A stretch of DNA of 64,000 bases from Phyto melanocephala (taxonomy: Eukaryota; Arthropoda; Insecta; Diptera; Rhinophoridae). The translations under genes and the position numbers were made by a program. Within the stretch, counting starts at the first letter, position 1, and every line of letters starts with the position of its first letter. The stretch is from the NCBI GenBank assembly GCA_941918925.1, contig OW799233.1, positions 73,272,578-73,336,577 of the forward strand. Direction: 5' to 3'. Shown one piece after another: positions 1 through 64,000 of this stretch. Under the pieces are notes generated by a model. That model searched no databases. It had not been told where the DNA came from and saw nothing but the letters and a program-made list of their open reading frames with translations.

Positions 1-747
1 AAGGGTATATATAGCTTTGTCATTCCGTTTGTAATTTCTACAATCTTAATTTCCGACCCCATAAAGTATATATTTTCTGAAAGCTTATGAATAGAGGAGT
101 CGATTAAGCCTTGACCGTCTGTCCGTCTGTCCGTCTGCCCGTCTGTCCGTGTGTTGGTTGAAATCAACTTTTAGAAGCAACTATATGTTCCTCAGATCTC
201 TATATGGTATCAATCTCTTGGAAATATTCAGGAATGAATCGCTATTGAAATTCAGCACAGTCGCCCAATAACTTTCTGAGATATGAGCAAAAAACCACGA
301 CCACCTCGTTTTTTTCACAATTACAACAACAACATACATACATAAATATATGTAAAAACCATACAAAAAAAGAAAAAATTACAAAAAGAAAAAATATTAA
401 AAATAAAAAAAAATAATAAAAAAAATTACAAAAAAAAAATTTTAAAATAATTTAAAAAAAAAAATTTTAAAAATTTTTTAAAAATTTTTTCAAAAAAATT
501 TTTTAAAAAAATTAAAAAAAAAAAAATATAAAAAAAAATTAATAACAAAATATAAATAATATATTATATAAAATAAATTTTTTTTGGCTCAGCTGGGATT
601 CGATGCCACATTTATTCTAACCAGTATATGTATACATATGTACGTATTTGACATGAGATGAATGGTGATACAAACAATTGCTATTGCATGACACGTTGTG
701 AAGGGTATATAAGATTCGGCACGGCCGAATATAGCACTGTTACTTGT
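1..747 (+). mobile_element. mini-me/DINE-like element, copy A1, 5' end outside window
   Basis: Non-coding repeat also seen at 27979, 30167, 40390 and 58592 (same orientation) and at 31518-33063, 41558 and 48830 (reverse). Order of parts: AAGGGTATATATAGC, TTTGTCATTCCGT, a CCCCATAAAGTATATA block, a (GTCY)n tract at about 117-150, a long A/T-rich middle, a GCTGGGATTCGATGCC block, then GAAGGGTATATAAG, a hairpin (ATTCGGC/GCCGAAT) at about 714-730, and TTACTTGTT at the end. The (GTCY)n tract is a hallmark of mini-me elements. Subterminal inverted repeats plus a 3' hairpin fit the DINE-1/Helentron-related group. The window starts inside the copy. No coding capacity is seen; short ORFs in it are chance. 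Confidence 0.75.
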
Positions 748-902
748 TTTCTTTTTACTTTTTTGCACTATGATTTGCAACAAATAACTTTTCTCAATTT
801 AACTTTTCTTTTTACAATTTCACTGGTTTTTTGTTTAATACACAATATGTTGGTTTGTTTCTTTTTGTATTAATAATTTTTGTTTTAAATTCCCTGTACT
901 TA

Positions 903-1632
903 AGCTGGATTCACCCATAAAATTTTAGTTCAGAACAAATTTTTTTTGTATTGAGTTTGATGTTTTACTTTTGAGAGAGAGAGAGATTATTTTGTTCAGA
1001 AAGATTTTTCTTGAATTGGTTTAATTTTAATTCTTGTTCAGAAGAAACTGAATTGGGATGCCACTATTTTTCAATATTTACATGAAAATTGAATTTGGTT
1101 GCCACATCACACAGTGTCAGTACATTTATTATACAAAAATTGTTTTTGCCGAAAATTAACAATTAAAATGGAATTTAATGAAAATATTGCTCAAAAATTA
1201 ATAGAAGAATTAAAAAACCAGGAAGAAAATGTTTGTATGACATGAGCAATAGTGCATACAAAAATAATTATTTAAAACAGGGTTTATGGAATGAAATAGA
1301 AGCGACTCTTTTTATTTTCGATTTTTTTTTATAAATTTCTTTTGCAAACAAATTGACTTTATGCACTTCAATTAAAAATAATAATTTTAGTTTTCTTCTA
1401 TCCGACATTTTCTTCACATATATTTTAATGAAATATTTTACGTTTGTATTTATTTACATAGTTTGCTAGCGGTGCTTCCACTTTGTACAACTGTTTGCAT
1501 TTTATATTATATGGCAGCTTTGTTTTTTCGGACAAATTTTCTTAAATGGGTGAATCGTTCTGCAGAAAACTCTCATTAAAAGTGTTATTCTCCGGAAAAA
1601 ATTTTGTTCAGAACAAATGGGTGAATTCACCT
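903..1632 (+). mobile_element. PIF/Harbinger-like non-autonomous element, copy 1
   Basis: A 730-bp element flanked on both sides by TTA (900-902 and 1633-1635), the 3-bp target duplication typical of PIF/Harbinger. The ends are imperfect inverted repeats: AGCTGGATTCACCC at the left and AGGTGAATTCACCC as the reverse complement of the right end. Further in, both arms contain a GTTCAGAACAAA block. An almost identical copy lies in reverse at 61557-62287, also with TTA duplications. The inside carries a remnant of a MADF-type gene. No DDE transposase is visible, so movement must have depended on an enzyme made elsewhere. Confidence 0.85.
1168..1310 (+). pseudogene. MADF-domain gene remnant inside Harbinger-like element
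   Basis: An ATG at 1168 opens a short reading frame (MEFNENIAQKLIEEL...) that stops after about 25 codons. In the next frame the sequence continues as LYDMSNSAYKNNYLKQ and then GLWNEIEATL, which matches the start of MADF domains (YD-S-x-Y-[KR]-N then W-x-x-I). PIF/Harbinger elements usually carry a second, Myb/SANT- or MADF-like DNA-binding gene besides the transposase, so this is best read as its first exon-sized remnant, broken by a frameshift. The same remnant is in the second copy on the minus strand near 61880-62022. Not functional as it stands. Confidence 0.55.
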
Positions 1633-1635
1633 TTA

Positions 1636-2262
1636 CGGCTGTTGTTTCTTAACTGATGATTCTTTGACTTTATTTCAGTTTTTACCTCATTTTGTTGAGT
1701 TTTTTTGTTGCTCTTTCTTCCGAGACAATATTTGAGTTTTGGTTCAAGTATACCCTGCAGTTTTCGGGATAAAATTTGTTAAATTCTGCAGTTTTAGGGA
1801 GAAGGACCATGAATACTTTGCATTAGTATCTTAATTCTCCTTCGTAGTTTGGCAAACGTATTAAAAGTGATGCAAGGCCAAGCTATTGAGGAGATATAAT
1901 TATAATCACTCAATTATAATGATTATAATTATGGGTATATGGGATAAAAGAAAAGGGATGCTTACCTTGTTAATAAGATATCAGCCGAATTAATAACTCG
2001 TTGTGTTGGTAACAATTTTGAACTTTATTTTTTCTTCTATGTACAGTGATTGGTATAAAGGTTCAATAGTGATTGATGTATTCATTTTCGTTAAGGTTTA
2101 CAAAGACTTCAATTTTGTGTTAACTTTATTTTCGGGCAAAAGCTTCTTAAGTATTACCATAGTTAATTCATTTCTTAAATTCAATTTTTTTTTGTCTTTT
2201 TAAATTTAAATGTTTTTTATTATTTAAATTTTGTGTGTCCAAAAGTAGTTTGGACAATATTA
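1636..2262. other. Unassigned AT-rich spacer before the satellite
   Basis: No gene, RNA or recognisable element. The only structure I see is a perfect 13-bp inverted repeat, 1896-1908 with 1920-1932, around an 11-nt loop in very AT-rich sequence. A 66-codon ORF at 2003-2203 is phenylalanine-rich low-complexity translation with no family resemblance. Confidence 0.5.
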
Positions 2263-2689
2263 TTATTTTTACCATTATTGCAGAGTTTGGTGCCCTATTA
2301 TTCCTATCGGCGTTATTTTTAGAAAAAATTTACTTCGACGAGTTAACACGTTAGTTTTCTAGCGATTGATACCAGCATCGTAGTTCTAGCTGGTACTGTT
2401 ACGATTTTATTGGCAAAAAAAACCCTTTAAAATATAAAAATTATTTATTATTTTTACCATTAAAGCAGAGTGTGGTGCTCTATAATTCTTGTTGGCGTTA
2501 TTTTTAGAAAAAAATTTACTTCAACAAGTTAACACGTTAGTTTTCTAGCGATTGGTACCAGTCTCATAGTTCTAGCTGGTACTGTTACGATTTTATTGGC
2601 AAAAAAAACCCCTTAAAATATTAAAATATTTTATTGTTTTTACCATTAATGCAGAGTTTGGTGCCCTATAATTCCTATCGACGTTATTT

Positions 2690-4330
2690 TTAGAAAAAAT
2701 TTACTTTGACAAGTTAACACGTTAGTTTTCTAGCGACTGGTACCAGCTTTGTAGTTCTAGCTGGTACTGTTACGATTTTATTGGCAAAAAAAAACCCTTA
2801 AAATATAAAAATATTTTATTGTTTTTACCATTAATGCAGAGTTTGGTGCCCTATAATTCCTGTTGGCGTTATTTAGAGACGTTAGTTTTCTAGCGATTGG
2901 TACCAGTCTCGTAGATCTAGCTGGTATTGTTAGTTAGTTAGTTTTCTAGCGATTGGTACCAGTCTTATAGTTCTAGCTGGAATTGTTTCGATTTTATTGG
3001 CAAAAAACCCCTTAAAAAATTAAAATATCTTATTATTTTTACCATTAATACAGAGTTTGGTGCCCTATAATTCCTGTCGGCGTTATTTTTAGAAAAAAAA
3101 TTTACTTTGACAAGTTAACACGTTAGTTTTCTAGCGACTGGTACCAGCTTTGTAGTTCTAGCTGGTACTGTTACGATTTTATTGGCAAAAAAAACCCCTT
3201 AAAATATAAAAATATTTTATTGTTTTTACCATTAATGCAGAGTTTGGTGCCCTATAATTCCTGTTGGCGTTATTTAGAGACGTTAGTTTTCTAGCGATTG
3301 GTACCAGTCTCGTAGATCTAGCTGGTATTGTTAGTTAGTTAGTTTTCTAGCGATTGGTACCAGTCTTATAGTTCTAGCTGGAATTGTTTCGATTTTATTG
3401 GCAAAAAACCCCTTAAAAAATTAAAATATCTTATTATTTTTACCATTAATACAGAGTTTGGTGCCCTATAATTCCTGTCGGCGTTATTTTTAGAAAAAAA
3501 ATTTACTTTGACAAGTTAACACGTTAGTTTTCTAGCGATTGGTACCAGCTTCGTAGTTCTAGCTGGTACTGTTACGATTTGATTGGCAAAAAAACCCCTT
3601 AAAATATAAAAATATTTTATTGTTTTTACCATTAATGCAGAGTTTGGTGCCCTATAATTCCTGTTGGCGTTATTTAGAGACGTTAGTTTTCTAGCGATTG
3701 GTACCAGTCTCGTAGATCTAGCTGGTATTGTTAGTTAGTTAGTTTTCTAGCGATTGGTACCAGTCTTATAGTTCTAGCTGGAATTGTTTCGATTTTATTG
3801 GCAAAAAACCCCTTAAAAAATTAAAATATCTTATTATTTTTACCATTAATGCAGAGTTTGGTGCCCTATAATTCCTGTCGGCGTTATTTTTAGAAAAAAA
3901 AATTTACTTTGACAAGTTAACACGTTAGTTTTCTAGCGACTGGTACCAGCTTTGTAGTTCTAGCTGGTACTGTTACGATTTTATTGGCAAAAAAAACCCC
4001 TTAAAATATAAAAATATTTTATTGTTTTTACCATTAATGCAGAGTTTGGTGCCCTATAATTCCTGTTGGCGTTATTTAGAGACGTTAGTTTTCTAGCGAT
4101 TGGTACCAGTCTCGTAGATCTAGCTGGTATTGTTAGTTAGTTAGTTTTCTAGCGATTGGTACCAGTCTTATAGTTCTAGCTGGAATTGTTTCGATTTTAT
4201 TGGCAAAAAACCCCTTAAAAAATTAAAATATCTTATTATTTTTACCATTAATACAGAGTTTGGTGCCCTATAATTCCTGTCGGCGTTATTTTTAGAAAAA
4301 AAATTTACTTTGACAAGTTAACACGTTAGT
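2690..4330. repeat. Satellite sub-block with ~402-bp higher-order period
   Basis: Copies begin near 2718, 3120, 3522, 3924 and 4322. Each holds one full monomer plus a second, altered monomer in which the stretch TTTTCTAGCGATTGGTACCA occurs twice, separated by a short TTAGTTAGTTAG tract. The internal duplication gives about 402 bp rather than 2 x 186 bp. Adjacent copies differ by only a few bases. Confidence 0.8.
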
Positions 4331-4839
4331 TTTCTAGCGATTGGTACCAGCTTCGTAGTTCTAGCTGGTACTGTTACGATTTGATTGGCAAAAAAACCCC
4401 TTAAAATATAAAAATATTTTATTGTTTTTACCATTAATGCAGAGTTTGGTGCCCTATAATTCCTGTTGGCGTTATTTAGAGAAAAAAATTTAATTCGGCG
4501 AGTTAGCACGTTAGTTTTCTAGCGATTGGTATCAGTCTCATAGTTCTAGCTGGTACGGTTACGATTTTATTGGCAAAAAAAAACCCTTAAAATATTAAAA
4601 TATTTTATTATTGTTACCATTACTGCAGAGTTTGGTGCCCTATAATTCCTGTCGGCGTTATTTTAAGAAAGAAACTTACTTCGACGAGTTAGCACGTTAG
4701 TTTTCTAGCGATTGGTACCAGCATCGTAGTTCTAGCGGGTACTGTTACGATTTTATTGGCAAAAAAAAACCCTTAAAATATTAAAATGTTTTATTGTTTT
4801 TAACACTAATGCAGAGTTTGGAACCCTATATTTCCTATC

Positions 4840-7690
4840 GACGTTATTTAGAGAAAAAAAAATTTAATTCGCCGAATTAACACCTTAGTTTTCTAGCGAG
4901 TGGTACCAGCTTTGTAGTTCTAGCTGGTATTGTTACGATTTTATTGGCAAAAAAACCCTTTAAAATATACAAATATTTTATTATTTTTACCATTAGTGCA
5001 GAGTTTGGTGCCCTATAATTCTTGTCGGCGTTATTTTTAGAAAAAAATATACTTCGACAAGTTAACACGTTAGTTTTCTAGCGATTGGTACCAGCATCGT
5101 AGCTCTAGCTGGTACTGTTACGATTTTATTGGCAAAAAAAAAACCCTTAAAATATTAAAATGTTTTATTGTTTTTAACACTAATGCAGAGTTTGGAACCC
5201 TATATTTCCTATCGACGTTATTTAGAGAAAAAAAAATTTAATTCGCCGAATTAACACCTTAGTTTTCTAGCGAGTGGTACCAGCTTTGTAGTTCTAGCTG
5301 GTATTGTTACGATTTTATTGGCAAAAAAACCCTTTAAAATATACAAATATTTTATTATTTTTACCATTAGTGCAGAGTTTGGTGCCCTATAATTCTCGTC
5401 GGCGTTATTTTTAGAAAAAAATATACTTCGACAAGTTAACACGTTAGTTTTCTAGCGATTGGTACCAGTCTCATAGTTCTAGCTGGTACTGTTACGATTT
5501 TAATGGCAAAAAAAACCCCTTAAAATATTAAAATATTTTATTGTTTTTACCACTAATGCAGAGTTTGGAACCCTATATTTCCTATCGACGTTATTTAGAG
5601 AAAAAAAGTTTAATTCGCCGAATTAACACCTTAGTTTTCTAGCGAGTGGTACCAGCTTTGTAGTTCTAGCTGGTATTGTTACGATTTTATTGGAAAAAAA
5701 ACCCTTTAAAATATACAAATATTTTATTATTTTTACCATTAGTGCAGAGTTTGGAACCCTATATTTCCTATCGACGTTATTTAGAGAAAAAAAAATTAAT
5801 TCGCCGAATTAACACCTTAGTTTTCTAGCGAGTGGTACCAGCTTTGTAGTTCTAGCTGGTATTGTTACGATTTTATTGGCAAAAAAACCCTTTAAAATAT
5901 ACAAATATTTTATTATTTTTACCATTAGTGCAGAGTTTGGTGCCCTATAATTCTTGTCGGCGTTATTTTTAGAAAAAAATATACTTCGACAAGTTAACAC
6001 GTTAGTTTTCTAGCGATTGGTACCAGCATCGTAGCTCTAGCTGGTACTGTTACGATTTTATTGGCAAAAAAAAAACCCTTAAAATATTAAAATGTTTTAT
6101 TGTTTTTAACACTAATGCAGAGTTTGGAACCCTATATTTCCTATCGACGTTATTTAGAGAAAAAAAAATTTAATTCGCCGAATTAACACCTTAGTTTTCT
6201 AGCGAGTGGTACCAGCTTTGTAGTTCTAGCTGGTATTGTTACGATTTTATTGGCAAAAAAACCCTTTAAAATATACAAATATTTTATTATTTTTACCATT
6301 AGTGCAGAGTTTGGTGCCCTATAATTCTCGTCGGCGTTATTTTTAGAAAAAAATATACTTCGACAAGTTAACACGTTAGTTTTCTAGCGATTGGTACCAG
6401 TCTCATAGTTCTAGCTGGTACTGTTACGATTTTAATGGCAAAAAAAACCCCTTAAAATATTAAAATATTTTATTGTTTTTACCACTAATGCAGAGTTTGG
6501 AACCCTATATTTCCTATCGACGTTATTTAGAGAAAAAAAGTTTAATTCGCCGAATTAACACCTTAGTTTTCTAGCGAGTGGTACCAGCTTTGTAGTTCTA
6601 GCTGGTATTGTTACGATTTTATTGGAAAAAAAACCCTTTAAAATATACAAATATTTTATTATTTTTACCATTAGTGCAGAGTTTGGAACCCTATATTTCC
6701 TATCGACGTTATTTAGAGAAAAAAAAATTAATTCGCCGAATTAACACCTTAGTTTTCTAGCGAGTGGTACCAGCTTTGTAGTTCTAGCTGGTATTGTTAC
6801 GATTTTATTGGCAAAAAAACCCTTTAAAATATACAAATATTTTATTATTTTTACCATTAGTGCAGAGTTTGGTGCCCTATAATTCTTGTCGGCGTTATTT
6901 TTAGAAAAAAATATACTTCGACAAGTTAACACGTTAGTTTTCTAGCGATTGGTACCAGCATCGTAGCTCTAGCTGGTACTGTTACGATTTTATTGGCAAA
7001 AAAAAAACCCTTAAAATATTAAAATGTTTTATTGTTTTTAACACTAATGCAGAGTTTGGAACCCTATATTTCCTATCGACGTTATTTAGAGAAAAAAAAA
7101 TTTAATTCGCCGAATTAACACCTTAGTTTTCTAGCGAGTGGTACCAGCTTTGTAGTTCTAGCTGGTTTTGTTACGATTTTATTGGCAAAAAAACCCTTTA
7201 AAATATACAAATATTTTATTATTTTTACCATTAGTGCAGAGTTTGGTGCCCTATAATTCTCGTCGGCGTTATTTTTAGAAAAAAATATACTTCGACAAGT
7301 TAACACGTTAGTTTTCTAGCGATTGGTACCAGTCTCATAGTTCTAGCTGGTACTGTTACGATTTTAATGGCAAAAAAAACCCCTTAAAATATTAAAATAT
7401 TTTATTGTTTTTACCACTAATGCAGAGTTTGGAACCCTATATTTCCTATCGACGTTATTTAGAGAAAAAAAGTTTAATTCGCCGAATTAACACCTTAGTT
7501 TTCTAGCGAGTGGTACCAGCTTTGTAGTTCTAGCTGGTATTGTTACGATTTTATTGGAAAAAAAACCCTTTAAAATATACAAATATTTTATTATTTTTAC
7601 CATTAGTGCAGAGTTTGGAACCCTATATTTCCTATCGACGTTATTTAGAGAAAAAAAAATTAATTCGCCGAATTAACACCTTAGTTTTCT
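4840..7690. repeat. Satellite sub-block with 932-bp higher-order period (5 monomers)
   Basis: Equivalent positions recur at 4877, 5809 and 6741, and at 5251, 6183 and 7115, giving an exact 932-bp spacing, or five monomers of about 186 bp. About three copies are present and look nearly identical, including shared single-base variants. That points to recent amplification of the five-monomer unit. Confidence 0.9.
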
Positions 7691-9880
7691 AGAGATTGGT
7701 ACCAGCATTGTAGTTCTAGCTGGTATTGTTTCGATTTTATTGACAAAAAACCCCTTAAAAAATTAAAATATCTTATTATTTTTACCATTAATGCAGAGTT
7801 TGGTGCCCTATAATTCCTGTCGGCGTTATTTTTAGAAAAAAAAATTTACTTTGACAAGTTAACACGTTAGTTTTCTAGCGACTGGTAGCAGCTTTGTAGT
7901 TCTAGCTGGTACTGTTACGATTTTATTGGCAAAAAAAACCCCTTAAAATATAAAAATATTTTATTGTTTTTACCATTAATGCAGAGTTTGGTGCCCTATA
8001 ATTCCTGTTGGCGTTATTTAGAGACGTTAGTTTTCTAGCGATTGGTACCAGTCTCGTAGATCTAGCTGGTATTGTTAGTTAGTTAGTTTTCTAGCGATTG
8101 GTACCAGTCTTATAGTTCTAGCTGGAATTGTTTCGATTTTATTGGCAAAAAACCCCTTAAAAAATTAAAATATCTTATTATTTTTACCATTAATACAGAG
8201 TTTGGTGCCCTATAATTCCTGTCGGCGTTATTTTTAGAAAAAAAATTTACTTTGACAAGTTAACACGTTAGTTTTCTAGCGATTGGTACCAGCTTCGTAG
8301 TTCTAGCTGGTACTGTTACGATTTGATTGGCAAAAAAACCCCTTAAAATATAAAAATATTTTATTGTTTTTACCATTAATGCAGAGTTTGGTGCCCTATA
8401 ATTCCTGTTGGCGTTATTTAGAGAAAAAAATTTAATTCGGCGAGTTAGCACGTTAGTTTTCTAGCGATTGGTATCAGTCTCATAGTTCTAGCTGGTACGG
8501 TTACGATTTTATTGGCAAAAAAAAACCCTTAAAATATTAAAATATTTTATTATTGTTACCATTACTGCAGAGTTTGGTGCCCTATAATTCCTGTCGGCGT
8601 TATTTTAAGAAAGAAACTTACTTCGACGAGTTAGCACGTTAGTTTTCTAGCGATTGGTACCAGCATCGTAGTTCTAGCGGGTACTGTTACGATTTTATTG
8701 GCAAAAAAAAACCCTTAAAATATTAAAATGTTTTATTGTTTTTAACACTAATGCAGAGTTTGGAACCCTATATTTCCTATCGACGTTATTTAGAGAAAAA
8801 AAAATTTAATTCGCCGAATTAACACCTTAGTTTTCTAGCGAGTGGTACCAGCTTTGTAGTTCTAGCTGGTATTGTTACGATTTTATTGGCAAAAAAACCC
8901 TTTAAAATATACAAATATTTTATTATTTTTACCATTAGTGCAGAGTTTGGTGCCCTATAATTCTTGTCGGCGTTATTTTTAGAAAAAAATATACTTCGAC
9001 AAGTTAACACGTTAGTTTTCTAGCGATTGGTACCAGCATCGTAGCTCTAGCTGGTACTGTTACGATTTTATTGGCAAAAAAAAAACCCTTAAAATATTAA
9101 AATGTTTTATTGTTTTTAACACTAATGCAGAGTTTGGAACCCTATATTTCCTATCGACGTTATTTAGAGAAAAAAAAATTTAATTCGCCGAATTAACACC
9201 TTAGTTTTCTAGCGAGTGGTACCAGCTTTGTAGTTCTAGCTGGTATTGTTACGATTTTATTGGCAAAAAAACCCTTTAAAATATACAAATATTTTATTAT
9301 TTTTACCATTAGTGCAGAGTTTGGTGCCCTATAATTCTCGTCGGCGTTATTTTTAGAAAAAAATATACTTCGACAAGTTAACACGTTAGTTTTCTAGCGA
9401 TTGGTACCAGTCTCATAGTTCTAGCTGGTACTGTTACGATTTTAATGGCAAAAAAAACCCCTTAAAATATTAAAATATTTTATTGTTTTTACCACTAATG
9501 CAGAGTTTGGAACCCTATATTTCCTATCGACGTTATTTAGAGAAAAAAAGTTTAATTCGCCGAATTAACACCTTAGTTTTCTAGCGAGTGGTACCAGCTT
9601 TGTAGTTCTAGCTGGTATTGTTACGATTTTATTGGAAAAAAAACCCTTTAAAATATACAAATATTTTATTATTTTTACCATTAGTGCAGAGTTTGGAACC
9701 CTATATTTCCTATCGACGTTATTTAGAGAAAAAAAAATTAATTCGCCGAATTAACACCTTAGTTTTCTAGCGAGTGGTACCAGCTTTGTAGTTCTAGCTG
9801 GTATTGTTACGATTTTATTGGCAAAAAAAACCCTTTAAAATATACAAATATTTTATTATTTTTACCATTAGTGCAGAGTT
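7690..9880. repeat. Second copy of a satellite segment, offset 3,942 bp
   Basis: From about 7690 the array repeats the series found from about 3750: the 402-bp type, the divergent monomers at 4318-4740, then one 932-bp unit. Anchors pair at a constant offset: 4081/8023, 4318/8260, 4877/8819 and 5251/9193 all differ by 3,942. The two copies part around 9880. This indicates a multi-kilobase tandem duplication inside the array, or an assembly artefact that imitates one. Confidence 0.85.
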
Positions 9881-11599
9881 TGGTGCTCTATAATTCCTAT
9901 CGACGTTATTTAGAGAAAAAGATTACTTCGACGAGTTAACACGTTAGTTTTCTCGCGATTGGTACCAGCATCGTAGTTCTAGCTGGTATTGTTACGATTT
10001 TATTGGCAAAAAAACCCTTTAAAATATTAAAATATTTTATTTTTACCATTAGTGCAGAGTTTGGTGCCCTATAATTCTTGTCGGCGTTATTTTTAGAAAA
10101 AAATATACTTCGACAAGTTAACACGTTAGTTTTCTAGCGATTGGTACCAGTCTCATAGTTCTAGCTGGTACTGTTACGATTTTAATGGCAAAAAAAAACC
10201 CTTAAAATATTAAAATATTTTATTGTTTTTACCACTAATGCAGAGTTTGGTGCCCTATAATTCCTATCGACGCTATTTAGAGAAAAAAAAATTAATTCGA
10301 CGAGTTAGCACGTTAGTTTTTTAGAGATTGGTACCAGCTTCGTAGTTCTAGCTGGTACTGTTACGATTTTAATGGCAAAAAAAAACCCTTAAAATATTAA
10401 AATATTTTATTGTTTTTACCACTAATGCAGAGTTTGGAACCCTATATTTCCTATCGACGTTATTTAGAGAAAAAAAAATTTAATTCGCCGAATTAACACC
10501 TTAGTTTTCTAGCGATTGGTACCAGTCTCATAGTTCTAGCTGGTACTGTTACGATTTTAATGGCAAAAAAAACCCCTTAAAATATTAAAATATTTTATTG
10601 TTTTTACCACTAATGCAGAGTTTGGTGCCCTATAATTCCTATCGACGCTATTTAGAGAAAAAAAATTAATTCGACGAGTTAGCACGTTAGTTTTTTAGAG
10701 ATTGGTACCAGCTTCGTAGTTCTAGCTGGTATTGTTTCGATTTTATTTTCGAAAAAACCCCTTAAAGTATTAAAATATAATTGTTTTTACCATTAATACA
10801 GATTTTGGTGCCCTATAATTCCTATCGACGCTATTTAGAGAAAAAAAATTTAATTCGCCGAATTAACACCTTAGTTTTCTAGCGATTGGTACCAGCTTTG
10901 TAGTTCTAGCTGGTATTGTTACGATTTTATTGGCAAAAAAACCCTTTAAAATATACAAATATTTTATTATTTTTACCATTAGTGCAGAGTTTGGTGCCCT
11001 ATAATTCTTGTCGGCTTTATTTTTAGAAAAAAATATACTTCGACAAGTTAACACGTTAGTTTTCTAGCGATTGGTACCAGTCTCATAGTTCTAGCTGGTA
11101 CTGTTACGATTTTAGTGGCAAAAAAAAACCCTTAAAATATTAAAATATTTTATTGTTTTTACCATTAATGCAGAGTTTGGTGCCCTATAATTCCTATCGA
11201 CGCTATTTAGAGAAAAAAAAATTTAATTCGCCGAATTAACACCTTAGTTTTCTAGCGATTGGTACCAGCTTTGTAGTTCTAGCTGGTATTGTTACGATTT
11301 TATTGGCAAAAAAAACCCTTTAAAATATACAAATATTTTATTATTTTTACCATTAGTGCAGAGTTTGGTGCCCTATAATTCTTGTCGGCGTTATTTTTAG
11401 AAAAAATATACTTCGACAAGTTAACACGTTAGTTTTCTAGCGATTGGTACCAGTCTCATAGTTCTAGCTGGTACTGTTACGATTTTAATGGCAAAAAAAA
11501 CCCTTAAAATATTAAAATATTTTATTGTTTTTACCACTAATGCAGAGTTTGGAACCCTATATTTCCTATCGACGTTATTTAGAGAAAAAAAAATTTAAT

Positions 11600-13670
11600 T
11601 CGCCGAATTAACGCCTTAGTTTTCTAGCGAGTGGTACCAGCTTTGTAGTTCTAGCTGGTATTGTTACGATTTTATTGGCAAAAAAACCCTTTAAAATATA
11701 CAAATATTTTATTATTTTTACCATTAGTGCAGAGTTTGGTGCCCTATAATTCTTGTCGGCGTTATTTTTAGAAAAAAATATACTTCGACAAGTTAACACG
11801 TTAGTTTTCTAGCGATTGGTACCAGTCTCATAGTTCTAGCTGGTACTGTTACGATTTTAATGGCAAAAAAAACCCCTTAAAATATTAAAATATTTTATTG
11901 TTTTTACCACTAATGCAGAGTTTGGAACCCTATATTTCCTATCGACGTTATTTAGAGAAAAAAAAATTTAATTCGCCGAATTAACACCTTAGTTTTCTAG
12001 CGAGTGGTACCAGCTTTGTAGTTCTAGCTGGTATTGTTACGATTTTAGTGGCAAAAAAACCCTTTAAAATATACAAATATTTTATTATTTTTACCATTAG
12101 TGCAGAGTTTGGTGCCCTATAATTCTTGTCGGCGTTATTTTTAGACAAAAATATACTTCGACAAGTTAACACGTTAGTTTTCTAGCGATTGGTACCAGTC
12201 TCATAGTTCTAGCTGGTACTGTTACGATTTTAATGGCAAAAAAAGCCCCTTAAAATATTAAAATATTTTATTGTTTTTACCACTAATGCAGAGTTTGGAA
12301 CCCTATATTTCCTATCGACGTTATTTAGAGAAAAAAAAATTTAATTCGCCGAATTAACACCTTAGTTTTCTAGCGAGTGGTACCAGCTTTGTAGTTCTAG
12401 CTGGTATTGTTACGATTTTATTGGCAAAAAAACCCTTTAAAATATACAAATATTTTATTATTTTTACCATTAGTGCAGAGTTTTGTGCCCTATAATTCTT
12501 GTCGGCGTTATTTTTAGACAAAAATATACTTCGACAAGTTAACACGTTAGTTTTCTAGCGATTGGTACCAGTCTCATAGTTCTAGCTGGTACTGTTACGA
12601 TTTTAATGGCAAAAAAAGCCCCTTAAAATATTAAAATATTTTATTGTTTTTACCACTAATGCAGAGTTTGGAACCCTATATTTCCTATCGACGTTATTTA
12701 GAGAAAAAAAAATTTAATTCGCCGAATTAACACCTTAGTTTTCTAGCGAGTGGTACCAGCTTTGTAGTTCTAGCTGGTATTGTTACGATTTTATTGGCAA
12801 AAAAACCCTTTAAAATATACAAATATTTTATTATTTTTACCATTAGTGCAGAGTTTTGTGCCCTATAATTCTTGTCGGCGTTATTTTTAGAAAAAAATAT
12901 ACTTCGACAAGTTAACACGTTAGTTTTCTAGCGATTGGTACCAGCATCGTAGCTCTAGCTGGTACTGTTACGATTTTATTGGCAAAAAAACCCCTTAAAA
13001 TATTAAAATATTTTATTGTTTTTACCACTAATGCAGAGTTTGGAACCCTATATTTCCTATCGACGTTATTTAGAGAAAAAAAAATTAATTCGCCGAATTA
13101 ACACCTTAGTTTTCTAGCGAGTGGTACCAGCTTTGTAGTTCTAGCTGGTATTGTTACGATTTTATTGGCAAAAAAACCCTTTAAAATATACAAATATTTT
13201 ATTATTTTTACCATTAGTGCAGAGTTTGGTGCCCTATAATTCTTGTCGGCGTTATTTTTAGAAAAAAATATACTTCGACAAGTTAACACGTTAGTTTTCT
13301 AGCGATTGGTACCAGTCTCATAGTTCTAGCTGGTACTGTTACTATTTTATTGGCAAAAAAACCCCTTAAAATATTAAAATATTTTATTGTTTTTACCACT
13401 AATGCAGAGTTTGGAACCCTATATTTCCTATCGACGTTATTTAGAGAAAAAAAAATTTAATTCGCCGAATTAACACCTTAGTTTTCTAGCGAGTGGTACC
13501 AGCTTTGTAGTTCTAGCTGGTATTGTTACGATTTTATTGGCAAAAAAACCCTTTAAAATATACAAATATTTTATTATTTTTACCATTAGTGCAGAGTTTT
13601 GTGCCCTATAATTCTTGTCGGCGTTATTTTTAGAAAAAAATATACTTCGACAAGTTAACACGTTAGTTTT
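11600..13670. repeat. Satellite sub-block with ~373-bp dimer period
   Basis: Equivalent points at 11608, 11981, 12354, 12727, 13098 and 13470 are spaced 371-373 bp apart, so the repeating unit is a two-monomer dimer. One monomer type has the variant CGAGTGGTACCAGCTTTG, the other CGATTGGTACCAGTCTC. Copies 11981-12545 share further private changes, so neighbours are the most alike. Confidence 0.85.
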
Positions 13671-16100
13671 CTAGCGATTGGTACCAGCATCGTAGCTCTA
13701 GCTGGTATTGTTACGATTTTATTGGCAAAAAAACCCCTTAAAATATTAAAATATTTTATTGTTTTTACCACTAATGCAGAGTTTGGAACCCTATATTTCC
13801 TATCGACGTTATTTAGAGAAAAAAAAATTAATTCGCCGAATTAACACCTTAGTTTTCTAGCGAGTGGTACCAGCTTTGTAGTTCTAGCTGGTATTGTTAC
13901 GATTTTATTGGCAAAAAAAAACCTTTAAAATTTTGAAATATTTTATTATTTTTACCATTAATGCATAGTTTGGTGCCCTATAATTCCTGTCGACGTAATT
14001 TAGAAAAAAAAAATAATTAGACGAGTTAAAACCTTAGTTTTCTAGCGATTGGTACCAGCATCGTAGCTCTAGCTGGTACTGTTACGATTTTATTGGCAAA
14101 AAAAACCCCTTAAAATATTAAAATATTTTATTGTTTTTACCACTAATGCAGAGTTTGGTGCCCTATAATTCTTGTCGGCGTTATTTTTAGAAAAAAATAT
14201 ACTTCGCCGAATTAACACCTTAGTTTTCTAGCGAGTTTTACCAGCATAGTAGTTCTAGCTGGTATTGTTACGATTTTATTGGCAAAAAAACCCTTTAAAA
14301 TATACAAATATTTTATTATTTTTACCATTAGTGCAGAGTTTGGTGCCCTATAATTCTTGTCGGCGTTATTTTTAGCAAAAAATATACTTCGACAAGATAA
14401 CACGTTAGTTTTCTAGCGATTTTTACCAGCATCGTAGCTCTAGCTGGTACTTTTTTTGGCAAAAAAAAACCCTTAAAATATTAAAATATTTTATTATTTT
14501 TACCATTAGTGCAGAGTTTGGTGCCCTATAATTCTTGTCGGCGTTATTTTTAGAAAAAAATATACTTCGACAAGTTAACACGTTAGTTTTCTAGCGATTG
14601 GTACCAGTCTCATAGTTCTAGCTGGTATTGTTACGATTTTATTGGCAAAAAAAACCCTTAAAATATTAAAATATTTTATTGTTTTTACCACTAATGCAGA
14701 GTTTGGAACCCTATATTTCCTATCGACGTTATTTAGAGAAAAAAAAATTAATTCGCCGAATTAACACCTTAGTTTTCTAGCGATTGGTACCAGCATCGTA
14801 GCTCTAGCTGGTACTGTTACGATTTTATTGGCAAAAAAACCCCTTAAAATATTAAAATATTTTATTGTTTTTACCACTAATGCAGAGTTTGGAACCCTAT
14901 ATTTCCTATCGACGTTATTTAGAGAAAAAAAATTTAATTCGCCGAATTAACACCTTAGTTTTCTAGCGAGTGGTACCAGCTTTGTAGTTCTAGCTGGTAT
15001 TGTTACGATTTTATTGGCAAAAAAACCCTTTAAAATATACAAATATTTTATTATTTTTACCATTAGTGCAGAGTTTTGTGCCCTATAATTCTTGTCGGCG
15101 TTATTTTTAGAAAAAAATATACTTCGACAAGTTAACACGTTAGTTTTCTAGCGATTGGTACCAGCATCGTAGCTCTAGCTGGTACTGTTACGATTTTATT
15201 GGCAAAAAAACCCCTTAAAATATTAAAATATTTTATTGTTTTTACCACTAATGCAGAGTTTGGAACCCTATATTTCCTATCGACGTTATTTAGAGAAAAA
15301 AAAATTAATTCGCCGAATTAACACCTTAGTTTTCTAGCGAGTGGTACCAGCTTTGTAGTTCTAGCTGGTATTGTTACGATTTTATTGGCAAAAAAAACCC
15401 TTTAAAATTTTGAAATATTTTATTATTTTTACCATTAATGCATAGTTTGGTGCCCTATAATTCCTGTCGACGTAATTTAGAAAAAAAAAAAAATTAGACG
15501 AGTTAACACCTTAGTTTTCTAGCGATTGGTACCAGCATCGTAGCTCTAGCTGGTACTGTTACGATTTTATTGGCAAAAAAAACCCCTTAAAATATTAAAA
15601 TATTTTATTGTTTTTACCACTAATGCAGAGTTTGGTGCCCTATAATTCTTGTCGGCGTTATTTTTAGAAAAAAATATACTTCGCCGAATTAACACCTTAG
15701 TTTTCTAGCGAGTGGTACCAGCTTTGTAGTTCTAGCTGGTATTGTTACGATTTTATTGGCAAAAAAACCCTTTAAAATATACAAATATTTTATTATTTTT
15801 ACCATTAGTGCAGAGTTTGGTGCCCTATAATTCTTGTCGGCGTTATTTTTAGCAAAAAATATACTTCGACAAGTTAACACATTAGTTTTCTAGCGATTGG
15901 TACCAGCATCGTAGCTCTAGCTGGTACTTTTTTTGGCAAAAAAAAACCCTTAAAATATTAAAATATTTTATTATTTTTACCATTAGTGCAGAGTTTGGTG
16001 CCCTATAATTCTTGTCGGCGTTATTTTTAGAAAAAAATATACTTCGACAAGTTAACACGTTAGTTTTCTAGCGATTGGTACCAGTCTCATAGTTCTAGCT
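13470..16100. repeat. Satellite sub-block with ~1,477-bp period (8 monomers)
   Basis: 13470/14947 and 14212/15689 are both 1,477 bp apart. Rare variants such as AAAATTTTGAAAT with TAGACGAGTTAA, and a shortened monomer containing GGTACTTTTTTTGGC, occur once in each copy (around 13930 and 15400, 14450 and 15925). That confirms a long-range unit of about eight monomers present nearly twice. Confidence 0.75.
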
Positions 16101-16139
16101 GGTATTGTTACGATTTTATTGGCAAAAAAAACCCTTTAA

Positions 16140-17440
16140 AATATTGAAATATTTTATTATTTTTACCATTAATGCAAAGTTTGGTGCCCTATAATTCCTA
16201 TCGACGTTATTTAGAGAAAAAAAATTTAATTCGCCGAATTAACACCTTAGTTTTCTAGCGATTGGTACCAGCATCGTAGTTCTAGCTGGTATTGTTACGA
16301 TTTTATTGGCAAAAAAACCCTTTAAAATATTGAAATATTTTATTATTTTTACCATTAATGCATAGTTTGGTGCCCTATAATTCCTGTCGATGTTATTTAG
16401 AGAAAAAAGATTTAATTCGCCGAATTAACACCTTAGTTTTCTAGCGATTGGTAGCAGCATCGTAGTTCTAGCTGGTATTGTTACGATTTTATTGGCAAAA
16501 AAAACCCTTTAAAATATTAAAATATTTTATTATTTTTACCATTAATGCAGAGTTTGGTGCCCTATAATTCCTATCGACGCTATTTAGAGAAAAATAATTA
16601 ATTCTTTGAATTAACACCTTAGTTTTCTAGCGATTGGTACCAGCATCGTAGTTCTAGCTGGTATTGTTACGATTTTATTGGCAAAAAAAACCCTTTAAAA
16701 TATTAAAATATTTTATTATTTTTACCATTAATGCAAAGTTTGGTGCCCTATAATTCCTATCGATGTTATTTAGAGAAAAAAAAATTTAATTCGCCGAATT
16801 AACACCTTAGTTTTCTAGCGATTGGTAGCAGCATCGTAGTTCTAGCTGGTATTGTTACGATTTTATTGGCAAAAAAACCCTTTAAAATATTAAAATATTT
16901 TATTATTTTTACCATTAATGCATAGTTTGGTGCCCTATAATTCCTGTCGATGTTATTTAGAGAAAAAAGATTTAATTCGCCGAATTAACACCTTAGTTTT
17001 CTAGCGATTGGTAGCAGCATCGTAGTTCTAGCTGGTATTGTTACGATTTTATTGGCAAAAAAAACCCTTTAAAATATTAAAATATTTTATTATTTTTACC
17101 ATTAATGCAGAGTTTGGTGCCCTATAATTCCTATCGACGCTATTTAGAGAAAAATAATTAATTCTTTGAATTAACACCTTAGTTTTCTAGCGATTGGTAC
17201 CAGCATCGTAGTTCTAGCTGGTATTGTTACGATTTTATTGGCAAAAAAACCCTTTAAAATATTAAAATATTTTATTATTTTTACCATTAGTGCAGAGTTT
17301 GGTGCCCTATAATTCTTGTCGGCGTTATTTTTAGAAAAAAATATACTTCGACAAGTTAACACGTTAGTTTTCTAGCGATTGGTACCAGTCTCATAGTTCT
17401 AGCTGGTATTGTTTCGATTTTATTTTCAAAAAACCCCTTA
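16140..17440. repeat. Satellite sub-block with 560-bp period (3 monomers)
   Basis: The unusual junction ATTCTTTGAATTAACACC occurs at 16601 and again at 17161, exactly 560 bp apart, with the three intervening monomers matching closely, including a GGTAGCAGC variant. This is a third kind of unit directly left of the LINE insertion. Confidence 0.7.
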
Positions 17441-17481
17441 AAATATTAAAATATATTATTGTTTTTACCATTAATGCAAAG

Positions 17482-17517
17482 TCATTCTCGCGTTGACTCT
17501 TCAAGAGTACGGACGTG
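17482..17517 (+). promoter_or_regulatory. LINE internal promoter: Inr + DPE
   Basis: TCATTC at 17482-17487 is a full match to the insect initiator TCA(+1)KTY. With A+1 at 17484, GGACGTG at 17511-17517 starts at +28, exactly where the downstream promoter element (RGWCGTG) sits in Drosophila Jockey-type elements. TATA-less internal promoters of this form let LINEs carry their own promoter to a new site. Its position directly at the satellite junction also fixes the 5' end of the element. Confidence 0.85.
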
Positions 17518-17575
17518 TTCGCTGCGCGAGTGATATACATAGTGAAATTTGTAATAAGTTGCAAAATTTGTAATA

Positions 17576-17578
<3 letters not shown>

Positions 17579-17613
<35 letters not shown>
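17579..17613 (+). other. 35-nt poly(A) tract in LINE 5' UTR
   Basis: An uninterrupted run of 35 A followed by TTTTTATTTGTGA, 13 nt upstream of the ORF1 start. It sits in the leader, not at the 3' end of anything: the upstream ~95 nt belong to the same element because they carry its promoter. It may be a slippage-expanded A tract or a poly(A) leader that binds poly(A)-binding protein. The sequence alone cannot decide, and assembly length is uncertain for such a run. Confidence 0.7.
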
Positions 17614-17617
<4 letters not shown>

Positions 17618-17626
17618 TATTTGTGA

Positions 17627-19153
17627 ATGAGTGAAAACTCCAAAAATGTAACTGAGCACAGCGGTCGAAATGCTCATATTGTATTAAGCTCCGACAGTGC
17701 CTGTTTTGAAAACATTAGAGATCCGGAATTTAATAGAAATTATTTAACCGTGAAACCTAAAATTACTCCAGCTATAAAATTAAGTGCTAGTGCGCCAAAC
17801 TTAAATAAGTGTATTGAGCAAGGTGGAAACTTAGCTAAATCTGACTTGAATATACCATTAAGAAGTTCGGAACGTTTGTCCTCATCCCGGTGTTCGCTGT
17901 CCAGTGCTGGAGGAGTGACAACTGCTGCAAAAGCCACGCCAAGTCCAAAAAGCATAATAGTTGCAGTAGAAAAACCCAAAACACAGGTAGGAATGGACCG
18001 TTACATTACAGTTTTGAAAAGAGGCAGAAGCCCAAAATCTGCGGAAATCGCATCAGCTGCAAAAATTACAAAAGACAGCGAAAAACCCAGATCCCAAAAT
18101 CGTTTTGCTATACTCCAAGAAGAAATTGACGCCCCAAATGCATTGCACAAATCTATTAAGCCGCCTCCAATTTATTTAAGAGAAAAGAACTCAAATAATC
18201 TAGTTAAGATGTTAATTTCTTTGATTGGAGAAAACTCTTTTTATGTGACGCCATTGAAACGTGGGAACATCAGCGAGACAAAAATTCAAGTTAATTGTGA
18301 AGGCGATTATCGCAAAACAGTTTCCGAGCTGGAGAGGCATAAAAAGAACTTTTATACTTACCAACTTAAAAGTGCAAAAGGCCTCCAAGTCGTTATCAAG
18401 GGTATCGATTCTGATGTTGATCCTCAGGAGTTAAAACTGTGTTTAATCAACAAGGGCTTTAATGTCAAAGCGGTATCCAACATTAGGAACAGGGAAAGGA
18501 TCCCACAACCACTTTTCCGAGTGGAATTGGAGCCTAATGACATGAAGCTAAAGAAAAGTGAAACGCACCCCATTTACGAACTAAAATACATCATGCACCG
18601 TAGAGTTACTGTGGAAGAGCCACATAAACGAACTGGTCCGGTACAGTGCTTAAACTGCCAAGAATATGGTCATACCAAAACTTACTGTAAATTGCCTACT
18701 GTTTGTGTTGTGTGTGGAGATTTGCATGAGACATCTAAGTGCAACAAAGCCAGGAACGACCCTAAGGTTAAAAAATGCAGCAATTGCGGTGGTAATCATA
18801 CTGCCAACTATAGAGGATGCCCTGTTTTTGAGGTCGTCAAACGTTCTTTGACCAACAAAAGTGTTTCTGTTGCTGGACAGTCACAAAAACCACCTATTAC
18901 AAATATACCCGTCTTGACACACGCAGCCTCAAATCAAATGTCATATGCCTCTATTCTTAAAACTAACCAACCGACAATGCAAAAAGAGATGCCGACCACT
19001 GAACAATCAAGTTCCATTTTTAGTCGACTAGAAGGTATGTTGGAGAAGCTGATCAATTCAATGAATCTTTTTATGACGAATACGACCAGCATGATGCAGG
19101 AGATGCAAAAAATGCAGTCCACGCTACTGCAGGCTATACTAAATAGGCCATGA
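17627..19153 (+). CDS. LINE ORF1, gag-like nucleic-acid-binding protein (508 aa)
   Basis: Intact reading frame. The N-terminal ~200 residues are Ser/Lys-rich and look disordered. Residues about 205-320 form the RRM-like/PRE_C2HC region usual in Jockey-group ORF1 proteins (ending ...MHRRVTVEEPHKRTGPVQ). Three CCHC-type knuckles follow: C341-C344-H349-C354, C360-C363-H367-C372 and C383-C386-H390-C397. The tail is Met/Gln-rich and probably helical (SRLEGMLEKLINSMNLFM). Such proteins coat the element RNA and carry it to the nucleus. The start is the first ATG after the poly(A) leader. The stop overlaps the ORF2 start as ATGA, suggesting termination-reinitiation. It is the only undamaged element protein in the window. 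Confidence 0.93.
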   Translation: MSENSKNVTEHSGRNAHIVLSSDSACFENIRDPEFNRNYLTVKPKITPAIKLSASAPNLNKCIEQGGNLAKSDLNIPLRSSERLSSSRCSLSSAGGVTTAAKATPSPKSIIVAVEKPKTQVGMDRYITVLKRGRSPKSAEIASAAKITKDSEKPRSQNRFAILQEEIDAPNALHKSIKPPPIYLREKNSNNLVKMLISLIGENSFYVTPLKRGNISETKIQVNCEGDYRKTVSELERHKKNFYTYQLKSAKGLQVVIKGIDSDVDPQELKLCLINKGFNVKAVSNIRNRERIPQPLFRVELEPNDMKLKKSETHPIYELKYIMHRRVTVEEPHKRTGPVQCLNCQEYGHTKTYCKLPTVCVVCGDLHETSKCNKARNDPKVKKCSNCGGNHTANYRGCPVFEVVKRSLTNKSVSVAGQSQKPPITNIPVLTHAASNQMSYASILKTNQPTMQKEMPTTEQSSSIFSRLEGMLEKLINSMNLFMTNTTSMMQEMQKMQSTLLQAILNRP

Positions 19154-21791
19154 ACTGTCTAAAAATATGTTTCTGGAACGCAAACGGCATACGCCAACAT
19201 AAAAACGAACTTGAGTGTTTCCTTGTGAACAACAAAATTGATATAATGCTGATCTCCGAGACTCACATGACATCAAGAGTACTTTCAAAATAAATGGATA
19301 CACTTTTTACGACACCAAGGACCCCAGAGATAGATCTTGTGGTGGGTCAGCAATCTTGATCAAATCCAGAATAAAACACCATTTATTGGCTGGTCTTTCT
19401 GAAAGTCATCTACAGGCAACAAACATCTGTGTAGTTGACTTTGGCCAAAATCTAATAATATCGTCAGTGTATTCTCCTCCAAGGTTAGCAATAACGAAAA
19501 GTCAATATATAGAGTTTTATAAGTCACTCGGTGCTCGGTTCATAGCAGCTGGCGATTACAACGCAAAGCATACTTTTTGGGGTTCACGACTTATTAGTCC
19601 CAGAGGCCGCAATTTATATGATTCCATTTCTGAATTGAGACTTAACGTTATTTCAACCGGACAGCCTACTTATTGGCCTACTGATGCTCGTAAAGTCCCT
19701 GACCTTATTGATTTCGGCGTTATGAAAGGAATAAACTCTGAACTTATTGAGGCGGAAGCATCGCTGGAGCTTTCGTCGGATCACTCACCAACCATTGTCA
19801 CTATCTGCAATCCTCACCAAAAGTTAACGGAGAAACTATTTTCCACACGAGTTAATTGGTTAAAATATAAAAAGTACATCAGCACACATTGTACAGAAAA
19901 TTTGCTTCTAAGAACTACAGCAGACATCGACTCATGTATTGGCAACCTCAAAGAGCAAATGAAAAATGCCGCGGAACTTGCTTCCTATACTTTTCGTCAG
20001 CCCAGGTACACTCGTATTTATTCTTCAGATGTACAAGAACTTTTGTCTGAAAAGAGAAGAGTCAGAAGAGAATGGCAGCAACACAGATCGCCCCAACTTA
20101 AAATTACTTTAAGAGAATGTACAAAAAAGCTTAGGAAACTGCTAGAATCACAAAGAGAAGCTTCTCTTAATAATTATCTGAAAGGTCTAGATGCAACTAC
20201 TCAGTCCAATTATTCGTTATGGCGCGCAGCTAGTAAACTCAGGGGACCCGTGACCTCAAAACCCCCACTTCGCAATTTAAATGGCAGTTGGGCGAGAAAT
20301 GACGAAGAAAAATGTAACCTTTTCGCAAGTCATTTAAAGAATGTATTCACTCCCAATGTAAGTACTGACATCAGTGAACTACCACCTGTTGTTGAAAGAC
20401 CACCTGTAGAAATAAAATTTCAATACGTAGAGGTTGTTAAGGCTATTGACAACTTAAATATCAGAAAAGCTCCTGGCATTGACAAAATCAGTAATAAAAT
20501 GCTTTTGCAGTTGCCTCGCACCGCAAAAAGAATTATTCTCTTTCTTTTTAACGCTATCGTTCGCCTTGATTACTACCCGTCAGAATGGAAAGTTGCATTG
20601 GTCAAGATGATCCCTAAGCCGGGTAAAGATCCCTCAAAAGTTGAGTCGTATAGGCCAATTAGTCTATTGCCAACAATGTCAAAATTGTTCGAAAAGATGA
20701 TAATAGCGAAATTGATACCGATATTGAATGTTAACAACTGCATTCCAGATCACCAGTTTGGCTTCAGAAAACAACATAGTACTATCGAACAAACTCACCG
20801 ACTGGTACAAGTTATAAGAAAAGCCTTTGAAGAAAAGAAGTACTGTTCGGGTCTATTTATTGATGTTTCTCAAGCCTTCGACAAAGTTTGGCATGAAGGC
20901 CTCTTACATAAATTGAAGCATAACTTCCCAGTTAATGTTCTCAATCTTCTACAAACATACACTATCGGTCGCCAGTTTCTTATAAAAGAAGGAGACGTTG
21001 TTAGCTGCCCCCAACCAATCCTGGCTGGAGTACCGCAGGGGAGTATTTTAGGTCCAATGTTATATTTAATATATTCAGCAGACATGCCAACAAGCAGTTT
21101 AACCCATACTTCAACATTCGCTGACGACACGGCTTTTCTCAGCACTCATAAAGATCCAAAAGATGCCTCAAGCCAACTACAGCACCATATAACCGATGTT
21201 GAGAAGTGGGCTAAAAAATGGGGAATAAAAATAAATGAACTTAAATGTTCACATATAACATTCACTTTACGTCGGGAATCTTGTCCCCCCATTTTTATTA
21301 ATAACCAGGTGGTGCCACAACACTCTCACGTTAAATACCTTGGTATTCACTTGGATCGCCGTCTCACATGGAAAAATCATATAGATGCAAAGTTGACCCA
21401 ATTGAAATTAAGGACTGCTCAAATACATTGGCTTATAGGTCGAAATTCGATATTAAGGCTCGATTGCAAACTTTTGCTCTACAACTCAATTTTGAAGCCA
21501 ATTTGGTGTTACGGTATTCAATTATGGGGAACTGCATCCTCCTCCAACATAGAAAAAATTCAACGACGTCAAAATAAAATACTACGAATGATAACCGTTG
21601 CCCCTTGGTACATAAAAAACAGCAATTTACATAAAGATCTTGATGTTCCGTTGATAAAAAGCGAAATCACTAGACACGTTGGCCGCTACTTAAAAAAGCT
21701 GGAAACTCATCCCAACCCACTTGGCCGAAACATCTTACAATATCGCGGACATGTTCGTTTGAGAAGAAGGGACACCATCTCTCTTAGATGA
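19150..21791 (+). pseudogene. LINE ORF2, endonuclease-reverse transcriptase, one frameshift
   Basis: ORF2 opens at the ATG overlapping the ORF1 stop with MNCLKICFWNANGIRQHKNE, the start of an APE-type endonuclease (catalytic Asn), and reads through LISETH to about 19275. A one-base loss near 19270-19290 shifts the frame; from about 19290 to 21791 the other frame is open without a break. There follow GDYNAKH (~19552), SSDHSP (~19775; catalytic Asp-His), then the reverse transcriptase: MIPKPGKDPSKVESYRPISL, QFGFRKQHST, FIDVSQAFDKVWH (first Asp), GVPQGSILGP and FADD at 21117-21128 (catalytic pair). Total length would be about 880 aa, normal for Jockey. A single lesion suggests recent inactivation or a sequencing error. 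No RNase H domain is present. Confidence 0.92.
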
Positions 21792-21930
21792 ACTAAATAA
21801 TCGCAATCTCTACAATTTATTTTAATTTCGAAAACCAGATTTGGTCTGGCATTGGCTGGACTTTCATCTACTAATTATAGATTTAAGATTTGATTACTTA
21901 TTGTTAGTTCATAAACATATATGAAGATAC

Positions 21931-21946
21931 AATAAATATTAGTTTG

Positions 21947-21979
<33 letters not shown>
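21931..21979 (+). terminator. LINE polyadenylation signal and poly(A) tail
   Basis: AATAAA at 21931-21936 is followed 10 nt later by 33 A residues (21947-21979), after which satellite sequence resumes with GTTTGGTGCCC. This is the normal 3' end of a target-primed LINE insertion and fixes the strand as plus. Confidence 0.9.
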
Positions 21980-21983
<4 letters not shown>

Positions 21984-24900
21984 GGTGCCCTATAATTCCT
22001 ATCGACGTTATTTAGAGAAAAAATTTACTTCGACGAGTTAACACGTTAGTTTTCTAGCGATTGGTACCAGCATCGTAGTTTTAGCTGGTACTGTTACGAT
22101 TTTATTGCCAAAAAAAACCCCTTAAAATATTAAAGTATTTTATTGTTTTTACCATTAATGCAGAGTTTGGTGCCCTATAATTCCTATCGACGCTATTTAG
22201 AGAAAAATAATTAATTCGCCGAATTAACACCTTAGTTTTCTAGCGATTGGTACCAGCGTCGTAGTTCTAGCTGGTATTGTTACGATTTTATTGGCAAAAA
22301 AACCCTTTAAAATATTAAAATATTTTATTATTTTTACCATTAATGCATAGTTTGGTGCCCTATAATTCCTATCGATGTTATTTAGAGAAAAAAAATTTAA
22401 TTCGCCGAATTAACACCTTAGTTTTCTAGCGATTGGTAGCAGCATCGTAGTTTTAGCTGGTATTGTTACGATTTTATTGGCAAAAAAACCCTTTAAAATA
22501 TTAAAATATTTTATTATTTTTACCATTAATGCATAGTTTGGTGCCCTATAATTCCTGTCGACGTAATTTAGAAAAAAAAAATTAATTTGACGAGTTAACA
22601 GGTTAACTTTCTAGCTATTGGGACCAGTTTCATAGTTTTAGCTGGTACTGTTTCGATTTTATTGGCAAAAAAAGCCCTTAAAATATTAAAATATTTTAAT
22701 ATTTTTACCATTAAAGCAGAGTTTGGTGCCCTATAATTCTTGTCGGCGTTATTTTTAGAAAAAAATTTACTTCGACAAGTTAACACGTTAGTTTTCTAGC
22801 GATTGGTACCAGTTTCATAGTTTTAGCTGGTATTGTTACGATTTTATTGGCAAAAAAACCCTTTAAAATATTAAAATATTTTATTATTTTTACCATTAAT
22901 GCATAGTTTGGTGCCCTATAATTCCTATCGATGTTATTTAGAGAAAAAAAATTTAATTCGCCGAATTAACACCTTAGTTTTCTAGCGATTGGTAGCAGCA
23001 TCGTAGTTCTAGCTGGTATTGTTACGATTTTATTGGCAAAAAAACCCTTTAAAATATTAAAATATTTTATTATTTTTACCATTAATGCATAGTTTGGTGC
23101 CCTATAATTCCTGTCGACGTAATTTAGAAAAAAAAAATTAATTTGACGAGTTAACAGGTTAACTTTCTAGCTATTGGGACCAGTTTCATAGTTTTAGCTG
23201 GTACTGTTTCGATTTTATTGGCAAAAAAAGCCCTTAAAATATTAAAATATTTTATTATTTTTATCACGTTAGCTTTCTAGCTATTGGTACCAGTTTCATA
23301 GTTTTAGCTGGTACTGTTTCGATTTGATTGTCAAAAAAAGCCCTTAAAATATTAAAATATTTTAATATTTTTACCATTAAAGCAGAGTTTGGTGCCCTAT
23401 AATTCTTGTCGGCGTTATTTTTAGAAAAAAATTTACTTCGACAAGTTAACACGTTAGTTTTCTAGCGATTGGTACCAGTTTCATAGTTTTAGCTGGTACT
23501 GTTTCGATTTGATTGTCAAAAAAAGCCCTTAAAATATTAAAATATTTTATTATTTTTACCATTAAAGCAGAGTTTGGTGCCATATAATTCTTGTCGGCGT
23601 TATTTTTAGAAAAAAATTTACTTCGACAAGTTAACACCTTAGTTTTCTAGCGATTGGTACCAGCATCGTAGTTCTAGCTGGTATTGTTACGATTTTATTG
23701 GCAAAAAACCCTTTAAAATATTAAAATATTTTATTATTTTTACCATTAAAGCAGAGTTTGGTGCCATATAATTCTTGTCGGCGTTATTTTTAGAAAAAAA
23801 TTTACTTCGACAAGTTAACACGTTAGTTTTCTAGCGATTGGTACCAGTTTCATAGTTTTAGCTGGTACTGTTTCGATTTGATTGTCAAAAAAAGCCCTTA
23901 AAATATTAAAATATTTTATTATTTTTACCATTAAAGCAGAGTTTGGTGCCATATAATTCTTGTCGGCGTTATTTTTAGAAAAAAATTTACTTCGACAAGT
24001 TAACACCTTAGTTTTCTAGCGATTGGTACCAGCATCGTAGTTCTAGCTGGTATTGTTACGATTTTATTAGCAAAAAAACCCTTTAAAATATTAAAATATT
24101 TTATTATTTTTACCATTAATGCATAGTTTGGTGCCCTATAATTCCTATCGACGTTATTTAGAGAAAAAAAAATTTAGTTCGCCGAATTAACACCTTAGTT
24201 TTCTAGCGATTGGTACCAGCATCGTAGCTCTAGCTGGTACTGTTACGATTTAATTGGCAAAAAAACCCCTTAAAATATTAAAATATTTTATTGTTTTTAC
24301 CACTAATGCAGAGTTTGGAACCCTATATTTCCTATCGACGTTATTTAGAGAAAAAAAATTTAATTCGCCGAATTAACACCTTAGTTTTCTAGCGATTGGT
24401 AGCAGCATCGTAGTTCTAGCTGGTATTGTTACGATTTTATTGGCAAAAAAACCCTTTAAAATATTTTATTATTTTTACCATTAATGCATAGTTTGGTGCC
24501 CTATAATTCCTATCGACGTTATTTAGAGAAAAAAAATGTAATTCGCCGAATTAACACCTTAGTTTTCTAGCGATTGGTAGCAGCATCGTAGTTCTAGCTG
24601 GTATTGTTACGATTTTATTGGCAAAAAAACCCTTTAAAATATTAAAATATTTTATTATTTTTACCATTAATGCATAGTTTGGTGCCCTATAATTCCTGTC
24701 GACGTAATTTAGAAAAAAAAAATAATTTGACGAGTTAACACGTTAGCTTTCTAGCTATTGGGACCAGTTTCATAGTTTTAGCTGGTACTGTTTCGATTTT
24801 ATTGGCAAAAAAAGCCCTTAAAATATTAAAATATTTTATTATTTTTATCACGTTAGCTTTCTAGCTATTGGAACCAGTTTCATAGTTTTAGCTGGTACTG

Positions 24901-27900
24901 TTTCGATTTGATTGTCAAAAAAAGCCCTTAAAATATTAAAATATTTTATTATTTTTACAATTAATGCAGAGTTTGGTGCCCTATAATTCCTGTCGACGTT
25001 ATTTAGAGAAAAAAAAATTAATTCGACGAGTTAGCACGTTAGTTTTTTAGAGATTGGTACCAGCTTCGTAGTTCTAGCTGGTATTGTTTCGATTTTATTG
25101 GCAAAAAACCCCCTTAAAATATTAAAATATATTATTATTTTTACCATTATTGCAGAGTTTGGTGCCCTATTATTCCTGTCGGCGTTATTTTTATAAAAAA
25201 AATTTACTTCGACGAGTTAACACGTTAGTTTTCTAGCGATTGGTACCAGCATCGTAGTTCTAGCGGGTACTGTTACGATTTTATTGGCAAAAAAGACTTT
25301 TTAAAATATAAAAATATTTTATTATTTTTACCATTAAAGCAGAGTTTGGTGCCTATAATTCTTGTCGGCGTTATTTTTAGAAAAAAATTTACTTCGACAA
25401 GTTAACACGTTAGTTTTCTAGCGATTGGTACCAGTCCCATAGTTCTAGCTGGTACTCTTACGATTTTATTGGCAAAAAAAAAAAAACCCTTAAAATATTA
25501 AAATATTTTATTGTTTTTACCATTAATGCAAAGTTCGGTGCCCTATAATTCCTATCGACGTTATTTAGAGAAAAAAATTTAATTCGCCGAATTAACACCT
25601 TAGTTTTCTAGCGATTGGTACCAGCATCGTAGTTCTAGCTGGTATTGTTACGATTTTATTGGCAAAAAAACCCTTTAAAATATTAAAATATTTTATTTTT
25701 TTTACCATTAATGCAAAGTTTGGTGCCCTATATTTCCTATCGACGTTATTTAGAGAAAAAAAATTTAATTCGCCGAATTGACACCTTAGTTTTCTAGCGA
25801 TTGGTACCAGCATCGTAGTTCTAGCTGGTACTGTTACGATTTTATTGGCAAAAAAACCCTTTAAAATATTAAAATATTTTATTATTTTTACCATTAATGC
25901 AAATTTTGGTGCCCTATAATTCCTATCGACGTTATTTAGAGAAAAAAAATTTAATTCGCCGAATTAACACCTTAGTTTTCTAGCGATTGGTACCAGCATC
26001 GTAGTTCAAGCTGGTATTGTTACGATTTTATTGGCAAAAAAACCCTTTAAAATATTAAAATATTTTATTTTTTTTACCATTAATGCAAAGTTTGGTGCCC
26101 TATATTTCCTATCGACGTTATTTAGAGAAAAAAAATTTAATTCGCCGAATTAACACCTTAGTTTTCTAGCGATTGGTACCAGCTTTGTAGTTCTAGCTGG
26201 TATTGTTACGATTTTATTGGCAAAAAAAACCCTTTAAAATTAAAAAATATTTTATTATTTTTACCATTAGTGCAGAGTTTGGTGCCCTATAATTCCTGTC
26301 GGCGTTATTTTTAAAAAAAATTTACTTCGACAAGTTAACGCGTTAGTTTTCTAGCGATTGGTACCAGCATCGTAGCTCTAGCTGGTATTGTTACGATTTT
26401 ATTGGCAAAAAAAAAAACCCTTAAAGCATTAAAATATTTTATTGTTTTTACCACTAATGCAGAGTTTGGAACCCTATATTTCCTATCGACGTTATTTAGA
26501 GAAAAAAAATTTAATTCGCCGTATTAACACCTTAGTTTTCTAGCGATTGGTACCAGCTTTGTAGTTCTAGCTGGTATTGTTACGATTTTATTGGCAAAAA
26601 AACCCTTTAAAATATACAAATATTTTATTATTTTTACCATTAGTGCAGAGTTTGGTGCCCTATAATTCCTGTCGGCGTTATTTTTAAAAAAAATTTACTT
26701 CGACGAGTTAACACGTTAGTTTTCTAGCGATTGGTACCAGCATCGTAGTTCAAGCTGGTATTGTTACGATTTTATTGGCAAAAAAACACTTTAAAATATT
26801 TAAATATTTTATTATTTTTACCATTAATGCAGAGTTTGGTGCCCTATAATTCCTGTCGACGTTATTTAGAGAGAAAAAATTTAATTCGCCGAACTAACAC
26901 TTTAGTTTTCTAGCGATTGGTATTAGCATCGTAGTTCTAGCTGGTATTGTTACGATTTTATTGGCAAAAAAACCCTTTAAAATATTAAAATATTTTATTA
27001 TTTTTACCATTGATGCAAAGTTTGGTGCCCTATAATTCCTATCGACGTTATTTAGAGAAAAAAAAATTTAATTCGCCGAATTAACACCTTAGTTTTCTAG
27101 CGATTGGTACCAGCATCGTAGTTCTAGCTGGTATTGTTACGATTTTATTGGCAAAAAAACCCTTTAAAATATTAAAATATTTTATTATTTTTACCATTAA
27201 TGCAGAGTTTGGTGCCCTATAATTCCTGTCGGCGTTATCTGAGGAAAAAAAAAATTTATTTGACGAGTTAACACGTTAGTTTCCTAGCGATTTGTACCCG
27301 TCTCATAGTTCTAGCTGGTATTGTTTCGATTTTATTGGCAAAAAAAAACCCTTAAAATATTTTATTATTTTTACCATTAATGCATAGTTTGGTGCCCTAT
27401 AATTCCTGTCGACGTAATTTAGAAAAAAAAAATTAATTCGGCGAGTTAACACGTTAGCTTTCTAGCTATTGGGACCAGTTTCATAGTTTTAGCTGGTACT
27501 ATTTCGATTTTATTGGCAAAAAAACCCTTAAAATATTAAAATATTTTATTATTGTTACCATTAATGCAGAGTTTGGTGCCCTAAAATTCCTGTCGACGTT
27601 ATTTAAATTAAAGAAAATTAATTCGACGAGTTAGCACGTTAGTTTTCTAGCGATTGGTACCAGCTTTGTAGTTCTAGCTGGTATTTTTACGATTTTATTG
27701 GCTAAAAAACCCTTTAAAATATAAAAATATTTTATTATTTTTACCATTAGTGCAGAGTTTGGTGCCCTATAATTCTTGTCGGCGTTATTTTTAGAAAAAA
27801 ATATACTTCGACAAGTTAACACGTTAGTTTTCTAGCTATTGGTACCAGTCTCATAGTTCTAGCTGGTACTGTTACGATTTTAATGGCAAAAAAAAACCCT

Positions 27901-27978
27901 TAAAATATTAAAATATTTTATTGTTTTTACCATTAATGCAGAGTTTGGTGCCCTATAATTCCTGTCGGCGTTATTTTT
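21980..27978. repeat. ~186-bp satellite array, right block
   Basis: Continuation of the same array after the LINE. It contains more divergent monomers, including a type with TTCTAGCTATTGG[G/T]ACCAGTTTCATAG and AAAAAAAGCCC (around 22590-24010 and 24740-24960) that is absent from the left block. Some monomers are truncated (about 23260-23290 and 24840-24850, where TTTTTATCACGTTAGC joins two monomers). A ~370-bp unit repeats between 23450 and 24010. The array ends abruptly at 27978, within a monomer, where a mini-me-like copy begins. Confidence 0.95.
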
Positions 27979-28301
27979 ATACCCTTCACCTGTGGTGCAC
28001 AAGGGTATATATAGCTTTGTCATTCCGTTTATAATTTCTACAATTTTCATTTCCGACCCCATAAAGTATATATTTTCTGAAAGCTTATGAATAGATAAGT
28101 CGATTAGGCCCTGACCGTCTATCCGTCTGCCCGTCTGTCCGTGTGTTGGTTGAAATCAACTTTTAGAAGCAACTATATGTTCCTCAGATCTGTATATGGT
28201 ATCAATCTCTTGGAAATATCAAGGAATGAATCGCTATTCAGCACAATCGCCCCATAACTTTCTGAGATATGAGCAACCATGTAATTTTTACACAATTACA
28301 A

Positions 28302-28534
28302 CAACATACATACATACATACATACATACATACATAGATACATACATACATACATACATACATACATACATACATACATACATACATACATACATACATA
28401 CATACATACATACATACATACATACATACATACATACATACATACATACATACATACATACATACATACATACATACATACATACATACATACATACATA
28501 CATACATACATACATACATACATACATACATACA

Positions 28535-28568
<34 letters not shown>

Positions 28569-28697
28569 CATACATACATACATACATACATACATACATA
28601 CATACATACATACATACATACATACATACATACATACATACATACATACATACATACATACATACATACATACATACATACATACATACATACATAC
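28302..28697. repeat. (ACAT)n microsatellite, ~98 repeats
   Basis: Near-perfect tetranucleotide array with a few point changes (GATA near 28335, TATA near 28563). It occupies the place where other copies of the same element have only two to four ACAT units. All long ORFs over it (Tyr-Ile-His or Met-Tyr-Val-Cys periodic peptides) are by-products of the repeat. Confidence 0.98.
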
Positions 28698-29339
28698 AAA
28701 CATGCATACATACATGTAAAAAACATTAAAAAGAAAAATTACAAAAGGAAAAAATATTAAAAATAAAAAAAAATAATAAAAAATATTACAAAAAAAAAAA
28801 TTTTTACATAATTACAACAACAACGTACATACATGTAAAAAACATAAAAAAAAAATACAGAAAGAAATAATATTAAAAATAAAAAAAAAATAATAAAAAA
28901 ATTACAAAAAACTAATTTTAAAAAAATTAAAAAAAAAATATTAAAAAAATAATAATAAAATTAAAATAATATATTATATAAAATAAAATTTGTTTGGCTC
29001 AGCTGAGATTCGATGCCACATTTATTCTAACCAGTATCAGTGATGGTATTTGAGAATTTCAGTCTTGTGCCTAAATTTTAGCTAGAAAGTGACAAAATAT
29101 ATTAAAAAGTGCCATAACAAATATATACACACATGTCTATTTAAAAAAGCTAAATGCATTTATTCAGTTTTTTTATTAAATTTTTTATTAAGACGAATTG
29201 TTTATATACATACATACAAAAAAAATTTCAGACTTCAATATTTAAAAAATTTATACAGATAATTTATATATAAATATTATTATTTATTAAATACATAATT
29301 ATGTATGTATTTAATAAGTAATTTTTTGAGAATGAGAAA

Positions 29340-29500
29340 CAAACGGACATAGCTAGATCGTGATAAAATTAAACCCCGTCTTAGAAAATATATACTTTAT
29401 GGGGTCTAAAATGGATATTTCGATGTGTTACAAACGGAATGATGAAATAAATACAGCACCACCATTTTTTTTGGTGGTGGGTATCAAAAACAGATTTAAA
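29340..29500 (-). mobile_element. Fragment of DINE-like family B
   Basis: GGACATAGCTAGATCG, TACTTTATGGGGTCTAAAAT, ATATTTCGATGTGTTA and the end block CCACCATTTTTTTTGGTGG match the corresponding end of the long copy at 33290-35143 (about 34995-35143). Only this end is present. Confidence 0.75.
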
Positions 29501-29785
29501 AATTATTTTTCTATGCAGTCATCTGATTAAATCCACCCTGAACATGTAGGATGTCATTAATTTTGAACTAATACTTTCAGAAAGGGGATTTTGTGTCATT
29601 GTTGCAGTTTTTAGTAGTATTTACAACCGGAGGAAAAAGCATGTATTTCTTTTTAATAAAAAATATATACATATAGGGTCCGCCATCTACCGTTTTTTTC
29701 AAACTAGTGCTTATTACGTGAATGGTAACACTTAGCTCATGTCTGATTTGACAAATTATTAGTTTTAACCTTCCGCTGAACGAAT

Positions 29786-29930
29786 ATGGTTGTGTATACG
29801 CTTGAACAACGCTAGGGAATATTGCGACATTACTTTGGCCGATTTTGCCAAAAAAAATCATCTTTTCAGATGAAGCTCATTTTGATCTTGGCGGGTATGT
29901 AAGCAAGCAAAATTGTCGCATTTGGGGCAA
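29786..29930 (+). pseudogene. Tc1/mariner-superfamily transposase fragment, internally deleted
   Basis: Begins with MVVYTLEQR then a stop and GILRHYFG, which I recognise as the N-terminus of a widespread insect transposase (DUF4817 type). It then jumps, in another frame, to KKIIFSDEAHFDLGGYVSKQ and NCRIWG, the catalytic-Asp region. The ~150 residues that should separate them are missing, so this is a deletion derivative. Sequence after NCRIWG no longer matches. The family name is from memory of the motif, not a search. Confidence 0.65.
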
Positions 29931-30166
29931 ACTTTTTTATAGCATTTTTTTGAAAAAGTGCCAAAATTTTATTGAGCGTGCCATTAAACAACTAATAGTG
30001 CCAAAAATGGCACGATTGTGCCACTTTTGCCAACAGTGACCAGTATATACATATGTTCGTATTTTATATGAGATGAATGGTGATACAAACAATTGTTATT
30101 GCATGACTACACGTTGTGAAGGGTATATAAGATTCGGCACGGCCGAATATAGCACTGTTACTTGTT

Positions 30167-30878
30167 ATACCCTTCACCTGTGGTGCACAAGGGTATATAT
30201 AGCTTTGTCATTCCGTTTGTAATTTCTACAATTTTCATTTCCGACCCCATAAAGTATATATTTTCTGAAAGCTTATGAATAGAGGAGTCGATTAAGCCCT
30301 GACCGTCTGTCCGTCTATCCGTCTGTCCGTGTGTTGGTTGAAATCAACTTTTAGAAGCAACTATATGTTCCTCAGATCTGTACATGGTATCAGTCTCTTG
30401 GAAATATCCAGGAATGAATCGCTATTGAAATTCAGCACAATCGCCCCATAACTTTCTGAGATATGAGCAAAAAACCACGACCACCTCGTTTTTTTTCACA
30501 ATTACAACAACAACATACATACATGTAAAAAACATACCAAACAAAAAAAATTACAAAAAAAAATATTAAAAATAAAAAAAAAATAATAAAAAAAACTACA
30601 AAAAAAAAATTTTAAAAAAATTAAAAAAAAAATTTTTTAAAAAAATTTAAAAAAAATATAAAAAAAAATAATAAAATATAAATAATATATTAAATAAAAT
30701 AAAATAAATTTTTTTTTGGCTCAGCTGGGATTCGATGCCACATATATTCTAACCAGTATATACATATGCACGTATTTTATATGGGATGAATGGTGATACA
30801 AACAATTGTTATAGCATGACTACACGTTGTGAAGGGTATATAAGATTCGGCACGGCCGAATATAGCACTGTTACTTGT
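30167..30878 (+). mobile_element. mini-me/DINE-like element, copy A3
   Basis: Complete copy: ATACCCTTCACCTGTGG start, a (GTCY)n tract at about 30303-30335, A-rich middle, GCTGGGATTCGATGCC block near 30725, and hairpin ATTCGGC/GCCGAAT near 30846-30862 with TTACTTGTT at the end. It abuts copy A2 with no spacer, as DINE-type elements often do. Confidence 0.85.
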
Positions 30879-31517
30879 TTTTGTATAATTTTGAAACGAT
30901 AAGAGATAGAAAAAAATTCTATTCTACTAAAATAAATACAATTTTGTGAAACATCTTCTGGTGTTTTATTTTTGAAAATCGGATGACTGGTTCTCAAGTT
31001 AGGATAAAATATGTCTCCGTACCTGACTAATTTAGGGGAAAAAATTTGCCACGCCCATAAAAAAAATCCCGATCTGATGGAAAAAACCGACAACGAATTT
31101 GAATTTAGCGCATCAAAATCAATACAGTCCACATAGTTTTATTTAATGGATTATTTTGCTGCTGAGCAGTGTAATCAAAGCAACAGAAATAGTCGTATAT
31201 AGGATGCGTTTTTCAAACAAGTTGAAATAAAAGAAGACTGTCCCAAGAACGGATACGGTAAAGTAACAAATAGAAACGCTACGAAATATTTTTTCAAAAT
31301 TATACCATTCACTGAAATAAATAATCAAATCGTATGTATATTAAATGTAGAAATATAATTTATTCATCGGGCATGTCTGCTTCAATCCGTAAAGATCATG
31401 TTATTTTTTTACTCTAAATTGCGAATTAATAAAATTGGATTAATTAAAAAGTCAAAAGGAATATTGTTTTGAATGTTTGAAAATTTTTGATAATGTTGTC
31501 GCACAAAAACAAAAAAA
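30879..31517. other. Unassigned spacer
   Basis: About 640 bp between oppositely oriented mini-me-like copies. The minus strand has 60- to 107-codon ORFs (30809-31132, 31143-31328) without recognisable domains. The phrase GCCACGCCCAT and the general texture resemble the interior of DINE-like family B, so it may be remnant repeat DNA. I see no gene. Confidence 0.4.
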
Positions 31518-31856
31518 ACAAGTAAGAGCGCTATATTCGGCCGTGCCGAATCTTATATACCCTTCACAACGTGTAGTCATGCAATAACAGTGGTTTGTGT
31601 CACCATTCATCCCATATGAAATACTTACATACATATAAAAACATACATATTTAAAAACGCCCCATTGTAAAATTATAAATTCACGTATGTATGTTAAAAA
31701 AACAAAAAAAAAAAAAAAAAAAAATTATAAAAAAAATTTAAAAAAAAAATTTTAAAAAAATTTAAAAAAAAATTATTATGTATATAACATATATACAAAA
31801 CAAAAAAAAATAAAAAAAAATAATAATAAAAATATAAATAATATATTAAATAAAAA
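31518..31856 (-). mobile_element. mini-me/DINE-like element, copy A4, truncated
   Basis: Reverse orientation: AACAAGTAAGAGCGC, hairpin ATTCGGCCGTGCCGAAT, TTATATACCCTTCACAACG, then the A-rich part, where it is cut by the end of copy A5. Confidence 0.8.
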
Positions 31857-32595
31857 ACAAGTAAAAGCGCTATATTCGGCCGTGCCGAATCTTATATACC
31901 CTTCACAACGTGTAGTCATGCAATAACAGTAAATTCACGTATGTATGTTAAAAAAAACAAAAAAAAAATAAAAAATAAAAAAAAAATTTAAAAAAAAATT
32001 AAAAAAAAAAAAATTATTATATACATATATAATATATATAAAACAAAAAAAAAATAAAAAAAAAATTAAAAAAAAAAAAATAAAAAAAAATAATAATAAA
32101 AATATATATAATATATTAAATAAAAAATAAAAAAAAAATAAAAAAAAAATTAAAAAAAAAAATTTTAAAAAAATTTAAAAAAAAATTTTTTTGCCTCAGC
32201 TGGGATTCGATGCCACGTTTTCTCTAACCAGTATACACGTTTGTATGTATGTATGTTGTTGTTGTAATGTTGTTTTTATGAAAAGAAAATCGAGGTGGTC
32301 GTGGGTTTTTGCTCATATCTCAGTTGTTTATGTACCAATGTTTCTGATTTTCAATACCGATCTACTCCCGAATATTTCTGATATTTTAATACCTTACCCG
32401 GGTCCAACCTATGTCGGGGGGCTTCAAAAAGTTGATTTCAACATACACACGGACAGACGGTCAGGGCTTAATCGACTCCTCTATTCATAAGCTTTCAGAA
32501 AATATATACTTTATGGGGTCGGAAATGAAAATTGTAGAAATTTCACACGGAATGACAAACCTATATATACCCTTTTTCACTGTGTGAAGGGTATA
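31857..32595 (-). mobile_element. mini-me/DINE-like element, copy A5
   Basis: Complete reverse copy: AACAAGTAAAAGCGC and the hairpin at the left, GATTCGATGCCACG near 32205, (GRAC)n near 32450, and TTCACTGTGTGAAGGGTATAA at the right. It belongs to the CACACAGTGAA-ended subtype, also seen at 40390 and 41558. Second of three tandem reverse copies. Confidence 0.85.
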
Positions 32596-32602
32596 ATAAA
32601 AA

Positions 32603-33063
32603 ACAAATTAAAAAAAAATTTAAAAAAAAATTTTTTTTGGCTCAGCTGGGATTTGATGCCACGTTTTCTCTAACCAATACACGTTTGTATTTATGTATGT
32701 TGTTGTTGTAATGTTGTTTTTGTGAAAAAAAAATCGAGGTGGTCGTGGGTTTTTGCTCATACCTCAGTTGTTTATGTACCGATCTTTCTGATTTTCAACA
32801 CCGATCTACTCCCGAATATTTCTGATATTTTAATACTTTACCCGGGTCCAACCTATGTCGGGGGGCTTCAAAAAGTTGATTTCAACATACACACGGACAG
32901 ACGGACAGACTTACAGACGGACAGACTGACAGAGCTTTATCGACTCCCCTATTCATAAACTTTCAGAAAATATATACTTTATGGGGTCGGAAATGAAAAT
33001 TGTAGAAATTTCACACGGAATGACAAACCTATATATACCCTTTTTCACTGTGTAAAGGGTATA
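32603..33063 (-). mobile_element. mini-me/DINE-like element, copy A6, lacks hairpin end
   Basis: Third tandem reverse copy, holding only the part from the A/T-rich middle (GCTGGGATTTGATGCC near 32645) through the (GAC/GACA) tract at about 32891-32932 to TGTGTAAAGGGTATAA. The hairpin end is absent. It abuts a LINE remnant at 33064. Confidence 0.8.
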
Positions 33064-33094
33064 AAAACATTGAGGTAATTGCCTTAAATTTAAA

Positions 33095-33289
33095 ATGCCT
33101 AAAATGTCCGACGTACCTAGCAGTAGTACAAATGATTTTAATTACTTGCAAATGAAGAAGAGGGAGAACATGGTATTCACAAGTAAAAAAATTCCTACGA
33201 TTGTAGTGGACTCTGTTCATAGCTTTTCTTCAGTTTTTGGATTAATTGGAGAAAAGTACATATTCAAAAGAATGACCATTGGAACAAAG
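33095..33289 (+). pseudogene. LINE 3 ORF1, N-terminal fragment
   Basis: Open frame from MPKMSDVPSSS; ...TSKKIPTIVVDSVHSF... and ...GEKYIFKRMTIGTKT fit the segment of Jockey-group ORF1 proteins just before the PRE_C2HC domain (KIPPIVV-like motif, then Y-x-[FV]-K-x-x-x-x-GTK). The frame then runs into the inserted repeat at 33290. Assignment rests on motif memory. Confidence 0.5.
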
Positions 33290-35143
33290 ACAAGTAAGAG
33301 CACTATATTCGGCTGTGCCGAATCTTTCATACCCACCACCAATTTTGTGTACATTTAAAGCACAATATTTATTATTTTGTTAATCATTATGGAATAATCT
33401 CTTTATAATAAAATATGTATCACTTCCTTTGTAGAGGGTGGTTAAATTTTAAGGGCCCATTTTGAAGGTGAACTACACCTAGTCTTGAAATTTGTTTTCT
33501 GCATTTCATTTGACATTTCTCAATCTCAAACTTACTCACTTTGATCCGTGGAAAGATACGCAAGTAAGCAACGCTTTAAAGTTATTCAGGTTTTTTAAAA
33601 AATGGGGTTTCAAATCAAAATGTATTTTGTGCACTTCATAATTCTTTTGATCAACATAATCATTCAAACTCGCCCACAATCGGGAGAATTGTAAAAAAAA
33701 ATTTAAATTTCTGCAAAACAGGTCTGTATAAAATGTTAGAAAATCTGTGAATGCCTTCTTAGTTCATTGAATGGGAACCATTGCTGTTTTTTGCAAAAGT
33801 GTGGCAAAAGAGCAGTCAACCTCGCCTCATCATCATGCCCAACAATTGAGCATCAACATTGTCATTGAAAATTTGGACCATCAGATAGAGGAGTGGCGTC
33901 AAGGATGGGGGGGCCATTTGGCCGATATTTTGTTAAATACATAATTGAACCATACAAATATTATAATTCCAAAAAGAAATGATAATAATTTCTTAAATAA
34001 TTTGTGTTTTATTTAAGATCAACATCAGCCCTTAAAATTTAACTACCCTTAATAACTTTGATATAATAGTAAAATGTTTTCGTAAATTTTGTCTTTCAAT
34101 GAAAGTGGGCGGTAAAGTAGGCGTGTCAATAAAGTTTCTGTTAATAAATACAACTTAGATATTTCAATATAGTCCTTTATTTTCCCAAAAACTTTGTCAA
34201 TAGAGAAACTACATGAATTTAAAATAAACCGTTATATGGGAAGTAGGCGTTAAAGTGGGTGTGTCACCTAAACATTACATTGATTAGAAGGATATACGTA
34301 GCAAATTTGATCATCATACCTCTAATTTTGGCGGTTTTATGAGCTTTTAAATTTCATTAACGGTAGATAACGTGAAAAGTGGGCGTTATAGTAGGCGTGT
34401 CAAAGTTGTTTTTGCGAATGAGTACAACTTAGGTGTTTCAATATAGCCCTTTGTTATTCCAAAATCTTTATTAATAGAGAAATTATATGAATTTTAGGTA
34501 AAACGTTATATGGGAGGTGGGCGTAAAAGTGGGCGTGGCACATTGATTTTCCGTTACAAAAAAGCGTCTCACCAAAAAGCAAAGTGTGCAGAATTTCAGA
34601 GTCATATATCCAATTTTGTTGCTTTTATGACGTTTTTGTTTTTATATATACCGAAAAATACACTGTGCGGTATAAATTTTCGTACATTTTGATCGATAAC
34701 TCCTCTCCTAATGCATAGATTTAAATAATTTTCGGGGAAAAATATTGTTGTTACCCAGGAAATATACATTCGAAGTTTCATGAGTCTACGGTAAGGCGTT
34801 TGGACACAATTTCATTTTATTCGATGTTCGAAGGACACGGTTTTTTCGACCTACTCTTGCTTTTTGAGCTATAACTCTCTTCCTAATATTCCGATTTAGC
34901 CCAAACAAACCTTGTCTATAAGAAAGATTCTGGCAAAATTTGAGCCCACTAGCTTTTTCGGTGCGACCTCTATCGTGCTTTCAACAGATGGACAGACGGA
35001 CGGACATAGCTAGATCGTCATCAAATCAAACTCTGATTCAGAATATTTATACTTTATGGGGTCTAAAATGGATATTTCGATGTGTTATAAACGGAATGAC
35101 AAAATGAATATACCCCCACCATTTTTTTTGGTGGCGGGTATAA
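33290..35143 (-). mobile_element. DINE-like family B element, copy B1 (~1.85 kb)
   Basis: Left end ACAAGTAAGAGCAC plus hairpin ATTCGGCTGTGCCGAAT, then TACCCACCACCAA; right end CCACCATTTTTTTTGGTGG and CGGGTATAAA. Between them are repeated phrases of the type AAGTGGGCGT and GTAGGCGTGTC (near 34105, 34245, 34380, 34515), a GGACAGACGGACGGACAT tract near 34990, and GGGGTCTAAAATGGATATTT. The hairpin and ACTTGT end are shared with family A, so the two families are relatives with different bodies. No protein-coding frame is convincing. Confidence 0.75.
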
Positions 35144-35649
35144 AAATATGTAGATCAAGGACTCTTTAAGATGAGTCCTTAAATTTACTAAAATACAATA
35201 TTTACCAGTTTTACATACATGAACTAAAATATGCAAAAACCTTCAAATTGGTGTTGTTAGGTCTTATTTTTAATTACAAATGGATATCAAAGAAATTTGT
35301 AATAAATTTATCAAACCACATAATATAAATCCGGTGAGTGTTGAAGAATACCCAACTAAAAGGTATACAGCCGATGATACACTTTAATTGAGTTTGACCT
35401 CCAACAAGTACCGAAGAGGGATATCGTAAAAATTAGATATTTAAGTAACATTGCCGCTAACTGGGCAGGAAAGGCCGTACACAATATACCAAATGCCCTA
35501 TATATTGTCACGGTGCTAGAAACTGTAACAGAGTAGTAGTGTTTGCAGTCTGTGCTGGTAAAATTGAATTTGCAGATTGCTCATTGAAAAAGCTGCTAAA
35601 AGTAAAAACACTATTTATAAATGTTACAAATACGCTAAAAGTAATTTTA
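35144..35649 (+). pseudogene. LINE 3 ORF1, middle fragment with zinc-knuckle remnant
   Basis: With several frameshifts this reads as an ORF1 domain: ...IKEICNKFIKPHNINP..., VEEYPTKRYTADDTL, IEFDLQQVPKRDIVKIRYLS (typical PRE_C2HC strand order), then CHGARNCNR followed by CAGK, the remains of a CCHC knuckle, at about 35512-35565. The frame is cut by the next insertion at 35650. Confidence 0.5.
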
Positions 35650-36248
35650 ACAAGTAAGGGCACTGTATTCGGCTTTGCCGAATTTTTTATACATACCACC
35701 ACCAATTTTATGTACTTTTATAGCATAAAATGTATTATATTGTTATTATCACTTTCTTTGTATAACTTCGATATGCTAGTAAAATCTTTTCGTATATTTT
35801 AACTTTCAATGAAAGTGGTCGTTAAAGTAGGCGTCTCAATATAGTTTCTGCTAATGTATAAAACTTAGATACTTCAAAATAGTCCTTTATTCTTCCAAAA
35901 AATTTGTCCATAGAGAAATTATATGAATTAAAGATAAAGCATTATATTGTAGGTAGGCGTTAAATAGAGCGTGCCACCTTTATTTTCCGTCATAACAATG
36001 ACATTGACTAGAAAGCTGTATGTACGAAATTTCATCATCATAACTCTGATATTGTCGGTTTTATGAGCTTTTAAATTTCATTATCAGAAGATTACGTGAA
36101 AAGTGGGCGTTATGGTAGGTGTGTCGAAGTAGTTTCTGCTAATAAATTAAACTTAGATATTTCAATATAGAGTCCTTAATTCTTCCAAATATTTTTTCAT
36201 TGAGAAATTACATGAATTTGAGATAAAGCGTTATATGGAAGGTGTATA
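35650..36248 (-). mobile_element. DINE-like family B element, copy B2, truncated
   Basis: Begins ACAAGTAAGGGCACTG with the hairpin ATTCGGCTTTGCCGAAT and TACATACCACCACCAA, and follows copy B1 through two AAGTGGGCGT-type blocks, but stops near 36248 at GTTATATGGAAGGTG without the right end. Confidence 0.7.
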
Positions 36249-36840
36249 GTAAAAATTTTGTTAACAGAAAAGAAGATATTTCCAATGAAAAATGTATGGA
36301 AATATTTTTTGATGCTGTCGATGCACTTCAAAGAAACCAAAATAAGTACGACAAGCTACGTGTGCTGGGAATGATGCTTCAACATGCCATATAAATAAAC
36401 AAAGTAATGTGATTTTTACATCTGCATACAATCCGGCTTCTGAATTGTTTAACTGTACGTTCAAATGACTTTTTTATTTGGTTATTTTAACGCTCAACAT
36501 ACTCACTGAAATTGTTTTTCAAACTAACTAACTCTTGTCTTCATTTTTCAACCTTGGAAACACATTCACATGTTTTACAGTCGGACCATGTGCCAATATC
36601 TTGCGTCGTTTATAAAGAGGTACAGAAAACATTCTGATGGTACCCTTATATAATCGAGCCGAGTGGTTATCAATAAAAAACTGGGTGGAGCGTGAAATTG
36701 TATTTCAAGATATTGATCAAAACATTACAAACACAGGTAGTTTAGATGTAGCATTAATTAAACTAATATTCATTGTAAAAGGAGCTACTAATAAAATACC
36801 AGTTGGCCATAGAAACTCCAGCCAATGGGAAATTTGAGAA
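36249..36840 (+). pseudogene. LINE 3 ORF1 C-terminus and endonuclease remnants of ORF2
   Basis: NRKEDISNEKCMEIFFDAVD followed by ALQRNQNKYDKLRVLG and MMLQHAI with a stop at about 36394 looks like an ORF1 C-terminus. Just downstream, in shifting frames, are SNVIFTSAYNPA, FGYFNAQHT (endonuclease GDFNAKH motif with Asp lost) and LQSDHVPI (SDHxP motif, about 36570-36600), then 66 codons (36637-36837) of probable linker. Internally deleted and inactive. Confidence 0.5.
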
Positions 36841-38010
36841 AAAGGTAAAATGCTAATTTCCCAGATAAACAAATATAGACGTAAATTTCAAAGATGTAGG
36901 GCTTTCCATTTTAAAATACATTCAAACACATCCTTTAACCCTATTAATGTCATACTTTACATATGTAAATAGTTAACGTAATTTTATGTTTTTGCACTTG
37001 CGTTCTTCTAAAAGCTATCCAAATTTTGCATATATCCTCCTAAAATATATTAATAACTTTTGTCAGAACCTTGCTTAGACCACGTTGAGCCACAGATACA
37101 TCGCAATTTTTACCTATACCCGTATGGTATCGACCTTCGGCCAATAAGCTTAAAGTCTCACTTAATTTCACGACTGGGAAAACTGCAAACGACTTACGTT
37201 TTAGCTAAATGTGGAACTTTAACATGACCAAAAGATATTTGAACACCGGTTTACATACTCTATAATATTTTATAACCTTCGAAAAGTTAAATTTGTATAA
37301 AATGTAATGAAATAATAGTTTTTTTATTTACTTACAAAGTTTGCGGCATGTGTGCTTTAGCGTTTTATGCTTTAACTACTATGAACGCTACACTAAATTT
37401 TTTTCCAATATTTACTAATATATTCACTTTATATGCTTGATATTTCGAATGCTTATTTTTGTTGTGTTAATGGGGACAATTTTACCATTTTAGGAATTAA
37501 AGAAAGTATTTTGAAGACTTTAATTTTTAGTTTTTCTAACTTTTATTTCTCCCCAAATTTTTGTTACACATATTAAATACATACGTTAAAGGCATTTTCA
37601 TTTAGTATTGAACACCAGGCAATATGAAATATTAAAGAATTAATGTAAGTATGTCTGATTAGTGATAAAAAACATAAGTATAAACGGGTTTCAAACAAGC
37701 AATTCGGATTAAGTATAATTATATTACCTTTCAGGATTTTATGATAATAATCCTATTTTGATTTATAATAAAAAAATTGTTTACAGATTTTTTTCCATTT
37801 GGAGATTTTTTCTAGGAAATTTAGTTAAATACTTGTGGCAACTTGTTTATTTAATTTTTTGGGGCATACCTAAATGCATACACAATTTTATTACCAATAT
37901 TTGGTGCCGGCAGAAACAATGTTTCATATGTAGGTTTTGTTTTTGTATTTCTTACATTCATAAACGAAATACTTTTTTATTGTGTGTTGGTTTTTTAAAG
38001 TGCTAAGCGG
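36841..38010. other. Unassigned AT-rich region
   Basis: About 1.2 kb with no recognisable element ends. The largest ORF (37758-38006, 82 codons, plus strand) is rich in Phe, Ile, Cys and Trp and shows no family signature. It may be chance in AT-rich DNA. Confidence 0.4.
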
Positions 38011-38374
38011 CCCTGCAGATAATATTGGGATACGTGGTCCATTTTAGCTAAATGGACTACTTACAACATGGTTCTATGTTATACAGTCATGTTATACAGT
38101 CATGGACCATATCATTTTCAAACAAGAGATTGTAGCTAAACGACAAGTGTTCGTATTTTAACGATTACATATATTATTGTTAAAACGTGTATAGTGGTCG
38201 TGTAGTGACAAAGAGTAGTTTTGAGACTACTCCGATGGGTTATATGGTCTAGCCCTAAGACATCGTAATGTTAAATCGACCATGTTTTCTCCATACATTT
38301 GGGTTACCTTTGGACTAGTCTATTATGAAGTACACTTTACATGCGTGTATGGACTACTCACGTTATCTGCAGGG
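38011..38374. mobile_element. Small TIR element (MITE), superfamily unknown
   Basis: CCCTGCAGATAA at 38011-38022 is matched by its exact reverse complement at 38363-38374; inside, GTGGTCCAT and TATGGACTACTCACG extend the inverted similarity. 364 bp, with no coding capacity. Flanks GCGG and GGTG do not give a clear target duplication, so I cannot assign a superfamily. Confidence 0.6.
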
Positions 38375-38412
38375 GGTGCATAAACATCACACATGCGAAC
38401 ATTACACATATA

Positions 38413-39333
38413 CAGTCGGTTTCTGGTAAGGGAAATTGATAATTAAAGGATTTATTTTTTTGGCTTATGCAAGATTTTCATTAATAAAAAACTTTGGACA
38501 AATTGAAACCATTTTGGTTAAATAAATTGTCTACTTTTTATATTGTTTTAAAACAAAATAATAGAAAATATTGCACTACAGTGCAACAAATTAGCTGTAG
38601 CGTATATTAATGAGAAATTTTTTCTACTAAGCAGTGTTTGCTTTATTAAAGTTTGTAGCTTTAAAAACAAAAAAGCTGTAAAACTGATTTTCCCTTTAGC
38701 GAACTCATTTTCTTTTAAATAATAGTAAACATATTGTTACGTTTATACCTGTTATAAACTTTGGTTTACTTCCTTTAAATAAACCTCTTGAGTTCTTTTA
38801 TTGCAATCAAAAAAACAGTTGAAATTAGTTTTAAAATTAAGAGCACTTTATTTACTTAAACACACTCAAAGATTGCTTTTATATCACTTTACTTATTACA
38901 CTTATAGTTATACACTTTTATTATCAAACTCACTTTGATACGCACTTTACAAGCTCTATTGTAATACTGATTACGTTAGCTGTGTTGTTCGGCTATTTTT
39001 AGTAACATAATGGTGTTCGGTAACATTCGACAAAGTTCTCGTATGTACATTCTAGTACATTCGAAAACCGTTAAATTTAAATTAAGACGTTAAGTAATAG
39101 GTACGAATAATAGAAGTGCCTAAAAGTATGCTACACATAACAACAAACATCATGTTCGAAAAACCAGCAAAATAAACTAATACAAATACAACTACAGTAA
39201 CTTTAACTGCTACAACTAAAATAAATTATAATGTAAATTAAGCTATTTAAAAATAAATCTGTAACAATATGTATTTAATTTTAGTTAAGTGATTCCTTCA
39301 ATTTAACGGCGGCAGCTTAACCCAATCCGACTG
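38413..39333. mobile_element. Tc1/mariner-type MITE containing a solo LTR
   Basis: CAGTCGG at the left and CCGACTG at the right, both next to TA (38411-38412 and 39334-39335), the TA target duplication of Tc1/mariner/pogo elements. Without the LTR inserted in it the element would be about 385 bp, non-autonomous. No transposase remnant is seen. Confidence 0.65.
38735..39266. mobile_element. Solo LTR of an LTR retrotransposon
   Basis: 532 bp beginning TGTTAC and ending GTAACA, flanked by the 4-bp repeat ATAT (38731-38734 and 39267-39270). No internal gag-pol follows, so this is a solo LTR left by recombination between two LTRs. TG...CA ends and a 4-bp duplication are compatible with the Gypsy group (BEL elements usually give 5 bp). 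Strand not determined. Confidence 0.7.
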
Positions 39334-39335
39334 TA

Positions 39336-39812
39336 TTACATATTTTTTTATAGACATTTTTTTTGTGGCGCCAAAAAAATTTTTGTGTTGTATTCCTTGT
39401 AAGGGATGATTTTCACATATACCTTTTTATTAATGCTGTTTGTTTTTAAGGTATTGTTGTTGTTAAAAGAGGCATTGGGTACAGTGTGACACACAACTTT
39501 TTACCTATAGGCACTTTATATGCTTATATATAAAGTAGCTTTTATACCGAGTTTCAAATTTAAAACAAACACGGATTTTTACTTCGATACAGCTACTTAT
39601 ATACATAAGTATAAGCAAAATCCAATCTGTTAAGAACGCATTGTGTGTTGTTAAAATTATTATGGCTGCTACTGTACATTATTTAATGTTAAGATTTTTT
39701 TCATACCACAAACAACTACAAATGAAAAGACGTAATTTTTGAAAAGAATTATTCGTTTTTGATTCTATTTTGCTTAGAATGAAATATATTTAATTGTGAG
39801 AGGAATGATAAA
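39336..39812. other. Unassigned AT-rich spacer
   Basis: About 480 bp between the mariner-type MITE and the Transib element. I see no gene and no repeat found elsewhere in the window. Confidence 0.4.
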
Positions 39813-39817
39813 CGACG

Positions 39818-39856
39818 CACAGTAGCGCCTTTTCTTAAAACCTGTGGCAAAAATAC
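39818..39856 (+). repeat. Transib left terminal inverted repeat (23-RSS-like)
   Basis: Heptamer CACAGTA, 23-bp spacer beginning GCGCCTTTTC and ending CCTGTGG, nonamer-like CAAAAATAC. Published Transib ends have a CACAATG-type heptamer, a 23-bp spacer and an A-rich nonamer, the arrangement from which V(D)J recombination signals are thought to derive. Confidence 0.8.
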
Positions 39857-40389
39857 AAAATTTCATGACAAAATTTTGTGAAATGAATGAAAACATCGTA
39901 TAAAGAACTACTTACGGTTCACAATTCAAAAACATTTTCCTTAATTGCATAAAAATTATAGTTTGTGGAGCTGCTCAAAGTCGACAATTTTTCAGAAAGC
40001 AAAAAAAAGGGGTGATCTTGTTAAAATAAATGCATTTTAGAATTAAAGTGTCAGAAACATTGCCGTTTGATTACTACTTTTTTGATATTTTCTTAAAGGT
40101 ATGTTTGTTTTTTATTAAAATAAGTAGTAAAATGTTTAGCAGATGCCTTACTTTTTCGGCAGTAGCCGCTTTTTAGATACCCTGTATTTAGGTCATTTTT
40201 ACAAATAAAATATAGCAAATATAAAAATGGTCAAAAATGGTCTCGCCCATATTTTCTGAGCATATTTGCTACATAATACTTTAAATAATTTAACTTAGTT
40301 TGGCTGCCGCAAGTTGCCGCTGTAGGTGAAATAAGCAGAAAACTGTTACAACCTCAGCGAAAACGAAAGTAATTTTTTTCTCATTTTTT

Positions 40390-41237
40390 TACCCTTCACA
40401 CAGTGAAAAAGGGTATATACAGGTTTGTCATTCCGTGTGAAATTTCTACAATTTTCATTTCCGACCCCATAAAGTATATATTTTCTGAAAGCTTATGAAT
40501 AGGGGAGTCGATTAAGCCCTGTCAGTCTGTCAGTCTGACCGTCTGTCCGTGTGTATGTTGAAATCAACTTTTTGAAGCCCCCCGACATAGGTTGGACCCG
40601 GGTAAGGTATTAAAATATCAGAAATATTCGGGAGTAGATCGGTATTGAAAATCAGAAACATCGGTACATAAACAACTGAGATATGAGCAAAAACCCACGA
40701 CCACCTCGATTTTTTTTTCACAAAAACAACATTACAACAACAACATACATACATACAAACATGTATACTGGTTAGAGAAAACGTGGCATCGAATCCCAGC
40801 TGAGCCAAAAAAAAATTTTTTTTAATTTTTTTAAAAATTTTTTTTAATTTTTTTTTTATTTTTTTTTTATTTTTTATTTAATATATTATTTATATTTTTA
40901 TATTTTTTTAATTTTTTTTTTTAATTTTTTTTTTATTTTTTTTTTGTTTTATATATAATAATTAAAATTATATATAATAATTTTTTTTTTTAATTTTTTT
41001 TTTAAATTTTTTTTTAATTTTTTTTTAATTTTTTTTTTAAATTTTTTTTTTTAAATTTTTTTTTAATTTTTTTTTCGTTTTTTTAACATACATACGTGAA
41101 TTTATAATTTTATAATGGGATGTTTTTATATATGTATGTACGTATTTCATATGGGATGTATGGTGACACAAACTACTGTTACACGTTGTGAAGGGTATAT
41201 AAGATTCGGCACGGCCGAATATAGCGCTCTTACTTGT
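40390..41237 (+). mobile_element. mini-me/DINE-like element, copy A7
   Basis: Starts TACCCTTCACACAGTGAAAAA, has the (GTCY)n-like tract at about 40525-40550, the GGCATCGAATCCCAGC block near 40786, a long T-rich middle, and ends with GATTCGGCACGGCCGAAT and CTTACTTGTT near 41237. It is inserted in the Transib element. Confidence 0.85.
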
Positions 41238-41382
41238 TAAAGTACATATGTAGGAAAGATGTGTGCAAAATGTGGAAAGAAATAAAAAAGGGTTTCCAAA
41301 TTTTTTTTCACTGCAGCAATTTTAGTGTAAAATAAAGTTATTTGTGGCATATTTTTATTGCTTCTCGTTAAATAATAAACAA

Positions 41383-42768
41383 TTGGGGGATTCACAGTAG
41401 TGTCATAAAGTCATATGTCCTATTATAATAGCATGAAAAATTAAGACTATTGTGAACAACCCCTCATAATTAAGTGTGCTATTTTGAATTTAAATCAGCT
41501 GATGTAAAACAATTATAAAAATAAATATTTTCTTTCTTAATGCCAAAAACAAGCAAAACAAGTAAAAGCGCTATATTCGGCCGTGCCGAATCTTATATAC
41601 CCTTCACAACGTGTAGTCATGCAATAACAGTAAATTCACGTATGTATGTTAAAAAAAACAAAAAAAAAATAAAAAAAAAATTTTAAAAAAAAAAATTTAA
41701 AAAAAAATTAAAAAAAAAAAAATTATTATATACATATATAATATATATAAAACAAAAAAAAAATAAAAAAAAAATTAAAAAAAAAAAAATAAAAAAAAAT
41801 AATAATAAAAAAATATAAAATATATTAAATAAAAAATAAAAAAAAAATAAAAAAAAAATTTAAAAAAAAAATTTTAAAAAAATTTAAAAAAAAATTTTTT
41901 TGCCTCAGCTGGGATTCGATGCCACGTTTTCTCTAACCAGTATACACGTTTGTATGTATGTATGTTGTTGTTGTAATGTTGTTTTTATGAAAAGAAAATC
42001 GAGGTGGTCGTGGGTTTTTGCTCATATCTCAGTTGTTTATGTACCGATGTTTCTGATTTTCAATACCGATCTACTCCCGAATATTTCTGATATTTTAATA
42101 CCTTACCCGGGTCCAACCTATGTCGGGGGGCTTCAAAAAGTTGATTTCAACATACACACGGACAGACGGTCAGACGGACAGACGGACAGACGGACAGACG
42201 GTCAGGGCTTAATCGACTCCTCTATTCATAAGCTTTCAGAAAATATATACTTTATGGGGTCGGAAATGAAAATTGTAGAAATTTCACACGGAATGACAAA
42301 CCTATATATACCCTTTTTCACTGTGTGAAGGGTATAAAAAACAAAATAATAGCCAGTTTGTGCGTAAAGTATATTTTAGATGTTGTAATGGCAAACTCAA
42401 GTAAATAAATTACAAATAAATTAAATTTTGTTTGATATACAAAAACAGCAGATTCCTTAGCCGATCTTATTTGACGCCACCAGTGATTTGTTATCAAAAA
42501 TTAGCAACTGCGCTCAAATTTGGATGTCGGCCCGATAAAATTATACAATGAACGGCAAACAGCTTACAAAAACTGTTGCGGCTTGGCTTAGCCGTTTAGC
42601 ATAGGTCTCTGCTTATTAAATACGACAGCACAATAAACATAGCGTACAAAGTTCTATTATTATAAGACACTTTTTGTTTGAAAAGCAACAACAACATTTC
42701 TAAACCATTGAAAAATTTAAGCACAATAGGACAATATGACATGATAAGACACCTTGTGAATCCCCCAA
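41383..42768. mobile_element. TIR element of unknown superfamily, with nested mini-me copy
   Basis: TTGGGGGATTCACA at 41383-41396 is inverted at 42755-42768, and similarity continues for about 40 bp (TGTC, GTCATAT and TCCTATT shared in order). A third, partial inverted match (ACTATTGTGAACAACCCC) lies at 41446-41464, so the left end also folds on itself. Without the nested copy at 41558-42335 the element is about 600 bp. I find no clear target duplication and no coding remnant. Confidence 0.55.
41558..42335 (-). mobile_element. mini-me/DINE-like element, copy A8
   Basis: Complete reverse copy: AACAAGTAAAAGCGC with hairpin ATTCGGCCGTGCCGAAT at the left, GATTCGATGCCACG near 41912, an enlarged (GACAGACG)n tract at 42159-42205, and CACTGTGTGAAGGGTATAA at the right. 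Closely similar to copy A5. Confidence 0.85.
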
Positions 42769-42960
42769 ATATTTTGCTCTGCCAAGTATATATTAAAGTT
42801 AATTTTTATTTTGCTCAAATTAAGTAGTTTAAACCCTTTTTTTAATTTTTGGGTATAAATTTAACCGCAATTGTATAATGAAGCCAGTTAAGCCAGTTTG
42901 TACTTTCTAAAACTAGTGATCAGTAACAGAACTTATACAATTTTATTTTAAAGTGCGATA

Positions 42961-45691
42961 ATGTCATGTACCAATTTAGAATTGTTGGAGTTTTTCAGAA
43001 ACTCAGATAATGAAAATGCATTTAAATTGGCTAATGTGGAAAAACTATACGGTTTACCAGGATACCACGAAATGGATGTTCAGCGCTAAATTCACTTCGT
43101 TTTCCTAACAATTAAAAAAATGGCTTGCCTCATACCGTACGAAAAAAGCATTTACGAGAAACAACCCAGGAAAAGGGGAGGACTTGCAAAACCTATAATG
43201 AAGTGTTCTGAGCAGAGAAGCAAGCCGATTGCAAAATTTCGGCGGCGGCTTAAAAGCAAAAATCTTCGGCGGCGGCGCTAATCGGCTCTGCGCCGAGACT
43301 TTTATAGACTGAAAAAAATATTTGGCTAAGCCGAATTTTTAGTATTATTATTTTTTTTTAACAATTTAATAAAAAATATTTAATTTTGTCGAAAAAGTCA
43401 AAAATATCACAAAAAATCGAAATAAGCAATATAATTGTAAAACGATTATTTGAAAACATTGCGAAAGTACCCTATGATTTCGCAGAACTACATGTTACAT
43501 TAGCGTGTCATTTTTGAATATATTAATGAACGCCATTTCAGTTTTATAAGTGCATATAAATCACTCCTATTTGGTAAAAAGAAACCAATGTTTCATAAGT
43601 TGAAGATGTTTGTTTACATTATTCCTTTAAGATATTTCACATATTTTATTCATTTTGAATTACTTCATTAATGATAAATTATTTTACATTATTTTACAAA
43701 AAAGCAATTTAATAATTCTTAAAAATTTCATACAATTAAACAGTTATTGATATTACCAAATATCTGTAATCGAAAAAAGCAGAAAACTGTAAAAAAAACT
43801 AGTTGGATGTCGAATAAATAAATCAAAAGTAAGCATAAGCATATAGTTTTTAGCAAGGCATATTATTTCAATAAGTGAAGAACAAAATAATCAGCTGACG
43901 AAACAAGACTACCTGTTGATTAAATGTGCCTTGGTTTTTAGTTTTTATCAAAACTAATTTTGTGAGAAGTTTGACAATAATATTCCGATATATTTTTTGC
44001 AGTGACCTATGATTCATTTCTAAAAGAAGAAAAAATCAAATTTCAAGTATGTAAAATCGGCTTCAAACTGAGTCGCCGGTCAGCCGAATGCATCGGCGGC
44101 GGCGAGAATTAAATAAAAAAACCGACTAAGCGGCTAGCCGCCAGCCGCGGCGATACGGCTTGCTTCTCTGGTTCTGAGTACAAAAGAAAACGTAAACTCG
44201 AAAATGCCAAAAAAGATATATCTATATTGCATCTTTCAGAAGCATTATTTCTTAAGTTTATGAAAGATAAAGATTAATCAAGGTCCGACATTACAAAAGC
44301 AATGTCAACCAGTTCGACTACAAAGAATCAAAGGGAGTATTCCTACTCCATCAAATTCTTTACCCACAAAGTATAATACAGAAGAAGCCTTAGCATTGTT
44401 TATGGAATTTGGATAATCAAAGGAAAAATATTCTACTTTACGAAGCTCTATAAAGAGTCATAATGTGAATATTCTTCCTGAATACAAAAAGATTACATCT
44501 GCCAGAAAAGAAGCAGTGCCACTTAATGTAAAGGTTACTGAAGTATCAGTAGAGGTAAAACTGCAAAACTTCACGGATCATACAGCCGAACGCCTGAAGA
44601 TGAAGGAGTATCACTTCCAGATAAGCTTGCATTGATAAATAAGTGGGGATGTGATGGATCATCCGGTCAAAGTGCTTACAAACAAACAATATCGAAAAAT
44701 GACACACCTATTACAGATACAAATATGTTTATGGCTTCTGTAGTTCCTTTACGACTGAGAAGTGAAATCGCTGAGCATTGGAAAAATCCTCGCCCATCAT
44801 CAGAGGCCCTATGCTCCTTATAGGAACGACGGGAACATATATATATATCATCAGTTCATGTTTGCAATCCGATATTTTTCAATATGCAAAGGAGTCTTCA
44901 GAAATAATCAAATCTACAGTGAACGATATAAAAAAGCAAATTTCGGAATTAAAGCTTTCTGTTATTGAAATTAAGAATGAAAAAAGTGTTTCGATTGATT
45001 ATGAATTTCTTCTTACAATGATTGATGACATATAATAACAGATACCTCGTCAACTTTAAAGTGTGCAACTTGCAAAAAGTCACAGAAAGACTTTCAAAAT
45101 TTTTATGACTCAAGTGATGAGCAAAATTATGAATGTGGAATTTCTCAATTACATACCAGAATTAGGTGCATGGAGTTTATTTTAAAACTAGCGTATTTAA
45201 TTTGGCGTGAAGGTCAATGTTTTGATATGAACGCAAAACAAAAAGAAAAACTATCTGCTCGAAAAAAAATTATACAAAATGAATTTCATAAGAAGCTTGG
45301 GCTGAAAGTAGACTGCCCAAAGCAGGGGTATGGAAATACTAGCGATGGTAATATGTCCAGAGCATTTTTTTTAAATGATGAGGTAACAGCCCGAATTACT
45401 AGAGTCGACAATAATATTATAAAAAGGTTGGCAGTTATGCTAAATGTTATAAACTCTAGAGAAATGGTAAATGGACCAAAGTTTGATAATTATGCATCAA
45501 AAACTGCCCAACTTTTAGCTCAAATGTGCCCTGAGAAGAAACTTACTCCTACGGCTTATAAGATTTTCGCTCATGGTAAAAGTTTAATTGAATATCAATG
45601 CTTACCGATTGGAGAGTTGTTAGAAGAAGTCCAAGAATGCAAAAACAAGGAATACAAAAAATTTAGATACACGAATACTTGCAAAATTTGA
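42961..45691 (+). pseudogene. Transib transposase (RAG1 core-like), disrupted
   Basis: Reads in pieces across frames. MSCTNLELLEFFRNS... (from 42961, stops after 42 codons) is the likely N-terminus. Coding texture resumes after the hAT MITE. INKWGCDGSSGQSAYKQ at 44635 carries the first catalytic Asp (CDG; Asp codon 44653-44655). LLTMIDD near 45010 carries the second Asp, followed by a CATC motif. The C-terminal block (45170-45691) includes KQGYGNTSDGNMSRAFF, typical of Transib, and ELLEEVQECKNKEYKKFR near 45620, whose Glu corresponds to RAG1 Glu962. At least two frameshifts, internal stops and a 958-bp insertion make it inactive. Family assignment is from motif order. Confidence 0.8.
43213..44170. 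mobile_element. hAT-like MITE inserted in Transib transposase
   Basis: Perfect 15-bp terminal inverted repeats (CAGAGAAGCAAGCCG) and an exact 8-bp target duplication GTTCTGAG (43205-43212 and 44171-44178). 958 bp, with GGCGGCGGC-rich subterminal regions that are strikingly GC-rich for this window and an AT-rich centre. No transposase. Confidence 0.93.
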
Positions 45692-46077
45692 CGGATTAAA
45701 CAGAATGTGAGTCTTTTAATATATTGGCGGACTTTTCATAACCGCTAATTTCATCACGAAAACATGTAAGATCTCGAAAGGATTTGGAAGAATATAATTA
45801 TAGCTCCGATATGTTAAGTCTATTAGATAACGTTATAAATAACATTATATCAATAGCATAAATAAATTATATATATCGTCTAAATTTCTTGATCTTCTAA
45901 TTGACAATATTTGATTTTTATTTAAGCTTGAGATCACTTTTTTTGTTTTTTTATAAAAAAAATGGGTAGCTTCTTTAGGGTAAATATGTATACAAATTGA
46001 ATTTGAATTGAATTGAAGCCTGTCTTCTGTCAATATCTTTTCAAATCTTCAAAATATCTTAATTATTTTAAAAGTTA

Positions 46078-46116
46078 TGATTTTTGCAACGAAAAAGGTC
46101 AAAAGGCGCCACTGTG
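46078..46116 (-). repeat. Transib right terminal inverted repeat (23-RSS-like)
   Basis: On the minus strand: CACAGTG, identical to the consensus V(D)J heptamer, a 23-bp spacer starting GCGCCTTTTG, then CAAAAATCA. It aligns without gaps to the left end in heptamer, first 9 spacer bases and A-rich block. Followed by the target duplication CGGCG. Confidence 0.82.
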
Positions 46117-46339
46117 CGGCGAATTTTAAAAATAAAATTTGTATTGCAAACGAATAAATAAAAAAAAAATATTTATTTTATTTGCAAAAAGAATGAAAAA
46201 ACATAAAAATCCTAAATAGAATTTGTCTGGCAACTTTTATCTTTTTAAATTCAGGGCATAATTCAACAAACGAGAGAAAAAAATGAAATTGCACTCGCAA
46301 ACATAATTTTTTGCGCACTATGATGCTGACGACGAAAGA

Positions 46340-47010
46340 TTTTTTTTAGCTACAAGAATATTCTGGATGGAATTCAGTAACAACATGATTTGAATAAATT
46401 TTTCGAATGGTGCAATATTAATTTAATGACTCTCAACATTAAAAAAATGCTAACATATAAGATTCTCAAGAAATTGGAATTACTGGTTGTCTCTTTTCTC
46501 CGGGTGTTTATCAACTGGTTTCGGAGTTCCTGGATCTAGGCGTTCTTTTTGACCATAAACTAAATTTCAACGACCATATTGTTATGATGGTAAATAAGTC
46601 TCGTGGTGTTCTCACTTTTTTAAAACATTAGGGTAAAGAGTTTACAGAGCTTCAAATAACTGTACGGTTGTACTCCTCATTAGTAAGACCTATTCTAGAA
46701 TTCGGATCTATTATTTGGGATCCTTATACCAATTTTCAGAAGGATCGAATCGAATTTGTTCAGAAACAATTCCTTCTATTTTGTTTATGTCATACAACAT
46801 GGGATCCTGATAGAAACATTCTGCCGTACACAAGTAAACTTGCAACAATTAAGTTGCCAACGTTAGAAAGTACACGAATTATGCTTAGTGTAACTTTTAT
46901 GGTGAATTTGCTCAATGGATCTGTTAATTATGAATTTTTGAATTTTTGCTGAGTAATATCAACTTCAATGTTCCAGCTATTTGGAATTTTATTCCTCTTT
47001 ATCTTCTCAA
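46340..47010 (+). pseudogene. Non-LTR retrotransposon reverse transcriptase, C-terminal remnant
   Basis: Across frames: LNKFFEWCNINLMTLNIKK, LGVLFDHKLNFNDHI, KSRGVLTFLKH, then an open frame LYSSLVRPILEFGSIIWDP and onward (46668-46952), ending with LSNINFNVPA and NFIPLYLLN. This is the thumb/C-terminal region of Jockey- or CR1-like reverse transcriptases (L-x-x-DLN-x-[FW], then LVRPILEYGS-x-[IV]WDP). The FADD active site is missing, so only the 3' part of ORF2 survives. Confidence 0.75.
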
Positions 47011-47084
47011 TTTAAAAAAAAATAAAGTTAGTTTCTACTTTAATAATTGTTTTATTTTAAAACATTTAAAATAAATATAAAATT

Positions 47085-47194
47085 ATTTATTTGGTTGTTG
47101 GGTTTAAGCTGGTTTATATGCATTTCACTGGTGCTTATGCCAGATCATCAGTAAACCTTTACCCAAAATTTTTAAACCCAACAACCAAATAAAT
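47085..47194 (-). ncRNA. Hammerhead ribozyme (type I-like), family 2, within a 23-bp inverted repeat
   Basis: Minus strand, read 5' to 3': stem I GGTTTA, core CTGATGA, stem II CTGG/CCAG (flanked by a T-T mismatch, 8-nt loop), core GAA, stem III ATGCAT (self-complementary), cleavage base A, stem I TAAACC. All conserved core bases (C3-A9, G12-A14, A15.1-U16.1, H17 = A) are present. Stem I extends by GGGT/ACCC. The whole lies between 23-bp perfect inverted arms (47085-47107 and 47172-47194). Similar minimal-stem-III hammerheads are known from Penelope-like elements and retrozymes. The host element is not identified. Confidence 0.75.
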
Positions 47195-47355
47195 ATTATT
47201 GAAAAATTATGGGAGCATGCTGAATAATCTAGTAAATTATTAAATATAAAATTGTTAACTACAAATGTTTAAGTTTATTAAGTGATCTTTTTATTATATG
47301 GTCACACTATAGCAAAACAACATTTTTATTATTGTTTACATCACGTACCTACGAC

Positions 47356-47941
47356 CAGTGTTGCCACGACCAAAAAAAATTACAACCAAAATTACTTCAA
47401 AAAGTAACCAAAATTAATATATATTTGATTTATTTTAAATTTGTTTTACATTTTAATATAAAAATATTTGTACTTTACGAATGAATTATGAACTAAAAAT
47501 AAACCAAAAATTCAAGTCTTACGTATCAAGTAACATAAAAAAATTTAAAGGTAATTTTATTACAAATAACGATAAATAAATAAAAAGCTTTTATTTAAAA
47601 TAAAATTTTTATTTATTTTAAATTTTAATACAATATAAAAATATTTGTACTTGTGCTTGTTTTTTAAAACAGTCATGTATTTTTTCGTACTCCAGAGTTG
47701 ATCATTTGCTAAAAGAAATTGGGTTTCAAGTGCTAACAATGTTGTCTTAACATTGTCACTTAAATGAGAACATTGCAATGTTAAACGTACATATAAGAAC
47801 ATGATTTATAAATAAAACACATTAAATACTACTGAATTTTGGGCTTTAAAAAGGTAACCAAAAAGAAAAAAAATACACGTCTACACATTGTCAAAGAAAA
47901 TAACCAATTTTGGTTATAAATAACCAAAAACGGCAACGCTG
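47356..47941. mobile_element. hAT-like MITE with CAGYGTTGCC ends
   Basis: Terminal repeats CAGTGTTGCC and (inverted) CAGCGTTGCC; exact 8-bp duplication CCTACGAC at 47348-47355 and 47942-47949. 586 bp. A ~60-bp segment (AATATAAAAATATTTGTACTT) occurs twice inside, at about 47455 and 47632. An 80-codon minus-strand ORF (47560-47802) shows no known domain. Confidence 0.92.
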
Positions 47942-47949
47942 CCTACGAC

Positions 47950-48639
47950 ATACTTTGCAAACGTAAAAAAGTTTTTACTATGACAGAAATTATATTTATT
48001 ATTTTGTTGAGTTTCAACTATAAAAAGTGTTACTTCTTCGTCGTTTTTATGCTTCACACGACGAATTTACACAACGAATTTTTATCGACGAATTTGTCGT
48101 GTTGGGCAAAAGTCATTCATTTAACACATTTTGATCGTTAACTACATTGAGCTGGTAAAGCCTTTTTTTATATCAATATTGTGATGTTTAAAGGGAACAA
48201 AGCCTTCTCTAATATATTTAACTCATATGTTCGCCTTTTTATGAAGGACGCTATCTTTGATTTTTAATTTCATAGCTCGTTGTATTTAAATACTCAAGGC
48301 CTTTTTTGATATCCATATTGACTCTCTCGGGTGTATTAAAACTAAAAAATTTCGATTTCTGTTTATAAATTTTAGGAAAAACAAATATCCCAGTTTATTT
48401 TAAAGCGATTTGTTAGTTTTTTTTTAGAAAAAAAATTGATATTACGGCTTATAATTTGGTGATATAAATGAAAGATAATAACAAACAAAAGTAAAAGGGT
48501 TGCTGTTTGGTTAAAAATTTCAATCTAACTCATTGTGGTAAAATATATGAAAAAGGAAAAAACTAAAAGTAGTTACCGAATTCAATTAACTTAAGTCCCG
48601 TGAGTTAAATAGATGATATTTACAACCAACATGTAACCA
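47950..48639. other. Unassigned AT-rich region
   Basis: No gene seen. Around 48055-48105 the pentamer-like phrase CGACGAATTT recurs three times, with one inverted, a weak local hairpin. The segment leads into a hammerhead sequence at 48640 and may be the upstream part of the element that carries it. Confidence 0.4.
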
Positions 48640-48708
48640 CCGATCAGAGAGTGCTGATGATGAAATCGTGACTAGTTTCGAAAATGCATTTCACTCGGCT
48701 AGTGTCGG
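48640..48708 (+). ncRNA. Hammerhead ribozyme, family 1, isolated copy
   Basis: Stem I outer CCGAT/GTCGG, inner GAGTG (48649-48653), core CTGATGA (48654-48660), an extra T, stem II GAAAT/GTTTC with one wobble, core GAA (48680-48682), stem III AATGCATT, cleavage base T (48691), then CACTC closing stem I. All conserved core bases are present. The downstream sequence differs from the tandem element at 54486, so this is a diverged relative. Confidence 0.7.
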
Positions 48709-48829
48709 GTAAAATATAATTTTTCAAGATTTATTCTTTCATTTATCACAATTAAAAAATTCTTTGTAAAAATAAAAAATGTTTAATATGAATTTAAGCC
48801 TGATTAAAAATTTAAAAATATTAAAAAAT

Positions 48830-49074
48830 ATAATTTTTGCCTTTAACTCTGCTCCCGAACATTTCTTATATTATACATTGTTGTGGGAGATGTCAGGGGC
48901 ATAAAAGTTGATTTCAACGCAAGCACGGACAGACTGATAATGCTTATTCGACTCCCCTATTCATAACCTTTTGGATGATATGTACTTTAAGGGGTCGGAA
49001 ATGAATATTGTTGACATTTCATAGGGAATGACAAACCTATATATACCCTTACACTCACTGTAACGGATATAAAA
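48830..49074 (-). mobile_element. mini-me/DINE-like element, copy A9, degenerate fragment
   Basis: AGTTGATTTCAACGC, ACGGACAGAC, CGACTCCCCTATTCATAA, GGGGTCGGAAATGAAT, TTTCATAGGGAATGACAAAC and TATATATACCC occur in the same order as in the other reverse copies, but with many changes. Only this end is retained. Confidence 0.75.
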
Positions 49075-49534
49075 AATTCATGGCTTGATTGCTTTTATTT
49101 AATATTTTTAAATTTTAACTGCTTTTAAACATGTTGTTTTTGTGATATAAATAATTTTTTAAATCATACTACTTTAAAACGACAACCATATCGAAATTTA
49201 TACGAAAAGAAAACATGTAATGATAAAACTCAAACAAACGCTTGATTATCGTGACGAAATGTATGAAGATATACAATAAAAGTAACTATTACTTGTTTTC
49301 GGCCACCAAATCTATTTATATATATATATATTTATATATAGTAACGTGACTGAATGACTGACTGATTCATCATCGCATAGCCCAAACGCAAAGAGCTAGA
49401 GACATAAAATTTGGACAATCGGTTCCTCTTTCGATGTACAGCTCCACTAAGAAGGGATTTTTGGAAATTCGTACTTTAAGGGGGTAAAAAAGGGTAAAAA
49501 CGGGTAAAATCGGTAATCTTATATCTGCTAAACT

Positions 49535-49942
49535 TAGGGTTGTCATTTCTATTAAAAAAAGAGGACGCCAGCATAAAAAATGTAGGACATTTGCCCAAAA
49601 AATGAGGACACATTTAAAAAAGATTTAATTTGATAAAATTTACGACGCCATTTAATACAAAAACAAAATTGTTTTTACGAAAAAACTTAGTTTACAAAAA
49701 TACAAACTAAACATATTCTGATTTAATGGTTGAAAATAAAAACAAAAAAACAAAAAAAATTCATTGCATTCATTATCGGGAATGTACACTTTTAAAAATA
49801 TTACATATATTTTTCAACAATTTTTCAATTTAGTGCAAAAAGCCGGACAACCCCGGACATTTGCTATCAAGAAGTAGGACTGCCCCGGATGCCCTAAAAA
49901 AATGGACGGTGTCCGGGGAAAAGAGGACGGATGGCAACCCTA
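49535..49942. mobile_element. hAT-like MITE nested in Helitron
   Basis: TAGGGTTGTCAT at the left and its near-perfect inverse ATGGCAACCCTA at the right; 8-bp duplication GCTAAACT at 49527-49534 and 49943-49950. 408 bp, with the phrases GGACATTTGCCC and CCGGACA repeated inside. Confidence 0.93.
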
Positions 49943-50640
49943 GCTAAACTAAAAACGATACAAATTAAATTAAAAAAGCATTGTAATTTGCACAAAAAAT
50001 AAGTTTACAGGTGTCTGGCCTTTTTTTGAATTTTCAACACCTAAGGGGAAAAAACGGGTAAAAACTGTAATTTGGTACTTTTTTGTTGCCTTATGTAATT
50101 TCCAAACACATATAGCTAGGAAAAAAATTTAAACTGTTTTAAGTAGTTCGTGAAAAAATAATAATAAGAATTCTGCACTTTTTTCAAATTCGCATGTATA
50201 AAGGGGAAAAAATGTCCCTTTTTTTGGTACTTTTTTTAAAACAAACTTTCCTTATATTAATCAATGGGACAAAATTTGACAATTATTATTTCCTAATAGA
50301 ATATGAACAAATATTTAGGTGAAATTTTTGGAATCCTTTTTGGGGACAAAAAAGGTACCAAAAAGGGGAAAATTCCGGAAAATGTACTTAATTCCTAATT
50401 TGACGGCCAATTTTCACAAAATTTATAATTGGGATTTCACCAGACATAAAAAATTATGTAATTTAGTAAAAAATTGAAACACATTCATAACAGGGTAGAA
50501 AGGGGAAAAATCGGGTAAAGAGTTTGGTACTTTTTAGAACATAAATACTTTTTTTACTTACTTTAAATCATGTCTTTAAAAATATTTTGTTACATAGATA
50601 TTTGAACATTTTAAACTTGGAGCTTGGAACTTGGACCAAA

Positions 50641-51590
50641 TATGTACTTTTTTTGCAATTCTATGGTACTTTTTGTATTTTCTACGTTTTTAAAGGTAGA
50701 ATTGTAAAATAAAGGACCATTGATACAAGGTAAGACTAAAAATGTTATGAGCGACCAAAAAGGTACTTTTTTGAATTTCTATGGTACTCTTTGTGTTTCA
50801 ACGTGTGCGAGGCTAGAATTTTGAAATTAGTGACTATTGATACAAGGTGAGACTTAAAATGTTATGGGCGACCAAATAGGTACTTTTTTGATTTTTAATG
50901 GTACTTTTTATATTTTCTACGTTTATGAAAATAGGATTGTACAATCAAGGACTATTGATTCCAGGTGAGACTAAAAATGTTATTAGCAACCAAAAAGGTA
51001 CTTTTTTGAATTTTTATGGTACTTTTTGTATTTTCAACGTTTGCGAAGCAAGAATTTGGAAAATAGTGACTATTGATACGAGGTGAGACTGAAAATTTGA
51101 TGGTCGACCAAAAAGGTACTTTTTTGAATTTTTGTTGTACTTTTGGTACTTTCTACATTTATAAAGGTAGGATTGTACAATCGAGGACTATTGATTCCAG
51201 GTGAGACTAAAAATATTATGGGTAACCCAAAAGGTACTTTTTTGAATTTTTATGCTACTTTTTTGAATTTTCTACGTTTTCGAAGCTAGAATTTTGAAAT
51301 TAGTGACTATTGATACAAGGCGGAACTAAAAATGTTATGGGCGACCAAGAAGGTACTTCTTTGAATTTTTATGTTACTTTTTGTATTTTCAACCTTTGCG
51401 AAGCTAGAGTTTCGAAAATAGTGACTATTGATACGAGGTGGGACTAAAAATGTTATCGGCGACCAAGAAGGTACTTTTCTGAATTTTAATGGGACTTTTT
51501 GTATTTTCTACGTTTATAAAGCTAAAATTGTGAAATAAAGGATTATTGATTCATGTTGAGAATTAAAATAATATTGGAGACACAAAAAAA
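50641..51590. repeat. ~118-bp minisatellite inside the Helitron (8 units)
   Basis: GGTACTTTTTTGAATTT recurs at about 117-118 bp spacing (50762, 50879, 50997, 51115 and onward), each unit also holding TACGTTT, GGACTATTGAT and AGGTGAGACTAAAAATGTTAT. Two unit types alternate (CTACGTTTATAAAG versus CAACGTTTGCGAAG), so the true period may be a ~235-bp dimer. Confidence 0.85.
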
Positions 51591-52029
51591 AAACCTTTTC
51601 GCATTTTTATTGTACTTTTGGTATTTTTACATTTGTGAATCCAAATGTAACTCCTAATACTATAGCCGACCAAAAAATTACTTTTTCTCATTTTTTTTTT
51701 TATATTTTGTATACATAGAATTCTGAATGTAGATAATAATAAACCAATTGGAAGTTTTAGTGAAGGCAAAAATGTTACTTTTATAATTTTTAGGGTCATT
51801 ATTGCAAATTATGAATCTTAATTTTTGAAACTCAGTAGCATTGATCTTGATTTTAGTTAGGAAATATATCCGATATATCCTTACTTTACTTTTTATTTTT
51901 CGAAGTAAATTGAATCAGAGATACAAATTTTCATAAATTGAACCAAAAATATTTAATAATTATAAATAGAACTTGAGTATTCAATAAATAATAAAAACTG
52001 CGCTATCGAAGTAGCGGGTTAAATGCTAG

Positions 52030-52256
52030 TATTGTTATAAAGATTATAATATGACTGCCGTAACACGTTGTAGCCGTCGCTTTTCTTTGCGTGTATGTAA
52101 GCAAACAAGAATACATATTCATGAAATTTGTAATTACAAAATGTATTACGATTATAAAAAAATTCTTTAATGTGTAAATGTAGGGTAAAGTAGCAAAGAA
52201 AATAGCCAGTAAAAATTTGTGAAAACATACAAATTATTTTTGGATACACAGATTTG
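52030..52256. other. Short unassigned spacer
   Basis: Flank between the Helitron and the fold-back MITE. A 76-codon minus-strand ORF overlaps both neighbours and has no recognisable domain. Confidence 0.35.
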
Positions 52257-52259
52257 TTA

Positions 52260-52520
52260 TAGCCTTTTTACACTTGCTCACATCTTTCATCAAATCAACA
52301 AGATGTTAACATCTTCCCATATGAATTGTACGTGTTTGTGTGTAAACATTTTTCAACATCTTTTAACGATGTTCCTAATTCATTTTGTTCCACTCAACAT
52401 CTTTCGATTATTTTAGTGTCTTCATGAAAGATAAAAGATGTTGCAAATGTAAACAAGTTTTTTTCATTTTCAACTTCTTCCACGCATTTCGCTAAGATGT
52501 GAGCGAGTGTAAAAAGGCTA
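52260..52520. mobile_element. Fold-back MITE, Harbinger-like (copy 1)
   Basis: TAGCCTTTTTACACTTGCTC at the left is inverted at the right (GAGCGAGTGTAAAAAGGCTA) with one mismatch; both ends are flanked by TTA (52257-52259, 52521-52523). The interior carries several AACATCTTT/AAAGATGTT inverted pairs, so the whole 261 bp can fold into a long hairpin. Confidence 0.75.
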
Positions 52521-52784
52521 TTAGCAACATCTTTCATCCTTCATCTTTCATCTGTCATTATATTTTTTTTACATGTTTTCGCAAAAAAAAATTTTTTTTA
52601 AAATTTAATATAAAAATTCTGTATTAATTGTATTAATTATTGCCCTTGGAAAGCAATTATTATTACAATATGCAGATTTTGTTAGAGGATGAAAATAATT
52701 GAAATATCTTATTTTATACGAAATATTTCAAGTCCACTTGTTGTATGTATTTTTTTTTCTGGCACTGCAATTTTTTTCTAGTGA

Positions 52785-53058
52785 TGCCATGTATATTTCT
52801 TTTTTCTAGTGAAGACACTAAAATAATCGAAAGATGTTGAGTGGAACAAAATGAGTTAGGAACATCTTTAAAAGATGTTGAGAAATGTTGACACACAAAT
52901 ACGTACAATTCATATGGGAAGATGTTACATCTTGCTGATTTGATGAAAGATAAAAGATGTGAGCAAATGTAAAAAGGCTATAATGTAAACAAGTTTTTTT
53001 TTATTTTCAACATCTTTCACGCATTCCGCTAAGATGTGAGCAAGTATAAAAAGGCTAT
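52785..53058. mobile_element. Fold-back MITE copy 2, rearranged
   Basis: 52790-52980 is the inverse of the left two-thirds of copy 1 (down to AAAAAGGCTATAA), while 52981-53058 is a direct copy of its right third, ending AAAAAGGCTA then TTA. Two right-type ends therefore point the same way, consistent with a partial inversion or gene-conversion event between arms. Confidence 0.6.
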
Positions 53059-53874
53059 TAGACTTAAAATGTTTATGATATATGTACATACATATTTAAA
53101 TATAAATTTTCTTAATGAAAATGATTATTTTTTATGACTTTATGAGATTATTGGGTACTTAAAGAAATTGCGTTTACTAGGCACCAGTTAGTTTGTCAAC
53201 ACTACTTTAAATTATGAAATGTATAAATATGCAATTTCGGCTTTATTATAATTTTACTTAGTGTGTAGCACACTTTATTCCGTAAGGGATGGTTACGCTC
53301 CTCCTTTCATACTAACCATTAAAGAATTTCGATTGGCTGTAACAAACTTATTTATATTTTCACCATTAAAACGCCTTCAAAAATTGTGATTGGATAAAAT
53401 GTTCAATATTATTATGTATTCCTTATTTTGATTGCAATGTGCACAGTGGCTTAGAATTTATCATTAAATCAGTCATTTTAGTCAGACAGCTTCGATTGTC
53501 TTTTAGTTTAGAAAAATACAATTTTAATAGTTGTTACAATAATAAATAAATAATTTAATTGAGACTTGTTTTTACAATTTAAAAGTTTACATTAATCAAA
53601 TAATGTAAATTAGGTTGTCAATATTTGTTTTGTGAAACTGTAAAATTAACAGTGTCTGCGTATCTATTCGGGATGCAAATCCCGATCCCTGGACTTATTT
53701 TAAAATTCCGTTTAAATAAAGTTTTCATATTATTTATTTGTTAAACTAAATGGGTTAATCAAGTTATAAAAGGTACAACTGTTTTCATTTACTTGATGTA
53801 CTATTGAAAAATCGTTTATGTAAACACGATATGTAGGTTGCAAGATACGGCTAAAGTAAAAACTTCAAAAATGT
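53059..53874. other. Unassigned, includes possible left end of a hAT element
   Basis: No gene. GGGATGCAAATCCCGATCCC near 53665 resembles, inverted, the sequence around 57990-58022 (GCATCCCTA preceded by ATCGGGACT). Those could be the terminal regions of the hAT transposon whose broken gene lies between, but no matching 8-bp flanks are visible. Confidence 0.35.
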
Positions 53875-54472
53875 TTCGAAAGTCGCCAACAAAAATGAGG
53901 TTTTGCAAAATATGTTATAAAAGAAAAAGGAAAAGAACTAAAACCTTTTCTAGACTGCAAAACAAGATGGAACACACTTTTTGATATGTACTAACGATTT
54001 CGTGAGCTGGAAATACCAATTAAAAAAGCGTATAGATTTTAAATTACCTCATATGAGTTATAACGAATTTGCTCTATTTAAACAATTAATTGTTATTTTA
54101 AACCCAGTAAAGGAAACACTTGAAGCCCTTTGCCGCAGTGGTATGAATCTATATAAAGCCGATGCTGTCCTCTTATTTATGCTCAAAGAAATTTCTAAAA
54201 TCGATTGCAAATTAAGTGATGAATTGGGAAAAGCTCTTCATAAAAGAATACAAGAAAGAAGAAGAACTTACTCAACGCTTTTAAACTTTTTAAAGAATCC
54301 GAAATTAAAATATGATTTTGATAAAAATTTTGAAATGTGTCGTATTAGAAATGAATTAAGAATGTTAATCTCCCAATTTCAAAGTAGTTAAACTTCCAGC
54401 AGTTTGTCTGCAAAAAATTCTGATTCGCTATTCAAAGATAATACTTTCGAATCAAATTTTTCTATAGTAAAA
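53875..54472 (+). pseudogene. hAT transposase, N-terminal/core part (first piece)
   Basis: VANKNEVLQNML, KEKGKELKPFLDCKTRWNTL and then (one frameshift) RFRELEIPIKKRI give the conserved D-x-KTRW-N region of hAT transposases. An open frame at 53981-54391 continues with LFKQLIVILNPVKETLEALC, LYKADAVLLFMLKEI and LHKRIQERRRTYSTLLNFL, typical of the ribonuclease-H-like core and its helical insertion in ZBED/hobo-type enzymes. The N-terminal BED finger is not visible. The gene resumes at 56250 after an inserted element. Confidence 0.8.
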
Positions 54473-54485
54473 AAAATTAAATAGA
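54473..54485. repeat. 13-bp target-site duplication, left copy
   Basis: AAAATTAAATAGA here is repeated exactly at 56237-56249. It borders the ribozyme-bearing tandem element, and hAT coding resumes directly after the second copy. A 13-bp duplication is too long for the DNA transposons here and fits target-primed retrotransposition. Confidence 0.8.
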
Positions 54486-54936
54486 GCGATCGAGATGTGC
54501 AAAAGTCCTACAAAAGCTAAAAATATGAAAAGTTATAACATGTATACTTATAATTATATATTTTATATTTTATTCGAACTTTTTTACTATATATTAAATT
54601 TTCAATGTGAACCATTTTTTATTTTGGCTTAAGTTCATTTATTCTTTCATTTTTAATTTTATAATTCAAATTTAATTAAATTGTAACCATTTTTAGGAAT
54701 ATTCTTTCTAAAATTATTATTATTATTACAATATCCATCCTTTGGCTGGAATTTTTGAAAGCATAACGAAAATGTATTACGAATATAAAAGAATATGAAC
54801 ATGTTGAATTATGAATTGTCATTTGATAGGTGAAATTAAATATTCAACAAAATATGAAAATTAATACTAGGATTCACTAATTCAAATTTCATTGAATTGT
54901 AACATAAATAGGAATTTTAAGTTACATAGTAGTATA

Positions 54937-55004
54937 CCGATAAAGAGTGCTGATGATGAAATCGTAGCTGATTTCGAAAATGCATTCCACTCGGCTAATA
55001 TCGG
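54937..55004 (+). ncRNA. Hammerhead ribozyme, unit 1 (core intact)
   Basis: Outer stem I CCGATA/TATCGG; internal loop AA opposite GGCTAA; inner stem I GAGTG/CACTC; core CTGATGA at 54950-54956; extra T; stem II GAAATC/GATTTC with loop GTAGCT; core GAA 54976-54978; stem III AATGCATT (a palindrome); H17 = C at 54987. Predicted cut between 54987 and 54988. A stem III of only two pairs in the monomer is usual for retrozyme hammerheads, which work best as dimers through the palindrome. The stem I internal loop and stem II loop are placed for the usual tertiary contact. Confidence 0.85.
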
Positions 55005-55484
55005 AAATAATTTTAGAAAGAATATTCCTAAAAATTATTACAATTTAATTAAATTTGAATTATAAAATAAAAAATGAAAGAATAAATGAACTTAAGCCAA
55101 AATAAAAAATGGTTCACATTGAAAATTTAATATATAGTAAAAAATTTCGAATAAAACATAAAATATATAATTATAACACACATGGCACGGTGTTAATGGC
55201 ATTCAAGAATTCATTGTTCAGTGTCTATTACCTAGATGGACTTACATAAATGAAAATGTAAATACAACCTTGCTTTCAATAATTCCAGCCAAACGATGGA
55301 TATTGAAAGCATAACGAAAATGTATTACGAATATAAAAGAATATGAACATGTTGAATTATGAATTGTCATTTGATAGGTGAAATTAAATATTCAACAAAA
55401 TATGAAAATTAATACTAGGATTCACTAATTCAAATTTCATTGAATTGTAACATAAATAGGAATTTTAAGTTACATAGTAGTATA

Positions 55485-55552
55485 CCGATAAAGAGTGCTG
55501 ATGATGAAATCGTAGCTGATTTCGAAAGTGCATTCCACTCGGCTAATATCGG
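55485..55552 (+). ncRNA. Hammerhead ribozyme, unit 2 (core intact, stem III changed)
   Basis: Same as unit 1 exactly 548 bp on, except AGTGCATT in place of AATGCATT, which keeps the A15.1-U16.1 pair but turns the second stem III pair into a G-T wobble and breaks the palindrome. Predicted cut between 55535 and 55536. Together with unit 1 this would free a 548-nt RNA. Confidence 0.8.
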
Positions 55553-56032
55553 AAATAATTTTAGAAAGAATATTCCTAAAAATTATTACAATTTAATTAA
55601 ATTTGAATTATAAAATAAAAAATGAAAGAATAAATGAACTTAAGCCAAAATAAAAAATGGTTCACATTGAAAATTTAATATATAGTAAAAAATTTCGAAT
55701 AAAACATAAAATATATAATTATAACACACATGGTACGGTGTTAATGGCATTCAAGAATTCATTGTTCAGTGTCTATTACCTAGATGGACTTACATAAATG
55801 AAAATGTAAGTACAACCTTGCTTTCAATAATTCCAGCCAAAGGATGGATATTGAAAGCATAACGAAAATGTATTACGAATATAAAAGAATATGAACATGT
55901 TGAATTATGAATTGTCATTTGATAGGTGAAATTAAATATTCAACAAAATATGAAAATTAATACTAAGATTCACTAATTCAAATTTCATTGAATTGTAACA
56001 TAAATAGGAATTTTAAGTTACATAGTAGTATA

Positions 56033-56100
56033 CCGATAAAGACTGCTGATAATGAAATCGTAGCTGATTTCGAAAATGCATTCCACTCGGCTAATATCGA
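56033..56100 (+). ncRNA. Hammerhead ribozyme, unit 3 (decayed)
   Basis: Core CTGATGA has become CTGATAA (G8 lost), inner stem I GAGTG has become GACTG without compensation in CACTC, and outer TATCGG is TATCGA. G8 is catalytic in hammerheads, so this copy should be inactive. Confidence 0.8.
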
Positions 56101-56249
56101 AAATAATTTTAGAAAGAATATCCCTAAAAATGGTTACAATTTAATTAAATTTGAATTATAAGATTAAAGAATAAATGAACTTAAGCCAAAATAAAAAATG
56201 GTTCACATTAAAAATTTAATATGTATACTTATATTGAAAATTAAATAGA

Positions 56250-56456
56250 TCTTTTTATTTCTGGGGGCAAGAGAGTAGTGTATCTGCAGACTGCATATAA
56301 CAACTTATTAACTATATTACCTATGTAAATATAAGCGTTGAGTGTGAACGCTGTTTTTCAAAAGCTGCATATATAGGTAACAAAATCAGATCAAAACTTT
56401 GTAATGAAATTTTAAATGCTTTAACTTTTCTAAAACACTTTTTATCAAAAGTTAGT
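56250..56456 (+). pseudogene. hAT transposase, C-terminal dimerisation domain (second piece)
   Basis: After the second 13-bp duplication the hAT frame resumes: RSFYFWGQ-like residues, then VNISVECERCFSKAAYIGNK, IRSKLCNEILNALTFLKHFL and a stop near 56456. SVECERCFS followed by R-S-x-L and L-x-FLK is the hallmark of the hAT C-terminal dimerisation domain. The missing link to the first piece is exactly the inserted ribozyme element. Confidence 0.82.
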
Positions 56457-56487
56457 TAAGTTCCAAATAAATTCTATAGTTTTTTTT

Positions 56488-57848
56488 ATACCCGCCACCA
56501 AAAAAATGGTGGGGCATATTCATTTCGTCATACCGTTTGTTACACATCGAAATATCCATTTTAGACCCCATTAAGTACATATATTCTGAATCGGGGTTTG
56601 ATTTTATGACGATCTAGCTATGTCCGTCTGCTGAAAGCACGATAGAGATCGCACCAAAAAAGCTAGGGGGCTCAAATTTTGTCAGAATCTGTCTTATACA
56701 CAAGGTTTGATTGGTTTTGAAAATGGGCTAAATCGGAATTTTAGGAAGAGAGGTTTAGCTCGTAAAGCAAGAGTAGGTCGAAAAAACCGTGTCATTCCAC
56801 GAATAAAATGGAATTGTGTCTAAACGCATTAACGTAGAGTCATGAAACTTCGAATATATATTTCCTGAGTAAAAACAATATTTTTCCCGAAAAATTTCCT
56901 AATTCTATGCATTAGCAAAGAAGTTATAGATCAAAATGTACAAAAATTTATACCGCACAGTGTATTTTTCGGTATATTTAAAAACAAAAACGTCATAAAA
57001 CTGACAAAAATTATATGGACTTTTCTGAAATTTTGCAGGATTTGCTTTTTGGTTAAACGCTTTGTTGTAACATAAAATAAATGTGACACGCCCACTGTTA
57101 CGCCCACTTCCCATATAACGTTTAACCTCAAATTCATATCATTTCTTTATGAATAAAGATCTTGAAATCATAATGGACTATATTGAAACATCTAAGTTGC
57201 ATTCATTAGTAGAAACAACTTAAACACGCCTCTTTTAACGCCCAGTTTCATTAAAAGACTAAATTTACGAAAACATTTTTCTAGCATATCGAAGTTATAC
57301 AAAGAAAGTGATACATATTTTAGTATAAAGAGCTTATTGCATAGCGATTACTGTTAAAAACAAACAAATACATTTTGTGCTATAAATTGGGTTTTTCTCA
57401 GGAATTTGAGTTATATAATCTTCCCGATTTCCCGGGACTATCTTTCGGTATCCCGGGAAATAAAAAATGTGTCTACGATTTGAAAGCAGATGTTTATATT
57501 GAAATTGAATTCTAATGATTTTATTTTTGATCTCATAGCTGAAGTACCTGTATTTTTGTTTTTTGTGCTCATATTTGATCTCGTATCTATACTCAATTTA
57601 TATTTTAATTATTATTTATTAATTTTTATAGTTTTGAAGTGTTTCTTTTACATTATAAACTATTTTATGCTTTTTAATAAAAAGTTTTTTATTAATTAAA
57701 AACAAATTTACTTTTTATTTGTTTTGCTGCGGGATCCCGGTATATTAAAAAAAAAAACCTCGCATTCCCGAAAACAAAAAATTTGGGGAAAAAATCTGTA
57801 GCTATAAAAGAACGAAAAATTGGTGGTGGGTATAAAGCTCTTACTTTT
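56488..57848 (+). mobile_element. DINE-like family B element, copy B3
   Basis: Reverse of B1: starts TACCCGCCACCAAAAAAATGG, then CATTTTAGACCCC, ATGACGATCTAGCTATGTCC, repeats of CACGCCCAC type (57090, 57230), and ends GGTGGTGGGTATAAAGC with TCTTACTTTT; the ATTCGGC hairpin of B1 is missing here. An 8-bp-flanked insertion occupies 57387-57800. It sits in the 3' part of the hAT element. Confidence 0.7.
57387..57800. mobile_element. Insertion in copy B3 with 8-bp duplication
   Basis: GCTATAAA flanks it exactly at 57379-57386 and 57801-57808. Comparison with copy B1 (GTGCTTTAAATGTAC) supports an insertion at this point. The interior is AT-rich with CCCGGGA phrases at both sides (57432, 57454, 57735). 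Terminal inverted repeats are weak, so assignment to hAT rests only on the duplication length. Confidence 0.5.
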
Positions 57849-58265
57849 TTTTACTTAAATTATGAATTTTGTAATTTGTTAAAAAATAAATTTTAAATTA
57901 TTTAAATAAATTGTAAATTTAATACATACATATAAATAATAAATCCCGAAACATCCCGGGACTTAAAATTTTACAATTTCGAATATCGGGACTCGCAAAA
58001 TTAGTTCTGTTTAGCATCCCTAGCACCTACCACATCATAAGGACTGACCACACTTTTCACTATACAAAAACTTTTTATTTCACAGAATCAGAATTTTTTA
58101 AAACTGTGGCACTATATGATATAACAGACAAAATTGTTTTTTCCTTTCAAAAGTATTATTGCAAGGAAATTTCGATCTTTATTTTTTTTGCGGTACTGGA
58201 TAGATGCTTCGCCGTACAACTTCAATATAAACCATTTAAATGTTGATATTTTTCCGTACGTTTAA
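57849..58265. other. Unassigned, includes possible right end of the hAT element
   Basis: No gene. 57950-58022 contains CCCGAAACATCCCGGGACTT and ATCGGGACT followed by GCATCCCTAGCACC; inverted, it begins TAGGGATGC, a plausible hAT end that partly matches 53665-53690. Beyond 58025 nothing is recognised. Confidence 0.35.
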
Positions 58266-58591
58266 AATTGTTTTATTGTTATAATTATAAATTGGTATTT
58301 ATTCGATTTTTGTTTTTGAAATCTTACATTTTTTGTAAATTATTTTTATTTTGGCATAAGTTCATTTTTCTATTATTAAACTTCCTAAAACATTTATTAA
58401 ATTAAATTGTAATCATTTAAGAATATTGAAAATTTATTTCGATGTTAGCCGAGTGAAATGCATTTTCGAAATCAGTTTCGATTTCATCATCATCACTATT
58501 TATCGATGTAATTACATACAGATGTAATTTTTTAAACTAATATTCATGTTACAACTTAATGAAATTAGATAACGGAAGCATAGCATTTATT
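58266..58591 (-). mobile_element. Relative of the ribozyme element, inverted fragment
   Basis: In reverse orientation this follows the 548-bp unit: GGCATAAGTTCATTTTTC, AAATTAAATTGTAATCATTT, AAGAATATT and then a hammerhead-like sequence. It is about as diverged as an old copy. The segment 59400-59500 (ATTCTTAAATGATTACAATT and ATAAATGTTTTAGAAAGT) is the same sequence in the opposite direction, so copy A10 lies between two inverted arms of the element, like the inverted head at 54540. Confidence 0.6.
58440..58505 (-). ncRNA. Hammerhead-like sequence, family 1, decayed
   Basis: Minus strand: ATCGATA...TAGTGATGATGATGAAATC, loop GAAACT, GATTTC, GAA, AATGCATT, T, CACTC, GGCTAACATCG. C3 of the core has become A and inner stem I is weakened (TAGTG against CACTC). 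Stem II and stem III are intact. Probably inactive. Confidence 0.7.
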
Positions 58592-59364
58592 TTACGCTTC
58601 ACCTGTGGTGCACAAGGGTATATATAGCTTTGTCATTCCGTTTGTAATTTCTACAATTTTCATTTCCGACCCCATAAAGTATATATTTTCTGAAAGCTTA
58701 TGAATAGAGGAGTCGATTAAGCCCTGACCGTCTGTCCGTCTGTCCGTCTGACCGTCTGTCCGTGTGTATGTTGAAATCAACTTTTTGAAGCCCCCCGACA
58801 TAGGTTGGACCCGGGTAAGGTATTAAAATATCAGAAATATTCGGGAGTAGATCGGTATTGAAAATCAGAAACATCGGTACATAAACAACTGAGATATGAG
58901 CAAAAACCCACGACCACCTCGATTTTCTTTTCATAAAAACAACATTACAACAACAACATACATACATACAAACGTGTATACTGGTTAGAGAAAACGTGGC
59001 ATCGAATCCCAGCTGAGGCAAAAAAATTTTTTTTTAAATTTTTTTAAAATTTTTTTTTTTAATTTTTTTTTATTTTTTTTTTATTTTTTATTTAATATAT
59101 TTTATATTTTTTTATTATTATTTTTTTTTATTTTTTTTTTTTTAATTTTTTTTTTATTTTTTTTTTGTTTTATATATATTATATATGTATATAATAATTT
59201 TTTTTTTTTTAATTTTTTTTTTAAATTTTTTTTTTTTAAATTTTTTTTTTATTTTTTTTTTTGTTTTTTTTAACATACATACGTGAATTTACTGTTATTG
59301 CATGACTACACGTTGTGAAGGGTATATAAGATTCGGCACGGCCGAATATAGCGCTTTTACTTGT
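58592..59364 (+). mobile_element. mini-me/DINE-like element, copy A10
   Basis: Starts TTTACGCTTCACCTGTGG (one change from the usual ACCCTTCACC), has (GTCY)n at about 58727-58763, GGCATCGAATCCCAGC near 58997, a T-rich middle, and ends with GATTCGGCACGGCCGAAT and CTTTTACTTGTTT. It combines the left end of the CTGTGGTGCAC subtype with the body of the A5/A8 subtype, suggesting recombination between subtypes. Confidence 0.83.
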
Positions 59365-59502
59365 TTTTTTTTAAATTTCTCTTTTTCTTATTAAATGACA
59401 TTTTTATTCAGTTCATATTCTTTCATATTTTTAGCACATTTTATTCTTAATTCTTAAATGATTACAATTTAATTTAATAAATGTTTTAGAAAGTATACTT
59501 AA

Positions 59503-60089
59503 TCTATATATATACAAGTGAAACTCTCTCTGTCTGTGTATGTGTTAGCTCCGAAACCGGAAAGCCGATCGGACTCAAACCTCGGCAAGTTATTGTACAC
59601 ATTCCAGTAAGTGTTTATAGGTGGTAAACGTTACGCCTTTAAAAAATTAGTTTTAATTTTTAGCTTCGTGCACTTGACCGATTTTTCTGAAACTTTGCAC
59701 ACATTTTGAGCAGTCATGACTATACAATTTCGTTATTAGAAAAGTAGGCAGTGCCACCCCCATTTAAAATAAGTTATTATTTTCAGCTATATCTACGCAT
59801 TCCAATGGTTCCCACCAATTTACCTTTTAACTTCAAGGGACTACTGTGTCCAGTTCCCCTTGCCTTCGCTATTACCATCAACAAAGCACAAGGACATTAT
59901 CTGTATGTTGCAGGATTGAATTTTGAAAATCCATGCTTTTTACATGGCCAGCTGTATGTCGCATGCTCCAGAGTGGGAACACCAAAAAATTTTTGCATTT
60001 TTAAAGCAAATGGAAAAACCAAAAATATTGTATACCCACTTGCATTACAATAAAAATCAATAAAATATTATTTTTAATATTGTTACAGA
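59503..60089 (+). mobile_element. Helitron remnant, internally deleted, 3' end cut by LINE 2
   Basis: TCTATATATATACAAGTGAAA after an A is a typical insect Helitron 5' end, followed by CTCTCTGTCTGTGTATGTG and GCTCCGAAACCGGAAAGCC. About 250 bp later the sequence jumps to the C-terminus of the helicase. The 3' hairpin/CTRR end is absent because LINE 2 begins at about 60090. Confidence 0.75.
59780..60053 (+). pseudogene. Helitron PIF1-like helicase, C-terminal fragment
   Basis: LPFNFKGLLCPVPLAFAITI followed by NKAQGHYLYVAGLNFENPCF, HGQLYVACSRVG and TPKNFCIF...TKNIVYPLALQ then a stop. These are helicase motifs V/VI of the Helitron Rep-helicase (AFAMTINKSQGQ-x-L and HGQLYVA[CL]SRV). The upstream Rep and helicase domains are deleted. 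Confidence 0.85.
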
Positions 60090-60125
60090 TGATTCTCTTG
60101 TCAACTGTGAAACGTATTGGACGTG
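60090..60125 (+). promoter_or_regulatory. LINE 2 internal promoter: Inr-like + DPE
   Basis: TGATTC at 60090-60095 matches TCAKTY at five of six bases. With A+1 at 60092, GGACGTG starts at 60119 = +28, the same spacing as in LINE 1. The intervening sequence is also co-linear. This marks the 5' end of LINE 2 and explains the break in the Helitron. Confidence 0.7.
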
Positions 60126-60248
60126 TTTAAAAGTTAAAAAAAATAAAAAATAAGAAAGCTTTGAAATTTTCTTTGAAAACAAAAAATATTTTTTTTTTTT
60201 GTTTTTATTTAAAAATATTTTGTGTGTTAATAATTGAATATTAATAGG

Positions 60249-62627
60249 ATGGGAAAGGATCCCTTACTTTCTCAAACTGGAGGACGACCTCCTAATAATT
60301 CTGGAAAAACATTATTAGCTGTTAAAAAGAAGACATTGGCTATTTCCAAAGGCTCAAATGTTGTAGCGAATTCAAATCATCCTAATGCTCAACCTAATGT
60401 ACAGAGTGTAAATAAGCCAGAGGCAAAAGAAACTGCTGTCAGAAATTCACAGTTTGGTCAACAACTTCGTGATGCTGCTTTTGATAAACAGTCTCTACTA
60501 ACGCAAGCAAAAGGAGATTTAGAAGAATCGTTTGTATCTGTAAATAGCAACGTCAAAGTTTTGGAAAACATAAAAATACCAATTCGATCAGAGGAACAAA
60601 TTGAAACCTGTTCGGACCATGAGCGATTGTCAATTTCATCAATGTCGAATTTCAAACTGTCAAAAACAAAAAACGAACATTTCAAGGTGACGTAAAAATT
60701 GATTTGGCTAATTGTCAATTTAAAAAATTAAATAAGTTGGTTGATAATGTAAATAGAACAAATAAGTAGTCTGTATTAGGTGACTTAAATGTAGAGGCCG
60801 AAAAGCCCATTAATTCCACAAATTTAGATTGTAGTAATTCAGGATTTATTGATAATACTTCTATTGTAAAAAACATAAATCCTTATTGCCCTCCTATATT
60901 TCTTGAAAATGTAAATATTAAATCTTTAATTGACCAGCTAAATTCCAAAAACGTAGAATTTAAAATTAAGAATCAGGGTAAATACAAGAGCAAACTGTAC
61001 TTCAAAGACTCTTCTGCACATTCAGAAATGATGGAGCTTTTAAGGGAAAAGGAAATTCCTTCTTATACATACACTCCCAAGGAGTTTAAACGTCAGAGCA
61101 TTGTTTGTAGAGGTTTGTATTATAAATCTGATATCAATGATATTAAATCGGAAATTGACATAATTGTCCCAGACACAGTTGACTCTATTTCAAAGTTTTC
61201 GACGGAATATTCTAGAAAAAAGGCATTGACACAGGTTTATTCTTACTAACCCTCAAACCGAATCGTAAAGCAAATGAGTTGCTTGGCGTAAAATGTATCC
61301 TTAGACAGGTAGTGACATGGGAACGGCCAAAGACTAATACGAAAGTTCCACAGTGTTGGAGATGCCAAAGGTGGGGTCATTATTCTAAAAATTGTAGTCG
61401 CCCTTTTTCATGTGTAAAATGTCATGAAAAGCATGCCCCAGGTGAATGTGCTATTGTCCCTGAGAATAATATATTACCGTTCTGCGTTAACTGCAATGAG
61501 AGTGGTCATACATCAAACTATAGGGGGTTTCCTGCATATAAGAAATACGTTTCTTAAGGTGAATTCACCCATTTGTTCTGAACAAAATTTTTTCCGGAGA
61601 ATAACATTTTTTACTGAGAGTTTTCTGCAGAACGATTCACCCATTTAAGAAAATTTGTCCGAAAAAACAAAGCTGCCATATAATATAAAATGCAAACAGT
61701 TGTACAAAGTGGAAGCACCGCTAGCAAACTATGTAAATAAATACAAACGTAAATTATTTCATTAAAATATATGTGAAGAAAATGTCGGATAGAAGAAAAC
61801 TAAAATTATTATTTTTAATTGAAGTGCATAAAGTCAATTTGTTTGCAAAAGAAATTTATAAAAAAAAATCGAAAATAAAAAGAGTCGCTTCTATTTCATT
61901 CCATAAACCCTGTTTTAAATAATTATTTTTGTATGCACTATTGCTCATGTCATACAAACATTTTCTTCTTGGTTTTTTAATTCTTCTATTAATTTTTGAG
62001 CAATATTTTCATTAAATTCCATTTTAATTGTTAATTTTCGGCAAAAACAATTTTTGTATAATAAATGTACTGACACTGTGTGATGTGGCAACCAAATTCA
62101 ATTTTCATGTAAATATTGAAAAATAGTGGCATCCCAATTCAGTTTCTTCTGAACAAGAATTAAAATTAAACCAATTCAAGAAAAATCTTTCTGAACAAAA
62201 TAATCTCTTTCTCTCTCAAAAGTAAAACATCAAACTCAATACAAAAAAAATTTGTTCTGAACTAAAATTTTATGGGTGAATCCAGCTTTATAGAAGAAAA
62301 TCTTATGAGGAAGTAAAATCTAGGAAAGTAACAGCAACAGCTAATGTTAAAATGGCTCTCAAACCATCTAATCGTATTTCCAAAAATAAATCTTTTGCCA
62401 GTTTATTAAATGGTTTGACTGAAGTTCCTCTACAAAAGAGGCACGAAAAACCAACTTTGATTCGGGAATTTATGGAAATCGCTAAAGAAGTTTGTGGTCC
62501 GGAGTCTTTGACGCTAGAGGATAAAATTACTAATTTTATAAAAAATTACAAGTCTATTACAAGAGATCAAGCCCGAAAGGAATGCTGGAGTTTAATTAAG
62601 GAAATTCAAGATGTCTATGGTCCGTAA
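60249..62627 (+). pseudogene. LINE 2 ORF1, gag-like, frameshifted and split
   Basis: Frame from MGKDPLLSQTGGRPPNN (60249; an upstream ATG at 60234 is also possible) to 60695, then a frameshift. Next, NPYCPPIFLENVNIKSLIDQ, KYKSKLYFKDSSAHSEM and EIPSYTYTPKEFKRQSIVCR form the PRE_C2HC region; another frameshift near 61240. Zinc knuckles at 61360-61530: CWRCQRWGHYSKNC, CVKCHEKHAPGEC and CVNCNESGHTSNYRGF (the last Cys replaced by Phe). After the Harbinger-like insertion (61557-62287) the C-terminus reads RRKSYEEVKSRK...MALKPSNRISKNKSF and ends ...EIQDVYGP at 62627. Confidence 0.8.
61557..62287 (-). mobile_element. PIF/Harbinger-like non-autonomous element, copy 2
   Basis: 731 bp, reverse orientation relative to copy 1 at 903-1632 and almost identical to it. 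Ends AGGTGAATTCACCC and (inverted) AGCTGGATTCACCC; TTA duplications at 61554-61556 and 62288-62290. The MADF-gene remnant lies on the minus strand at about 61880-62022. The insertion splits ORF1 of LINE 2. Confidence 0.88.
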
Positions 62628-63973
62628 TTCTCTAAATTTATTAACTTTTAATGTTGGTTCTCTTGTCAATATAGGAAGAAAAATTGAGCTAAATACGATA
62701 TTAAATAAATTTAACATTGAAATTGCTTTTTTACAAAAAAATGCATCTACCCTTAAACGCAAATGTGTATTTTGACGACTATACAGTTCTAAGGGACGAA
62801 AGTCAATTAGGTATAGATGTAGCGGTTAAAAACTTTATTTCCTTTTCAAAAGTATGCACTCCAAATCTTCGTTTTCAAAATTTATTTATTGTAATAAACG
62901 TTTCGTTAAATGGTAGCAGTAAGAAAATTCTTTGTGGTTCAATTTATTTTCCAAGTAACTGCAATCGTCAAATTATACATAGTGGTATGTCTTTCATTTT
63001 GAGTTTTTCAAACAGTTATGATGGGTTGATATTAGGTGGGGATTTGAATGCAAAGCACTCTTCTTGGGGTGATATAAGCAACAACTTTAATGGCGAAATT
63101 CTCTAAAATTGGGTTCAGGATGAATCCATTTCAGTTACTCGTATATGTGATTCACATCCCACCTACCCAGGCGAATGCTCTCATTTAGACCATTTTATAG
63201 TAAGCAATAATTTTATTGAAAATTCCGTTCCAAATTTCGGATCATCTTCCTTTAGGTCTTCATATTTAATTATTAGATTTTAACTTTATTTTCAAAATTT
63301 CTAACCATTTTGTGTCTTTCAAAGGCACAGATTAGAACACATTCAAAATTGACGTTAGTAATACCCTATTAAATCATTTCCTCCGGATAATAGAAATTTA
63401 TCAAATAGAGAAATAGATTGTTTTATAGAAGAATTTAATACCACAATAAATTTTATGACTAAAATTCATTCCACAAAATTTATAAGGAAAAATGAAAAAT
63501 ATATTGTTTCTGATAAAGTGAAAAATTTACTTCGTTTCAAATATAACTGGCAGAAAGATTTAAAAAGGATATTTAAAAGGACTCTTAATAGAAAACATCC
63601 TGAATACTTGCTAATTTCAAAGCAAATTGATTTAATTAAAATAATTATAAAGGAGCCAATTGAGTTAGAGCCTGGACCAATGGCTTATAAACGAATTTTT
63701 AAGATCATTGGAAATGCGAATCGATCTAGTGTTAAAGATATATCCGTTAACGGTGTAAAAATTACAGATGTGAATCACAAATTAGATATTTTAAAAGATC
63801 AGTTTTCCTCTGTTTATCAGTGTTCTCCACCTAATAGAAATGTTTCACAAGTTAATGAAGCCATCCATGAAACAATTTCACTACTCTCAAATCAACTAAC
63901 ATACAATGGCAATACGACTTCATTAAACAACCAGGGTAATTTAAAGTTTAAGCAATCTTTTGGAAATTTCTAG
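62611..63973 (+). pseudogene. LINE 2 ORF2, endonuclease and linker to reverse transcriptase
   Basis: Starts MSMVRNSLNLLTFNVGSLVN (Asn of the APE active site) and reaches IAFLQ before a frameshift near 62740. The next open piece (62717-63106) has LILGGDLNAKHSSWGD (catalytic Asp-Asn). After a stop come NWVQDESISVTRIC and SHPTYP...SHLDHFIVSNN. The SDH motif is disturbed near 63240. 63455-63973 is open (TKIHSTKFIRKNEKYIVSDK and following), the helical region before the reverse transcriptase. The polymerase itself lies outside the window. Damaged in at least four places. Confidence 0.78.
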
Positions 63974-64000
63974 GCAGATAAATAATAAAAAGTCGTGTGG

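Follow-up and report, generated by a model that had tools for sequence, protein, structure and literature searches.

Animal retrozymes are described in the available passages of PMC7229834 as tandem non-LTR units with type I hammerhead ribozymes, insects being among their hosts, and Penelope-like elements (PLEs) are proposed there as their helpers; those of PMC7761336 likewise name PLEs as likely retrozyme helpers. The helper role has been put forward in print because retrozymes and PLEs co-occur in genomes. A purified Anolis PLE initiates at two adjacent internal sites, which accounts for an optional tail of 30-40 bp, and insertion persists when its hammerhead is mutated (PMC11167929). For Adineta PLEs, the accessible portion of PMC3846280 gives a 31-bp tail that is optional at one inverted pseudo-LTR (pLTR) and duplications of 8-10 bp.

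The window, the 64,000-nt stretch of Phyto melanocephala DNA analyzed here, carries a short array of a 548-bp element in which each unit has a hammerhead motif. The original prediction held that such a fly element may be undescribed; with animal type I retrozymes, insects included, already in print (PMC7229834, available passages), it is not an unknown kind of system. The tandem array it recognized was correct, and its account of the element's extent was incomplete, having overlooked both a target-site duplication of 13 bp and, at 54548-54763, a partial unit in inverted orientation. The insertion extends from about 54553 to 56220 with the duplication ATGTATACTTATA on both sides, and the order after the inverted stretch is unit 316-548, 1-548, 1-548 and 1-149. 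The features are as follows.

42970..43042, plus strand: decayed relative (22.2 bits, E 0.00087)
48639..48710, plus strand: hammerhead of a diverged relative, intact core
54540..54552, strand not given: left target-site duplication ATGTATACTTATA
54548..54718, minus strand: inverted arm, unit 19-189, outer end at start site b
54720..54763, minus strand: remainder of the inverted arm, unit 284-327, at the head-to-head junction
54755..54987, plus strand: partial unit 316-548
54936..55006, plus strand: hammerhead 1 including the outer helix, intact core, predicted cut 54987/54988
54988..55535, plus strand: full 548-bp unit 1
55136..55173, plus strand: tail, the unit 1 segment that separates the two reverse-transcription start sites inferred near unit 149 and unit 186
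55484..55554, plus strand: hammerhead 2, intact core, predicted cut 55535/55536
55536..56083, plus strand: full 548-bp unit 2, sharing 98.7% identity with unit 1
56032..56102, plus strand: hammerhead 3, mutated in stem I and core, predicted inactive
56084..56225, plus strand: partial unit 1-149, outer end at start site a, the final few bases overlapping the duplication
56221..56233, strand not given: right target-site duplication ATGTATACTTATA
58437..58507, minus strand: hammerhead of a diverged relative (58277-58593), core C3 mutated

The array seems to have inserted into a hAT relic: the frame at 56328-56456 beside it matches the hAT dimerization domain (transposase C-terminus) at E 0.0066, which is under the Pfam cut-off, and a Pfam search with the upstream frame at 53954-54388 gave no match. 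The window has other repeats as well. Long stretches at 2260-17482 and 21979-27976 consist of tandem repeats of roughly 186 bp, together with longer-period variants (about 72 copies of the 186-bp period in 4141-17482), an (ACAT)n microsatellite of 103 copies lies at 28304-28715, and a GGTACTTTTT-rich 118-bp tandem array of 8.5 copies at 50634-51634. The frames at 61216-63103 read as a LINE-like relic, with a weak zinc knuckle (61216-61554) and an endonuclease-reverse-transcriptase match, PF14529 (62705-63103).

The hammerhead motifs lie at 54950, 55498 and 56046, in exact 548-bp steps, and two of the three cores are intact, the third unit having a G to C change in stem I and a G to A change in the core; on spacing and cores alike the original prediction was right. 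GAGTG and CACTC make up stem I, GAAATC and GATTTC stem II and AATGCATT stem III, together with C17, and a single unpaired T separates CTGATGA from stem II. An outer helix, CCGATA/TATCGG, is present as had been claimed along with the type I parts, and the predicted cuts at 54987/54988 and 55535/55536 are consistent with the motif. By sequence, units 1 and 2 possess both core boxes (CUGANGA and GAAA), an open stem I among their three stems and an H17 other than G. We regard the motif as a putative type I hammerhead ribozyme that is predicted to cleave. A strict type I descriptor, composed only after the motif was known, finds three sites in the window (48654, 54950 and 55498) and any match at all in one of 200 dinucleotide shuffles. 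The original prediction had proposed scoring with Rfam and counted the lack of a model hit among the observations that together would speak against it, and this one was made: the Rfam 15 hammerhead models gave no match at the gathering score, nor at E<=10 on segments of 2001 and 91 bases, other Rfam families giving weak matches that were mostly to C/D snoRNAs (best E 0.4). Folded to minimum energy, all three 72-nt window segments adopt a structure other than the hammerhead, with stem II retained in each. Given these two results, the case for a hammerhead is built on anatomy, conservation and chance controls.

Across loci L009-L044 and the window, the core motif CTGATGA..GAAA is kept in 85 of 97 hammerhead segments, 46 of them identical (5 short hits were dropped from the count). 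Among 25 units, one per locus and picked for their likeness to the window unit, pairwise differences average 0.029 within the hammerhead vs 0.065 elsewhere; out of 548 circular windows the hammerhead is the 23rd least diverse, and the least diverse of all begins at unit 159, over start site b. In 45 sequences, the outer helix has three pairs that are changed on both sides (two of the 47 distinct hammerheads, truncated by a junction, were excluded from alignment A3), and at least three arise in 7 of 500 shuffles. A control slid by +1 has 5 double changes vs 3, but only 29.5% of its cells pair, vs 95.5% in the unslid register. Stems I-III carry one-sided changes and no double changes in the same 45 sequences. 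A search of viral contigs with the hammerhead pattern found nothing.

The element is a high-copy dispersed retroelement. In the whole genome (739,753,867 bases in 9 contigs) there are 7,249 sites within 3 mismatches of a 37-nt core, of which 3,642 are on the forward strand and 3,607 on the reverse strand; the reversed control of that core has none. The 100 exact motifs listed, all on C1, include 15 head-to-head and 0 tail-to-tail neighbors within 2.5 kb, and their same-strand spacing is 543-546 in 28 of 37 cases. Fifty full units measure 526-553 bp, and a single insertion can hold up to 13 of them. No reverse transcriptase or GIY-YIG ORF is present in the unit, the longest stop-to-stop frame in 58 unit dimers being 66 aa. 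Both the mobility of the element and its lack of coding capacity agree with what had been predicted. Nothing observed suggests a host function.

Insertion scars were mapped as 53 outer 3' ends on a 543-nt consensus (36 loci and the window stretch, counting L033, whose flanks are those of L031, and both L027 and L030, which share a flank). Site a (138-145) and site b (174-190) each receive 20 and the other 13 fall elsewhere, so that two sites about 38 nt apart take up 40 of the 53; some of the 13 coincide with the start of another repeat. Outer 5' ends are scattered, and many copies are single-armed with a ragged 5' end. In head-to-head insertions the 3' ends face outward and the inner 5' junction is variable. 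Where both outer ends of such an insertion lie at a site, the arms end on opposite sites in 13 of 14 cases (L009, L010, L014, L018, L020, L022, L031, the window, L047, L046 with L077, L079, L080 and L081), and the sole same-site pair, L035, is a/a. L046 with L077, and L047, are longer versions of L011 and L015, which were at first truncated at their ends, and L033 is excluded from the 14. L079, L080 and L081 came from a separate genome search and were fetched after the opposite-site rule had been seen; a fourth member of that set, L078, ends at site a on one side and at 42 on the other, and it stands outside the 14 with L013, L028, L039 and L044, in which one or both outer ends are off the sites. 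As a separate observation, the same other repeat, GTAAGAGCACTATATTCGGC, abuts the element at a near-identical unit position in L013 (near 4549) and L044 (near 1533).

The flanks of 13 insertions share 13.7 nt on average (range 8-19), that is, target-site duplications of more than 4 bp, with individual lengths approximate because the compared flanks include 12 nt of element. For comparison, 156 mismatched flank pairs share a mean of 7.2 and a maximum of 12, with 8 pairs sharing at least 10, a range that takes in the 8-nt duplications of L022 and L031.

PLEs reside in the same genome. A GIY-YIG profile at E<=10 gives 122 matches among 126 scored candidates, with many frames near 848 aa that recur in tandem every 3,050 bp or so and also stand head-to-head, as at C3:6154517-6167111. 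At E<=0.001 one match is left, a frame beside MED31 that we take to be Slx1. In L072, a 615-aa stretch has RVT_1 at E 6e-10 and a GIY-YIG match just below its cut-off. A minimal hammerhead without stem III sits between two PLE frames and reads TTTCC CTGAAGA A GCTACC..GGTAGC GAAATATC GGAA. It was first spotted by eye and then searched by descriptor, which finds it 26 times in 22 of 29 PLE loci (including L072 2217-2265), these loci being a sample of the 122 GIY-YIG matches with about 1.5 kb on either side; the Rfam hammerhead models gave no match in the four PLE loci tried. Six of the 26 continue into the frame and the other 20 have mapped ends, at reference positions 65-72 (7), 99-113 (9, including L061, which by eye is closer to the 65-72 group) and elsewhere (4, at 40, 46, 80 and 80), so that two sites again account for most ends (16 of 20). 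Four PLE loci have hits on both strands, and every one of them is a head-to-head pair with opposite sites, the duplications measuring 13, 13, 13 and 15 bp. The PLEs and the 548-bp element therefore leave the same scar, since end sites, arm orientation, opposite sites and duplication length agree. The kinship with PLEs and retrozymes suggested in the original prediction is supported.

A sequence likeness accompanies the shared scar. Unit 81-195 aligns to the PLE start region (TGAnCTTAAGC .. AATAAA .. AAAAAGnTCGAAnAAA) in two PLE families, each scored in two ways: z is 3.9 and 4.9 in one family, 3.5 and 5.4 in the second, and no more than 2 of 500 shuffles score as high. No other unit window tried does as well, and within L060 it aligns best at the start region. 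The likeness, noticed before it was tested, is modest; another L060 window scores 36.5 vs 44.5, and in the alignment with the second PLE family the tail motif, AAAAAGnTCGAA, is not superposed. Start-region folds in the window are no better than those of shuffles.

We conclude that the 548-bp element is very probably a non-autonomous, ORF-less retrotransposon of the animal-retrozyme type, mobilized in trans by the PLEs of the same genome. The observations behind this conclusion are the element's structure, its end sites and duplications, the matching signature of the resident PLEs and the start-region likeness. Several results run against it: the 13 ends off both sites and the a/a pair, the two 8-nt duplications within the chance range, the Rfam and folding results, covariation that is confined to the outer helix and exceeded in double changes by the slid control, and a start-region likeness that is modest, post hoc and, in the second PLE family, not superposed at the tail motif.

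A rival reading is that the unit is the pLTR of an autonomous PLE family unseen here, its copies being ORF-deleted or solo pLTR remains. In its favor, unit 81-195 resembles the PLE start region, solo pLTRs are described in PLEs (PMC3846280, accessible portion), and our survey took in 29 of the 122 GIY-YIG matches with about 1.5 kb per side. However, model R1, built for the unit's hammerhead, finds only one of 28 PLE loci at E<1 (L064; L056 was excluded from the search) besides a weak hit in L054 (E 0.71), and blastn over the 29 PLE loci identifies L064 829-1136 as a separate element copy inserted next to a broken PLE frame. The PLE hammerhead also has no 8-nt stem III. Of 39 element loci plus the window, just two (L025 and L037) show matches to PLE proteins, both outside the mapped element, and numerous tandem units are without an ORF. 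We therefore consider a pLTR origin possible but unlikely. Weak blastn matches to the unit also occur in PLE loci L049 (2-149, E 5e-15) and L074 (918-1048, E 3e-7).

For a retrozyme moved by PLEs, the following sequence of events may be envisaged. Arrays would be transcribed into multi-unit RNA, in which the hammerheads could cut once per unit. The PLE reverse transcriptase/GIY-YIG endonuclease, acting in trans, would cut AT-rich DNA, and copying would begin inside the RNA at either of two adjacent sites, about 145 or 185 nt downstream of the ribozyme cut. Both target strands would usually be primed, one from each site, and the outcome would be two arms with 3' ends outward and 5' ends meeting at a variable junction, with about 13 bp of target duplicated. 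In behavior the element would be a PLE passenger, yet we do not class it as a PLE because an ORF was tested for and is absent.

The units within single insertions bear on the RNA that is copied. In L046, with 13 full units, the minor state is found in at least two units at 11 of 12 variable columns, and its haplotypes recur in both arms in differing order; in L013, with 5 units, 537-nt and 544-nt types recur, likewise in different order in the two arms. Differences in L019, L021, L030 and L038 are mostly private. The original prediction envisaged a 548-nt RNA suited to circularization, and the same element could have as the template of each array one such monomer circle copied repeatedly. Circle copying fits head-to-tail arrays that differ freely in unit number yet share a fixed 3' start, and animal retrozymes make circles (PMC7229834, available passages), but the mixed haplotypes of L046 and L013 mean that one monomer circle alone is insufficient as template, and the purified PLE uses uncut RNA and inserts when its ribozyme is mutated (PMC11167929). 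We think a single circle an improbable template. Mixed haplotypes can result if a mixed array is transcribed into multi-unit RNA, if several RNAs are used, or if gene conversion follows later. We lean, somewhat cautiously, towards a retrozyme that has its own PLE two-site start module, which would be direct genomic evidence for PLE mobilization, and whose arrays arise from a mixed multi-unit RNA pool instead of one monomer circle, the ribozyme thus serving a step other than template making.

Two further readings were dropped. An ordinary satellite, with a hammerhead shape due to chance or to the UGAUGA/CUGA boxes of a C/D snoRNA-like RNA, would suit the snoRNA character of the weak Rfam matches, but the short dispersed arrays with duplications, the 85 of 97 intact cores, the lower diversity of the hammerhead and the single descriptor match in 200 shuffles make it very improbable. 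The long inverted arms and target-site duplications could suggest a DNA transposon of the foldback or terminal-inverted-repeat kind that contains tandem repeats. This too is very improbable, with arms of differing length that end at two different sites, variable inner junctions, many one-armed copies with ragged 5' ends and up to 13 full units per insertion.

Insertion scars now add support to a helper role so far proposed from co-occurrence. With both partners in one genome, there is a concrete pair of donor and helper for tests, and insertions with mixed haplotypes inform on the nature of the RNA template. Among the titles and abstracts searched, with most subscription journals out of reach, none describes a retrozyme with PLE-type ends.

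Among known systems, the pDo500 satellite of Dolichopoda cave crickets is similar: it too is an insect repeat, about 500 bp long, whose hammerhead is better conserved than the remainder of the unit; in the passages available it is described as satellite DNA, and insertion ends or a PLE link do not figure in them (PMC2837043). With Penelope/Poseidon PLEs (Frangieh 2024, PMC11167929; Arkhipova 2013, PMC3846280, as far as the accessible portions go) the element shares the tandem and inverted layout, the hammerhead, a 30-40 nt tail between two start sites and target-site duplications. Unlike PLEs it has no reverse transcriptase/endonuclease ORF in its unit, and its hammerhead has an 8-nt palindromic stem III vs AUAU in the resident PLEs. 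The element further resembles metazoan non-LTR retrozymes (Cervera and de la Pena 2020, PMC7229834, available passages), which are likewise ORF-less tandem units with one type I hammerhead each and low G+C, found in insects among other hosts and in genomes that also hold PLEs. The unit here is longer (543-548 nt vs about 150-450 nt) and has one extra nucleotide before stem II, and it shows PLE-type end sites and inverted arms, whereas that description, in its available passages, is without them. What the present family adds to published work is the tail signature, here borne by a hammerhead element that has no ORF.
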